This document shows positions 1 through 43,865 of a stretch of 43,865 nucleotides of DNA, one piece after another (the stretch's first letter is position 1; each line of letters starts with the position of its first letter). The notes beneath the pieces are model-generated. The model was given only the letters and a program-made list of their open reading frames with translations. It was not told the DNA's origin and made no database searches. Both the position numbers and the translations under genes were made by a program. This stretch comes from a virus. The stretch lies in IMG/VR virus record IMGVR_UViG_3300006622_000020, positions 1-43,865 of that record. One strand, 5' to 3'.

Positions 1-3000
1 GCATTCCATCTTGAAGCACTGTTACCACCGAAGTTTAAGTCGAAGCTGAATGCATCAAGTAAGTATCCTGTATCTCTTCTACATTTTGCTTTACTATAAT
101 CAAGTACCTTGAAGCTACTGTTTATAAAGTTAGTAACATCAGCAGCAAGTTCTTCCGTATTATCAACGATCTTATTGGCAGCTGCTGTTAATTCTGCAGC
201 AACCCAACTTGCAGTTCCAGTAGGTCTTGGTCTTGCATCAACATCGTTATCACGAATTGACTGTTCAATAACTCCTACTAGGTCATGTACCTGAGTACCT
301 TCAGTTGCTGTAGCAGCCGTACCTAAAAGATTTTGTGGAGTTAGTGTATATGTACTTGCATTAGTAACTGGAGTTTCTTGAACAACTTGCTCAACAACAT
401 CACCTAGTAATTGTAATACATCCGCGTATTGATTTTGCGTATCTACAGGAAGTACAGAAACTCCGTTCTCGAAGTATATACCTGCTGACTGTAATGTAGC
501 AAAATTAGAATCGTGTTGAACATCATGAGAGATCGCGTCAATAATATAACCGATATCTCTTCTACATTTTGCATCAGGGAAACTTAACGCGTTCCAAGTC
601 TTAGATAAGTAACTAATAACAGATTCTGCAAGTATATCAGATCTTCTTTCAACCGCTTCTTTAGAAGTTACAAACGAATCAGCCATCCAAGTTTGTAATA
701 CATCAATACGTTCTGGTATAGTATTTCTGCTTTCAATACTATCATCAACTGCGTTAGCAACAATTTCTGTAAGCTTACGAGCAGCGATACAAGTATTTGG
801 ATTTGCACCATGTACTTTCATATCTTGAGTAGTATTACTATAAGAAGGTATACCATTCCAATATTCGTATTTGGTTACTATATCACCTGTGTAATATTTT
901 CCAGTTCTTGGGAACAATGTAGTTGTGATTGGCTTGGCACCTACAACATGTTCAATGATTTTTGCTAAGTGCAAGAACGCATCTCTTGAACCCATTCTTT
1001 GTTCAATTTGTAATCCAGTATTTACGGCATTCTCAAAGTACATTCCTGCAGTTTGAACTGTTGCCGCATTTCCGCCGTATTGAATATCGTGAGAAACTGC
1101 ATCGATGATATAACCTGTATCTCTTCGACATTTAGCTTCACTATAAGGTAATACCTCAAAGAATTCTGAAAGATAAGCAAGTAGCCCAGTACCAACTGAA
1201 TCCTTAATTCCCTCTATTTGAGAGAAGGCAGTTTGATTTACTGTTTCAAACGATTCAGGAGCAGGGAATACTTGAGCAGGTGCCATAAGCATTGAACCTG
1301 ATGTAATCGCAACTGAAGTAATATCAAATAACGATTCAGCAATTGCTCCAACCTCGGCTCCTGCATTAGAACCAGCCATGTTTTGTGTTTCACCGTTACC
1401 TGCTGATTTTAATCCAGCAATATCGATGTCTTGTACAATTAATTCTGCACAATCACCAAGGTGAGCAAACGCAGCGGCGGATGATTCAATTTGACTTGAA
1501 GGTAAACCAACGTTAACACCATTTTCAAAATAAAGTTTGGTAAAGTTTAGAGTAGCAAAGTTTCCACCAAATTGAATATCGTGTCCTGCCGCATCAATTA
1601 AGTAACCTGTATCTCTTTCACATTTTGCTACATCGTAACTTAAAGAAGGTCTGTTGGCAGCAAGCCATGCTGTCATTTCAGCTATTAAGAATGTTTTGTT
1701 ATTTAATAGTTGAGATCTACCGTTGAGTCTTGAAGGACCAGGACCTGCGATACCGTAACTAATTGCATCAGCAGCAGTACGACCGTTAGTCATAATGTCG
1801 ATGATTTCATTAAACGATTCTGCAGTTCTAATTTTCATTGCACCGTCGGTTACAGCTTCAACTGCCTTATCTCTTGCGAACTCAATACCTTTAACTGTTT
1901 CTGTTAACTGTTCATTAATAACTTTATTTGTTCCTGCAGTATCAATTCTGTATGCAACACCATTGAGTACTGAGTTATGATTAGTGCCTGTTAAAATATC
2001 AGTCTTAACAGCATCAATCAACATATTAACATCTCTCTTACATTTGTCACCGTCAAACACATAGTAACGATTGTGTAGGTAACCTTGTAATTCATCGATG
2101 ATGAAGTCTCTGTTTCTTTGTAATTGCTTTCTTGCCAATGTTCTGTTAGGATCAAACGAAGCCTTAGTCAATGTTGGCATTTGATCTTCTTCGATATTAG
2201 TATCGTCAAGCAAATTGGCAACTGATTGAATAAGATCATGTACTGCCGTACCTGTTGCTGTACTTGCTGCAGTTCCATCAACATTCTGATAAGGACCTGT
2301 ACTAATTGAATCGGCAACAGCAGAAACGAAAGTATGTGGTTGTTGTCCTGAACCGCCATCTCCTACATTCATTGTAATGGTTGTAGCAGTTGAAGAAATA
2401 ACCTTAATACCTTTATTGTAGAAAGGATGATGTGGCTGTGGTGATGTATGATTTGAAACTCCACCGCCTTGACCCATATCACAACTAAATGTAAATCCAT
2501 TTGGCTTCAGATATACAACACTGCCTGTATCAAGTAAATGACCAGCAGGTATTGTTGCGACAAATATTCCTGTAGCAGGATCGTAACTTGCATCAGAAGC
2601 AGTAAACTTGGTATATGAATTTGATGAACCTGCTTCAGTAACAACCTCTGCTGCTAAGTCAGCCAATCTTGTGAAGGCACGTTTTGTTGGTATACGTTGT
2701 TCGTAAGGCAATACATTGATTGCTTCTCTTAAACCTGAAACGTTAGCAGTATCTTCGTAATCAGACAGTGTTTTCATTTGTCCTTTTACTTCAATTGGTA
2801 AAACGTTAGTTGAACGTTGCTGTTCGTAATCAGCAGATGCGCCATCAAATTTACGGAAGTAATAATCAAATACTTCTAATGTATTTTCATTTCCACCGTA
2901 TTCAATATCTCTTGATACAGCATCAACAATAATACCAACATCTCTTTCACAAGTTGTTTTCTTAAATGGTAATCCGTTATAATCATCTCGAAGCATATCA

Positions 3001-6000
3001 ATAACAGCCAACGACAGATTTTCCGTTAGGCCATCAATTGCTTCTGCTGCATCGACCATATCTAATTCGTAATTAGGTTCAACATACTTAGGTAAGAAGT
3101 CTAAAGTATTTTCACTAATAACCTTAGTTACAATATTAACTCTATCTCTTGCGAGGTTAGCAACTTCAATTCCGTAGTCAGCTCCTGAATCATCTTGAGC
3201 AATTGCATTACCTGTTGTAGGAGTAATTGCTTGGTCTCTAACAATTTGCCATATTACTTCAGCAATATGTTCCCAAGTTTTATATGTTGGTTCAATTTGA
3301 TCTGAAGGCAATACCGAAACTGCGTTCTCAAAATACAATCTTGCGAAATTGACAGAACAAGTATTTCCACCAAACTTAACATCTTGTATAATAGAATCTA
3401 CAAGGTAACCTGTATCTCTCTGACAAGCAGCATTATCATATGTTAGTGTTGGGAACTCTTGAGTAATGTAAGCAGCAACTTCAGCTTTAATAAAGTTCTT
3501 ATTTAGAAGTAATTGATTACCTGCTTGATTATGTTCATCGCTTAACGCAGCTCCTGAACCAAATTGAGTTGATCCTGCCGAACCGCCACCCATAATAGTA
3601 GTGATTTCATCAAACGCAGCATTGGCTCTTGTTAAGGCTGTACCTGTAACGTTTGGATCTGCAGCAACCTTAGACTTAAGGAAAGCAACCGATGCAAGTG
3701 TTTCTGTCAATTGGTCATTGATAACTTTATTTGCACCAGCAGAACCAGTTACATAACCGAGTCCCATGAATTGTGAATTCCAAGTAGAGTTCGTTGCCAT
3801 ATCTCTTCGAACTGCATCAAGAATAAATCCTGAATCTCTTGTACATTTGTCACCGTCGAATACGAAGTAATTGTTTTCAAGGAAGTATGATACTTCTTTT
3901 GCCAAGTATTCTTTGTTAGTTTGTAATTGTTCTCTTGCGTATTGACCTTGAGAATTGTAAGTAACTTTAGAAACAGCTTCTTTAGCAACCGATACAAACG
4001 TATGAGCTCCACCTGAACTTGCTATAAGTTGAACTGTAACATCATCACCAGAAACACCAGTAACTCTCATCGGAGTTCTGTAATTGAAATCACCTTTTCT
4101 TGGGTATGAATGTTCAGTTGCATTACCATCCTGTGCACATGTAAACGTAAATGAATATGGAGTAAACTCAACATAATCTTCAGTAGTTAAATCATGTCCT
4201 GGGATTGTTAATACCGAAACACCACTTGTTGTATTATAAGTTGCAGTTGTTGGTGTGTAATGTTTAACGTAAGATGCAGGATCTGTAAATACTAACGCAT
4301 CCGAATCAATTGCTCCAACCTCTGATCTAACGTATGTATGGGTCCCACCAGTACCTGTACCGATGTTCATTGTAATACTATCAGTAGTAACTGCAGTAAG
4401 TTCTACAGGAGTTCTATAAGCAGGATGATGAGCCTGAGGCGCAGCATGTTCTGTAAGGTTTCCGTCTAATGTACAAGTAAAGATTACTGAATTTGGCTTA
4501 ATCATTACCATGTCACCAGCTTCAAACGCGTGCTTACCAATAAAGGCAACAAACTCACCAGTAGATGCATCGTAAGTAGCATTATAAGGAGTATGAGTTG
4601 AAATGTATTTCGCAGATTTAACACTGTTAGCAGTTGCAGAAACAAATGTATGTGCTGAAACATCTGAACTTGTTCCTACATTAACCGTAAACGAAGTTGC
4701 TGATGTAGCCGCAACCACAACAGGCTTCTTATATGCAGGATGTTGTCTTTCACCTTTAATTGCATTTGTGATAGCAGATACAAACGTATGAGTACCACCG
4801 CCATTCGTTACCGCACCAACATTACAACCAATTACGTTTCCATTAACAGAAGTAATGGCAACTGGTTTCTTCCAGAATGGATGATGTGGTTCAGGTGCAG
4901 AATGTTGTGTAAGGTTTCCGTCTATCTCGCAAGTAAATGTAATACCTCTTGGTGCAAATTCAATATGATCACCAACTTTTAATTTATGAGTACCAATGTT
5001 AGCTGTAAACTCACCAGTAGATGGAACGTAGCTTGCAGTTGTTGGAGTAAAGTTAGTAATTGTAGTTGTTGGGTAAGTATGTTGAGTTGCATTACCGTCA
5101 GTTGCACAAGTAAATGTTAAACTGTCAGGAGCAAGTAATACTTCATCACCAACTTGTAAATCGTGAGCACCAACTGTAATTTCTGTTAAACCAGTTACTG
5201 GGTTATAAGTAGCATTAGATGGAGTATAAATTTTATTACCTGAGTTCAGGATTTGCTTAACTTTATCAATTGCTTCGTCTGATCTATGAATCGACGCAGA
5301 ATCACTCAAGCCAATAATTTCTGTTATTGAATTATCAGCAGCGGATACAAATGTATGAGCGTTAGTACCACCAGTTCCTACCATACATACAATCGTATTT
5401 GTAGTTACTGAATGTACTGGGCAAGGATGATTAAAGTAAGGATGTCCTGCTGCAGGTACAGCATCGTTTTGAACTCCGCTACCTGTATCACAACTAAATA
5501 CAATTCCGCCATCTGAGAATTGAACATAATCACCAGGCTGTAAACTATGCTTACCAACTGTTGCTTCAAACCTTCCAGTTGTTGGATCGTAAGTTGCAGT
5601 TGTTGGAGTAAACTGAGCTCCTACCGCGTCTGCTGGCATTATTGCATTAGTTACCGCAGAAACAAACGTATGAGCATAGTTAGTTGATTTACCAACATTC
5701 ATCGTAATTGTTGTTTCGTCGTGATCAACAATTGGGCAAGGCTTGTTGTAATATGGGTGATGAGCTTGTGGTGAAGGATGATTTGCTACGCCGCTTCCTG
5801 CGTCACAACTAAACACAATTCCTTCAAAGGCAAATCTAACATGATCACCAGTAACCAATCCATGACCTGTTCCAATCGTTGCTACCATAATACCTGTTAG
5901 AGGTTCGTAAGTAGCAGTAGATGGAGTAAATCCTGTAGTCGTATTATTTAATCGAGTCTTCAGAGTATCCATCGAACCAAGTGTTTGTGGTAACTGGTTA

Positions 6001-9000
6001 TTAATTACATTATCAGCAAGTGTAGTACCTGCTCTATAAGCAATACCTGTTTGGATTGCATTATAATTTGAACCTGTTAGAATATCTCTTTCAACCGCAG
6101 GTAAAATATATTGAGTTACATCTCGACGACACTTATTAGAATCATATCTGTAATAAGTATCTTCAACATATCCTTCAATCATATCTTGAATAAAGGTTCT
6201 GTTTGCTTGTAACTGTTTTCTTGCATTACGCTTATTAACAGGAATACTTGAATCATTACTCCAACTAATATTATCACCAAGTGTTGATACAGCATTAGGT
6301 AGTGCAGAAACAAATTTATGTTCATCGACGATTGCTGATTTACCTACATCAATTGTAATCTTGCTTGCAGTTGCTCCAAGTACTTCAACCGGAGTTCCTG
6401 CTGCAGGATCGCTTGCTCTTGGGTAACCAGTTCTTGTTCTATGATTATCTCTTGTGCAACTAAATACCAAACCGCCTGTCTTTAACAGAACGTATGAACC
6501 TTCAGACAATCCATGTCCTTTAGTAAACGCGTTTGGCGTTGCACTTACGAAGGTATGAGGTACTTGTCCTGTTCCACCTGTTCCAACATTTAACCTAACC
6601 GTTGTAGAGGTTGTACCAATAACTGGACATGGCTTGTTGTAATAAGGATGGTGAGGAGCAGGTGACGCATGATTTTGAACTCCTGAACCCGTATTACAAC
6701 TGAATATAATACTCTCAGGTTTTATCCAAATATGATCACCAGTTTTTACCTCATGTTTAAGACCAACAGTTGCTTCCATAATTCCTGTAGCAGGATCGTA
6801 GGTTGCGGTTTGTACTGTAAGGCCTTTAGAACCACCGAGTGTGATAACTGATAAACCAGTAACAGGATCATAAGTTGCGGTAGTAGGATTAAACTTGGTA
6901 CCTTTATTTTCAAGGATCTGTAAAATGTTATCATACGAATCATCTAATCTATCGGAGGCAACGTATGAGTCACCGTCAATTAATTTATTCGTTTGATCTT
7001 TTAATCTTTCGTATGCAGCGACTGTTTCGTTATTCTGATTTTCCATAACAGTTTTTGCAGCAGCCATGTAATATGCACGACCTGCAGTTACTGAGTTATA
7101 GTTTGTGTCAAACAACATGTCGTTCTTAACAGCAGGTAGAATATAATCAGATACATCTCTACGACAAGCTTTACTATCGTAAGCATAGAACTCGTCGTTA
7201 TTTTCGATCCAGTCAATTAATTCACCAGTGATTAGTTCTTTGTTGTCCTGTAGAAGTCTTCTCGACGCGGTACGAGGTGTTGAAGTATCTCTCCATATAA
7301 TCGGGTTGATGTTCTCTTCACCATACTCAAGGACATTTAGAAGTTCACCAAAGGATGTTTCAACTCTTTGATTGATTTCACTGTTACCTGTAATGAATAC
7401 TTGTTTTGTTTGATCTCTTAAGTATTCCAATGCACCTTTTGTTTCTTCAAGCTGTTCGCCTGGTACAACATAACTGATTGGTGATCTATAAGTAATACCA
7501 CCTAAACGACCCCAATAGTTTGTATCTAATGCAATGTCGTATCCTGTGCCATCAAGTACAATACCTGAATCTCTTAAACATTTTTCTGAATCGTACTCTT
7601 GGTAACCTAATCCACCGTTTACTGTATTAGATGTTAAGTAACTAACCATATCGTCGATAATATCATCTGCAGCATAATCAACTGATTCTGCGAATGCACT
7701 ATTACCAACAATTGTTTGTGTTGTTGATTTTGGAGCAAAGAATTCTGTTGTTCCTTTTGCTCTCATTGATATATCACCGAACTGAGTACCTGAGTTGTTC
7801 AACGTCATCTGACCACCGTTCAGTGCATAGAACGCACAACGAACGAAGATTGACAATGAACCAATACCGTTAACACCAGCACCGTCTCTAGCAACATATC
7901 CTAAACCGTTTTGAGTACGAGGTGTGAAACCAAAACAAAGTACGTAGGTATATAATGAATCGGTATCAAGTACTCTTCTATCTGCAAGTACACAACCACC
8001 ACCACGACCAACCGCTCTGTTAGGGAAGTCGTCAATTCCGATGGATTGAACTGTTGCTGTACCACCAGATTCTGAAGTTATTGTATCACCTACCGCAAAT
8101 CCTTGTCCGTTCTTAAGGTTACGAACTCTGATTGTACGCAAGTTAGATATATCACCAGGTACAGTTCCTTTGAGTGCATCTAATGAATCATCCCAAGATA
8201 AGTAACCAATAGCACCAGACGAGAATCTAATTTCATCATCAAGTTGCCATAAGCTTGCAGAAGGAGTTGCACTGTTTCCTGTAATATTTGACTCAAGTAC
8301 AAATGTTTGACCAAGGTCAGCAAGAGTACCTTTTGAGTTATAAGGATTAAGAGGTGGTTCAACATCTTGACGTAAGAAGTTAGATAGCTGAGTACTATCT
8401 CTTAAGTAAGGTGAACGTAATAGTTTGGCACCAGGTCGATAGGCAATCGCAAATCCGCCTTCTGGGAAATCAAAGTTATCAACCTTAAAGTTTTGATAAC
8501 CAAATCCTTGAACATAACCACCAGAACCAACTAAGATTCCGTTATTGTTTTCATATCCAGGAAGTAGTTCAATAACTGTAGCATACTGACCTGCAGTCGA
8601 AGTACAAGAACAATCATCAGGCAACATCAAGTTACCTTTTGTATAATAAGTACCAGGACCTACTGAAATATGAACAGCGTTATTAATTGCGTTACGATTT
8701 AATTCGCCACCTGCTTTTTCTAAACAAAGTTCAAACGCTCTTTCCAATGTTCTAACAGGAGCCAACATTGTTCCTGTGTTTGTATCTTTACCTGAAGCAG
8801 CATCAACGTGAACCTTAAGTGCTTGTGCAGTTGATTTAGATACTTCATCAAATAATTGCTTATATGAAATCTGTTCGGTATCACCTGTCTTTTCATTACG
8901 GATTGCGAAATAAGATTCATCATCCATTGGTGCTTCGAATTCTTTCGTAAGATCCATATCAAAGTCAGCTAATCTTGACCTATCAATTACACCACCTGTA

Positions 9001-10061
9001 AATGTTGATTGCTCAATCCCACCATTTTCAAAGGTAGAATTATTTGCACCAAGACCGTCGGCAGATGAACTACGGATTGTCATATTCGTTGATATGACGT
9101 CGTCCATTGAACCTGTGAATGTACTATCGGTGATTATACTATCAGAAATTGTAGAATCATCAATTGTAGAATTGGTTAGAGTTACATTGTTTCCTGTACC
9201 GTCGTTGAACTCTGAATCTGTAATAACAACATTATTAGCAGTAGAATCATCAATTGTTCCATCGGTGAAAGATGAATTAATTATGGCAGCGTTATCAATA
9301 TCACCATCGGTATATGTTGAATCTGTAATGTCAACATCGTCTGCAGTACCACCAGTAATATCTGATTCATCAATCGTACCAGCATTGAATTGTGATGTAC
9401 TAATGACAAGGTTATTAGCACTACTGTCGGCAAGTGTTCCATCAGTGAAAGATGAGTCACTAATTGTTAAATTGTTTGCTGTACTATCAGTGATTGTAGA
9501 ATCATCGATAGTTGAGTTGGTAAGTACAACGTTATTACCTGTACCTTCGTTGAACTCGGAATTTGTTATGATACTGTTATTGACAGTAGAATCTGTTATC
9601 GCAAAGTTGTTTGCTGAACCATCAAGTAAAGTAGTATTATCAAAAGTGTTATTATTACCTGTACCTTCAGAGAAGTCTGAATAAGTAATCGTAATATTGT
9701 TTGCTGTATTGTTTTCAAGGTGACCTAAGTTGAAGGTCGAGTATGTTATTACAATATTGTTAGCATCTGAATTCGTAATGACTGTGTCGTCAATTGAACC
9801 ACGGCGGAAAATAGTATCTTCAATTTCAGAGTTGTCAATTTCAACATTGTTAAGACGTGAGTCGGACATGACCACACCGGAGATAGTTCCTCCAGTGATG
9901 TTGATTCTAGAAAAGACTTCGTACTGAATTGCTTCAACTAATTCTCTTCTAGTAATATTACTCGTACCATCGTCACCCTGTACAAGATTGACAATAACAA
10001 ATAGATCTTCTGATCTGGTATTGCCACCGGTAATCGGAGGTAGTTCTGAAATTTTTGCCAT
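1..10061 (-). CDS. Giant repeat-rich virion structural protein (C-terminus beyond window)
   Basis: The frame opens at ATG 10061 (MAKISELPPITGGN...) and stays open to base 1 wherever I translated it, so at least about 3,350 residues are present; the stop lies outside the window. Residues about 55-335 are short solenoid-like repeats (variants of TNSEFNEGTGNN, DSTIDDSTITDST), likely a right-handed beta-helix. Residues about 415-600 resemble a pectate-lyase-like beta-helix entry (VDAASGKDTNTGTMLAPVRT). The rest alternates two repeat families. One is alpha-rich, with a C-R-R-D motif (for example KCRRDTGYLLDAFSFD), seen about eleven times. The other is a beta module (ATYDPxTG, xxGDxVxF, FTC, HHPxYxKP, TITMNVG, HTFVSA), seen about eight or more times, mostly between 2.3 and 6.8 kb. 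Similar repeats are known in marine T4-like structural proteins. A late-type promoter box lies just upstream. Probably a tail fibre or other tail appendage; exact role unknown. Confidence 0.8.
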   Translation of the reverse strand, partial: MAKISELPPITGGNTRSEDLFVIVNLVQGDDGTSNITRRELVEAIQYEVFSRINITGGTISGVVMSDSRLNNVEIDNSEIEDTIFRRGSIDDTVITNSDANNIVITYSTFNLGHLENNTANNITITYSDFSEGTGNNNTFDNTTLLDGSANNFAITDSTVNNSIITNSEFNEGTGNNVVLTNSTIDDSTITDSTANNLTISDSSFTDGTLADSSANNLVISTSQFNAGTIDESDITGGTADDVDITDSTYTDGDIDNAAIINSSFTDGTIDDSTANNVVITDSEFNDGTGNNVTLTNSTIDDSTISDSIITDSTFTGSMDDVISTNMTIRSSSADGLGANNSTFENGGIEQSTFTGGVIDRSRLADFDMDLTKEFEAPMDDESYFAIRNEKTGDTEQISYKQLFDEVSKSTAQALKVHVDAASGKDTNTGTMLAPVRTLERAFELCLEKAGGELNRNAINNAVHISVGPGTYYTKGNLMLPDDCSCTSTAGQYATVIELLPGYENNNGILVGSGGYVQGFGYQNFKVDNFDFPEGGFAIAYRPGAKLLRSPYLRDSTQLSNFLRQDVEPPLNPYNSKGTLADLGQTFVLESNITGNSATPSASLWQLDDEIRFSSGAIGYLSWDDSLDALKGTVPGDISNLRTIRVRNLKNGQGFAVGDTITSESGGTATVQSIGIDDFPNRAVGRGGGCVLADRRVLDTDSLYTYVLCFGFTPRTQNGLGYVARDGAGVNGIGSLSIFVRCAFYALNGGQMTLNNSGTQFGDISMRAKGTTEFFAPKSTTQTIVGNSAFAESVDYAADDIIDDMVSYLTSNTVNGGLGYQEYDSEKCLRDSGIVLDGTGYDIALDTNYWGRLGGITYRSPISYVVPGEQLEETKGALEYLRDQTKQVFITGNSEINQRVETSFGELLNVLEYGEENINPIIWRDTSTPRTASRRLLQDNKELITGELIDWIENNDEFYAYDSKACRRDVSDYILPAVKNDMLFDTNYNSVTAGRAYYMAAAKTVMENQNNETVAAYERLKDQTNKLIDGDSYVASDRLDDSYDNILQILENKGTKFNPTTATYDPVTGLSVITLGGSKGLTVQTATYDPATGIMEATVGLKHEVKTGDHIWIKPESIIFSCNTGSGVQNHASPAPHHPYYNKPCPVIGTTSTTVRLNVGTGGTGQVPHTFVSATPNAFTKGHGLSEGSYVLLKTGGLVFSCTRDNHRTRTGYPRASDPAAGTPVEVLGATASKITIDVGKSAIVDEHKFVSALPNAVSTLGDNISWSNDSSIPVNKRNARKQLQANRTFIQDMIEGYVEDTYYRYDSNKCRRDVTQYILPAVERDILTGSNYNAIQTGIAYRAGTTLADNVINNQLPQTLGSMDTLKTRLNNTTTGFTPSTATYEPLTGIMVATIGTGHGLVTGDHVRFAFEGIVFSCDAGSGVANHPSPQAHHPYYNKPCPIVDHDETTITMNVGKSTNYAHTFVSAVTNAIMPADAVGAQFTPTTATYDPTTGRFEATVGKHSLQPGDYVQFSDGGIVFSCDTGSGVQNDAVPAAGHPYFNHPCPVHSVTTNTIVCMVGTGGTNAHTFVSAADNSITEIIGLSDSASIHRSDEAIDKVKQILNSGNKIYTPSNATYNPVTGLTEITVGAHDLQVGDEVLLAPDSLTFTCATDGNATQHTYPTTTITNFTPTTASYVPSTGEFTANIGTHKLKVGDHIEFAPRGITFTCEIDGNLTQHSAPEPHHPFWKKPVAITSVNGNVIGCNVGAVTNGGGTHTFVSAITNAIKGERQHPAYKKPVVVAATSATSFTVNVGTSSDVSAHTFVSATANSVKSAKYISTHTPYNATYDASTGEFVAFIGKHAFEAGDMVMIKPNSVIFTCTLDGNLTEHAAPQAHHPAYRTPVELTAVTTDSITMNIGTGTGGTHTYVRSEVGAIDSDALVFTDPASYVKHYTPTTATYNTTSGVSVLTIPGHDLTTEDYVEFTPYSFTFTCAQDGNATEHSYPRKGDFNYRTPMRVTGVSGDDVTVQLIASSGGAHTFVSVAKEAVSKVTYNSQGQYAREQLQTNKEYLAKEVSYFLENNYFVFDGDKCTRDSGFILDAVRRDMATNSTWNSQFMGLGYVTGSAGANKVINDQLTETLASVAFLKSKVAADPNVTGTALTRANAAFDEITTIMGGGSAGSTQFGSGAALSDEHNQAGNQLLLNKNFIKAEVAAYITQEFPTLTYDNAACQRDTGYLVDSIIQDVKFGGNTCSVNFARLYFENAVSVLPSDQIEPTYKTWEHIAEVIWQIVRDQAITPTTGNAIAQDDSGADYGIEVANLARDRVNIVTKVISENTLDFLPKYVEPNYELDMVDAAEAIDGLTENLSLAVIDMLRDDYNGLPFKKTTCERDVGIIVDAVSRDIEYGGNENTLEVFDYYFRKFDGASADYEQQRSTNVLPIEVKGQMKTLSDYEDTANVSGLREAINVLPYEQRIPTKRAFTRLADLAAEVVTEAGSSNSYTKFTASDASYDPATGIFVATIPAGHLLDTGSVVYLKPNGFTFSCDMGQGGGVSNHTSPQPHHPFYNKGIKVISSTATTITMNVGDGGSGQQPHTFVSAVADSISTGPYQNVDGTAASTATGTAVHDLIQSVANLLDDTNIEEDQMPTLTKASFDPNRTLARKQLQRNRDFIIDELQGYLHNRYYVFDGDKCKRDVNMLIDAVKTDILTGTNHNSVLNGVAYRIDTAGTNKVINEQLTETVKGIEFARDKAVEAVTDGAMKIRTAESFNEIIDIMTNGRTAADAISYGIAGPGPSRLNGRSQLLNNKTFLIAEMTAWLAANRPSLSYDVAKCERDTGYLIDAAGHDIQFGGNFATLNFTKLYFENGVNVGLPSSQIESSAAAFAHLGDCAELIVQDIDIAGLKSAGNGETQNMAGSNAGAEVGAIAESLFDITSVAITSGSMLMAPAQVFPAPESFETVNQTAFSQIEGIKDSVGTGLLAYLSEFFEVLPYSEAKCRRDTGYIIDAVSHDIQYGGNAATVQTAGMYFENAVNTGLQIEQRMGSRDAFLHLAKIIEHVVGAKPITTTLFPRTGKYYTGDIVTKYEYWNGIPSYSNTTQDMKVHGANPNTCIAARKLTEIVANAVDDSIESRNTIPERIDVLQTWMADSFVTSKEAVERRSDILAESVISYLSKTWNALSFPDAKCRRDIGYIIDAISHDVQHDSNFATLQSAGIYFENGVSVLPVDTQNQYADVLQLLGDVVEQVVQETPVTNASTYTLTPQNLLGTAATATEGTQVHDLVGVIEQSIRDNDVDARPRPTGTASWVAAELTAAANKIVDNTEELAADVTNFINSSFKVLDYSKAKCRRDTGYLLDAFSFDLNFGGNSASRWN

Positions 10062-10092
10062 CTTTAGTCTATTCCTTGTGGTATTACAGTAT

Positions 10093-10100
10093 TATTTATA
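10093..10100 (-). promoter_or_regulatory. T4-type late promoter box TATAAATA
   Basis: The minus strand reads TATAAATA about 32 bases upstream of ATG 10061, in the 49-base spacer between two structural genes. This is the consensus late box recognised by gp55-type sigma factors in T4-like phages. It would drive the giant structural gene. Confidence 0.7.
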
Positions 10101-10110
10101 AGACCAGTCT

Positions 10111-11406
10111 TTAATTGCTTTGGTTATTAAGCTTGTTTTCTAAAACATTTACCTTTTCACTCAATTCTTTTATTGCATTTATTAGCAATGGCACAAGTTG
10201 AGGGTATCTTACTGCTTTGTAAGTATCATCCTCCATTTCAATATTATATACTACTTCTGGTACAAGTTCTTCAATTTCCTGAGCCATAACACCTGGTAAG
10301 GTTTGTTCTGGTCGGTCTTTGTAATTAAACTCGTATGTTTTAATCTGGTTTACAGTTCCAAGTCCCTTCTCAAGAGGAACGATATTTTCTTTCAATCTTC
10401 TATCTGAGAACGACCCGTTAGTCGTAATGTCCCCGGCAAATATTGCGGACCCACTATCACCATAAATTTCAGCAGTGATTAATGATCCGCCTTGATAGTA
10501 TCTTGATACGTTTGCACTAACATCATGGTGATAAGTTTTATTGCCACCGTTAGAAACATAATTGTATGTATCACCAAATGTATAGATTGCACTATACACA
10601 TTCATGTTTGATGCAAAATCAACTTTACTTTCATAGTTGCCAGCAAGGTAGTAGCCTATTCTCATATAAGGAGTGGACCCAGAAGTTCTACCTTCCATGA
10701 AAGCATAGTTATCATCGTCGATAACACTTCCTGTTCCAATAAACTTATTACCTGTATAAGTATCAAGTTCACCTTCACCGTCAAATGAAATCGTTCCATC
10801 ATTTGCGATATTGATACCATCTCCACCTGACAGTGCACCAATTGCTCTTGCATTAGTAAAGTATAGGTTTTCGGTACCTTCAGAAATATCATCGGTATTT
10901 AATCCGCCGCCGCCTTCACCAATTGTTAAAGTACCAACTGTAAGAGTACCAGATACTACTGCATCAGGAACTGTTAATGTACCTGCGGTTGATAACTGAA
11001 ACTTATTAGCTCCTGCACCAGTGTCAATAACAAAGTTACCTGGGTTTGAGCTTTCTAAACCAACGTCCCAACTTAATGAACCATCAGAGAACCTTACTTG
11101 ACCACCTGTACCTGTATATAGGAATGTTGCCGTTGTTGCCGTAGCACCAGTAATTTGAATTGGGCTACTGAAACCAATTGTACCGCCACCTGTAAGGGCT
11201 CCAATTGTATCTGCACTAAATAAAGTACTTGCGGATAAATTAGTAGAAGTAAAGTCACCAATTAATGTTGCATCACCGGTCGTAGTTTGACCACCAATAG
11301 CGGCTGTCATTACATTAGTTGCGAGCGCATCAACCAAGTCATTAGTTTTAGTTAACCAATTTTCAAAGGTTTGCGTCGTTGATATATTACCTATATTTGT
11401 GGCCAT
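10111..11406 (-). CDS. Tail fibre-like protein with C-terminal S74 intramolecular chaperone
   Basis: 431 aa. The N-terminal two thirds is Gly/Thr/Ser-rich beta-structured fibre sequence. The C-terminus begins with FSDRRLKENI at residues 333-342 and continues through YEFNYKD, PGVMAQEIEELVPE and a terminal heptad-like helix (LINAIKELSEKVNVLENKL). This is the endosialidase-type intramolecular chaperone (peptidase S74). In that family the chaperone trimerises, assists folding of the fibre and cuts itself off just before the conserved Ser, here predicted between F333 and S334, leaving a mature fibre of about 333 aa. It abuts the 61-aa gene upstream with no spacer, so the two are probably co-transcribed. 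The receptor is unknown. Confidence 0.85.
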   Translation of the reverse strand: MATNIGNISTTQTFENWLTKTNDLVDALATNVMTAAIGGQTTTGDATLIGDFTSTNLSASTLFSADTIGALTGGGTIGFSSPIQITGATATTATFLYTGTGGQVRFSDGSLSWDVGLESSNPGNFVIDTGAGANKFQLSTAGTLTVPDAVVSGTLTVGTLTIGEGGGGLNTDDISEGTENLYFTNARAIGALSGGDGINIANDGTISFDGEGELDTYTGNKFIGTGSVIDDDNYAFMEGRTSGSTPYMRIGYYLAGNYESKVDFASNMNVYSAIYTFGDTYNYVSNGGNKTYHHDVSANVSRYYQGGSLITAEIYGDSGSAIFAGDITTNGSFSDRRLKENIVPLEKGLGTVNQIKTYEFNYKDRPEQTLPGVMAQEIEELVPEVVYNIEMEDDTYKAVRYPQLVPLLINAIKELSEKVNVLENKLNNQSN

Positions 11407-11592
11407 TTATTTCTCTTCCAATTTTTCAATGCGTTGGTAAATATCTAATATGCTTTGTTTGATATCTAACAAGTCTGTTTGTATTCTATCGACCTTGCGA
11501 TAAAAACTGCGTTCTACCTTATATTTATTGAGCGCCGCGGCGTCAGTATTAAGTATTGCGCCAGTTGTTTTATCTCGATTAATAGTTGCCAT
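11407..11592 (-). CDS. Small coiled-coil protein, unknown function
   Basis: 61 aa (MATINRDKTTGAILNTD...). The C-terminal half (VDRIQTDLLDIKQSILDIYQRIEKLEEK) has heptad-spaced I/L residues and should form a coiled coil. It sits between the DUF4815-like gene (10-base gap) and the S74 fibre gene (abutting), so it is probably co-expressed with virion genes. It could be a small structural or assembly factor. No named family is recognised. Confidence 0.7.
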   Translation of the reverse strand: MATINRDKTTGAILNTDAAALNKYKVERSFYRKVDRIQTDLLDIKQSILDIYQRIEKLEEK

Positions 11593-11602
11593 GATTCAAG
11601 TC

Positions 11603-14600
11603 CTAGGTTAGCGCTATGCCGCGGTAATCTTTTAGAGTAGGTGCACTGTGAATGTTTGGTGATAATAAGTCGATTCGTATTTGGAATCTCTTAAATCCTT
11701 CAAACGCTCCACCTTGGCTTGTGTAAGTAAACGCAGAACCAGGAAGGCCACCTGTTTTATTAGATGCAGGAATTCTATATTTAAACTCTCGATAATCATC
11801 AAGGTTAACTGCTGTAGAGAATGAACCTACACCTTCAAATAATTCGAGTTCAGTCCATCCTAAATTATCGAACTCATCGAAGTCATAACCGTTTTGAGCT
11901 TTAATATAAACCTTAACATTAGTATCAGCAGGACGATAAGCAGAAAGAGTTAATTCAAAATCTTCTGCATCAAGGTCTTCTGCCAATTCTATTTTCCTAC
12001 TAATATATTTACTTGTAGTATCATCAACATTAGTAATCTTATATTGATATGCAATTAATTTAGATGACTCAATATCAACGAATGGAGTAGAAGTAACATT
12101 ACTATCATTTTCGAGAGCAACATTTAACTTAAATGATTTTGCTCCACTTGGGTCATTAGACTTACTATAAAGAATAACACCTTTTTCTGTAAAGTAATTA
12201 TTATCATTAAACTTCATCGGCTTGTTATAAGTAAGATTTACATCAGCAGGAGGAACAAACGTACCTGTTAGTTTTGTTCTTGATGATGAATCATTTGCTT
12301 TCATAATCATTGGCTGAATATAACTTAAATTAATATTATTGATTGAAGCCACTGTAGAATATGAAGTACTATCTAATCCTTTAATTACTATACCTGCGGA
12401 AAATGTTTTTACAGCTGTTGCCGAAGAATTAACCAAATGACATTCGTATGGATTCCTAGCAACATCATACATATCCAATTCACCAACAACGACAGGAATA
12501 TGTGTAATAGCTCCAGAAATACCAGCTGGTGATTCCAATGCTATTTCACTTGCGTTTGTTACTCCAGCAATCTTATGTATTTCAATTAACGATGTATCAG
12601 CATTAGAGATTATTTTAATATAATCACCTGCCGCGTAATTATCAGTTAATAGTGATCCACCTGAAATTAATTTAGCACTTACGGAAGCAGCATTAGATGC
12701 TGGATCAGTTAAAGCAATTTCTTGATATAACAATTCACCAGGAGTAAATTTACCTGTGATGTTACTCAAAGTTAAAAACTCGTGATCATTGTTTGTTAAT
12801 CTAACTGTACCTGTTGAAGAATTAAAGTTATGTCTTCTTAATGTAAATTTAATATCTTCGTCTTGATATGATTTCCAAGCAGAGTTGTTTGTAGAAGTAA
12901 ATAGAACACCGTCACCCCAATCCTGAGTAATAGCAGAACCTTTTGTTGCTCCTGGTGTTAAATCAATTCCACCAACCTTAGAAGTAAACACAAGGTAATT
13001 AGGATCTGATGCATCAGGCTGAATGACAACTGAATATTCTTTTTCTGTGTCTAATCGTACAGGTGCTTCAAATGTAAATGTTGTTGCCGCGGAAGCATCA
13101 TCAGATACATTTACTTGAGCGGGTGTTTTATGAACTGCAGAGAAAGGCAATATTTGATTTGTTGGATAACCGTTTACAACTTCTCTTATCTGAACTGTAA
13201 CACCGTTTAACGCAGCCGCTGAACTTGATCCTGACTGATCCTGAGACGGTTTACGTTTAAAGTAAACATCAATATCTGATAAGTAAATTGAGTTAGAACC
13301 TGCACCCATACCTTTCTTAATAAAGAATGTTTGTGCAAGTGGATCTCTACCTCGAATACGACGAGCAACGTTTCTTGTTGTTACTGTAGTATTTACATCA
13401 AAGTTTGGAGATCTTGTTGAAGTTGTTAAACTTGTTTTCTCAACACTGAAGTTATATGCTCGATAAGTAACGAATCCTTTTGAAGTAGAAGCAGAATCAA
13501 TACTTGAATATTGGCTTACGTCAACAATTTCTAATACTCTATCACCTACATAAAATGTTTCAGCAGGTAAATGGAATACGGCTCTTAATACACCGTTTGC
13601 ATCCGTTGTTACATTAGCTCCTTTAACTCCCATTCTTGCCACTTCACCAACAGAGTTAGCTGTACTTGAACCTGGCATAACATGAGCGTTTACATCAACA
13701 CCATCAAAGAAAAAGTAATGTCTTTGATTAGGTCTTAATCCTGACATATAAACTTTAATATCTCTTGATGCCATATATGGTTGGAATCTAAAGTCAGAAA
13801 CAAATTCACCAACAAAGCTTTCAGTTGTTGTTGATCCATCTATTTCAATTTCGCTTGTTCTTGTTGTGATAGTAGTTGTTTCTAATCCTGCACCACGTCT
13901 TCCTCTTCTACCGCCATCACGAATAAAGTTAGTTGTAGTTGATGTATCAGTCATTGGTAAGAACGATTGAATCTCATCAACGAATTCTTGGAAAGGCGTT
14001 GTTAAATCAATGTCAATAGAAGCAGGGTTAACTGTTGTATCATAAGCAGCATCGTAAGGTGGAGATATAACTCCATCACCTACATACTTGTAAAAGTTAC
14101 TTACACAGTTTCTAAAGTTAGATGCATAAGGCTGATTAATAATTTCAACGTTTGAGTTTCTTCCGATTGTTGCTACTTGAGCATTATCAGTAGATGGGAA
14201 CACTGAAGAACCCGTTGCTGAATCATATTTAAGATCTAACGCAAAAGTTTTCAACGAAGGAGTTAATATCTTTTTATTAAATGGTACAGCAGCATTAAAT
14301 TGTGGATGTGATACTTCTGATAACTGAAGATTATCAAACGGATCTACAACAAAGCCATTCTTAAATCTATTCAAACCGTTCTCATCACGAATAATCATAT
14401 TCGAGGTTTCGGATTCTAATTGATTTAATGAAATGTAATATGCCATGTTATCAATTTTCTTTTCCAATTGATGCATATCTTTCATTGTGTAGTTCTTAAT
14501 ACCCGTTGCTCTTGGCTTAATAGAATAATCACTCTTATTCAAAATATCAGCTTGCTTTTTAGATAACGCAGGGAAAGTTGGAATCTCAACGTTTGCGATT

Positions 14601-17047
14601 GCTAACTGGTCAGTTTCGAGTCTAGGCGGTACTGCATTCTTTTGCTCTTCACCTTTTATCAAAATAATATCACCATAAGAATCACAAGCAACTGTATCAA
14701 TTCTTGATAGGTAATGCTCAATATCTGTTTGTAATGATTGTTGTGCTGCAGGTATTAACGGATTAGGAGCAGTCGCAAATGTTATTGGCTGTGTTCCTAC
14801 CGTGGTTGTAATAAGTGGTGCCTGAGCAGGTATTGTTGCCGTATAGTTAGCATTTGAGATCTTATCTACTTGAGGTCTGAAATCGAAACAATCTCTTAAG
14901 TTATAAACTTGACCTGACTCAGAAACATAAGAAGGAATATCATATCTTTCTAATGTATTTGGGTAACTGTTAATTGTAAAGAAATAGTTTCCTGTTGAGG
15001 CTTCTAATTTAAATGCCTTCATTGTTGTAAACAGATTACCAGGAGGTGGCTTAGGACGACCTTCAATATATTCTATATAAGATATATCGTAATAAGTATC
15101 TTTTTGATTTGGCTTTAATCTAAAACTGTTTGTCCAATCTTCATCAGTTCCACCAGGACCTGTGCCTTGAGTGATAATAGAAACAATTCCAAACACATCA
15201 GGAAAACCTAAAGAGTATTTAGTTTGTGTTGTGGCATAGGTTGATCTAATGCACGGTAACACTACAGTTTTATTAAAAGGATCAATACCACCTGAAGAAC
15301 CAACAAGCCTTTTATTAAAGAATACTTCGACTGATCCGCTTAAGGCTCCATCACAAACAATATTAAGTTGTGAATTATTTAATGCAGTAGTCCTACTGAG
15401 GACAGGGTATTGAGTTCCGGCTTGGTTAACTAAAATCTCTGTGATTTCGTTTGTGCAATTAAAATCTTCTCCAGGATTTGCCGTAATAGTAATTGTACCA
15501 GCAGACGCTGTTCCTGTTACTTGTGTTCTTACAGGAATATATGTATTTGTTGTTGCGAATAATCCATTCACACCTGTATCAAATATTAACGCCTTCTTGC
15601 TTGTTTCTTTAATGACAGGAGCACCAAAACCAGTAACCTTAACAGGCAAGTCACCGTTTCCACCATTTAATTTAGTAAGGGCACTTAAAAACTCTGATCC
15701 TGTAAATATAGCGTGTTGAATATAAGCTCTTGTAGGTGTTAGGTTTAAAACCTTTACCGATCCTAAACTTTGCGAACTACCATTTTGTGCATCAATGCTA
15801 GCTTGAATATTAAGATCTACATAACCACGACTTGATGATGAATCATCGATCTGTAAATAGTTTCCATATTCCATGCCAACGTTTTGCGCTTCAATTGTTT
15901 CAGTGGCAGCAATTTGGTCAATCTGAAAAGAACGCTCACCAGAATTTTCTACTCTATAACCTTTTACATAAGCAGTACCATTACCTACAACGAGTTGTAC
16001 TTCACTATCACGATCGTCTGTACTTAATGGGAATTGTTCTAATATGTAATTTCCTGACTCTTCGTAAGTACGTCGAGCCATCTCTTCGCCCAATACATTA
16101 TATTGAGAAACGTCACGAATAGTAATTGCATTACCATTTTGATAACGAATCAATGTAAAGAAGTCAGAGTTTGCACCAGCTTCGGGCGTTTCTAATACTG
16201 TTAGTGTTGGGACAAGTTTTAATCTATCTGCACCAGGCGCGTTTTCATTTTTGGCACCGTTAGCATTATCATATAAACTTGCATCTTGAATAGCACTTGT
16301 TAATGATTCTTCAACTAAATAACCTACTGATTTGTCATCAGGAGTATTACTATATTTTTCAACAACTAATCTTTGTTCTGCTGTAAATATAAAATGGCCT
16401 TTCTGGAATATAATACCAGGAGCAGCTTCAATACCAAAGGCTTTACCAACTGCAGGTGTTGCACCGCCGCCGTAAACTTCAAGACCTTGACTTATAATTG
16501 AATCGACTGTTAATGATTCGTCAGTTGTACCACGTAAGAATTTATATCTTGTTAAGACTAATGATTCACCAGCCTGGAATTGAGTTTGTCCTAACACACC
16601 AATATTCAAATAGTTAATAAAGAATGTGTTTAGATTAGGTGGTCTTGTTTGGAATCCTTTTGCTGCTTGAACAATTTCTGCTCTAAGACCGGTTACTTGT
16701 CCTCGTATTTCGTAAACATAATCCAGTTCAACTTCTTGACCAGCAAGAGTTTCAACTGTAGGACCACTAATATATGCTTCTGGGTTAAACCCGGCATCTG
16801 GTCCTTGATTTAATTTTACAAATTGAAGATCATCGAGTTCTGTAAAGTTACATCCTTTTACAACCGATCCTTCTTTGAATACGTTATCACCAAACGACTC
16901 GACCTGATTCTGAAGCATAGTCTGGAGTTGTGTAAGTTCTCTTGCCTGTATTGCATACCCAGGCTTGAACATAACTCGATAGAACTGCTTTTCGGCATCG
17001 TAGTCATCGAAGTACGGCGCTTGGTTTAAATTTTTATTAATAGGCAT
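11603..17047 (-). CDS. Large DUF4815-like virion structural protein (probable baseplate/tail periphery)
   Basis: 1814 aa. The N-terminus (MPINKNLNQAPYFDDYD, then FYRVMFKPGYAIQARELTQ and LQTMLQNQVESFGDNVFKEG) is the hallmark start of DUF4815 proteins found in T4-like marine phages. The remainder is long beta-rich sequence, including an RRGRRG patch and repeated TTT/STT stretches near the middle; the C-terminus ends SAPTLKDYRGIALT. It lies directly after gp8 in transcription order, where T4 keeps genes 9-12 for the outer baseplate, so it may replace those peripheral wedge or fibre-attachment proteins. That role is inferred from position. The start is the only sensible Met at the head of the conserved block, 15 bases after the gp8 stop. 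Confidence 0.8.
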   Translation of the reverse strand: MPINKNLNQAPYFDDYDAEKQFYRVMFKPGYAIQARELTQLQTMLQNQVESFGDNVFKEGSVVKGCNFTELDDLQFVKLNQGPDAGFNPEAYISGPTVETLAGQEVELDYVYEIRGQVTGLRAEIVQAAKGFQTRPPNLNTFFINYLNIGVLGQTQFQAGESLVLTRYKFLRGTTDESLTVDSIISQGLEVYGGGATPAVGKAFGIEAAPGIIFQKGHFIFTAEQRLVVEKYSNTPDDKSVGYLVEESLTSAIQDASLYDNANGAKNENAPGADRLKLVPTLTVLETPEAGANSDFFTLIRYQNGNAITIRDVSQYNVLGEEMARRTYEESGNYILEQFPLSTDDRDSEVQLVVGNGTAYVKGYRVENSGERSFQIDQIAATETIEAQNVGMEYGNYLQIDDSSSSRGYVDLNIQASIDAQNGSSQSLGSVKVLNLTPTRAYIQHAIFTGSEFLSALTKLNGGNGDLPVKVTGFGAPVIKETSKKALIFDTGVNGLFATTNTYIPVRTQVTGTASAGTITITANPGEDFNCTNEITEILVNQAGTQYPVLSRTTALNNSQLNIVCDGALSGSVEVFFNKRLVGSSGGIDPFNKTVVLPCIRSTYATTQTKYSLGFPDVFGIVSIITQGTGPGGTDEDWTNSFRLKPNQKDTYYDISYIEYIEGRPKPPPGNLFTTMKAFKLEASTGNYFFTINSYPNTLERYDIPSYVSESGQVYNLRDCFDFRPQVDKISNANYTATIPAQAPLITTTVGTQPITFATAPNPLIPAAQQSLQTDIEHYLSRIDTVACDSYGDIILIKGEEQKNAVPPRLETDQLAIANVEIPTFPALSKKQADILNKSDYSIKPRATGIKNYTMKDMHQLEKKIDNMAYYISLNQLESETSNMIIRDENGLNRFKNGFVVDPFDNLQLSEVSHPQFNAAVPFNKKILTPSLKTFALDLKYDSATGSSVFPSTDNAQVATIGRNSNVEIINQPYASNFRNCVSNFYKYVGDGVISPPYDAAYDTTVNPASIDIDLTTPFQEFVDEIQSFLPMTDTSTTTNFIRDGGRRGRRGAGLETTTITTRTSEIEIDGSTTTESFVGEFVSDFRFQPYMASRDIKVYMSGLRPNQRHYFFFDGVDVNAHVMPGSSTANSVGEVARMGVKGANVTTDANGVLRAVFHLPAETFYVGDRVLEIVDVSQYSSIDSASTSKGFVTYRAYNFSVEKTSLTTSTRSPNFDVNTTVTTRNVARRIRGRDPLAQTFFIKKGMGAGSNSIYLSDIDVYFKRKPSQDQSGSSSAAALNGVTVQIREVVNGYPTNQILPFSAVHKTPAQVNVSDDASAATTFTFEAPVRLDTEKEYSVVIQPDASDPNYLVFTSKVGGIDLTPGATKGSAITQDWGDGVLFTSTNNSAWKSYQDEDIKFTLRRHNFNSSTGTVRLTNNDHEFLTLSNITGKFTPGELLYQEIALTDPASNAASVSAKLISGGSLLTDNYAAGDYIKIISNADTSLIEIHKIAGVTNASEIALESPAGISGAITHIPVVVGELDMYDVARNPYECHLVNSSATAVKTFSAGIVIKGLDSTSYSTVASINNINLSYIQPMIMKANDSSSRTKLTGTFVPPADVNLTYNKPMKFNDNNYFTEKGVILYSKSNDPSGAKSFKLNVALENDSNVTSTPFVDIESSKLIAYQYKITNVDDTTSKYISRKIELAEDLDAEDFELTLSAYRPADTNVKVYIKAQNGYDFDEFDNLGWTELELFEGVGSFSTAVNLDDYREFKYRIPASNKTGGLPGSAFTYTSQGGAFEGFKRFQIRIDLLSPNIHSAPTLKDYRGIALT

Positions 17048-17062
17048 CTTTACTTACGTTCC

Positions 17063-19030
17063 TTAAAATTCCAGTACAAATTTAAATTCTTCTCTTGAGA
17101 GGTCAGTTCTTGATAGTGGGAAAAAGTCTTCCATGAAATAAACCTCGCCTGTTCTTTGAATATAATCTGAATACACTACATTATCTTCTATAGGATTATT
17201 TATTGTTATTCTCTGACCAGTATTTGATGTTATTGCTAGTTCTGGGTTAAATGATGTATCCCCGTTACCAACTAGCTTATTATTTCTATACGGTCCGATA
17301 TATTCTGCTAAAAATATTGTGTTTGATGTATCATTAATCTCATGTACTTGAGCTGTAAATACAACATCATTATTTACATCAACTTGTGTTACTACACTAT
17401 TTGCAGTTAGCTTCGCAAAATCATCTGTCGTAATTGCGATTCTATTATCAAATATGTTAGGATCAGCTGCAGTGTTTGCCTGACCGCTTCTCCATGTTTC
17501 ATTAACTTCCGGTGTTCTAAATGATGGGCTCCTTACAATACCAAGAGCTCCATAAGTGTTTGTAAATCCAATCTTTGTATTGTCTTCTGCTGTAATATAT
17601 CCATACATTGAAAAATGTTTACATCTTAATTCATCAATAAGATTATAACCATGACCGCCTTTAGGTTCAATTACAGGTCTTATTGTTGCTCTTACATCAG
17701 TTGAAGTATTATTCTCTGGTATGAAATCAACCGATGGGTCAATTACATTAGCAACCGCATTATTATATCCTGAACCTTTATTTAATAGGATTACTTTATT
17801 TATTGTACCAGAATCAATTTCAGGAATTGCGACTGCACCAATACCATCACCTAGTACTTCAATTCTTGGGAATATTTTAACACCTGCGTTGGCCTTTGCA
17901 CCACAGACAAAGAAATCAGTTACTGCTTCCCAGGTTCCGCCTGAAGTATAAGCATCAAATGCTGCACCGTTTAAAGCTGTTGCCAAGTTTGGAGTTGTTC
18001 TTAACGCAAACGTATCAGCGGTTAAACTATCAACATAAAAGATAGGAGTACCTGTCTCGTCAGAAACGTTTAACTCTGTCATACCTCCAACATCTTTGAA
18101 CGTAATAGGTTGTCCATCAACCAATCCGTGGTCAGTTGCTGTTATAACAACAGGACTTGCCGTAGTAGCACCTTCTACAGATCCGCGAGTTGGATTAGCA
18201 ATTTCACCACCTACTCGTATTTCAACTTTACCTGTACCCGTGTTTGCTTTGTAATATTCTATTTTAAATAGATTAGTAACACTTGAACTTTGATTAGTTA
18301 CATATAAGTATTGACCTACATAGTAATTATCAATATTGCTCCAATCCTGTTCATAAGGATCTATTTGTAATCCAACGAGTCCGTGTACATTATAACCATT
18401 CGTTCTTCCATAAGCAATTTCAATTAATCCATTCTTTTCAACATAACCTGTATTTGATTCTGCGTTAGTTACTTGGATCTCTGAAATACCACCCCCGTAA
18501 ACACTTGCTGGCTCAACGGTTGCACTAGGATCAATTGGAATATAACCTAAAGCATTATATGCCTCGAATTGTAATGTAGTGAGACGATACATATACTTCC
18601 AGACATAACCATCTGCAGTTTCATAAATTTGATTTACGTTAGCAGCATCAAATGTTGGTGGTGAGTTTGCTTCTCCCCTTTCATTATTGTTTAAACATTT
18701 ATAAATTCTATAATCACCAGTATCATTATCGTTAGGACCAACAACAGAATAGAATCTAATTCCGTCTAAATCAGCTGTATCATCGTACTCTTCATATATA
18801 GTTCCTCTTTGCCAAGGATAGTATTTTACCATGAAGTTGATATCTTCTTCTCTGATTCTTTTCGCAAATAATGTTTTTTCCAAAAATTCGTTTTGTGAAG
18901 ATGCCGAATCTGCTGGAGCTATTCCACCGATACTGGACACAAACATGTAATAGTCATCATTGGTCTTTGCATCCGCAATGAATAACTTGTTTATATCTTG
19001 ATTAAAATTGTTAGTTAAAATTTCTGGCAT
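17063..19030 (-). CDS. gp8: Baseplate wedge subunit gp8
   Basis: 655 aa, about twice T4 gp8 (334 aa). Landmarks shared with T4 gp8 are YRIYKCLNNN (T4 YRCLDV), ETADGYVWKYMYRL (T4 DGYVWEYLFEI) and the C-terminal block QRTGEVYFMEDFFPLSR (T4 SGEMIYMENRPP), ending in a hydrophobic FVLEF like the T4 ending NILFTF. The extra length is in the middle, about residues 190-420, and includes a module with ATDHGLVDGQPITFKDVGG that looks like an inserted beta domain. gp8 joins the gp10-gp7-gp8 part of the wedge. A late-promoter box 28 bases upstream and a 45-base spacer suggest its own transcript start. Confidence 0.8.
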   Translation of the reverse strand: MPEILTNNFNQDINKLFIADAKTNDDYYMFVSSIGGIAPADSASSQNEFLEKTLFAKRIREEDINFMVKYYPWQRGTIYEEYDDTADLDGIRFYSVVGPNDNDTGDYRIYKCLNNNERGEANSPPTFDAANVNQIYETADGYVWKYMYRLTTLQFEAYNALGYIPIDPSATVEPASVYGGGISEIQVTNAESNTGYVEKNGLIEIAYGRTNGYNVHGLVGLQIDPYEQDWSNIDNYYVGQYLYVTNQSSSVTNLFKIEYYKANTGTGKVEIRVGGEIANPTRGSVEGATTASPVVITATDHGLVDGQPITFKDVGGMTELNVSDETGTPIFYVDSLTADTFALRTTPNLATALNGAAFDAYTSGGTWEAVTDFFVCGAKANAGVKIFPRIEVLGDGIGAVAIPEIDSGTINKVILLNKGSGYNNAVANVIDPSVDFIPENNTSTDVRATIRPVIEPKGGHGYNLIDELRCKHFSMYGYITAEDNTKIGFTNTYGALGIVRSPSFRTPEVNETWRSGQANTAADPNIFDNRIAITTDDFAKLTANSVVTQVDVNNDVVFTAQVHEINDTSNTIFLAEYIGPYRNNKLVGNGDTSFNPELAITSNTGQRITINNPIEDNVVYSDYIQRTGEVYFMEDFFPLSRTDLSREEFKFVLEF

Positions 19031-19058
19031 TGTTTCACTATCGCTCTATATTTTAGTT

Positions 19059-19066
19059 TATTTATT
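19059..19066 (-). promoter_or_regulatory. Late promoter box AATAAATA upstream of gp8
   Basis: The minus strand reads AATAAATA in the spacer between the subtilase-like gene and gp8, 28 bases before ATG 19030. It is a one-base variant of the T4 late box, of the kind used in marine T4-like phages. Confidence is lowered because the same octamer also occurs by chance inside genes of this AT-rich genome. Confidence 0.5.
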
Positions 19067-19075
19067 ACGAACATC

Positions 19076-20950
19076 CTAGGAACTGAAAGAAACCTTTTGT
19101 CGAGGCCAAACTCTGCCTGATTCTGGTCTTCTTCCTTCTGATGTTGCCTCTGATCCGCCTGCGATGTATTTACCGCTTCCCATTCTTATACCCCAAGGTA
19201 TATGTACTCTTAATGGAGGTGTTCCGTATAATTCAGATAAGTCTGCTTGACCATTTTGGTATTGATTGTCCTTAATTGAATTAACATCCGTTGAAGAATA
19301 TAACATTGTAGATGGTATATCAGCTGGGGTAGGACTATTAGAAAAGTCAATTAAATCTTCTCCAATTAAATTCTCTTTTGCATGTTTTATCATTAGTGCT
19401 TTTAATTCAGCAATAGATGGATATACTCCTCGTTGAGTATAATACCAATCTAAGAATACGACCGCACAACCTGCTGCAACTGGTCCTGCACAACTTGTTC
19501 CACTAAAGTATCCCCATTTGCCATCTGAATAATTACCTGTTGGATAACTTGTCCAAGTATATGCACCATAAGCAGCAAAGTCAATTCCTGGTCCTCTATT
19601 ACTATAATCATCCATTAATCTATTTACATCATCTTGTTGACAAGCAGCAATTGTAAATTGATTATCACCACCACCAGCTTCTTGTCTTAATGGATAAAAT
19701 GTTAAAGCATTAGAACTTACATTAGTTGTAAATTGATTTCTTTCTTCACTGTCTAAAGTATTAATTACACCGTCAGCCCCCACGCCTACAACTATTTGTG
19801 TATTAAATCTTCCGTCTTCTGGGTCAACAAACACGTGAGCATTATTACCTGCAGATTTAAAATGATATATTCCATTATAGTTATTAAACTGACCCATAAT
19901 GGTATCATAAGAAGAGGATCTTGTTTGGTCAGGAATAGAAATACACCAATGTTTAGTTAATGAACCTGGGTCTTCAATAACTCTTGGAATTAAATTCGCA
20001 TCTGTAAATGGTGTTAAATCATTTCCCCAAGCAAGGCCGGGTCGATTAATTTGAGTAAGATTTCCATCTTTATCACGTACGTTTAATGTTTGTATGTGAT
20101 CACAGCGATAAAATCTTTCATGGTCAACACCAATATAACCCCAAGCACCAGTAACTACGGTTGCATTACGAACTCCTGTCACTGGGTTAACGGGTTTGCT
20201 GATATGCCATTGTAATACTCCATAGTAACAGTTCGTAACACCGTCTGACAAATAAACCACTCTTAAAGTCGACTTTTTACCCCAACCACAATGTTTACCA
20301 CCGGCTGCACTTAATACTCCAATTGCATGATTTGAAAACCAATTTGCACTATCATTTGTTACTTGATTATTTCTTGCATCATTCAACGAACTACTAACTG
20401 TTGACCAATCCATTGGAATAAATCTTGAATTCGTACTATCAAATTCCTGGAAGTCAACGTGATTTTCATGGCCTGCATTACTTGCTGAAGGAGTACCCGC
20501 TTCAATCGCAACAATATCAACATACTCGCCTAAAAAGTTTGACTTAACGGTATCATCAAATTGATATTCAGAACCTTGAAAATATCCAAAAGGTTGAGTT
20601 CCATCAGCAGGGTCAAACTCGCTTGAAAAGAACATGTTTAATCCGGTATTATCTGCACCAGCAGTACCACCATTAGGAGCAAATTTAGTTCTGTATGTTA
20701 CAGTTCCACTTTCATATCTAGGAGTCGTTGACGGATAAGATACTTCTTCCACTCTTTTTTCTGGTAAACATTCTAAAACTTTACCACTTGCTATAATTAT
20801 ATCTGCCTCTTCTTCAGTTAACATCATTACTAACAAGCCGTCAAACAGATCTGGGTTATTGTTTAACTCCATATCTCTTGCTTCGTTTTCCAATAGGTCT
20901 GTTTCCAGAACTCCTGGCTGCATAACGATGTTGTACATTTTCTTAGACAT
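19076..20950 (-). CDS. Subtilisin-like (S8) protease-fold virion protein with Glu at the catalytic Asp site
   Basis: 624 aa. S8 landmarks appear in order: VDIVAIEAGT (canonical xDxG block, with E150 where Asp is expected), NHAIGVLSAAGG (His block, H208), FKSAGNNAHV (oxyanion Asn, N369) and FSGTSCAGPVAAG (nucleophile S486). The N-terminal about 100 residues look like an added prodomain or docking region. There is no signal peptide, as expected for a virion component. It lies between the cupredoxin fibre-like gene (3-base gap) and gp8, so it is probably tail or baseplate associated. It may cleave host surface protein or process a phage structural protein. The Asp-to-Glu change may lower or alter activity; Ser, His and Asn are retained. 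Confidence 0.8.
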   Translation of the reverse strand: MSKKMYNIVMQPGVLETDLLENEARDMELNNNPDLFDGLLVMMLTEEEADIIIASGKVLECLPEKRVEEVSYPSTTPRYESGTVTYRTKFAPNGGTAGADNTGLNMFFSSEFDPADGTQPFGYFQGSEYQFDDTVKSNFLGEYVDIVAIEAGTPSASNAGHENHVDFQEFDSTNSRFIPMDWSTVSSSLNDARNNQVTNDSANWFSNHAIGVLSAAGGKHCGWGKKSTLRVVYLSDGVTNCYYGVLQWHISKPVNPVTGVRNATVVTGAWGYIGVDHERFYRCDHIQTLNVRDKDGNLTQINRPGLAWGNDLTPFTDANLIPRVIEDPGSLTKHWCISIPDQTRSSSYDTIMGQFNNYNGIYHFKSAGNNAHVFVDPEDGRFNTQIVVGVGADGVINTLDSEERNQFTTNVSSNALTFYPLRQEAGGGDNQFTIAACQQDDVNRLMDDYSNRGPGIDFAAYGAYTWTSYPTGNYSDGKWGYFSGTSCAGPVAAGCAVVFLDWYYTQRGVYPSIAELKALMIKHAKENLIGEDLIDFSNSPTPADIPSTMLYSSTDVNSIKDNQYQNGQADLSELYGTPPLRVHIPWGIRMGSGKYIAGGSEATSEGRRPESGRVWPRQKVSFSS

Positions 20951-20953
20951 TTA

Positions 20954-22822
20954 TTAGCTCTCGAGTTTAAGTGCGTCGATTGTGACAGTCACCGTACCTG
21001 TGGATCCTGAATTGTTTTTAATTGCTACAGGAACTTCTGTTTCTGAATTATCAAGCCAACCAATAATTGCTGGTGTCATTTTAAATACTTGAGTACCAGA
21101 AGCTGTTGAAATAACTTCAGCAATAACTCCTGCACCATCAGCAGGATCAGTACCTTGTGTTCTACCTGCGTCTGCTGTTCTTGAAGCAACGTCACAATAT
21201 ATTCTTACCCAGCATTGCTTATCTACCGTAATCTTTTGTAATCCAAATGATTTGCCTAATGTTGAATATAATACATTTGCAGAAGCGCCATCTGAAATTG
21301 AAGAAGTGGTTTCTGCTTCCTGTACTCTTGATGCTCCACCACCGCCTGCTGATGGATCGGCAATAACAATATCACCAATCATTGATGAATGTGCTGTACA
21401 AATATACTTATAAGTACCAGAAATATTTCCAGGTACTTTCCAATATAATGTTCCTTCGTATTTACCTTGTGCGGCTGAACCTACTGATTTAGTACCGTCG
21501 TTTGCGTAATGAACCAAACCTGTATTATAAGCAGTCGTTGCGTCTGATCTTATTTCAAATGGATGCATTGAAGTAGCACCATTTAATTCAAATGCAACTG
21601 TTTGACCAGCTTGTACATATACTGTTGGGTTATCACCTGGCAATTGGTCCATTGTGTATTTTGAACTATCAGGACCTACAACATAATAAGTTGTTACCGC
21701 GGTTGCGGCCATGTCATGAATATCGAGATCGGCTTCGTCAACTTCTGTTAATCCGGCAAGAGTAGATGAACCACCACCGCCACTTGCAGCAGCCCATTGA
21801 TAATCAGAACCATTCCATTGTAAGAATTCGTTTGTAGCTGCGCCTGAAACATTTAAATGAGTATCAACTTTAGAATCCGCATATCTAATTGAAGATTCTA
21901 CTGAAGCAACACCTGATGTTGCTGTAATTGTTGTACCGTCTGTAATAGCAGCAACTAAATCAGCAACTGTTTCTTTCTTTGAATTACCTGAATCGTTTGC
22001 ATCAACAAATGCAATACTATCGGCTGCTTGGTCGATTACGCCGGAAGCCAAACCATTTAGATCTGTTCCGCCACCGCCACCGCCGCCACCGCTTGAAGCA
22101 ATTGTAATTGTATCAGCAGTATTATTAGCAGTTAGTGTTACGTTGGCTCCTGCGACAAATGTAACTTCAGTTGTTGCACTATCCGCTCCAATTGTAGTAC
22201 CGCCAACAGTTATTTGTGTAAATGTGTTTTGATCTGCAGGTTGTGCGATCCAAGAATAATCTGAACCATCCCAACTTAATACTTCGTTATCACTAGCACT
22301 GCTTGTATTTAAATGTCCATCAACATCGGTATTTGCGAATGATCCACCACCGCTTCCACCTGACCCACCTTCAACCCAACTATAAGAACCGTTTGCGCTC
22401 GTACCAAGAACGTAACCATCTACTTCATCGTTTAGTATATTGGCCGAATATACAAAAGTGTTTAGAGGATCAACATAATTAAGAATATCTCCAGCAGAAT
22501 TATCGGATAATAATTTATTCCAACCTCCGTGAGCATAATACATTTTACCGGTGTCATGTGCATGCCCAATAATACCATGATAGGTACTTGCATTAACATC
22601 TGTTAGTAATGCTTCAGTTGAATATAAGAATGATACTTTATGCGGTTTACCTAATAAATCCAAAGCACCGTTGGTATCAAATAAATCAATTGGATTATTT
22701 GCATTACCTAATGCTAAGTATACTTCCGTAAAGTTATCGTTTGCTTTATCAAAAGCGTTACGTAACGGATCACCAGTTCCGTCATTCGCAGATGCTCCGA
22801 TATTAATTATTTGCTTGGCCAT
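20954..22822 (-). CDS. Fibre-like virion protein with embedded cupredoxin (type-1 copper-like) domain
   Basis: 622 aa. It opens with MAKQIINIGASANDGTGD and continues LRNAFDKANDNFTEVY, a common N-terminus of T4-like marine fibre/structural proteins. Glycine-rich linkers (for example GGGGGGGGTDLNG) separate repeated modules ending WDGSDYSW or WNGSDYQW. Residues about 390-495 form a cupredoxin-like domain: PTVYVQAGQTVAFELNG, then MHPFEI with H420, then GTYKYICTAHSSMIGDIVI with C475, H478 and M481. The His, Cys-x2-His-x2-Met ligand set and spacing match type-1 blue copper proteins such as amicyanin. The C-terminal about 120 residues are a separate beta domain. The gene has its own late-promoter box. 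Copper binding is inferred from motifs only. Confidence 0.8.
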   Translation of the reverse strand: MAKQIINIGASANDGTGDPLRNAFDKANDNFTEVYLALGNANNPIDLFDTNGALDLLGKPHKVSFLYSTEALLTDVNASTYHGIIGHAHDTGKMYYAHGGWNKLLSDNSAGDILNYVDPLNTFVYSANILNDEVDGYVLGTSANGSYSWVEGGSGGSGGGSFANTDVDGHLNTSSASDNEVLSWDGSDYSWIAQPADQNTFTQITVGGTTIGADSATTEVTFVAGANVTLTANNTADTITIASSGGGGGGGGTDLNGLASGVIDQAADSIAFVDANDSGNSKKETVADLVAAITDGTTITATSGVASVESSIRYADSKVDTHLNVSGAATNEFLQWNGSDYQWAAASGGGGSSTLAGLTEVDEADLDIHDMAATAVTTYYVVGPDSSKYTMDQLPGDNPTVYVQAGQTVAFELNGATSMHPFEIRSDATTAYNTGLVHYANDGTKSVGSAAQGKYEGTLYWKVPGNISGTYKYICTAHSSMIGDIVIADPSAGGGGASRVQEAETTSSISDGASANVLYSTLGKSFGLQKITVDKQCWVRIYCDVASRTADAGRTQGTDPADGAGVIAEVISTASGTQVFKMTPAIIGWLDNSETEVPVAIKNNSGSTGTVTVTIDALKLES

Positions 22823-22855
22823 AGCTCTTCTTTCCTAAAATTTTATTTAATTAAA

Positions 22856-22863
22856 TATTTATT
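22856..22863 (-). promoter_or_regulatory. Late promoter box AATAAATA upstream of the cupredoxin fibre gene
   Basis: The minus strand reads AATAAATA in the 42-base spacer after the gp7-like gene, about 33 bases before ATG 22822. It is a late-box variant placed as at other structural genes here. Confidence 0.5.
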
Positions 22864-22864
22864 G

Positions 22865-25800
22865 TTAATATGTGGTGTCGTAATCGTTCTCGAAGTATTT
22901 GTTAATTAATCTTCTCATATCAGGCGTTACAACATGACCTACACCTGATTCTCTCAGCCATACTACTTTACCATAATCACTAATTCTACTATTCGTACCA
23001 TATACGAATCCGCCTGTTAACTGAGACCCAGTATAATTAGTTGCTTGCGCAAATCTGAAAGATGAATCGTTTGCACTTAAGAACGTTGGGCTGTTAGCAA
23101 TAATGTTACTGCCTCCGCCGACAAATGGCACAGTAACGTCTTGCATACCGTTCATTTGTAATATTCTTCTTTGAGGTATTGGGTTTCTAAACTGATCGTA
23201 TCCATCATTAGGATATTCATCACCAGTTTCAAGTTCGTTAGAAGGATAATAGAATCTGCTGTTTCTATATTGATCTGTATTTGTTTGAGATATTAAACAA
23301 GCAATTACATCAACACTTAGATCTCTTATTTCAATTGCTGCTCTCAATGCAAGAGCACCACCGTTTGATTGTCCTAGAATACGAATCTTGTTTTCATCAA
23401 CGTTATTATATAGTTTCAGTTTGGCAATCATTTCTATTATCATATCAATGTCAGGACCATTGCTGATTTCCATTGAGACGTTCCACGAATTCACAAATCC
23501 TTGTATACCAATCAATATATGTCCTGGTAAATCATCTGCCCATGATTCAACCATTGCCGCACCAGTTCCACCATTACCATGTAATAATATCGCAACTGGG
23601 TAAGGACCTGTTCCTACAGTCGGCATTCCAACAGTAACTTCGTAATCATGGAATCCTTGATCCCATTGTCTTGTAATTGTTAGATCACCAGCAGAACCTT
23701 CAACTAACGTTAATCCACCAGTTCCACCAGGAGTATGATCGGCGGCAACAAATGTACTATCAGCAGTATAGTTTGTAATAGAAGCTCTTAAGTCTGTTAT
23801 GTCTGCTTGATCGAACGGAGAACCTTGACCTTGATCGTTGAACTTTCTCAAGAATCTTTGCTTTATTGATCCGCCTGCATATGCCTTGAATATAAAGTCA
23901 CCAAATAGTTTTGAACCTGCTAGGTGAACATTCTCTCTTAATAGTTTTTCATATTCTTGAATAGGCAACGTAGATTTAATTTGATACGAATACTCTTGGT
24001 AGAAATTACTATCTTGTATTCTCATTCCTGAGTCAAGGTATTCTTGGTCGTAAGTAATAACAGTATCAAACACTGTATAGACAACGTTTACCTGAGCAGT
24101 ATACCAGAACTGTTCTTTTAACGAAGGAACAACAACTTCATTCCACCTTTGTGTAATAGCATCAGCAGCAGTACCATTTGATAATTGTGTAAACAATATT
24201 CCCGTGCCTGAATTAATTGGGAATCCTTGTTTAGTCATATCATAAACTGCGAATCCATCTGAAGCAGTGCTCTGTAACCATCCTTCAACCTGAGGACTAA
24301 GAAGAGGGAAAAGAGCTGTTGGATCATTGTTTAAAACGATCTGTAAAATAATCAGAGCCATGGATGATGTTGGGCGAAGTATATCGTTAGTCGTAGATCC
24401 GTTTTGTTTCCAACCACTTAGGTGAGAATTTTGTCCTGCCCAATATCCACCAGTTTTACCTTGAGTGTCAGCAAAAACAAATCCTTCAGCTATTTTGTTT
24501 CCGTCACTATCTCTTAGCTCGCCTTTACCTTCGGCAAACTCTAGACTTGAGAAATCAACTAAGCCAGGATCATATCCAACATAACCAAATCCGGAATTAA
24601 TAATCTCTACTTCTTCTACTTTACCTACGGCAAATTCTGTTTCGGCAAGCATAATTGCGTTATCACCGAATCTTTTATAATCATCATAGTCGTTTGTAAT
24701 AATAGAAACATTAAACTCAGAAAGTGGTGAATTAACTAAACGTATATTTTCGTCTGAATTAAATCCATAATAATTAAATGGTACAACAGTTAGGTATCCT
24801 TCCGATTGGTCAATATTTTGGATCACACCAACCACTAAAGAATCAACACCTTGTATTCTATCGCCGATTGAGAAACTACCTGCATCACCAGCATCAGCAA
24901 ATAAAATAAGTTGATTTTTACGATCTAAATTTTTAACTAGTGAATCTTGTGCAAGAGCAAATACATCGTTTGTATAATCGGCCCCTGGGTTAACATTTTC
25001 AAAAGAAGCGATTCTTCCGATTGTTAAATCTTGAATTGAGAATGCTTGATTTAAAGGAGTCGTTAGATTCACAGGAGATGCCGTACCTGACATTGGAGTT
25101 GGGTCTCCGTAATCTGCGGCGTTTAATGCTATTGATAAGTAAGGAGTAATTGGATCTGTAATAACAGAAGCAACTGAAGTATCTGTTAAAGCAGAAACCT
25201 TTACATCGTCTGCACTTCCTGTATCAGCAAATTGTGGTCCAGGAGAAGATAGGTTCTTTGTGGTAAGTTGATTTTCTACTAAAGAAAGATTAATTGTAAG
25301 ACCTGATTGTGAAGCTGTTATTGTAGAAAGATCTTGCATGATCTGGCCGGCATTCATTTTAAAACCAAGAACACTTTCGTTTTGTCCAACGACCGTACCT
25401 ATATTACCGAAAGAATCTGTAAGAGTTTCTCCAATAATAAATCCTTTGTTATAACCTGTCTCTCCATTGTTTAAAATAATAGATTGGTCAGAAACAATTA
25501 ACCTTGTGTTATCAATAGTATAGCCATATCCGCCATCTTCTAACTCATATGCAATTTCTCCAGAAACATCTGTTGAAACTTTGGTGACAATTGCTGTACC
25601 TGCATAAGCATCTTTTTGTCTTACATCAAATACTTCACCAACCTTTCTTCTTGTGGCTGCAGCTGATCCTATTGGATTGTTAACTTCAAATCTTGATAGA
25701 GAACCGTTAGTTTTACCAAAGCTAACAACCTCTCCATTAATGTTTGTGATAATATCTTCATACTTTTTAAACGTACCTTGAATACCATCGAGATATATGA

Positions 25801-26383
25801 TAGGCGTTTTAACTCCATTTAAAACAAAGAAGTTAACTGATCTTACTGAGGCCTTTGCTCCTGTTACTGCACCTTCAATATTACGTGCTAATAAATCATA
25901 GTATTCATATTCTTTGCCAGATTTTGACGTGAATAAATTATTGTTTGGAAACATTTGTAAGTATGTACCTTGCTTCCATTCTGAATCAGAAATCTTTTGC
26001 ATCTTAGCAGAAGGATAGACAAGTTCAATATCAAACTCTTGATAGAAAATAGCAAAGAATAATTCAATACCTCGAGCGGTACCTTTTGCACGATATAGAT
26101 CAAGAATATTTTTAATAATAAACTTAATAAGATCGGCTTTAAGTGGAAGATCGGCAAGGAACTTTTTCTTAAAGAGTATAATCATACTCTCTAATGTGGT
26201 ATCTATATCTTTGGTTTCAAATAATCTTCGTGATTGATAGAGATGCTGATTCTCTTGAGATTCAGACCACTTATAATAGTCCTCTACTAATTGAACAAGC
26301 TCAGGTCCGTCTTCCCTATATATTGCTGGGAATTGGCGCTTAACAAAAAGCGATATGTTTTTTTCTATTTCACCCTGAGGCAT
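22865..26383 (-). CDS. gp7: gp7-like baseplate wedge protein fused to a C-terminal alpha/beta-hydrolase
   Basis: 1172 aa. The N-terminus (FVKRQFPAIYREDGPELVQL, ILDLYRAKGTARGIELFF, FYQEFDIELVYPSAKM) matches the pattern near the C-terminal region of T4 gp7 (YDFYSTKGIEASYKFLFK), and the gene lies between gp6 and gp8 as in T4. The wedge part ends near residue 850 (SKLFGDFIFKAYAGG). After a Gly/Thr-rich linker, residues about 895-1165 form an alpha/beta-hydrolase: VAILLHGNGGTG (oxyanion HG, H935), RILGQSNGGALALR (nucleophile elbow, S1006), MNGMQDVTVPFVGG (acid D1082) and ESGVGHVVTPD (H1150). Motifs and spacing resemble polyhydroxybutyrate-depolymerase/feruloyl-esterase-like esterases (COG3509-type). 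T4 gp7 has no such domain. Substrate unknown; a host surface ester or polymer is a guess. Confidence 0.8.
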   Translation of the reverse strand: MPQGEIEKNISLFVKRQFPAIYREDGPELVQLVEDYYKWSESQENQHLYQSRRLFETKDIDTTLESMIILFKKKFLADLPLKADLIKFIIKNILDLYRAKGTARGIELFFAIFYQEFDIELVYPSAKMQKISDSEWKQGTYLQMFPNNNLFTSKSGKEYEYYDLLARNIEGAVTGAKASVRSVNFFVLNGVKTPIIYLDGIQGTFKKYEDIITNINGEVVSFGKTNGSLSRFEVNNPIGSAAATRRKVGEVFDVRQKDAYAGTAIVTKVSTDVSGEIAYELEDGGYGYTIDNTRLIVSDQSIILNNGETGYNKGFIIGETLTDSFGNIGTVVGQNESVLGFKMNAGQIMQDLSTITASQSGLTINLSLVENQLTTKNLSSPGPQFADTGSADDVKVSALTDTSVASVITDPITPYLSIALNAADYGDPTPMSGTASPVNLTTPLNQAFSIQDLTIGRIASFENVNPGADYTNDVFALAQDSLVKNLDRKNQLILFADAGDAGSFSIGDRIQGVDSLVVGVIQNIDQSEGYLTVVPFNYYGFNSDENIRLVNSPLSEFNVSIITNDYDDYKRFGDNAIMLAETEFAVGKVEEVEIINSGFGYVGYDPGLVDFSSLEFAEGKGELRDSDGNKIAEGFVFADTQGKTGGYWAGQNSHLSGWKQNGSTTNDILRPTSSMALIILQIVLNNDPTALFPLLSPQVEGWLQSTASDGFAVYDMTKQGFPINSGTGILFTQLSNGTAADAITQRWNEVVVPSLKEQFWYTAQVNVVYTVFDTVITYDQEYLDSGMRIQDSNFYQEYSYQIKSTLPIQEYEKLLRENVHLAGSKLFGDFIFKAYAGGSIKQRFLRKFNDQGQGSPFDQADITDLRASITNYTADSTFVAADHTPGGTGGLTLVEGSAGDLTITRQWDQGFHDYEVTVGMPTVGTGPYPVAILLHGNGGTGAAMVESWADDLPGHILIGIQGFVNSWNVSMEISNGPDIDMIIEMIAKLKLYNNVDENKIRILGQSNGGALALRAAIEIRDLSVDVIACLISQTNTDQYRNSRFYYPSNELETGDEYPNDGYDQFRNPIPQRRILQMNGMQDVTVPFVGGGSNIIANSPTFLSANDSSFRFAQATNYTGSQLTGGFVYGTNSRISDYGKVVWLRESGVGHVVTPDMRRLINKYFENDYDTTY

Positions 26384-26398
26384 TATTGTTCTCTCTTA

Positions 26399-28273
26399 TT
26401 AATAAGCTGTGCCAGATCCTGTTGATGTTGAAGTTGAAACAGCCGCCTGTGTAGCAGTTGCTTGTCCTCCTGATTCATCCAGGTCCATAACTACTTTAAC
26501 ATCAGTGTCTCTCAATATAAACACTCTTCCTTGTGGTGCTTTAATATCGTTTTCAATTGTCTTTGCCGTTATCCTAATTGCTGAACCAGTAAATGCTTCT
26601 ATCTTAAAGTTAGTTAATTTAACTTCACCTTTAATATAATCAACTGTTCCTGCAGTAGGATTAATAATTTGTGGATTCGTAACATCATCAGTTATTATCA
26701 TAATGTTTCCATTGCCATCGTCTTGTAAAAATACACAAGTATTATCAATGTCAAATGGAGATGATTTAATCGCAGGTTTATAATTGGCAAAACCATTTGC
26801 TGCTTTATAAGGATATGGTCTAACTAAACCGGCTTCGAATCTAAATGTTGGGTTGGTATTAAAATTAAGCGGTGGTGAATATTCAATAATAGGAACAACA
26901 TTAATTTCATTACTTAATATACCTACATCTAATGCATCGACAATTCCAGAAATTTTGGATGATCTTAAAGTACTATCAAACGATTCTAGGTTGTCATCTG
27001 AATACTTTTGTATTGCCTGTCTTACAAGTGATTCTAAATCAGAGGCAGATTTTTCTGTATTCTTTTTACTATAATTTACACTTACCGTCATATCACCATA
27101 AACGAATTCTGTTTGTTTAAATATCGGCTCAATACCTAATGGAGCTCTTTCTTTTAAATAAGCAATATATGAATTAGATAATGTTGAAGATATGATTCTT
27201 GTATTGTCGTTTAGGAATACTGAAATAGCAACTCGTCCAAATTGAGGTGGATCTAATTGCTCACCACCATACGCAGATACCGCTGTAATTTCAGGGAATG
27301 CCTGCTGTAATAATATTTCGTAATCTTTCGTTGTGACTGCTCTTTCTTGAACCTGTAATGCCTTAGGAGCAAAGTATCGAATGCTTTCCATTGATTCACG
27401 TTCTTGTCCACCTGAAGCGGCAGAAACTACAGTTGCATTTACTGTACCGTTTTCACCAATGAATGTTTGACCAAAAGTATCTGCTCCATTTGGTTCTTCT
27501 CCTGAACATATTCTATATCGTACTCTTACATCTTCAAATTCTTCAGGCTGTAAACCAAACTTATTCTTACCAAAGTAAATAGAATACTTTTCATCAAGAT
27601 ATGGTTCAAGATAGAATACTTTATCTTCAGGCTTAACACCGTAAATTGTATTTGCTCTTGTGAATACGTTTGCATCGTCTGTTGCTTCTGCATCAACAAA
27701 GACAACAATTGAATCTGTATCTACTTCGTTGTTTGTAAGGAATACTCTTAATACACCATCTGCATCAACAATGAATCCTTCTCTTTGGAAACTTGTTAAC
27801 ATTTCACCTTCAAACATTTCTACATTTTGTACTTCAAATATTCCTGGTGCAGTTCTTCTTGCTGTATATGATTGGTCTGTGACAAAGTTATAACTCTCAC
27901 CTTGAAAGTTAGCAGATAAAGCAAAGTATCTTGGAATTGAGATTGTTGAATCTGTTGTGACTGTATCTTGAATTCTTAAATTAACAACTGCCTTAGCAGA
28001 TTTGCGTGAACGAGGAATATAGTTTAATTCTTTTGCATGAGAAACGATAGAGTTCTTGAGGACGGCAGAGTCAAGAAACATTTCGTTAAGAGCCATGTTT
28101 GTATAGAAGTTATTATTATAACTATTAAAAGCAAGTACATCAAGTAAAGCAGACAGGTTAGAACCTTCAAAGTTATAGTCTTTGAATTGTGTTTGCGTTT
28201 GAAGATATACCTTAAACTGATCTTTGATTCTTTCAAAATCTAATTCAGTAATTGGTGTTTTTGGATTTGCCAT
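26399..28273 (-). CDS. gp6: Baseplate wedge subunit gp6
   Basis: 624 aa, close to T4 gp6 (660 aa). The N-terminal block (TELDFERIKDQFKVYLQTQ, FEGSNLSALLDVLAFNSYNN, MALNEMFLDSAVLKNSIVSH) is typical of gp6/J-like wedge proteins. The central part YFAPKALQVQERAVTTKDYE is the conserved segment of the baseplate J/gp6 superfamily. gp6 dimers form the continuous ring of the wedges around the hub. It follows gp25 by 2 bases and precedes the gp7-like gene by 15, reproducing the T4 6-7-8 order with gp25 brought next to it. The C-terminal tail is rich in Ser/Thr/Ala and low complexity. Confidence 0.9.
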   Translation of the reverse strand: MANPKTPITELDFERIKDQFKVYLQTQTQFKDYNFEGSNLSALLDVLAFNSYNNNFYTNMALNEMFLDSAVLKNSIVSHAKELNYIPRSRKSAKAVVNLRIQDTVTTDSTISIPRYFALSANFQGESYNFVTDQSYTARRTAPGIFEVQNVEMFEGEMLTSFQREGFIVDADGVLRVFLTNNEVDTDSIVVFVDAEATDDANVFTRANTIYGVKPEDKVFYLEPYLDEKYSIYFGKNKFGLQPEEFEDVRVRYRICSGEEPNGADTFGQTFIGENGTVNATVVSAASGGQERESMESIRYFAPKALQVQERAVTTKDYEILLQQAFPEITAVSAYGGEQLDPPQFGRVAISVFLNDNTRIISSTLSNSYIAYLKERAPLGIEPIFKQTEFVYGDMTVSVNYSKKNTEKSASDLESLVRQAIQKYSDDNLESFDSTLRSSKISGIVDALDVGILSNEINVVPIIEYSPPLNFNTNPTFRFEAGLVRPYPYKAANGFANYKPAIKSSPFDIDNTCVFLQDDGNGNIMIITDDVTNPQIINPTAGTVDYIKGEVKLTNFKIEAFTGSAIRITAKTIENDIKAPQGRVFILRDTDVKVVMDLDESGGQATATQAAVSTSTSTGSGTAY

Positions 28274-28275
28274 CT

Positions 28276-28695
28276 CTATCTATTCCTTTTTAATATAACA
28301 TCTAATGAAATTGGTTGTTGCTCGTTACGAACATAGAACGTAATTTTAACTGCCACGGTTCCTGCATCGAGGTCACCTGAAACAAATACGTCAATTAAAC
28401 TTGCTCTTGGTTCGTATGTATTAATTGTAGATGTTACTCTGTCTTTAATTAGTTTAAGCGTTCCTGGTGTTAGATTCTCAAAAAGCATATCACGAATATT
28501 GCCACCTAAATAAGGTTGCATTGGTCTTTCACCACGATCGGTTAATATAAGATTCTTAATTGCGTCTTTAACTGCTGTCTCGTCTTTTTGTAATGCAATG
28601 TCTTTTGACACAGGACTGATACGAAGATCCTTATGGAAGTCCGTATAAAGATTTACCTTTTTCTTTTTAGGTGATAAGTACTCTGCTATTGACAT
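28276..28695 (-). CDS. gp25: Baseplate wedge subunit gp25
   Basis: 139 aa, compared with 132 in T4. It contains the gp25/GpW signature: YTDFHKDLRISPVSKDIAL, DETAVKDAIKNLILTDRGER, then PYLGGNIRDMLFENLTP. gp25 joins the wedge to the sheath and helps nucleate sheath polymerisation. Despite a lysozyme-like family name it is structural. It abuts the stop-to-start junction with the M15 protein gene and sits 2 bases before gp6, so the three are very probably co-translated. Confidence 0.9.
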   Translation of the reverse strand: MSIAEYLSPKKKKVNLYTDFHKDLRISPVSKDIALQKDETAVKDAIKNLILTDRGERPMQPYLGGNIRDMLFENLTPGTLKLIKDRVTSTINTYEPRASLIDVFVSGDLDAGTVAVKITFYVRNEQQPISLDVILKRNR

Positions 28696-30258
28696 TTATA
28701 ATATTTCTCTTAAATCTAAATGAATGAAATCATCGTATTCTTTAACGTATTTAAATCCTGTTTTAAATGCATCTTCTAAAAACTTTGGAACGTCAGCCAT
28801 ATCCTTTTTAATATCAACTACCATTCCACTTAAATGGGAATTGTCTTCTGCCCATTCTTGTTTTGTATTATAGGCTTTACTTACCCAACCATTTGTTATG
28901 ATAAGTTTACTGCCCGTTAATAACTTTAATCTTTTAAGATATACTTTAACATCAAGATCTACTCTTGTATATCCATATATTCCAACCCCTTCCTTTGCAT
29001 CAAAGTGGTTTATACTTCCACTTGGTCCGACACCTATATCTGCATCGTTACCAGAAAATACATTACCACACCTTGGCAGATCTCTATAATCAGCAGCAGT
29101 AATAGGGGCGATGTTTTTTGGTGGCTTACCAGTGTTGGTTATTGCTTCTCCACCATCCAAAGTCCATCTGCCTTCTAATCTATTTATTACCTCTTTCCTA
29201 GTTGTTGGAGAATACCGTATAGCTCCTGATTTGATGGCCGAAGATTCGTTTATGTTTGAAATCGTTTTAAGCCTGTTTACGATGGTTGTATATCGGTTGG
29301 TATAATCGTTCAATGGTTTGTTAATGTCCCTTATTAACGCTTCTACATTTGCTGCAAGTGCACAAACACGTGCTATAAGGAATTGAATCTCTTCAATACC
29401 AGGACTCTCAAATAGACTTCTTGCGTAATCAATCAACCCAGAAACTTTATCTTTAATGCCTTTCTTATTTTCTTCAGTAAAGAATGCGCAAGTTTGTTCT
29501 CTAACTGTCATAATACCTTTTACAACTTTGGCATCTACGAATGTATCAAATCCTTCTGTAATAGCAGCAGGATCAAAGTTATCAATCATGTCTTGTACTT
29601 CTTTAAAGACTTCATCAATAACAGCTTTTACTTTTTCCTTAATTTCTTTAATCAGTTTTTCAATGACTGCTTGAACGGTAAGATCTTTAATTCCATCATA
29701 CCCTCTACTGATCTTTCCAGCAATTGCTATTGCATCTGCGATCAGTCCTTCTACAACTCCAATTAAATCAAAGAATGCATCAATAGAAGCAAAGATAGAA
29801 TCAAACCTATCGCAAAATCCACCTAATAAACTTGTACTAAAATCGTTCTTATAATAGGAATCTAAATTCCTTGCCAATCTTTGGTAATCATTTTCATTTA
29901 ATATACCTTGAGGAGTATAATTATATTGCTGAATAAAATCAGCAGTTTCAAGTTGAGAAATATTACCTCGTTCCCATCTACCACTTAAGTCAGGATAATC
30001 ACCCAAGTTTCCAATTTGTTGTCGAAGCAATCCATTTAAATAATTACTTGATAAATTTAAATCATCACCATATAATTTTATTGCCTTCGTTAATGGATTT
30101 GTTTCAGCATCATTCGCAATACTTTCTGCAACTTGTTGAGTTACTGCGTCAATTTGAGAAAGAGTATATCTTCCTTTTAGATCTGTAACATTTACAGGAG
30201 ATAAAGATAACTTATTTAAAGTAATCTGATCATTAGGATCTGGACATACGCCTGCCAT
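28696..30258 (-). CDS. Baseplate-associated protein with C-terminal M15-type peptidoglycan peptidase domain
   Basis: 520 aa. Residues about 150-300 are helical and Lys/Glu/Ile-rich (for example VIEKLIKEIKEKVKAVIDEV), probably a coiled-coil or structural region. The C-terminal about 110 residues fit metallopeptidase family M15: SKLIITNGWVS, then DNSHLSGMVVDIKK with zinc ligands H475 and D482 (H-x6-D), then YDDFIHLDL with D510 as likely catalytic acid and H513 as the third ligand. M15 enzymes cut D-Ala- or L-Ala-containing peptidoglycan peptides. The gene lies between gp5 and gp25, and gp5 here has no lysozyme domain. This protein is therefore the likely wall-degrading element of the tail tip, although virion location is an inference. 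Confidence 0.75.
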   Translation of the reverse strand: MAGVCPDPNDQITLNKLSLSPVNVTDLKGRYTLSQIDAVTQQVAESIANDAETNPLTKAIKLYGDDLNLSSNYLNGLLRQQIGNLGDYPDLSGRWERGNISQLETADFIQQYNYTPQGILNENDYQRLARNLDSYYKNDFSTSLLGGFCDRFDSIFASIDAFFDLIGVVEGLIADAIAIAGKISRGYDGIKDLTVQAVIEKLIKEIKEKVKAVIDEVFKEVQDMIDNFDPAAITEGFDTFVDAKVVKGIMTVREQTCAFFTEENKKGIKDKVSGLIDYARSLFESPGIEEIQFLIARVCALAANVEALIRDINKPLNDYTNRYTTIVNRLKTISNINESSAIKSGAIRYSPTTRKEVINRLEGRWTLDGGEAITNTGKPPKNIAPITAADYRDLPRCGNVFSGNDADIGVGPSGSINHFDAKEGVGIYGYTRVDLDVKVYLKRLKLLTGSKLIITNGWVSKAYNTKQEWAEDNSHLSGMVVDIKKDMADVPKFLEDAFKTGFKYVKEYDDFIHLDLREIL

Positions 30259-30259
30259 T

Positions 30260-31981
30260 TTACACGCCTCCTATTTTAGTATTAGTCGCTGAATCATCAA
30301 GAGGCGCAAGTACACCTGCTGCAGATCCCATTGCGAAATAACCTTTAGGTATAATAGAAGTTGACTTCCCAGGAGGCTCAGGCATTTTGGATAATGTCAT
30401 ACCCCATGCACCAAGTCCTATAGGTAAGAAATCAGCAATGATAGCAGTGAATGCATTCACAGGATTTAATACCTTAGTAATAAACTCTGGACTGTTTCCT
30501 GTAGGATATGCCCAACCTGAAGTAAGTCCTGGTAATGGTGCAACAATTGGAGCAGAAACCGCAGGAGGTAATAATGCAGGAACTGTTGGTATTGAAATCG
30601 AAGCAACTGGCGGGCTATATGCTCCATTATAAGATACAGGACCTCCGGGCAATGGAGCACCTATTGTAGTAAAGTCACCTCTTGTTGCCGCGACTGATGT
30701 AGCAATAACCGATGGAGAATTCACAACACTGCTTGAAGTAATTGCGCCTGAATTAACAGCAGTTGTATTAAATACTCCTGTATGAGAAGTTGATACTGAA
30801 GCAATATTCATTAGCGGTGTTGTTAAACTCCAACCCGGTGTAGGTACAGCCGTTCCTGTTAAAGGAGTAGGAGGTATTAATCCACTTGCTAAACTTATTA
30901 TATTTGAAGCAGTATTATGTATATCGCCTGGTGTAGATAACTTAATTGCTTTTGTTGAGAATACGTCATAAGTATTCAATGCAGTATTTTTAATATTCTT
31001 GGCAACGAAGTTTAATTGGTTGACTGATTCAAACTGTATTTCCTTTTTACCAAATACAGTCATAATACCTGCATTGGCTTCTAACTTAACATCACCGCCT
31101 CTTAACTGAACTTGTTCACCACCGTTAAGATTCATTTGTCCACCAACACCAAACTCGGCATTGCCGTGAACAAGCATTCGATAGTCACCTTCTATTTCTT
31201 CGACCTTATCACCTTTTACATAAACGTGTGCATTACCATTAATCGTAACAACACTATGACCTGATGACTCGTGTTTTGTTCCGATGTTAACTTCATAACG
31301 ATCGCCTTCAGCTCTTTCAGTAACAGATCCCTTTGCATCTATTTGAATATAAGAACCTGCATTGTGATGAATCATAATTCTTTCTGAACCAGGAGAATCA
31401 TCAATTTCAATACTGTGTCTATTTGTTTTAATAACTTTATTATAAGGATACTTGGCAGCATATGCTGGAGTTGGTTCAGACCATGTTTCATCTGTATTCG
31501 CAATCTTTTGGTCATGTACTCTATTCGCAGCCATTGCCAACAAATAAGTTTCTAACAATCTTTCGCCTGTTGCCAATTTATCAGGACCACCGCCTGTGTT
31601 AAATTGTCGAGGTGCAAAGTCTCCGCCTAATAGATCTCCATCTTTTTCTGCTATTACTCCATACCCATCTTTTACTGGGTCCATCTCTTCGTTATACTTA
31701 CCTGGGATTAATCCAAGTATTAATGGATGTTGAGCCATTCTTCCGTCAAGGAACATTCCATATACAAAAGAGTTTAAAGGTGGAGGTGGATTGTTTGGGT
31801 CGTAATTACCTGAAGCACAAATGGCCCAAGGTAGATCTGTTGTTTTAATATCAGAGTGTGTACCATGAATACCAAACGCACGAACCTGTATCTTTCCTTC
31901 GAAAGATTTGTCTACGTTATTTTCCACAACTCCTATAAAGAAATGTGGTTGTGCTATTCCTGAACCGTCTGCTGCATTCAT
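30260..31981 (-). CDS. gp5: Baseplate hub/spike gp5 (lysozyme-less)
   Basis: 573 aa, similar in length to T4 gp5 (575), but the lysozyme domain is missing. Residues about 10-115 form the gp5/VgrG OB-fold (FFIGVVENN, EGKIQVRAFGIHG, DLPWAICASG, LILGLIPGKYNEE). Residues about 180-340 are regular short repeats (IMIHHNAGSYIQIDAKGSV, VNGDKVEEIEGDYRML-like units) of the intertwined beta-helix needle. The C-terminus is Pro/Ala/Ser/Thr-rich, with many IP, AP and LPG steps, and is longer than in T4. It overlaps the gp27-like gene by one base (TAATG), which fits the gp5-gp27 hub pair. Confidence 0.85.
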   Translation of the reverse strand: MNAADGSGIAQPHFFIGVVENNVDKSFEGKIQVRAFGIHGTHSDIKTTDLPWAICASGNYDPNNPPPPLNSFVYGMFLDGRMAQHPLILGLIPGKYNEEMDPVKDGYGVIAEKDGDLLGGDFAPRQFNTGGGPDKLATGERLLETYLLAMAANRVHDQKIANTDETWSEPTPAYAAKYPYNKVIKTNRHSIEIDDSPGSERIMIHHNAGSYIQIDAKGSVTERAEGDRYEVNIGTKHESSGHSVVTINGNAHVYVKGDKVEEIEGDYRMLVHGNAEFGVGGQMNLNGGEQVQLRGGDVKLEANAGIMTVFGKKEIQFESVNQLNFVAKNIKNTALNTYDVFSTKAIKLSTPGDIHNTASNIISLASGLIPPTPLTGTAVPTPGWSLTTPLMNIASVSTSHTGVFNTTAVNSGAITSSSVVNSPSVIATSVAATRGDFTTIGAPLPGGPVSYNGAYSPPVASISIPTVPALLPPAVSAPIVAPLPGLTSGWAYPTGNSPEFITKVLNPVNAFTAIIADFLPIGLGAWGMTLSKMPEPPGKSTSIIPKGYFAMGSAAGVLAPLDDSATNTKIGGV

Positions 31982-33321
31982 TAGTTATAACTACTCCCAA
32001 TATCCCAATCATATTTAATCATTGATAATTCTGTTTCTAAATTAGATCCATCTATGTTATGTGAAGTTGCATATATTAAATAGTGACCACTTAATCTGCT
32101 ATTTTGTTTACCTTCCAATTCAGCGGTTGGTTCTAATATAGTTAAATCAATTACTTCACCTGGCTTCAAATCTAATCTTCCACGAATAACGCCTGTACAC
32201 ATATTTTCAACTAAATGATAATGGTAAGCTTTTCTGTTTTGTATTATCTCTGTCATAAACTGTTCGTTACGAGGTGTTTGATCTGGTTTCTGTTCAAAGC
32301 CTGCGGCCGACCAATCTCTATACACAATACTTTGTGGTGCATTTTCTCTCGTAAACGTGTCGTTAATAAATTGTTCAGAATGTTTCATTCCTACTTTTTC
32401 ACCAAGCAGTCTTCCTTGCATTCCTTTATACTTTGATCTCTTTTTAACGTAGTCGTAATTGAATTCTCTTTTCTTTTTTGTTGTGAAATCAATTTCCATT
32501 ACTTTATTTTTATACGCGCCTTCGTTTAAATCCTTTAATGAATTTACATGATTAGAGGTATTAAATTCAGATAATGTTTCAATAATAACAGGTCCTGCCA
32601 GTGGATTACGATCAACGATAGGAGAATACTTTAATTGTTTTCTTATTTTACCATTTGCTTGCTCTAATAACCATTCATCAGTTACCCAATTATAACCTTC
32701 TACTGTTTCAAAGAAACGAAAGGTTGATGATTTGGATCTATTTGAAAAAGCCTTGGCACAAAGAAATTGCATTGCCTGTATTGGATTATAGTCAGGAATA
32801 ATGACTCTCATTTCTCCATCGGTTTCTTCAATATTAAATGACCTCGCAGGTAGACTCAATGACTTATTCATATTCTTTTGAAAGTGTCTTTTAAATAAAG
32901 TCTTTGCGCAATAAGAAGCAGATTTATTACGGAATGCAGTTATGACATTTTCAATTGTTGCTTTCCATGATGATTTTGTCATATAGTGTAATGTGTATGC
33001 GTACTGATCACCTGATTCTTTTTGTATAGAAACATTACTTATTTCTATTATTTGTAAATCTAAAAATAATTCAGTTTGTAAGTCGTGTGATTTAAGATGT
33101 AGTCTTAATTGTTCTTCTGCTCGTATAGGAAACGAACTTAATAACCCAATACCATCCAATACATCAATAGAGCCAACAATTGCGCCTGATGTCATTGACT
33201 GCTGTAAATCAAATCTTCCAATAAGACCAGTGATGTCTTCTGATTTACCAAAATCGCCTTCAGCGCTGGTAATAACAGCAGATTCAATGGTGCAGTATCC
33301 GGGGTTAAAAGTCTCTTCCAT
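31981..33321 (-). CDS. gp27: Baseplate hub protein, gp27-like
   Basis: 446 aa, compared with 391 in T4 gp27. The pattern FDLQQSMTSGAIVGSIDVLD with the following RAEEQLRLHLKSHD is typical of tail-hub (gp27/VgrG N-terminal) domains. Further on come ATIENVITAFRNKSASYCAK, MQFLCAKAFSNRSKSSTFRF, FETVEGYNWVTDEWL, and a late block RLDLKPGEVIDLTILEPTAE. gp27 trimers join the tube to gp5. The assignment rests on those patterns and on the overlap with gp5 at TAATG; sequence similarity to T4 gp27 is weak by eye. Confidence 0.7.
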   Translation of the reverse strand: MEETFNPGYCTIESAVITSAEGDFGKSEDITGLIGRFDLQQSMTSGAIVGSIDVLDGIGLLSSFPIRAEEQLRLHLKSHDLQTELFLDLQIIEISNVSIQKESGDQYAYTLHYMTKSSWKATIENVITAFRNKSASYCAKTLFKRHFQKNMNKSLSLPARSFNIEETDGEMRVIIPDYNPIQAMQFLCAKAFSNRSKSSTFRFFETVEGYNWVTDEWLLEQANGKIRKQLKYSPIVDRNPLAGPVIIETLSEFNTSNHVNSLKDLNEGAYKNKVMEIDFTTKKKREFNYDYVKKRSKYKGMQGRLLGEKVGMKHSEQFINDTFTRENAPQSIVYRDWSAAGFEQKPDQTPRNEQFMTEIIQNRKAYHYHLVENMCTGVIRGRLDLKPGEVIDLTILEPTAELEGKQNSRLSGHYLIYATSHNIDGSNLETELSMIKYDWDIGSSYN

Positions 33322-33575
33322 TATTCGCTTACACTATTACTTAGTTCTTGAGTTATCTGACCGAGGTATACATCGTCGAATAAAAAGATTTCTTTTTTAT
33401 TATTGTTAAGTTGAGTTTCATGATCGAATATACGATAAGGAACCCAATCTTCAGGAATAATTCTTTTTACGATAATCTTTTGTCCACGTTCAGTACGCAT
33501 TATCACTCTGTCTTCACGACGAAGGTAAATTGTTCGGAAAGATTCCGGTGCTAATATAATATCATCTACTGCCAT
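33321..33575 (-). CDS. Small protein between gp53 and hub genes, unknown
   Basis: 84 aa, beta-rich and charged (MAVDDIILAPESFRTIYLRR..., RIIPEDWVPYRIFD). Its stop overlaps the hub-gene start by one base and its start follows gp53 by 9 bases, so it is clearly part of the baseplate operon. No family is recognised. It could be a small baseplate component or an assembly factor. Confidence 0.75.
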   Translation of the reverse strand: MAVDDIILAPESFRTIYLRREDRVIMRTERGQKIIVKRIIPEDWVPYRIFDHETQLNNNKKEIFLFDDVYLGQITQELSNSVSE

Positions 33576-33584
33576 TTGTTATTC

Positions 33585-33965
33585 CTAAACCTTTTTAATA
33601 TAATACAAAATGTTATCGTCAATGGTTTCGTTCTTTGTCCAATCAATAACGTCTTCGCCAATTTCACCAGACTCTGCTGTATATTTATCTACCAAGTAAT
33701 CATTAAATGTTGCGGCATCCATTGGCCATTCGTAATAAGGATCTATAATATTGTTTGCCATATACACCAACCAAACATAATCAACTGAACCGTAGTACTC
33801 TAAAGCAACATCCTCTGCTCTTTGGCCATCTTTAACTGTATATGAATAATATAAGTATGGGTTATTAGAAACTGCCCTCATAAAAGAAGCACGTCGAGAA
33901 ATGTCTCTTACCTTTCTTCCTTCATATCTGATGACTGGGAAATCTTGAAAATACTTATAAGACAT
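33585..33965 (-). CDS. gp53: Baseplate wedge subunit gp53
   Basis: 126 aa, shorter than T4 gp53 (196 aa). The diagnostic part is the LysM-like block DGQRAEDVALEYYGSVDYVW followed by LVYMANNIIDPYYEWPM, found in gp53-family wedge proteins. The N-terminus (MSYKYFQDFPVIRYEGRKVRDISRR) is also typical. gp53 completes the wedge and helps join wedges into the baseplate. It starts 1 base after the gp48 stop. Confidence 0.85.
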   Translation of the reverse strand: MSYKYFQDFPVIRYEGRKVRDISRRASFMRAVSNNPYLYYSYTVKDGQRAEDVALEYYGSVDYVWLVYMANNIIDPYYEWPMDAATFNDYLVDKYTAESGEIGEDVIDWTKNETIDDNILYYIKKV

Positions 33966-33966
33966 T

Positions 33967-35025
33967 TTATCCTCCTGCCGTATTTGCGGCTGCTTCGGTC
34001 TCTACTACATTAGGTACTTCAATGTCCAATGCATCAAGACCAGCAACACCATAATCTTCTGCGGTTTGTATCTCGAGTTCCATAAACGACATTGATATGC
34101 TGATACCCATAGGTACACCACCTTCAGCAATTGTTGGTGAGCTTCCGTTGTCTGCGTAATTAATATCTATACCTTTACACATACAAGCTTTGAATCTTGG
34201 ATAGTGGGCTTCATTAACTCCTAAAAGATTAATCATTACAACTGAAGGATACTTTAAATAAGCTCTTGCTAAACCGCCTTGTGTTAAACCGTTAAGCTGT
34301 TCTGCTCCATCTCCTGTTGGTGAAAGCGATTGTATTTGTGGTAATATTTTACTCTTAACTCTATTTACGATATTTTTAATATCATCTGCTTCTTGTTTGT
34401 TTGCTGGGAATACTGACCAAGAGAAAGAAAAGTTTCTTAAATCAACTCCACTAAAATGTAATGTGGTAAGTGGATTCTGTACTGAACCTAATGCTGCGCC
34501 AATTGATTTTTCTCCAATCCCTAATCCACCAAGAACGTTTGTTCCTAGAGTACCAATTAATCGTTTAAACATTCCGCCTGCTTCATTGTCCGCAAAAGCG
34601 TCTCCACTTATTACTCCTGCTGCTCCATTAGCAATTGCGTTACCCAGTTTCTTTGCTGCTGCTACAGGGTCGTCTGCCGCAGCAACTGCTTGTCCTGTAA
34701 GGAACTCTTCAATAAATCCTCTCTCAAAAGAATTGATCTGAACTCCTGTTGAATCTGTTAACGTATTAGGAAATGGTAATTCTAAAGTGAAAGATCCTTT
34801 TTCTTTTGCTCTACGTCTTTGAGCAGTTAGCCATTGAGTACCTGTACCTGACTGTCCGTCTCCAGCTAGGTTACCAACTTGAGAATTGGAAATAAACTCG
34901 CCGTAATCATAATCTTTAAATATAAACTGAATACCATGAGGGAATTGACCACTAGGCCATTGAAGACGGTCTAGGCCATCTCCTCCTCTATCCGACATTC
35001 TAATTTTTTCTGATGGTCTTGCCAT
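33967..35025 (-). CDS. gp48: Baseplate tail-tube cap gp48
   Basis: 352 aa, compared with 364 in T4. The early FPHGIQFIFKDYDYGEF segment, an Ala/Gly-rich middle (about residues 115-175), the tube-like segment VDLRNFSFSWSVFPANKQEA and the C-terminal GISISMSFMELEIQTAEDYG (compare T4 STFTLEITMREIITLN) fit gp48. gp48 caps the hub and, with gp54, primes tail-tube growth. It is the first gene of the long minus-strand baseplate operon, with a late-promoter box 58 bases upstream, and is divergent from gp4. Confidence 0.75.
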   Translation of the reverse strand: MARPSEKIRMSDRGGDGLDRLQWPSGQFPHGIQFIFKDYDYGEFISNSQVGNLAGDGQSGTGTQWLTAQRRRAKEKGSFTLELPFPNTLTDSTGVQINSFERGFIEEFLTGQAVAAADDPVAAAKKLGNAIANGAAGVISGDAFADNEAGGMFKRLIGTLGTNVLGGLGIGEKSIGAALGSVQNPLTTLHFSGVDLRNFSFSWSVFPANKQEADDIKNIVNRVKSKILPQIQSLSPTGDGAEQLNGLTQGGLARAYLKYPSVVMINLLGVNEAHYPRFKACMCKGIDINYADNGSSPTIAEGGVPMGISISMSFMELEIQTAEDYGVAGLDALDIEVPNVVETEAAANTAGG

Positions 35026-35056
35026 GAATTTTCCTCAATTCTTTCCAACGAATCGT

Positions 35057-35064
35057 AATAAATA
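35057..35064 (+). promoter_or_regulatory. Late promoter box AATAAATA for the plus-strand operon
   Basis: AATAAATA on the plus strand, 46 bases before the gp4 ATG, in the only spacer available to the plus-strand gene block. It faces the minus-strand box at 35083-35090, so the two transcripts would start within a few bases of each other. Confidence 0.5.
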
Positions 35065-35082
35065 TGTATATAGTTAATTTAT

Positions 35083-35090
35083 TATTTATA
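35083..35090 (-). promoter_or_regulatory. Late promoter box TATAAATA for the baseplate operon
   Basis: Exact T4 late consensus TATAAATA on the minus strand, 58 bases upstream of gp48 ATG 35025. It is placed to drive the whole gp48 to gp7 block, in which gene gaps are 0-15 bases and no other clear promoter is seen. Confidence 0.7.
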
Positions 35091-35110
35091 ACAGTAATCG
35101 GAAGTATATC

Positions 35111-35572
35111 ATGGCATATAAGGGTAGATTTAGACCAAAACATCCCAATAAGTATAAAGGTGACCCTACAAAAATTATTTATAGGTCTTTATGGGAGTTT
35201 AAAGTATTTAAATGGATGGATCAACACAGCGATGTAATATGGTGGCAATCAGAAGAAGTGATCGTTCCATATAGATCTCCGATAGATGGTAGAGTACATA
35301 GGTACTTTCCTGATGTAATTGTACATAAGAGAGATGGTTTAGGTAATCCTCAAACCATTATGATTGAAATTAAACCAAGCAGTCAATGTAGACCGCCTGA
35401 TCCGAAGAATAAGAATAAAACAAAGACAGGCAGAGTATCAAGAAGGTATTTAAATGAAGTTAAAACATGGGGAGTTAACGAAGCAAAATGGAAAGCGGCA
35501 AAGAACTTTTGCGCTGACCGAGGATGGCATTTTACAATTATGACAGAACATCATATTCCAGGAGCACGATAA
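35111..35572 (+). CDS. gp4: Head completion protein gp4
   Basis: 153 aa, compared with about 150 in T4. It closely follows T4 gp4: KYKGDPTKIIYRSLWEFKV, the SEEVIVPYRSPIDGRVHRYF block, then PDVIVHKR, MIEIKPSSQCRPP, EVKTWGVNEAKWKAAKNF and CADRGWHFTIMTEHHI. The D-(x)n-E-x-K core (PDVIV...IEIK) is that of restriction-endonuclease-like folds. gp4 acts at head completion after DNA packaging. The ribosome site GGAAG precedes the ATG. First gene of the plus-strand block. Confidence 0.9.
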   Translation: MAYKGRFRPKHPNKYKGDPTKIIYRSLWEFKVFKWMDQHSDVIWWQSEEVIVPYRSPIDGRVHRYFPDVIVHKRDGLGNPQTIMIEIKPSSQCRPPDPKNKNKTKTGRVSRRYLNEVKTWGVNEAKWKAAKNFCADRGWHFTIMTEHHIPGAR

Positions 35573-36187
35573 GTGGCAACTTTATTTTCAGATATATTAG
35601 CAAAGGGTATACGACAGGGACAGATTCCTGCTAGGACAGCAAGTGCTAGAGAGTGGTATCGTAACCAAGCCAAAACAAAAGCAGGCAAGGAAATGACTGC
35701 TGAAGCTATATTGAGTACGAATGATAAGGGAAGAGCAAAGCAACAATTGCGTGGTGATCAAGTATATGGTTCAATGTACTTTTTTGAATATGATCCTAAG
35801 CATAAAGATACTTTACCATATTACGACAGGTTCCCTCTTATATTTCCAATAAATAAGGTAAAAGGTGGTATACTTGGAATGAATATGCATTACTTACCAC
35901 CGAAGATGAGAGCACAATTAATGGATGCATTATATTCAGTATCTTCAGATAATAATTACGATGAGAATACCGTACTGAATATTAGTTATAAAATATTGCA
36001 GAGTGCTTCAAATTTTCGGTTCTTCAGACCTACAGTTAAAATGTATTTGGCTAAACAAGTCAGATCTAAGTTTATTAAGATTAACTCGTCTGAATGGGAC
36101 ACTGCATTATTTTTACCAGTACAATCATTCCAAAAGCAAGGTCAACAAGTTGTGTGGGCTGATTCAAGAAAGATTGCTAGGAGCTAA
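35573..36187 (+). CDS. Conserved-looking phage protein of unknown function (GTG start)
   Basis: 204 aa. It starts with GTG directly after the gp4 TAA, with AGGAG 8 bases upstream inside the gp4 end, so translation is probably coupled. Sequence features are a basic helical N-terminus (KGIRQGQIPARTASAREWYR), a central YGSMYFFEYDPKHKDTLPYY block followed by RFPLIFPI, and ILGMNMHYLPPKMRAQLMDAL. I have the impression of similar proteins in marine T4-like genomes but cannot name a family. Its place beside gp4 suggests a role in head or tail completion; T4 gene 2 (DNA-end protector) is the positional neighbour of gene 4, but no sequence support was seen. Confidence 0.75.
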   Translation: MATLFSDILAKGIRQGQIPARTASAREWYRNQAKTKAGKEMTAEAILSTNDKGRAKQQLRGDQVYGSMYFFEYDPKHKDTLPYYDRFPLIFPINKVKGGILGMNMHYLPPKMRAQLMDALYSVSSDNNYDENTVLNISYKILQSASNFRFFRPTVKMYLAKQVRSKFIKINSSEWDTALFLPVQSFQKQGQQVVWADSRKIARS

Positions 36188-36189
36188 GA

Positions 36190-36990
36190 ATGGCATTTAA
36201 TATAAGTAAATTTAAGTCAAGTTTTGAAGGTCTAGGTGGCCCGGCCAAAGCGAATCTTTTCGAAGTCATGATGACCAATCCAAAATGGCTAAACAGCGCA
36301 ACAGAATCAGATAAGGGTAAATTTGACGCAAGAACATTTACGATGTTCTGTAGTTCAATTGCTTTTCCTGGTGTTGCGGTTAATACAACAAGTTATGATT
36401 ATGTTGGTCAGCTAACAAAAGTTATTCCAAGCCAAATTACTACGCCAGGACCAATCCAAGCAACATTCATTTGCGATTCAGATCATCATACATTAAGATT
36501 CTTTCATTATTGGATTCGTCATGTTTTGAACTATAGTTCTTCTGGTGGTATACATAGTGAATGGAAAGAAAAGTTAAGACACGAAGTTGGATTCAAAGAT
36601 GATTATGTTTGTGATTTAGAAATCAAACATTTTTCTACAGACAGTAATCCAAGGTCTTATTATTCTGCAAAGCTACAAGGTGCTTATCCTGTTTCTGTAA
36701 GTGGAATTGATTTGGCCTGGGATGGTACAGATTCGTATTTAACAATACAAGTACAATTTGCATTTGATGATTATGAGTATTCAGCTGATAAGGCAGGACA
36801 CACAGGATCACGTTCAACAAGAGGAGCAGGTTTACTTGATCTTCTTGGAGATGTAGCAGGTTTTGCTGATACCGTAAGAGGTACATTAAAATCAGGCAAA
36901 CCAAGAAACATACAAGATGCAGTTAACAAATTACAAAGAATAGGGAATGCGTTAGATAATGTTAATGACAGCATTCCTACTAAAGGATAA
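36190..36990 (+). CDS. gp54: Baseplate tail-tube initiator gp54
   Basis: 266 aa. It belongs to the tail-tube fold family. The N-terminal LGGPAKANLFEVMMTNP and FCSSIAFPGVAVNT parallel the opening of tube proteins, and the segment AYPVSVSGIDLAWDGTDSY followed by LTIQVQFAFDDYEY parallels T4 gp54 (CIPISVSAPELSYDGDNQ...). The C-terminal extension of about 70 residues argues for gp54 (T4 320 aa) rather than the major tube protein gp19 (163 aa). gp54 forms the first ring on which gp19 polymerises. TAGGAG lies just before the ATG, overlapping the end of the upstream gene. Confidence 0.75.
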   Translation: MAFNISKFKSSFEGLGGPAKANLFEVMMTNPKWLNSATESDKGKFDARTFTMFCSSIAFPGVAVNTTSYDYVGQLTKVIPSQITTPGPIQATFICDSDHHTLRFFHYWIRHVLNYSSSGGIHSEWKEKLRHEVGFKDDYVCDLEIKHFSTDSNPRSYYSAKLQGAYPVSVSGIDLAWDGTDSYLTIQVQFAFDDYEYSADKAGHTGSRSTRGAGLLDLLGDVAGFADTVRGTLKSGKPRNIQDAVNKLQRIGNALDNVNDSIPTKG

Positions 36991-37007
36991 CAAATAGGAA
37001 ATATATT

Positions 37008-37709
37008 ATGGCATTACCAAAAATTGATTTACCGTTAAACAAACTAACTTTACCCAGCGATGACAGTGAAGTTTTATATAGACCGTTTACGGTAAAAGAA
37101 GAAAAGATATTATTAGTAGCAGCGGAAGCAAGAGATCCGATGGTAGAAATGGTGGCAATTAAACAAGTAGTAAATAACTGTTTATATGATAAGCCAATTG
37201 AAGAAATATCAATGTTAGATTTAGAATACATATTTTTAAAGCTAAGATCATCTGCAGTTAATAATTCAGCTGCATTTACAATAACAGATCCAGATACTAA
37301 CGAATCAATACCTCTTGAGATGGATCTTGAAAACATGGAAATATTAAGAGATCCGAGTCATAGTAAAGAAGTTAGAATTAATGATGATTTAGTTTTATTT
37401 TTAAAGTATCCAAACATTGATGATTTCACAAAGATTATAGATATGGATGCAGCCGATCCATTAGTTAATTATGTTATTATGGTTTCTTGTTTAGATACAT
37501 TGGCAACAGAAGATGAAGTACATAACTTCGATGAGTATAGTGAAGAAGATATTGCTGAGTTTATGGATAATATGTCGGGAGACGTAATTAAAAAGATATC
37601 TAACTTTTTTGATACAATGCCGAGGCTGAGACAAGAAATTAAATATACAAACAGTAATGATGAAGAAAAGACATTTGTGGTTGAGGGGATGCGCAGTTTT
37701 TTTACATAA
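37008..37709 (+). CDS. gp26: gp26-like tail assembly chaperone (0-frame product)
   Basis: 233 aa. The acidic sequence (MALPKIDLPLNKLTLPSDDS, YRPFTVKEEKILLVAAEARD) fits the gp26 family of T4-like phages, classically called a baseplate hub protein. It lies between gp54 and the putative tape measure, where tail assembly chaperones sit in other phages. The last codons are AGT TTT TTT ACA TAA, placing the heptamer T TTT TTT in the right phase for -1 slippage into the next ORF (see the slippery-site entry). A shifted product would carry 232 residues of this protein plus 61 more, about 293 aa. Confidence 0.75.
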   Translation: MALPKIDLPLNKLTLPSDDSEVLYRPFTVKEEKILLVAAEARDPMVEMVAIKQVVNNCLYDKPIEEISMLDLEYIFLKLRSSAVNNSAAFTITDPDTNESIPLEMDLENMEILRDPSHSKEVRINDDLVLFLKYPNIDDFTKIIDMDAADPLVNYVIMVSCLDTLATEDEVHNFDEYSEEDIAEFMDNMSGDVIKKISNFFDTMPRLRQEIKYTNSNDEEKTFVVEGMRSFFT

Positions 37710-37733
37710 GCCTTAGTCATATGAGCCTAGGGC
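37697..37733 (+). promoter_or_regulatory. Predicted -1 programmed ribosomal frameshift signal
   Basis: Slippery heptamer T TTT TTT at 37697-37703, in gp26 phase as AGT TTT TTT. A 6-base spacer ACATAA (which ends with the 0-frame stop) follows, then a 7-bp hairpin: GCCTTAG (37710-37716) pairs with CTAGGGC (37727-37733), with one T-G wobble, around a 10-base loop. After a -1 shift the frame reads TAC ATA AGC CTT AGT CAT ATG... and is open to TAA at 37886. All three elements match known -1 frameshift sites. Confidence 0.8.
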
Positions 37734-37888
37734 ATTATTATCAATCTGTTTTTGGTTTAGCACAACATCACAAATGGAGTGTTAGTGATATTGAAAGTAT
37801 GATGCCGTATGAAAGAGATTTATATTTTCAAATGTTATTGGAATTCATAGAAAGACAAAAAGAAGCGCGTGATAACGCCAAAAGGTAA
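37721..37888 (+). CDS. gp51: Small frame -1 partner of gp26 (gp51-like/chaperone T part)
   Basis: 55 codons from the internal ATG: MSLGHYYQSVFGLAQHHKWS, VSDIESMMPYERDLYFQMLL, ending EFIERQKEARDNAKR. In lambda-like phages the frameshifted T segment also follows G, carries a pattern such as 'MPYERDxY...LLxEFIxxQKE' and leads into the tape measure. No Shine-Dalgarno sequence precedes ATG 37721, and the ATG lies in the loop of the predicted frameshift hairpin. Expression as a gp26 fusion is therefore more likely than independent initiation. The gp51 name is a guess from position in the T4 hub cluster. Confidence 0.7.
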   Translation: MSLGHYYQSVFGLAQHHKWSVSDIESMMPYERDLYFQMLLEFIERQKEARDNAKR

Positions 37889-37896
37889 TAAATTAA

Positions 37897-39816
37897 ATGG
37901 CAGAAATAAGTAGAGATACGCAAGCAATTTTAGATCGTCTCAAAAGAGAGGGATCGCTTACACGTAATGGTGGAGACGGAAAGAACTCTTTAAAGACTGT
38001 TAAAATAAACCTTGAAAAATTTGGAGTACTCTTTCAGGGTATACAAAATGAACTTGCCAATTTAAATAAAACTTTTGGTCAAATGCTAGGAGCAAATCCT
38101 AATTCGTTCAACGGGCCATTGCCGCAAGCAGAGCAAACAACATTAGAACCACCTAAAGTTCAATTTGATGAAGAACAATTACGGGCTCTAGGTCTTGACG
38201 AAGAAACAATTGAATTACAAAAGAAAGCTGCTGAATTAAATATTAAAAATAATTTAGAAGATGAAAAGTTAAGAGCTGAAACTGAGCAGAAAAGGAAACA
38301 AGACGAGGAAGACAAGCGAAGGAAAGAGCGGTTAGAAAGTTCAAAAGCGTATCTTAAAGAAAAGACTATTTCAGGACAAGTACTTACAAATCCATTAAGC
38401 TTCTTTACTAAACTATTAAAAGGTGCTGCAATTGCATTTGTTGGATTTAATGTTGTTAGAGGTATAGTAGATCAATGGACAGGCGGTAAGTTTACTGAGT
38501 TTGTTGAAGGAATAGATTATGCTGCAATTGGAGAAGGCATAAAAACATTTTCTACTTTCCTTGGAGATACTCCTTGGGCTCAATTTACTACAGCGCTACT
38601 TGCGTGGTCAGCAATTGATTTTGGTGTACCGCTTGCTCTCAGTGTAACTGGTGAAGTCTTACGAACAAGCATGTTAGCCAAGGCGTTATCAGGTGGGGTA
38701 GAGAGTACGATTAAAAGCAGTAAAGGATTCGCGAGTACTGTGATGTCAGTTAGAGGCGCGGCGTTTACCGCACTTGGTATTGGTGTTGCTATTGGTGGAG
38801 CAAAGCTAGCTGATTACGTAAGAAAAGAAATGGATGGAATGAATTCAGAACAAATTGCCAACGAAAAGTTAACTAATGACTGGGGTGATCTAGTTGATAT
38901 AGGCGGTATGACCGCAGCTGGCGCATCAATCGGCATGATGTTTGGGCCAAATGGCGCTCTTGTTGGAGCAATATTAGGATTTGCGTTTGGTGTGGGTAAA
39001 AAGGCATACGATTATATTAGCGCAAGTTCAGAAGAAAAGATTAGCTTTGATGAAATGGGCGAAGACTTAGCAAGAACCAATGCAAAAACCGCGCAAGAAA
39101 TGCTACAACAATATGAAGATGGTACAAGAGAATTAACTGAAGAACAAATAGAGGCTTTAACGGAACAGGCTAAAGGTCCATCTCAAGACTTGTTAGACGC
39201 GACCAATAATGAGATTGGAGATCAGCGTGCTCGAATACAAAAACAGTTAGCACTGATTGACCTTGAAAGAGGCGATGCACAAACGATGGGAATACAGGTG
39301 GGTCCAGACGGAGAGCTTCAAGCAACCTATGGTCGAGCAATTACTGACGCTTCAGTGATTGCTGAACGTGAAGCTGATATCAGGAAAAGAAGAGAAGAAA
39401 AATTAGCAGAGTTGGCTCGTATTGATGAAAGAGTAGCAGAAAGAATTGAAAAAGGCTACGGTACATTAGAACAAATGACCAAGCAAGATCCTGAAGGATT
39501 TATTGAAGGCATTAAGTATATGTTTTCTAATAGTGCTGAAATTATTCGTGGTAGAGAAGCAGAAACGCAGGCTAGGTTAGATCAAATAATAAATTACTTT
39601 GAAAAGAGTACAAACGATGATAATTTAACGGATGGTCAGATATCGTCTATTATTAAAAGAGTAGAAGAAGGTGCAGAAGCATATCCTATTATACAAGTTA
39701 TTAATAAAGGTGGTGATGTGAATCAGTTTGTAGATGCTTCGGATAAATCAAGTACAGTTAACAAAAGAACTCTATACCCTAATGTTGGCGCACCAGCGGC
39801 AATGCCTACAGGATAA
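37897..39816 (+). CDS. Putative tail tape measure/hub protein (gp29 position)
   Basis: 639 aa, compared with 590 in T4 gp29. Residues about 98-155 form a highly charged coiled coil (EDEKLRAETEQKRKQDEEDK). Hydrophobic Gly/Ala-rich segments follow near residues 175-190 (LLKGAAIAFVGFNVVRGIV), 288-305 (AAFTALGIGVAIGGAKLADY) and 335-370 (GMTAAGASIGMMFGPNGALV). A second helical region spans about 430-570. Coiled coils plus membrane-like segments are usual in tape measures, and it comes straight after the gp26/frameshift pair. By eye it has no clear similarity to T4 gp29, so the role is by context. Last gene of the plus-strand block. Confidence 0.65.
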   Translation: MAEISRDTQAILDRLKREGSLTRNGGDGKNSLKTVKINLEKFGVLFQGIQNELANLNKTFGQMLGANPNSFNGPLPQAEQTTLEPPKVQFDEEQLRALGLDEETIELQKKAAELNIKNNLEDEKLRAETEQKRKQDEEDKRRKERLESSKAYLKEKTISGQVLTNPLSFFTKLLKGAAIAFVGFNVVRGIVDQWTGGKFTEFVEGIDYAAIGEGIKTFSTFLGDTPWAQFTTALLAWSAIDFGVPLALSVTGEVLRTSMLAKALSGGVESTIKSSKGFASTVMSVRGAAFTALGIGVAIGGAKLADYVRKEMDGMNSEQIANEKLTNDWGDLVDIGGMTAAGASIGMMFGPNGALVGAILGFAFGVGKKAYDYISASSEEKISFDEMGEDLARTNAKTAQEMLQQYEDGTRELTEEQIEALTEQAKGPSQDLLDATNNEIGDQRARIQKQLALIDLERGDAQTMGIQVGPDGELQATYGRAITDASVIAEREADIRKRREEKLAELARIDERVAERIEKGYGTLEQMTKQDPEGFIEGIKYMFSNSAEIIRGREAETQARLDQIINYFEKSTNDDNLTDGQISSIIKRVEEGAEAYPIIQVINKGGDVNQFVDASDKSSTVNKRTLYPNVGAPAAMPTG

Positions 39817-39838
39817 AAAAGGACCCTGCAGCGGGTCC
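39815..39838 (-). terminator. Intrinsic terminator on the minus strand between convergent genes
   Basis: On the minus strand GGACCC-GCTGCA-GGGTCC (39838 to 39821) is followed by TTTTTT (39820-39815). The T-run exists only on the minus strand, so it stops transcription coming from the peroxiredoxin gene before it runs antisense into the tape-measure gene. Its tail overlaps the tape-measure stop codon. Confidence 0.8.
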
Positions 39839-39886
39839 CCAAAAACGGCCAGGCAGGATGTCACCTACGTGGATTGTTTTTAATAT

Positions 39887-40399
39887 TTATTCTCCTTTGA
39901 GGTAAGCGAGTACATTCTCTGGAGTTGTTTCACCGTATGGATCTGTTGGACAATCATCTTCAAATCCTGGTTCACTAAATAATCTCTCAACGGTACCATC
40001 GTCTACGACCATAGCATATCTCCAAGATCTTTTACCAAAACCAAGATTGTCTTTTGCGACTAACATATCCATTCCTGCTGTAAATTCGCAAGAACCATCA
40101 GGAATCAATTTAACATTTTTAATTCTCAAGTCTTCAGCCCACGCATTCATTACAAATGTATCATTACAGCTTACACAGTATACTTCGTCAATACCTGCTT
40201 CAGTAATCTGGTCATATAGGACATCAAATCCTGGTACTTGATTATTAGAACAGGTTGGTGTAAATGCGCCGGGTAGTGAAAATACAACTACTCTTTTACC
40301 TTTAAAATAATCGTCTGTAGTTGGGTAGGTCCAATCGAACTCACCGCTTTCTACGTTTCTGCTTCTTACTTTAAAAGTTACGTTAGGGACAGTTTTCAT
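39887..40399 (-). CDS. Peroxiredoxin (Prx5/AhpC-TSA type)
   Basis: 170 aa, full length for a Prx5-type peroxiredoxin. It has the peroxidatic motif LPGAFTPTCS with C50 (consensus P-x3-T-x2-C), FKGKRVVVFSLPGAF ahead of it, the VYCVSCND segment (C75, C78), and KRSWRYAMVVDDG, which supplies the conserved Arg side. Family members reduce hydrogen peroxide and organic peroxides using thioredoxin or glutaredoxin as reductant. There is no signal peptide, so it acts in the host cytoplasm. It probably protects the infected cell or virion assembly from oxidative damage. The gene follows hsp20 after a hairpin-containing 56-base spacer and ends at a terminator. Most likely acquired from a host. Confidence 0.9.
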   Translation of the reverse strand: MKTVPNVTFKVRSRNVESGEFDWTYPTTDDYFKGKRVVVFSLPGAFTPTCSNNQVPGFDVLYDQITEAGIDEVYCVSCNDTFVMNAWAEDLRIKNVKLIPDGSCEFTAGMDMLVAKDNLGFGKRSWRYAMVVDDGTVERLFSEPGFEDDCPTDPYGETTPENVLAYLKGE

Positions 40400-40422
40400 A
40401 ATTTAGTTTCCTATCAATAGAA

Positions 40423-40441
40423 GGAGGCCTTAACGACCTCC
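40423..40441 (-). terminator. Hairpin between hsp20 and the peroxiredoxin gene
   Basis: On the minus strand GGAGGTC-GTTAA-GGCCTCC forms a 7-bp stem with one G-T wobble; on the plus strand the same position would be a C-A mismatch, so it suits minus-strand RNA. Only short T stretches (TTCTATT) follow, so it is a weak terminator or a processing/stabilising hairpin. Confidence 0.4.
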
Positions 40442-40455
40442 TAGATTAATATTGA

Positions 40456-40920
40456 TTAACCTTTTAAGAATTCTTTCTTAGAAGCCTTCTTGGTGTTAAT
40501 CTTTATTTTACGAGCCTTTTTCTCTTCAGGAATTATTCGTTCCAATGAAATAGTTAAAAGACCATTTACGAAGCTGGCATCATTCACTTCAATATCGTCT
40601 GCAAGAGTAAAACTTCTTGTGAACTTTTTGAAGGAAATACCACGGTGAACATAATCTCCACCGCCATTGAAGTAATCTCCTGCTTCATCCCATGTGGAAC
40701 GAACAGTCAATACATCTTCTTTTACTTCGATTTCTACATCATTAATATCGAGACCTGCTAACGCAAGATCAATAAAGAACTTTTCGTTTTTATCAGTTCT
40801 GATATTATAAGGCGGGAAGCCTTGTGATTGATGTACTTGGGGGAATTCCACCAATCTGTCAAAGACTCTATCAAAGCCTACGGCAAAAGGGTGAAGTTGG
40901 TTTATATTTAATCCAGTCAT
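40456..40920 (-). CDS. hsp20: Small heat shock protein Hsp20 (IbpA-like)
   Basis: 154 aa. N-terminal FDRVFDRLVEFP resembles IbpA. The alpha-crystallin domain spans about residues 36-145: YNIRTDKNEKFFIDLALAGL, DVEIEVKEDVLTV, YVHRGISFKKFTRSFTLAD, and FVNGLLTISLERIIPEEKK, with the A/V-x-x-x-NGLL-x-I-x-L signature. The Lys-rich tail ends KKASKKEFLKG. These ATP-independent holdases bind unfolding proteins; Hsp20 genes are common in marine T4-like phages and may assist capsid or tail folding. It has its own late box and a 5' leader of about 90 bases with possible thermosensor structure. Confidence 0.92.
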   Translation of the reverse strand: MTGLNINQLHPFAVGFDRVFDRLVEFPQVHQSQGFPPYNIRTDKNEKFFIDLALAGLDINDVEIEVKEDVLTVRSTWDEAGDYFNGGGDYVHRGISFKKFTRSFTLADDIEVNDASFVNGLLTISLERIIPEEKKARKIKINTKKASKKEFLKG

Positions 40921-40926
40921 GTTATT

Positions 40927-40971
40927 CTCCTATTAAGCAAGATTAATTATTATCTGATGGTAATACCCATC
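40927..40971 (-). promoter_or_regulatory. Structured hsp20 leader with a ROSE-like anti-Shine-Dalgarno motif
   Basis: In the minus-strand leader, GATGG (40971-40967) pairs with CCATC (40960-40956). Nearer the start, TTGCT (40940-40936) can pair with the ribosome site AGGAG (40931-40927) across a TAAT loop. UUGCU against AGGAG with an internal G-G mismatch is the hallmark of ROSE RNA thermometers of small heat-shock genes. The stem is short, so this is tentative. Confidence 0.35.
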
Positions 40972-41007
40972 GGTTTATTATAAGACCCTATCGGCGCCTT
41001 ACAAATC

Positions 41008-41015
41008 TATTTATA
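41008..41015 (-). promoter_or_regulatory. Late promoter box TATAAATA upstream of hsp20
   Basis: Exact TATAAATA on the minus strand, 88 bases before hsp20 ATG 40920. It sits right after the terminator of the preceding lipoprotein gene, so hsp20 has an independent late transcript with a leader of about 80 bases. Confidence 0.7.
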
Positions 41016-41018
41016 ACG

Positions 41019-41045
41019 AAAAAATGGACATCCTTGTCTAATGTC
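41019..41045 (-). terminator. Intrinsic terminator after the lipoprotein gene
   Basis: On the minus strand GACAT (41045-41041) pairs with ATGTC (41031-41027), followed by CCA and then TTTTTT (41024-41019). The stem is short, but the T-run and the position 4 bases after the lipoprotein stop support a terminator. Confidence 0.6.
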
Positions 41046-41048
41046 AGC

Positions 41049-41237
41049 TTATTCCGATTCTTTTTGCTTCGGTGTTGCCTTATCGACTGCGTCACTAGCT
41101 GTATCTAAGATATACACTGTAGTATCTGATACGTCTTTAATTACGCCGCCAACAATACCCGTAGCTCCGTCAACAACATTGCCGACTGAACTACAACCCA
41201 TCGCAAAGAAAGCTGCCATGATTACTAAGTACTTCAT
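41049..41237 (-). CDS. Small predicted lipoprotein, unknown function
   Basis: 62 aa. Signal peptide MKYLVIMAAFFAMG is followed by the lipobox Cys (F-A-M-G-C, C15), so a mature lipoprotein of about 48 aa starting CSSVGNVVDG is predicted. The rest is Gly/Val/Asp-rich with a charged C-terminus (KATPKQKESE). The ribosome site GAGGTGG precedes the ATG. It has its own late box and terminator, i.e. it is a single-gene late unit. Phage lipoproteins of this size include superinfection-exclusion proteins and Rz1-type spanins; the sequence lacks the Pro-rich pattern of Rz1 and is not embedded in another gene. The role is open. Confidence 0.75.
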   Translation of the reverse strand: MKYLVIMAAFFAMGCSSVGNVVDGATGIVGGVIKDVSDTTVYILDTASDAVDKATPKQKESE

Positions 41238-41283
41238 GGTCCACCTCTTCGTATGTATATTAATTAATTTTAATATACCAAAC

Positions 41284-41291
41284 TATTTATA
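41284..41291 (-). promoter_or_regulatory. Late promoter box TATAAATA upstream of the lipoprotein gene
   Basis: Exact TATAAATA on the minus strand, 47 bases before ATG 41237 and immediately after the dut stop codon. Confidence 0.7.
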
Positions 41292-41293
41292 AT

Positions 41294-41788
41294 TTATTTA
41301 CCAGTTGAACCAATTCCACCTTTACGGTCTGTCTTGATTCCTGGCTTCTTTTTAACTTCTTTAATGTCTTGTTGAGTAACAGATGCTAATCTACATTGAG
41401 CTAATCTGTCGCCGTCGTGAACATGTACGACGGTATCTGATACGTTGTGTACAATAATATGCGTTTCGTCGACATAATCAGAATCAATTATGCCAATACT
41501 GTTAACTAATGTCAATCCCAACTTTGTTGCTACACTTGAACGAATAAACATTTCCATTACATGATTGATTGGAATGTCGAATATAAGTCCTGTAGGAATA
41601 AGTACTCTTGTACCTGGTGTGATGGCTAAACCATTCTTACCAACAGGTATATCTACTTCCTTATTAAATGGAGTATATGACCGAACACGTTCACCTATAC
41701 TAATGCAAGCCTTTATATCAAAGCATGCAGAACCGGTTGTTGCATATTCGGGTATTGTTGCGTTATCGCGAGTTTTAAAAACTTTCAT
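41294..41788 (-). CDS. dut: dUTP diphosphatase (dUTPase)
   Basis: 164 aa, the usual length for trimeric dUTPases. The five motifs are visible in order: ATTGSACFDIKA (motif 1, with Cys in place of the usual Gly), IRSSVATKLGL (motif 2), NSIGIIDSDYVDE (motif 3, catalytic Asp), GDRLAQCRL (motif 4) and RKGGIGSTGK (motif 5, P-loop-like tail). It hydrolyses dUTP to dUMP and PPi, keeping uracil out of phage DNA and feeding dTMP synthesis. It follows RegA and has a strong sigma70-type promoter in front, so it can be made early, independently of the replication genes. Confidence 0.92.
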   Translation of the reverse strand: MKVFKTRDNATIPEYATTGSACFDIKACISIGERVRSYTPFNKEVDIPVGKNGLAITPGTRVLIPTGLIFDIPINHVMEMFIRSSVATKLGLTLVNSIGIIDSDYVDETHIIVHNVSDTVVHVHDGDRLAQCRLASVTQQDIKEVKKKPGIKTDRKGGIGSTGK

Positions 41789-41810
41789 AATATATGTTCC
41801 TATTTGTTAT

Positions 41811-41839
41811 ATTATATAACAGTTATGTTGGAATGTCAA
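41811..41839 (-). promoter_or_regulatory. Consensus sigma70-type promoter for dut
   Basis: On the minus strand TTGACA (41839-41834), exactly 17 bases, then TATAAT (41816-41811), about 22 bases before ATG 41788. Both hexamers are perfect consensus. It would be read by host RNA polymerase early in infection. It lies wholly in the RegA-dut spacer. Confidence 0.85.
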
Positions 41840-41843
41840 TAGT

Positions 41844-42245
41844 TTATTTTTTACCAATGTTATACTTGACTGTCAAATCCCAATCGTTCTTTTCTTTAAA
41901 TGAAATGATTTTAATTTGATTTAGAGAAGCAATCGGATCTTTCGTTTTTGAAGGATCTACGATCTTAACAAGTTCCCATTCTTCCAATAAGTTCACAATC
42001 GTATTACGACGTGATATATCTTCTTCTGTTAACGTGTTATGCTTTCCGTCTAAAATAAACAATTCTTTAAAGTGTAGTATTGAGTACCTACCTTGCTTAT
42101 GCAAGATATGACAAGACTGATATAACTTTTTTTCCTTGCGGCTTGAGATGCCAATCCGAGTCAATGTTTCTTTTACCTTGAGGAAAGAATCCTGCGTAGG
42201 TAATTCAACTTCGACACCGACTCCTTTGAAAATATCTGTGTCCAT
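41844..42245 (-). CDS. regA: Translational repressor RegA
   Basis: 133 aa, compared with 122 in T4. Unmistakable T4 RegA blocks are FLKVKETLTRIGI, KLYQSCHILHKQGRYSILHF, LTEEDISRRNTIVNLLEEWE and IISFKEKNDWDLTVKYNIGK. RegA binds the start regions of many early phage mRNAs and represses their translation, including its own and those of clamp-loader genes in T4. The order 44-62-regA is as in T4. An N-terminal extension of about 11 residues (MDTDIFKGVGV) is present compared with T4. AGGTGA precedes the ATG. Confidence 0.95.
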   Translation of the reverse strand: MDTDIFKGVGVEVELPTQDSFLKVKETLTRIGISSRKEKKLYQSCHILHKQGRYSILHFKELFILDGKHNTLTEEDISRRNTIVNLLEEWELVKIVDPSKTKDPIASLNQIKIISFKEKNDWDLTVKYNIGKK

Positions 42246-42283
42246 GATTTATATTCACCTGTTAATTATTATAGTTAGTGGCA

Positions 42284-42298
42284 ACGGTAAAGTACCGT
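42284..42298 (-). other. Short hairpin in the regA leader
   Basis: Minus strand ACGGTA-CTT-TACCGT, a perfect 6-bp stem with a 3-base loop, about 40 bases before ATG 42245. It is not followed by a T-run, so not a terminator. It may cap the 5' end of a message starting at the adjacent late box, or take part in control of regA. Confidence 0.4.
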
Positions 42299-42305
42299 AT
42301 CAGAT

Positions 42306-42313
42306 TATTTATA
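42306..42313 (-). promoter_or_regulatory. Late promoter box TATAAATA upstream of regA
   Basis: Exact TATAAATA on the minus strand in the 79-base spacer between gp62 and regA, 61 bases before the regA ATG. It suggests that regA is also transcribed late, besides any read-through from the 44-62 genes. Confidence 0.6.
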
Positions 42314-42324
42314 ATAATCATAAC

Positions 42325-42717
42325 TTAGCCACCTTCATTAACTTTATCACAGATAATTTCGAGTTGTTCTTTGTTCAATACCTTAAGATATTGTTTGGCA
42401 ACTGTTCGGTTACATTGATATACTTGTTGGATTGCATCAAGGTTATTGTCTTTATCAGCCTTTGGCCATTTTGAGAATCTCTTACGCTTACGAAGGACAG
42501 AACGATAATAATCAAACTGAGCTGCATCAAATAAATGATGACGCATATTCATTTCGTTTGCATGTAAGATGGTGTCCTCAAAATTCGTGAAGCCACGGTT
42601 CACTACATAAGGCGTATACATCTTTTCAGTGTGTTCAGGTATATCGCTATTGCGAATCAAATCTTCCTTAGAAAAGGACGCAGCGTTCATAAAATCAAAC
42701 GGACTAAGGTCTTTCAT
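42325..42717 (-). CDS. gp62: Clamp-loader small subunit gp62
   Basis: 130 aa, shorter than T4 gp62 (187 aa). Recognisable parts are MKDLSPFDFMNAASFSKEDL, YTPYVVNRGFTNFEDTIL, NEMNMRHHLFDAAQFDYYRS, and RKRKRFSKWPKADKD with NRTVAKQYLKVLNKEQL. gp62 and gp44 form the loader that places the gp45 sliding clamp on DNA. Its start lies inside the end of the upstream zinc-ribbon gene (14-base overlap), indicating coupled translation. Confidence 0.9.
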   Translation of the reverse strand: MKDLSPFDFMNAASFSKEDLIRNSDIPEHTEKMYTPYVVNRGFTNFEDTILHANEMNMRHHLFDAAQFDYYRSVLRKRKRFSKWPKADKDNNLDAIQQVYQCNRTVAKQYLKVLNKEQLEIICDKVNEGG

Positions 42718-42880
42718 CGAACAGCTCCTCGTATTCTTTTACCATAACATCAAAACTTTTTCCACATTCTTCGCAGAGAGTAAGTTGAGTTTTGCCATCT
42801 TCAGTATTACATTCAACAGTAAATGATTTCTTTTTGGATGTCTTGGTACCACAGTTAAAACATTCAAGTCTTCCAATCAT
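42704..42880 (-). CDS. 58-aa zinc-ribbon protein between gp44 and gp62
   Basis: MIGRLECFNCGTKTSKKKSF starts at 42880 and the frame ends ...EELFDERP at TAG 42704-42706. Two Cys pairs, C7-x2-C10 (CFNCGTK) and C36-x2-C39 (LCEECGKSF), are spaced as in a zinc ribbon or treble clef. Its ATG overlaps the gp44 TAA by one base (TAATG) and its end overlaps the gp62 start, so all three should be translated in series. It may bind DNA, RNA or the loader complex; T4 has no gene here. Function unknown. Confidence 0.8.
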   Translation of the reverse strand: MIGRLECFNCGTKTSKKKSFTVECNTEDGKTQLTLCEECGKSFDVMVKEYEELFDERP

Positions 42881-43833
42881 TACGTGTACTCACATTCAAT
42901 CATAACTTCAGTTAAGAACGCAACCATATTAATTTCTTGGTCGGCAACCAATCCTGACTTGTACATATAATCAGCAAGAGTGACAATAAAGCCAGCTTGT
43001 GATTGTAGAGTTACTTTATCAGAACACATATCATAGATACGTCGAAACATTTCATTCATATCTTGATCTGAGTTCTTGGCAACCCATTTACGCATTTCAG
43101 TAAATTGCTTGGCTTTGAGTAAACGAAATACATCATCAATAGATTCTTGTTTTAAATTAACAAAGATACCTTCATCAATTTTACCAGAAGCTGCGTATGA
43201 TTGTAGTTCAGTTAATACTCTACGGAAATCAGGAAAGTGTTTCTCGATTACTTTAGCAACTACCTTAGGATCATATTCGACTTCTTCTTGTTCAAGAATT
43301 TGTTTAACTCTTTTGAAGAACTCCATTGCCATTTGCGGACGATCACTTGTATCAATAGTAAAGTCTACTTCTGATAACCTTGAACGTAATGGACTGATAA
43401 TACGATTCTTGAAATTACAGGTAAAGATAAAGCCACAGTTTGAACTATACTCTTCAATAAAGTTACGTAATGCCGGTTGGACATTAGCTGCGTTCAAATA
43501 ATCTGCTTCATCAAAGATTACATACTTACGACCTGTACCTGTTAGAGATACTGCGGAAGCAAATGTAGAGATGTCGTATCGGAGGGTATCAATATTAACA
43601 TTAAGAGAACCATTCTTTACGATATAATCGCAACCGAGTTCTTCAAGCATTGCCTTGGCAATTGTAGTTTTACCTACACCAGGACCACCTGTTAATAATA
43701 GATTTGGAACACTGCCGTCTGATACGAACTTACGGAATGTTTCTTTTGTCTTGTTTGGTAGAATAGTATCATCAACGATTTGTGGACGGTACTTCTCAAC
43801 CCATAAGACTTCGTTTGATTTTGCATCAATCAT
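42880..43833 (-). CDS. gp44: Clamp-loader large subunit gp44 (AAA+ ATPase)
   Basis: 317 aa, compared with 319 in T4. It opens with LWVEKYRPQIVDDTILP, the standard clamp-loader start. Walker A is GGPGVGKTT (residues 49-57) and Walker B is VIFDEADYL (about 105-113). The SRC-type arginine finger region reads RSRLSEVDF (the Cys is replaced by Leu), as part of SPLRSRLSEVDFTI. The C-terminal collar domain is helical. It hydrolyses ATP to open and load the gp45 clamp for DNA polymerase gp43. GGTGA lies before the ATG. The region upstream to the window end is A/T-rich and too short to assign. Confidence 0.95.
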   Translation of the reverse strand: MIDAKSNEVLWVEKYRPQIVDDTILPNKTKETFRKFVSDGSVPNLLLTGGPGVGKTTIAKAMLEELGCDYIVKNGSLNVNIDTLRYDISTFASAVSLTGTGRKYVIFDEADYLNAANVQPALRNFIEEYSSNCGFIFTCNFKNRIISPLRSRLSEVDFTIDTSDRPQMAMEFFKRVKQILEQEEVEYDPKVVAKVIEKHFPDFRRVLTELQSYAASGKIDEGIFVNLKQESIDDVFRLLKAKQFTEMRKWVAKNSDQDMNEMFRRIYDMCSDKVTLQSQAGFIVTLADYMYKSGLVADQEINMVAFLTEVMIECEYT

Positions 43834-43865
43834 AATTCACCATAAACATAATATAAAATAAAAAA

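Follow-up and report, generated by a model that had tools for sequence, protein, structure and literature searches.

Tandem repeats with a predicted phycobiliprotein-like fold in a giant protein of marine T4-like phages

The window analysed here is the whole of a 43,865-base IMG/VR virus record, in which PHROG matches identify T4-like baseplate, tail-tube and clamp-loader genes. Its clamp loader is closest to that of Methylophilales phage Melnitz (55%), and its gp6-like baseplate protein is nearest to those of the Sinorhizobium phages phiN3 and phiM12 (38-39%). The 10 records of this clade that were searched yielded no psbA, so the host is likely to be non-cyanobacterial. A single giant reading frame on the minus strand (positions 3 to 10061) begins with an ATG at 10061, encodes 3353 amino acids with zero in-frame stops, and is open at the window's left end. 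The original prediction of a frame of more than 3,350 amino acids that leaves the window is thus borne out, and the in-frame stop that it named as grounds for refutation is absent; 46 of 75 relatives are complete, with both an N-terminus and a stop. The closest relative (L003) is 92% identical and complete at 3749 amino acids, so about 400 residues are missing from the window's copy. The expectation that it would rank among the largest proteins of such a phage holds for this window, but it is surpassed elsewhere, an alpha-repeat-bearing frame of cyanophage P-TIM40 having 7352 codons. The neighbouring protein of 1814 amino acids (11603-17047) falls in PHROG 358 (E 1e-283), a family with no function assigned, and a frame at 39887-40399, adjoining an Hsp20 gene, resembles a peroxiredoxin in its motif, by eye only.

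The giant opens with a conserved segment (residues 1-60, positions 9882-10061, 91% mean identity to the L013 homologue over 40 aligned proteins), which is the probable virion-attachment part. A pentapeptide-like short-repeat solenoid follows (residues ~54-355, 8997-9902); such an N-terminal solenoid had been predicted, and at 38.9 bits it just exceeds the Pfam PF13599 cut-off of 38. A further well conserved segment (residues ~415-770, 7752-8819) is pectin-lyase-like by eye only, with no Pfam match and a poor structure model (pLDDT 48). The giant as a whole matched neither PDB sequences nor NCBIfam.

The remainder is made up of two repeat families, termed alpha units and beta modules, recognized with HMMs built from the window's own repeats. 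Alpha units 1 (CLRD, Cys828, 7434-7691) and 2 (CRRD, Cys966, 7017-7262), both found by motif and HMM, are followed by a full beta module (6519-6815), itself preceded by a short partial match at residues 1059-1085, and by a partial module (6282-6530). Beyond alpha unit 3 (CRRD, Cys1311, 5976-6221, motif and HMM) lie seven further beta matches by HMM: two full modules (5634-5924 and 5319-5606), an N-terminal half (5046-5222), a full module (4749-5045), a C-terminal half (4614-4757) and two more full modules (4302-4589 and 3966-4253). Alpha units 4 (CTRD, Cys2073, 3693-3935) and 6 (CERD, Cys2371, 2802-3047) are supported by motif, HMM and structure model, and unit 5 between them (CQRD, Cys2213, 3279-3521), the one that matches phycobiliproteins at Z ~16, by HMM and model. 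The last beta module is full and has eight strands in the model (2298-2600, HMM and model), so that beta modules in the window span 2298-6815. Alpha unit 7 (CKRD, Cys2674, 1890-2132) is again supported by motif, HMM and model, and the array then runs on by motif and HMM through units 8 (CERD, Cys2814, 1473-1718), 9 (CRRD, Cys2978, 981-1226) and 10 (CRRD, Cys3166, 420-662) to unit 11 (CRRD, Cys3327, 3-179), which is cut by the window edge.

With alpha units written as A and beta modules as b, the resulting order is AAbbbAbbbbbbbAAAbAAAAA; two families had been correctly recognized from the outset, but they do not alternate as was claimed. The count of about eleven C-R-R-D repeats holds for the number, and all eleven read C-x-R-D, with exact CRRD in only five. 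Where at least eight beta modules carrying FTC and HHPxYxKP had been expected, there are 11 HMM matches, seven full and four partial, with nine F[ST]C sites, and HHPxYxKP is exact in two of six HHP-like sites. The left-hand spacing of about 480-570 bases was correctly read, at 161-188 residues or 483-564 bases. Alpha HMM E-values within the giant range from 5e-22 to 9e-31, and shuffled copies of 66 proteins gave no matches to the repeat HMMs. Tandem duplication is supported, but it is ancient: identity among 10 alpha units of the window giant is only 15-42%, which indicates that the duplications are old and that the array was inherited rather than recently formed.

Across 79 diverse copies taken from the window and its relatives, the beta module never varies at one Gly, at Cys42, at Pro54 or at His87, and it keeps His23 in 99%, so that a metal site is a candidate role for the conserved Cys and His. 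When the 79 members were compared with Pfam only scattered matches resulted, and the best PDB sequence match had an E-value of 0.4. Metal binding or cross-linking had been proposed for the conserved Cys and His of the repeats in general; a metal site is a candidate in the beta module, but the alpha Cys is better explained as a bilin-attachment position.

Scanning IMG/VR with the N-terminal third of the giant yielded the 75 relatives, and 40 of the 46 complete proteins are distinct. Complete relatives have 3028-4177 residues, apart from L050, whose frame ends at 1940 residues with 4 alpha units, through either natural truncation or assembly error. A comparison of repeat number between relatives, suggested earlier as a check, showed a near-constant alpha number (11 in 35 of the 40 distinct complete relatives, 12 in two, 19 in two and 4 in one short frame), whereas beta matches vary from 2 to 11 in the same set. 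Among the 35 proteins with 11 alpha units, length tracks beta number at ~94 residues per beta match (r 0.97), and the number of full beta modules changes at least 13 times on a tree of 40 giants, including the window's, built on the non-repeat N-terminal parts. Both ends are conserved, the last 95 residues retaining 93-94% mean identity to L013, and most of the repeat region is less conserved than the ends by this measure. The variable C-terminal tip expected of a tail fibre was not found in these relatives, in which the C-terminus is among the most conserved parts. Two relatives (L037 and L071) combine 19 alpha units with only two beta modules, as does the incomplete L067 with 15 alpha units. 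Several relatives show a weak, degenerate twelfth alpha unit without the Cys (E 0.0007-0.009; for example L022, residues 2877-2926). At the 11 loci examined downstream (L003, L010, L013, L028, L035, L037, L038, L046, L052, L058 and L070), a short gene comes next after the giant (~140-155 codons, measured on a partial frame in L052), and beyond it a collagen-like (G-x-Q-G) frame extends past the end of the locus.

The same alpha and beta families occur in cyanophage giants annotated as virion structural or tail fiber proteins (PHROG 5342, 701, 18802 and 4527; ~3000-7350 codons), and the window giant belongs with these in one general class of giant late protein, matching PHROG 5342 and 701 at E 1.2e-122 and 1.2e-117 over 11 and 12 stretches. 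Alpha units of cyanophages and of the window share a profile. Unlike the cyanophage giants, those of the window's clade have N- and C-terminal parts that match 2 and 0, respectively, of 50,697 phage records (tblastn). The clade itself is distinct from the cyanophages, lacking psbA in the 10 records mentioned above and CpeT in four records, mostly fragments. One cyanophage giant, gp85 of S-CREM2, has been proven to be in the virion (PMC10665884); it contains no alpha unit at E <= 0.001.

C-x-R-D is present in 701 of 714 alpha units from the window, its relatives and four cyanophage loci, and all but one of the 13 exceptions retain the Cys and the Asp. Among 193 units of less than 80% identity, chosen blind to the motif, the conserved fractions are.99 for C,.97 for R and 1.00 for D, with further conservation at D(+14) (.99), N(+20) (.96) and Y(+30) (.99). 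Alpha units are only ~17% alike by column, yet the C and D are nearly universal. Motif-blind counts are those of the 714 and 193 units; in one alignment (A3), picked for C-x-R-D, invariance of the motif is by construction. Among 146 cyanophage alpha units encoded beside cpeT, 23 have only C..D and 13 are without the motif.

In profile alignment, this motif falls on the C-x-R-D bilin-attachment site of phycocyanin alpha, Cys84-x-Arg86-Asp87 in phycocyanin alpha numbering. According to one study, C-x-R-D is frequent in phycobiliproteins, where its Cys carries the bilin while its Arg and Asp form hydrogen bonds to the pigment; the motif recurs in some non-photosynthetic bilin-binding globins, which load bilin without a lyase (PMC10151467). 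When a profile of 110 alpha units was run against PDB sequences, phycocyanin alpha chains made up 24 of the 27 matches at E <= 10 (best E 0.006), and Pfam Phycobilisome was the commonest family among the 110 members (8 of 110, best E 0.011, under the cut-off). No single alpha unit passes the curated cut-off of this family (PF00502). Matches to PF00502 inside giant frames at E <= 1 were found in 10 of 14 phage records versus 4 of 14 control genomes, and among the latter four only a cyanobacterium passes the cut-off. The two phage records of 14 that exceed it, S-RIM32 (20858-21247) and S-H9-2 (154745-154993), do so by the summing of short tandem matches in one frame; these cover PF00502 positions ~29-82, lie ~43 residues apart just before the alpha units, and were rejected as support, the spacing being too short for a domain.

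Further information came from hhalign comparisons with phycocyanin sequences (cpcA and cpcB, taken from GTDB contigs). Alpha units of the window's clade, together with the four cyanophage loci, scored 35.3 against cpcA (probability 77%), and the same set scored 33.0 against cpcA plus cpcB, where 60 shuffled decoys reached at most 18.2 and the reversed profile 12.2; with C, R and D masked, the window-clade signal is gone (14.9). Cyanophage units beside cpeT scored 45.4 against cpcA (probability 91%) and still 28.9 after the same masking, with 40 masked decoys at or below 14.6. Homology is therefore best supported through the cyanophage units, whose signal survives masking while that of the window's clade does not.

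Structure prediction is consistent with this relation. In an AlphaFold2 model of residues 2031-2770, made from 37 sequences (pLDDT 81.4, pTM 0.62), the alpha units are helical and the beta module has eight strands. Phycobiliproteins dominate the Foldseek list against the PDB at probability 1.00, with a TM-score by target of 0.71 for 7lj0_B (145 residues), whereas 4zvb_B, a globin of similar size, reaches 0.59; no PDB match to this model reached E <= 0.001. A second aligner, VIA, gave Z ~16, above its warning level of 13-14 for helical models, among which helical bundles easily give middling matches. In most of its top rows 138-156 residues superpose at rmsd 2.2-3.1 A; some top rows, at rmsd 5-7 A, take in more of the neighbouring unit. 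Almost every one of the 50 VIA rows listed is a phycobiliprotein or a bilin-binding protein derived from one, and the rows span model residues 52-286 only, in essence a single alpha unit with a portion of the adjacent one. When a library of predicted viral structures was searched, tail and structural proteins of cyanophages and uncultured phages came out best. One such match, E3SL21 of S-SSM7 (36% identity over 113 columns), comes from a phage with no alpha-profile match and perhaps concerns the beta module. The alpha unit is very probably a phycobiliprotein-like globin domain carrying the attachment motif.

In cyanophages, the giants that bear alpha units have a conspicuous neighbour. In ACG-2014e the alpha giant is immediately preceded by a CpeT-like gene; in S-PM2 the two are a few genes apart. 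Among named phages, the alpha giant adjoins full-length-type CpeT (>125 bits) in 8 of 8 cases, whereas none of six shorter CpeT genes adjoins one, the nearest alpha match being 35-58 kb away. Of the named phages, 14 of the 15 with alpha units have CpeT and none of the 10 without (Fisher 3e-6, uncorrected for relatedness), in a set partly chosen as matches of the window protein; for 13 cyanophages chosen independently of that protein, the figures are 7 of 8 with alpha units and 0 of 5 without. An IMG/VR survey took in the best 80 of 119 CpeT loci. Among these 80, 52 loci have at least 3.5 kb downstream, and 47 of them carry an alpha ORF within 3 kb, the other five comprising two at 3.1 and 3.5 kb and three with less than 4 kb downstream. 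Every one of the 46 surveyed uncultivated loci with at least 5 kb downstream has an alpha ORF that starts within 4 kb downstream of cpeT on the same strand, as have all 28 non-redundant loci among them, at gaps of 245-3472 bases. As controls, denV had an alpha ORF at 7 of 17 loci (same-strand at 4 of 17, and those same four also carry CpeT) and a 2OG-Fe(II) oxygenase at 2 of 7, both sets including distant homologues that are possibly other genes; bilin reductase had none at 19 loci, a weak control with loci 86-99% alike and many short flanks. In all 13 loci that include a full 9 kb upstream, two upstream gene families show linkage as tight as that of cpeT, so conserved block synteny is part of the picture. 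The S-PM2 record (AJ630128) annotates 16 tRNA genes inside the CDS of its giant (L196, 165928-177267), where ARAGORN finds none; the nine tRNA genes that ARAGORN does find lie between 163382 and 165302, in the region of cpeT ahead of the giant, and the annotation is probably a coordinate error in the record.

Bilin reductase shows no correlation with alpha repeats, being present in two of six phages with alpha units and two of eight without. Mosig and P-SSM2 have the reductase and no alpha repeat; S-PM2, S-RIM32, S-H9-2 and ACG-2014e have alpha repeats and no reductase; P-SSM4 and P-TIM40 have both. S-CREM2 has a weak CpeS match and no alpha unit. Within the window's clade, neither bilin reductase nor heme oxygenase was found in 30 records (the longest 156 kb, most of them fragments), nor CpeS in 12, mostly fragments. 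A 2017 JBC study reportedly found that phage CpeT binds phycoerythrobilin and did not transfer it to a host phycobiliprotein, a behaviour that would fit a phage substrate. T-type lyases, relatives of CpeT, are said to serve Cys-153, not Cys84 (PMC10452541), a point against the loading of alpha units by CpeT. What cpeT does in cyanophages has been described as unresolved (PMC3037559), and the hemO/FDBR cassettes of phages as 'still enigmatic' (PMC11480375).

The reading frame, its repeats, their predicted fold, the position of the motif and the gene linkage are the observations from which we build. Our preferred reading, to which we give somewhat better than an even chance, is a rod of phycobiliprotein-like domains in the tail or baseplate region, with variable beta decoration and probably loaded with bilin in cyanophages. 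Against it stand the lack of bilin genes in the window-clade records searched, bilin reductases that do not track the repeats, short CpeT genes far from any alpha match, the loss of the window-clade profile signal on masking, and single-unit scores under the Pfam cut-off. The giant would be a virion-associated protein of the tail or baseplate region of a marine T4-like phage, fixed to the particle by its conserved N-terminus. Its pentapeptide-like solenoid would lead into a rod where 11 globin-like domains, all with the phycobiliprotein and bilin-binding-globin fold, follow one another, and into which beta modules would be inserted as variable decorations, ending in the C-terminus that is strongly conserved in relatives. 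The likeliest reason for the retention of C-x-R-D would be attachment of a linear tetrapyrrole. The CpeT encoded just upstream of the cyanophage giants would load bilin onto the phage's own protein during assembly; in the window's clade any bilin would have to come from the host and attach by itself. The pigment might contribute to fibre stability, to photoprotection or to a light response at adsorption. The chances that alpha units carry bilin in some cyanophages seem about even or a little better; that they do so in the window's own phage is plausible at somewhat less than even chances. These strengths are judgements, not computed values.

The most serious alternative, though in our view a less likely one, is that alpha units descend from bilin-binding globins and serve as rigid fibre beads without pigment, C-x-R-D being structural or simply inherited. 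The absence of bilin genes from the window-clade records searched, the lack of correlation with bilin reductase and the cyanophage units without the motif would all suit such a scaffold, as would an alpha number fixed like a structural ruler (11 in 35 of 40) while the beta number varies. It fits less well with a C and D nearly universal in such divergent units and with a lyase gene directly upstream of the cyanophage giants, and we know of no reason of structure alone that would demand these very residues at one and the same point of the helix. An adhesive tail fibre, in which beta modules bind host glycans or metal-bridged ligands, alpha units are spacers and the likeness to phycobiliproteins is incidental, would agree with the annotation of relatives as tail fiber or short tail fiber, with the conserved His and Cys of the beta module, and with its changing number and effect on protein length; we judge it improbable, as the C-terminus, the usual site of tip diversity, is conserved like the N-terminus, and C-x-R-D and the cpeT linkage are left unexplained. 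Least probable by far is an unrelated helical bundle whose alpha Cys and Asp bind metal or cross-link chains, as first supposed: such folds readily yield middling structural matches and the window-clade sequence signal sits in the motif alone, but Z ~16, a match list almost wholly of bilin proteins and the alignment of cyanophage units with cpcA even when motif-masked speak against it. It is the fold and the motif position that lead us to set a metal or cross-linking role of the alpha Cys below bilin attachment.

Against known systems, the giant is to be placed among the giant structural proteins already known from cyanophages, as a relative of bilin-binding globins whose units do not reach the Pfam score. 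Its alpha units resemble phycobiliproteins (PF00502; phycocyanin, phycoerythrin) in predicted fold and in C-x-R-D at the Cys84 position, and the cyanophage units resemble them also before the motif. Unlike phycobiliproteins, the phage units are concatenated 11-19 fold, have a loop before the motif that is 11 residues shorter, and score below the Pfam cut-off. Bilin biosynthesis-associated globins (BBAGs) are described as phycobiliprotein paralogues outside light harvesting, in which they are like alpha units, but they are single globins encoded beside bacterial bilin reductase genes (PMC10151467). Cyanophage CpeT, an enzyme and not a repeat protein, is a plausible partner where it lies directly upstream of the alpha giant; its short forms are unlinked. 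New here is the predicted phycobiliprotein fold; this relation, the constant alpha against variable beta number, and the cpeT linkage had all gone unnoticed at first reading. In the literature searched, with most subscription journals outside the coverage, there is no apparent report of phycobiliprotein-like phage tail or virion proteins.

A phycobiliprotein-like structural protein with cpeT upstream offers a concrete substrate for phage bilin genes whose role has been unresolved. We tentatively propose, at odds we place somewhat short of even, that marine T4-like phages build a covalent, phycobilisome-like rod of 11-19 bilin-bearing globins per tail-region protein, loaded by CpeT in cyanophages; some ocean viruses may thus carry pigment on the virus particle. 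If the virion or the giant is pigmented, pigment genes so far credited with tuning the photosynthesis of the host would instead work for the virus particle, and adsorption could respond to light. Light-dependent adsorption has been reported for several cyanomyoviruses (PMC2984593), and a bilin-bearing rod, if real, could underlie it. Even if the rod carries no pigment, widespread marine phages would have adopted the phycobiliprotein fold as a structural bead repeated in tandem.

Follow-up and report, generated by a model that had tools for sequence, protein, structure and literature searches.

Plastocyanin, amicyanin and rusticyanin share the cupredoxin fold and a ligand set of one His plus Cys/His/Met. 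In amicyanin and plastocyanin, the first ligand His is followed by Asn. On the side of the viruses, the metal known from phage fibres is mostly iron (T4 gp37, HxH motifs). The use of iron in phage tail fibres for receptor docking, the "Ferrojan horse", is an established hypothesis (PMC11705849). We found no report of a cupredoxin in phage virions in the open-licence literature, and absence there is not proof. Here we describe a phage domain which resembles plastocyanin, amicyanin and rusticyanin in its modelled fold and its ligands and has significant profile similarity to them. Unlike blue copper proteins, it is part of a large virion protein whose N-terminus resembles a baseplate anchor. The type of domain is not new; what appears to be new is that it sits in virion baseplates and how widely it occurs.

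The domain is encoded in the 43.9 kb viral record IMGVR_UViG_3300006622_000020, and the window analysed here is this whole stretch of 43,865 nt. The protein, P0001, gave a significant family match to phrog_677, "baseplate wedge tail fiber protein connector" (E 1.3e-43, two stretches, the best at aa 166-489), and the genes flanking it code for T4-like baseplate wedge and hub proteins. About 40 N-terminal residues of P0001 resemble T4 gp10. The Pfam family PF07880 (T4_gp9_10_N) matched 38 residues here with E 1.1e-4 and 22.7 bits, against a gathering cut-off of 25, and aa 2-44 of T4 gp10 matched with E 0.0013. Only this segment matched the baseplate wedge proteins gp10/gp9 of T4, whereas the rest of P0001 did not. 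Judging from these similarities, P0001 is a baseplate-to-tail-fibre protein of a T4-like marine phage. In the preliminary description it was called a virion fibre-like protein. This was right in so far as it appears to be a fibre/baseplate virion protein, and the phrog_677 match together with the T4 gp10-like N-terminus refines the assignment to a probable baseplate-wedge/tail-fibre connector. A stand-alone plastocyanin, the small exported product of a petE auxiliary metabolic gene, was ruled out by the length of P0001, its baseplate-anchor-like N-terminus and the baseplate gene cluster around it.

The C-terminal module of P0001 is common to other cyanophage fibre proteins, with about 36-46% identity in tblastn. 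Its pLDDT in the AlphaFold model of the full-length protein is mostly 73-88, with weaker blocks of 60-67 and at the C-terminus. This model has a pTM of 0.29 and its N-terminal half is unreliable. The gp6 homologue of the window phage is nearest to that of alphaproteobacterial (Sinorhizobium) T4-like phages (39%) and not to that of cyanophages. Therefore, the host of the window phage is probably not a cyanobacterium.

Table. P0001 and its parts in the window.
Feature	Residues	Position	Strand	Basis
P0001 ORF, baseplate-wedge/tail-fibre-connector-type virion protein	622 aa	20954..22822	(-)	ORF listing and translation; phrog_677
N-terminal baseplate-anchor segment	aa 1-40	22703..22822	(-)	PF07880 and T4 gp10 similarity
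Cupredoxin domain, 117 residues	aa 374-490	21353..21703	(-)	AlphaFold2; Foldseek and VIA-align; PDB profile matches
C-terminal beta-rich module	aa 498-622	20957..21331	(-)	tblastn; phrog_15343; full-length model pLDDT
Predicted ligand codon	His420	21563..21565	(-)	invariant in full-length relatives
Predicted ligand codon	Cys475	21398..21400	(-)	only invariant Cys of P0001
Predicted ligand codon	His478	21389..21391	(-)	invariant in full-length relatives
Predicted ligand codon, axial ligand	Met481	21380..21382	(-)	invariant in full-length relatives

We modelled the cupredoxin domain with AlphaFold2 and obtained a confident beta-sandwich (pLDDT 90.6, pTM 0.84; model residue k is P0001 residue 365+k). 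The 109-domain alignment behind this model and behind the larger profile used below was filtered for the four ligands. In the Foldseek search of the PDB, the best match was rusticyanin (E 9e-6) and all 50 matches listed were copper proteins. VIA-align gave CuNiR with a Z of 11.8 and an rmsd of 3.1 over 117, and the matches listed were cupredoxin-fold proteins. SufI, which has the cupredoxin fold without copper, was among the fold matches. The viral models that resembled the domain in the fold search were those of cyanophage baseplate connectors, tail fibres and related proteins.

When 18 close relatives were combined into a profile, it reached rusticyanin and other blue copper proteins among PDB sequences at E 0.003. 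With the 109-domain profile we obtained 52 PDB sequences at E<=0.01, all of them blue copper proteins (plastocyanin, amicyanin, rusticyanin, pseudoazurin, auracyanin), copper nitrite reductases or a CuA/amicyanin chimera. The phage His, Cys, His and Met coincide with the copper ligands in the plastocyanin alignments listed. Overall, the best fold and profile matches were rusticyanin, plastocyanin, amicyanin, CuNiR and laccase. By the fold of its model, the segment is a true cupredoxin domain, a Greek-key beta-sandwich. A beta-sandwich had been placed at 21335-21656 (aa ~390-495). It is found there, and the modelled domain covers slightly more than was stated.

The established family models gave lower scores for the P0001 domain. 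Pfam PF00127 (Copper-bind) gave 18.9-19.1 bits (E 0.0018), below the gathering cut-off of 21.2, and TIGR02657 (amicyanin) gave 21.2 bits, below the equivalog cut-off of 110.2. In this respect the domain differs from the blue copper proteins, and its copper and electron transfer are putative. Among the 109 relatives, 55 matched PF00127 at E<=0.1 (best 6.4e-8), and the best TIGR02657 match among the domain relatives had E 2e-8. We also observed that 23/109 domains matched Pfam PF25489 (At5g54830-like domain; best E 4.5e-7), which suggests a wider HP...YYC..H..M cupredoxin group reaching plants.

The putative ligands H420, C475, H478 and M481 lie in two motifs, MHPFEI, which begins at aa 419, and YICTAHSSMIG, which begins at aa 473. 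Both motifs and all four positions had been numbered correctly in the preliminary description. In the AlphaFold2 domain model, H420 stands directly before strand 422-425 and C475 is the end of strand 469-475, while H478 and M481 are within the loop 476-481, which is followed by the last strand. As modelled, this placement is the type-1 layout, with the canonical order and strand/loop positions. The ligand arrangement had been equated with that of amicyanin-type sites. The spacing C-x2-H-x2-M is indeed that of the amicyanin ligand loop, and it is nearly fixed (C-to-H 3 in 195/195 relatives, H-to-M 3 in 191/195). However, the residue after the first His is a near-invariant Pro in the phage domain and not Asn as in plastocyanin and amicyanin, and the amicyanin model falls far short of its cut-off. 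With this near-invariant His-Pro, the Cys sulphur would lose one of its backbone hydrogen bonds, and the spectrum and the potential may therefore differ from those of classical blue sites. The other two cysteines considered, C537 and C543, are not conserved among the 29 full-length relatives. Since P0001 has only one conserved Cys, there is no conserved disulfide, and a disulfide role for C475 was ruled out.

Loss of the ligands in close homologues would have refuted the proposed copper site. None of the four varies among 29 full-length relatives with 44-90% identity. For a wider count, IMG/VR relatives were gathered by patterns mostly outside the ligands (a few include one: MIGDIVI, TSMHPFEI) and isolate-phage relatives by tblastn. 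We counted copies that reach across the C-terminal strand, grouped into clusters at 80% identity, and excluded the ligand-filtered 109-domain alignment as well as the pattern sets selected for three ligands (C, H, M). All four ligands were kept in 73 of the 78 clusters, and since profile searches favour motif-keeping copies this retention may be somewhat overstated. HCHM was kept in 21/21 isolate clusters and in 23/23 and 29/34 IMG/VR clusters. Of the five remaining clusters, two are sister domains without the ligands, one reads HCHQ, another HCHS, and in the last the match stops short of the Met. With clustering at 60%, H, C, H and M reached a conservation of 0.94-0.97, and so did three neighbours, a Pro following H420, a Tyr preceding C475 and a Gly following M481; the median over columns was 0.40. 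The ligands and these neighbours are the most conserved columns among relatives not filtered for ligands. The H-to-C spacing ranges from 36 to 60 in the 195 relatives, and the rest of the domain diverges to about 25% identity while the ligands and the loop spacing stay. The His and Cys codons are mixed among the relatives; therefore, selection acts on the protein. Stretches similar to CTxHSxM are present in other marine phage structural proteins, as the preliminary description had stated.

Where ligands are lost, they are lost together. Two multi-copy fibre proteins (L387 and L394) each have one copy without the Cys and a His, with intact copies beside it. In the L387 copy, at aa 551, the first His is gone as well; the ligand-poor copy of L394 is at aa 1294. 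Conservation, fixed spacing and joint loss together ruled out a chance motif. A ligand-less cupredoxin-like sister domain is found at aa ~560-715 of the protein encoded downstream of cyanophage gp9 (L112, L115, L101 and others). Another residue stands in place of its first ligand His, and most matches stop ahead of the C-terminal loop, while the adjoining gp9 keeps all four ligands. The sister domain shows that a baseplate protein can use the fold without metal, and it represents a natural apo control.

We found 318 INPHARED records matching the window domain and 318 matching the domain of cyanophage S-SZBM1, nearly all of them cyanophages. The domain is typically positioned at the C-terminus of gp9 in cyanophages. 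It is also present in T7-like Prochlorococcus phages and one actinobacterial phage, and in internal and tandem positions of fibres. Cyanophage gp9 (phrog_677) has the cupredoxin domain and the baseplate context in common with P0001. It differs in that its domain is C-terminal and has ~105-110 aa, whereas that of P0001 is internal, longer (H-to-C spacing of 55 residues) and followed by another C-terminal module. One of the proteins carrying the domain is S-SZBM1_206 (gene L095). SSZBM1_206 was detected with 9 peptides and 24.9% coverage by mass spectrometry of CsCl-purified particles (PMC9146016, Table 1). Therefore, a protein of the P0001 kind is in the virion of an isolated phage.

Related domains also occur in cells. 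A search of genome contigs with one domain alignment gave no match, and a ligand-motif pattern then gave many cellular homologues. This set was selected for the ligands and was left out of the retention counts. With that selection, the homologues with four ligands are exported proteins and lipoproteins of marine Flavobacteria, SAR86, archaea and others, with profile E down to 4e-37. Examples are L208, L255, L216, L236, L312 and L233, some with repeat domains; L312 and L208 are lipoproteins and L236 is a Lipoprotein_15 protein. Three of the cellular homologues were scanned with PF00127 and were below or without a match. The cellular domains belong to the same family as the phage domain and have four ligands, but they are cellular and exported.

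In our judgement, copper binding by the domain is likely. As for its role, we lean towards a copper-locked structural or host-contact module in the baseplate connector, with an intact type-1 site. The domain would fold in the host cytoplasm, where copper is scarce. Since phage proteins fold there, copper would be loaded at or after lysis. The copper ion would lock the ligand loop and the beta-sandwich of the domain exposed on the baseplate fibre and so stabilise it, and the locked domain would present a defined surface to the next fibre part or to the host envelope. Electron transfer would be chemically possible and not required. Cupredoxins do not normally gain copper in the cytoplasm, where phage proteins fold, and this counts against the copper-locked module. 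Cytoplasmic assembly speaks instead for an Ig-like spacer, metal-free or with a metal other than copper (e.g. zinc), in which the residues are kept for folding. Copper-less cupredoxin folds such as SufI exist, and the sister domain next to cyanophage gp9 has no ligands. Still, we consider such a spacer unlikely: what is kept in the otherwise diverged domain is exactly the four type-1 ligands with their loop spacing, including the single invariant Cys, and the ligands are lost jointly.

Redox sensing and copper-based receptor use are both less likely than the copper-locked module. The ligand set, axial Met included, is the one nature uses for electron transfer. The site could exchange electrons with the host surface or sense the redox state of the cell and help to trigger adsorption or a baseplate change, which in cyanophages could underlie light-dependent adsorption. 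We regard this role as quite improbable, since no partner or redox chain is known and the domain also occurs in non-cyanophages (the window phage and the actinobacterial phage) and in internal and tandem fibre positions. Even more doubtful is a copper counterpart of the Ferrojan horse, in which a host protein for copper uptake, or a copper protein of the host surface, would recognise the copper on the fibre and so be the receptor. Its precedent is the iron-based docking hypothesis (PMC11705849), and homologous domains are present in the exported proteins and lipoproteins of marine bacteria. However, no host receptor is known, the hosts differ widely, and the domain is found in the baseplate connector no less often than at distal fibre tips. 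The phage domain is like the HxH motifs in having a metal site, here a predicted one, on a virion fibre in a marine setting; it differs in metal, fold and ligands, and has one site per domain instead of sites along the trimer axis. It would be a long shot to propose that the baseplate and fibres of marine T4-like phages, and of cyanophages in particular, bear many type-1 coppers whose redox state or recognition by the host surface gates adsorption, which for cyanophages might explain a dependence of adsorption on light.

Since hundreds of related phages keep all four ligands, the infection machinery of many ocean phages may carry copper. If true, a conserved blue-copper-type site on the baseplates of phages that rank among the commonest marine virus groups would extend virion chemistry to copper. 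Metal-based host recognition could then be tested concretely, and the site would be a candidate behind light- or redox-dependent adsorption of cyanophages. Copper-binding matches in viral genomes should be read with caution, as they may belong to fibre domains rather than to plastocyanin auxiliary genes.

A second cupredoxin copy was sought in the neighbouring genes of the window and none was found there; in several relatives, the next gene of the cluster encodes a further copy. The adjoining gene of the window (22865-26383, (-)) codes for a 1172-aa baseplate-wedge-type protein with a C-terminal alpha/beta-hydrolase-like domain at aa ~887-1167 (phrog_2576, E 6.5e-59; weak esterase/lipase matches). 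By these similarities it may be a virion esterase that acts on polymers of the host surface. The next gene (19076-20950, (-)) codes for a tail-fibre-type protein with a subtilisin-like S8 domain (PF00082, E 6e-10; phrog_15006, E 2e-58). The 520-aa baseplate-cluster protein encoded at 28696-30258 (-) has a C-terminal peptidase/endolysin-like match (phrog_25247, phrog_894).

Follow-up and report, generated by a model that had tools for sequence, protein, structure and literature searches.

The gp26 locus and its signals

The window analysed here is the whole 43,865-nucleotide stretch of IMG/VR virus record IMGVR_UViG_3300006622_000020. Its gp26-like gene is preceded by a tail tube-like gene (PHROG 45) and followed by a gene called tape measure by position only, and the features of the locus are listed below.

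36190-36990, plus strand: tail tube-like gene directly upstream of gp26 (PHROG 45 tail tube, E=2e-37)
37008-37709, plus strand: gp26-like gene encoding the short product of 233 aa, TAC-N, putative lambda G analogue (Pfam PF12322, PHROG 150, AGGA ribosome site)
37697-37703, plus strand: slippery heptamer T_TTT_TTT, phased with gp26 as a tandem -1 slip requires
37703-37888, plus strand: -1 extension of 61 codons plus stop, gp51-like C-terminal part, putative lambda T analogue (PHROG 634, conservation, T4 gp51 alignment)
37704-37709, plus strand: 6-nt spacer ACATAA, including the gp26 stop TAA (37707-37709)
37710-37733, plus strand: 7-bp hairpin with a 10-nt loop, likely frameshift stimulator (pairing and covariation in 15 relatives)
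37721-37723, plus strand: ATG within the loop of the hairpin, lacking both conservation and a ribosome site, probably not a start
37897-39816, plus strand: putative tape measure gene encoding 639 aa, several stretches of which are hydrophobic (position only)

The gp26-like ORF belongs to Pfam PF12322 (T4_baseplate; E=1.6e-45, residues 12-232), being the only gene of that family in the whole record, and it also matches PHROG 150 (E=3e-49). The short downstream ORF matches PHROG 634 (baseplate hub assembly catalyst; E=8.7e-19) from profile position 63 onward, and this match, together with the alignment of T4 gp51 to a fusion profile described below, identifies the extension as homologous to the C-terminal part of gp51. 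In HTVC008M, a gene in a similar place is annotated as a putative tail tape measure, with one small gene between it and the gp51 ORF; the similarity between that gene and the putative tape measure of the window is not significant, and no clear family was found for the latter.

In the gp26 frame, positions 37695-37709 read AGT TTT TTT ACA TAA, and the T_TTT_TTT at 37697-37703 has, in phase, the X_XXY_YYZ form expected of heptamers for programmed -1 ribosomal frameshifting. Among the window ORFs of at least 120 aa (10,998 codons), no other T_TTT_TTY occurs in phase. After a slip, the -1 frame reads FF-YISLSHMSLGHYYQ... and stays open for 61 codons to a stop at 37886-37888, the 55-codon ORF from ATG 37721 forming the 3' part of these; the predicted long product is thus 293 aa in length, made up of 232 gp26 residues (junction at F232) and 61 more. 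The hairpin stem pairs GCCTTAG (37710-37716) with CTAGGGC (37727-37733) in seven pairs, with 37713-37730 being G-U. The original prediction had described this heptamer in gp26 phase, followed by a 6-base spacer and a 7-bp hairpin, and a -1 frame open through a 55-codon ORF lacking its own ribosome site. All of these elements were verified in the sequence: AGGA precedes gp26 and AAGG precedes the next gene, and a Shine-Dalgarno core is absent before ATG 37721.

Conservation of the slip site and hairpin

Scans of viral contigs and annotated phages yielded 254 loci in which the gp26 stop could be read, and in 248 of these a heptamer, either T_TTT_TTC (156) or T_TTT_TTT (92), lies just before that stop, usually one codon ahead of it. 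When relatives are grouped into lineages of <80% identity, 88 of 89 carry the heptamer; its conservation has a log10 probability of -37 given the amino acids and gene-pooled codon usage, a value that assumes independent lineages, and since these 89 are not fully independent and were taken from site-bearing loci plus L052-L054, the fair count is 248/254. The slip site is also present in the named phages P-SSM4, syn9, HTVC008M, phiN3, nt-1, Aeromonas 65, C48C1, phiAS5, and Yut3, with nt-1, Aeromonas 65, and phiAS5 representing Straboviridae outside the T-evens. All eight phage records tested contain a single gp26-family gene, and a second gp26 copy as the source of a long form is ruled out in them.

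At the equivalent place, T_TTT_TTC occurs in Yut3, T_TTT_TTA in XG4, G_GTT_TTC in Serratia 3M, and G_ATT_TTC in CBA120. In the two Ackermannviridae of this series, CBA120 and 3M (L277:1501-2307 and L279:1501-2262), gp26 is followed by a -1 extension that is not annotated, the slip position being occupied by G_ATT_TTC or G_GTT_TTC, and the 3M site matches that of T7 gene 10.

The six loci without T_TTT_TTY are L052-L054, L142, L173, and L087. The slip site of L052-L054 (L052:4688-4700) is G_TTT_TTT, for which P-site re-pairing is mismatched and the -1 frame is still open. L173 nearly duplicates HTVC008M, and its gp26 contains a frame break. L142 (L142:4001-4894), a 236-kb phage contig, carries an in-frame gp26-gp51 fusion (SFWLGMAH) with neither a slip site nor a second gp26 gene; either the short form has truly been lost or an indel was introduced in assembly. 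Vibrio K475 (L087:3402-4405) shares a further arrangement with Vibrio K361 and Pseudomonas Cygsa01 (L275:2435-3391 and L272:2572-3482), in which the heptamer is missing and the gp26 stop overlaps a downstream ATG (TAATG), possibly a solution based on reinitiation.

Base errors that split one ORF do occur in this data set, as the frame break of L173 illustrates, and an assembly artefact or a decayed gene could in principle create the arrangement seen in the window. Cultured phages with complete genomes, however, show the like arrangement, as do 248/254 loci, and the named complete genomes refute assembly error, leaving this explanation a negligible probability.

The hairpin is more restricted in its distribution. 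In the window, no sampled 45-nt stretch of the gp26 gene folds as stably as the 45 nt that follow the heptamer, although z reaches only -1.8 against dinucleotide shuffles. Within the window clade, 15 distinct sequences show pairing in 96.2% of cells and compensatory double changes at two pairs (CG/GC and UA/GC/AU), with a covariation score reached by 0/500 shuffles. One clade of cyanophages has an 11-bp hairpin in the equivalent place; a pair within it is found as UA (16), AU (13), and GC (13), and the 5' base of this covarying pair falls at the third position of an Ala codon. Covariation in both clades indicates an RNA stimulator under selection, and the comparisons support a stimulator hairpin that is real in the window and cyanophage clades and is lineage-specific and replaceable. 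A universal hairpin was rejected, as the structure is missing or weak in many other lineages. The alignment of relatives that was proposed along with the original prediction bore out a conserved heptamer, hairpin, and open -1 frame, with the qualification that the hairpin is not universal.

These data also bear on transcriptional, as opposed to ribosomal, slippage as the origin of the -1 product. Polymerase slippage is possible in principle on seven consecutive T, but 58/89 lineages have T_TTT_TTC, with only six T and always in the phase for tandem slippage, and a covarying RNA hairpin lies at the distance of a ribosomal stimulator. Transcriptional slippage was rejected on these three grounds (six-T sites, constant phase, and covarying hairpin) and is regarded as highly improbable.

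Translation of the extension

The extension could instead be an ordinary small gene (gp51) with its own start, translated by reinitiation after the gp26 stop, in which case the T run would be incidental. An ATG does lie at 37721, 12 nt beyond the gp26 stop, database records list the ORF as a gp51 or hub assembly catalyst of its own, and the TAATG overlap without a heptamer in Vibrio K475, K361, and Pseudomonas Cygsa01 is in keeping with such a start. Ahead of the extension's conserved YY core, however, a Shine-Dalgarno core occurs in 0/89 lineages, compared with 51/86 gp26 starts, and an ATG in only 40/89. The distance from the slip site to the conserved core is constant across the 89 lineages, the -1 frame is already conserved ahead of every potential start, and the conservation of the heptamer far exceeds what the amino acids require. 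The ATG at 37721 had been pointed out as lying in the hairpin loop, which it does; as a conserved feature it does not hold, since most relatives have ATA or ATT at this position, and a conserved loop ATG as a start was rejected. Because an ATG is present in fewer than half of the lineages, the Shine-Dalgarno core is absent, the spacing is constant, and many close relatives carry ATA or ATT, the extension is unlikely to be produced independently. The T4 gp51 protein, which corresponds to the full-length fusion as described below, also speaks against a separate small gene, and this explanation is considered very improbable.

Probable tail chaperones and the T4 proteins

The T4 proteins were compared with a fusion profile built from 189 fusions. 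T4 gp26 matches the first part only (E=8.6e-24), while T4 gp51 matches positions 23-281, across the junction (E=9.8e-14), and the gp51 of Aeromonas avDM2 likewise matches positions 13-288. The two T4 proteins are homologous to the products of the marine phage, gp26 being collinear with the short product and gp51 with the predicted frameshift product. Because T4 gp51 aligns across the junction, it is the gene-encoded counterpart of that predicted product. Genes 26 and 51 of T4 are separate and on opposite strands, whereas the marine phage has one gene with a slip site, and two genes in T4 thus encode what one gene would make in the marine phage.

In phage lambda, the G and G-T tail chaperones are a short form and a -1 extended form encoded near the tape measure gene. 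The locus in the window resembles this system in its short and predicted -1 extended forms, in lying near a putative tape measure gene, and in placing the slip site shortly before the first ORF ends; it differs in using another heptamer and, in the marine clade, in having a hairpin directly after the stop, and sequence similarity is not claimed. The signals for two products from one gene by way of an in-phase heptamer near its 3' end, a trait of lambda G/GT, are present and conserved, with the long product itself predicted. Judged from sequence comparison, gp26 and the next ORF are very probably one gene with two products generated by programmed -1 frameshifting, acting as G/GT-like chaperones. 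The proposal that gp26/gp51-like proteins are G and GT chaperones and not simple hub parts is supported in turn, and a G/GT-like pair provides the better fit because T4 gp51 and gp26 are collinear with the predicted fusion and the short form, respectively.

We infer that slippage takes place in vivo, with the long product in the minority. Most ribosomes would stop at TAA 37707 and release the short chaperone of 233 aa, and a minority would slip by -1 with the P and A sites on the TTT TTT of T_TTT_TTT, aided by the hairpin, to yield the 293-aa fusion. On the model of lambda G and GT, the tape measure protein would receive a coat of numerous short copies, the few long ones would bring in subunits of the tail tube, and both chaperones would then leave.

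The structure of gp26 was modelled with AlphaFold2 (pLDDT 88.6) and compared with 350,542 PDB chains using Foldseek. The top match, well ahead of most other PDB matches, is the HK97 tail assembly chaperone gp13 (2OB9; probability 0.60, E=0.58, ∼99 columns). This match to the model is suggestive of a tail assembly chaperone fold and is not enough on its own to establish homology; a phmmer search of gp26 against the PDB gave no match.

Vladimirov, Gautam and Davidson (Virology, 2022) reportedly identified gp26/gp51 as the tail assembly chaperones of T4-like phages. The PRFect authors refer to that work for the presence, in some T4-like phages, of a short gene alongside a longer gene for the fusion (PMC10885494); in the Adele paper it is the reference given for poly-T slip sites in the TAC genes of T4-like phages (PMC12846349). 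The main idea of the G/GT reading of gp26/gp51 is thus already in the literature and is not new, as the 2022 identification and the passages citing it indicate. The TAC frameshift of Adele and the Andersonviridae (GTTTTT) similarly has a poly-T slip site ending TAC-N and a conserved -1 frame before the tape measure, although it concerns other phage families, and T4-like phages are cited there as known poly-T cases (PMC12846349). In a review of the T4 tail, gp26 and gp51 are classed among the chaperones of hub assembly (PMC3004832), and a 2016 review describes G-T frameshifting as conserved in long-tailed phages except T4 (PMC5009743). What the present comparison contributes is how widely the site is conserved, the covariation of the hairpins, the test for start sites, and the finding that gp51 directly matches the fusion.

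In many cyanophage and marine phage genomes, this locus is listed as two hub genes and would be better annotated as one frameshifted tail chaperone gene; the identity of T4 gp51 would likewise be explained as that of the long isoform. A joint reading, put forward tentatively and with slightly less than even confidence, is that frameshifting is ancestral in T4-like and related phages, with the slip site fixed and the stimulator hairpins rebuilt or lost by lineage, and that it was replaced in the T-evens by a short gene and an independent long gene, and in other branches by a stop-start overlap or an in-frame fusion. If this reading is true, one locus would hold several natural solutions for producing a short and a long isoform. 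The locus offers a natural series for asking why phages keep or drop frameshifting as a means of setting the short-to-long ratio.
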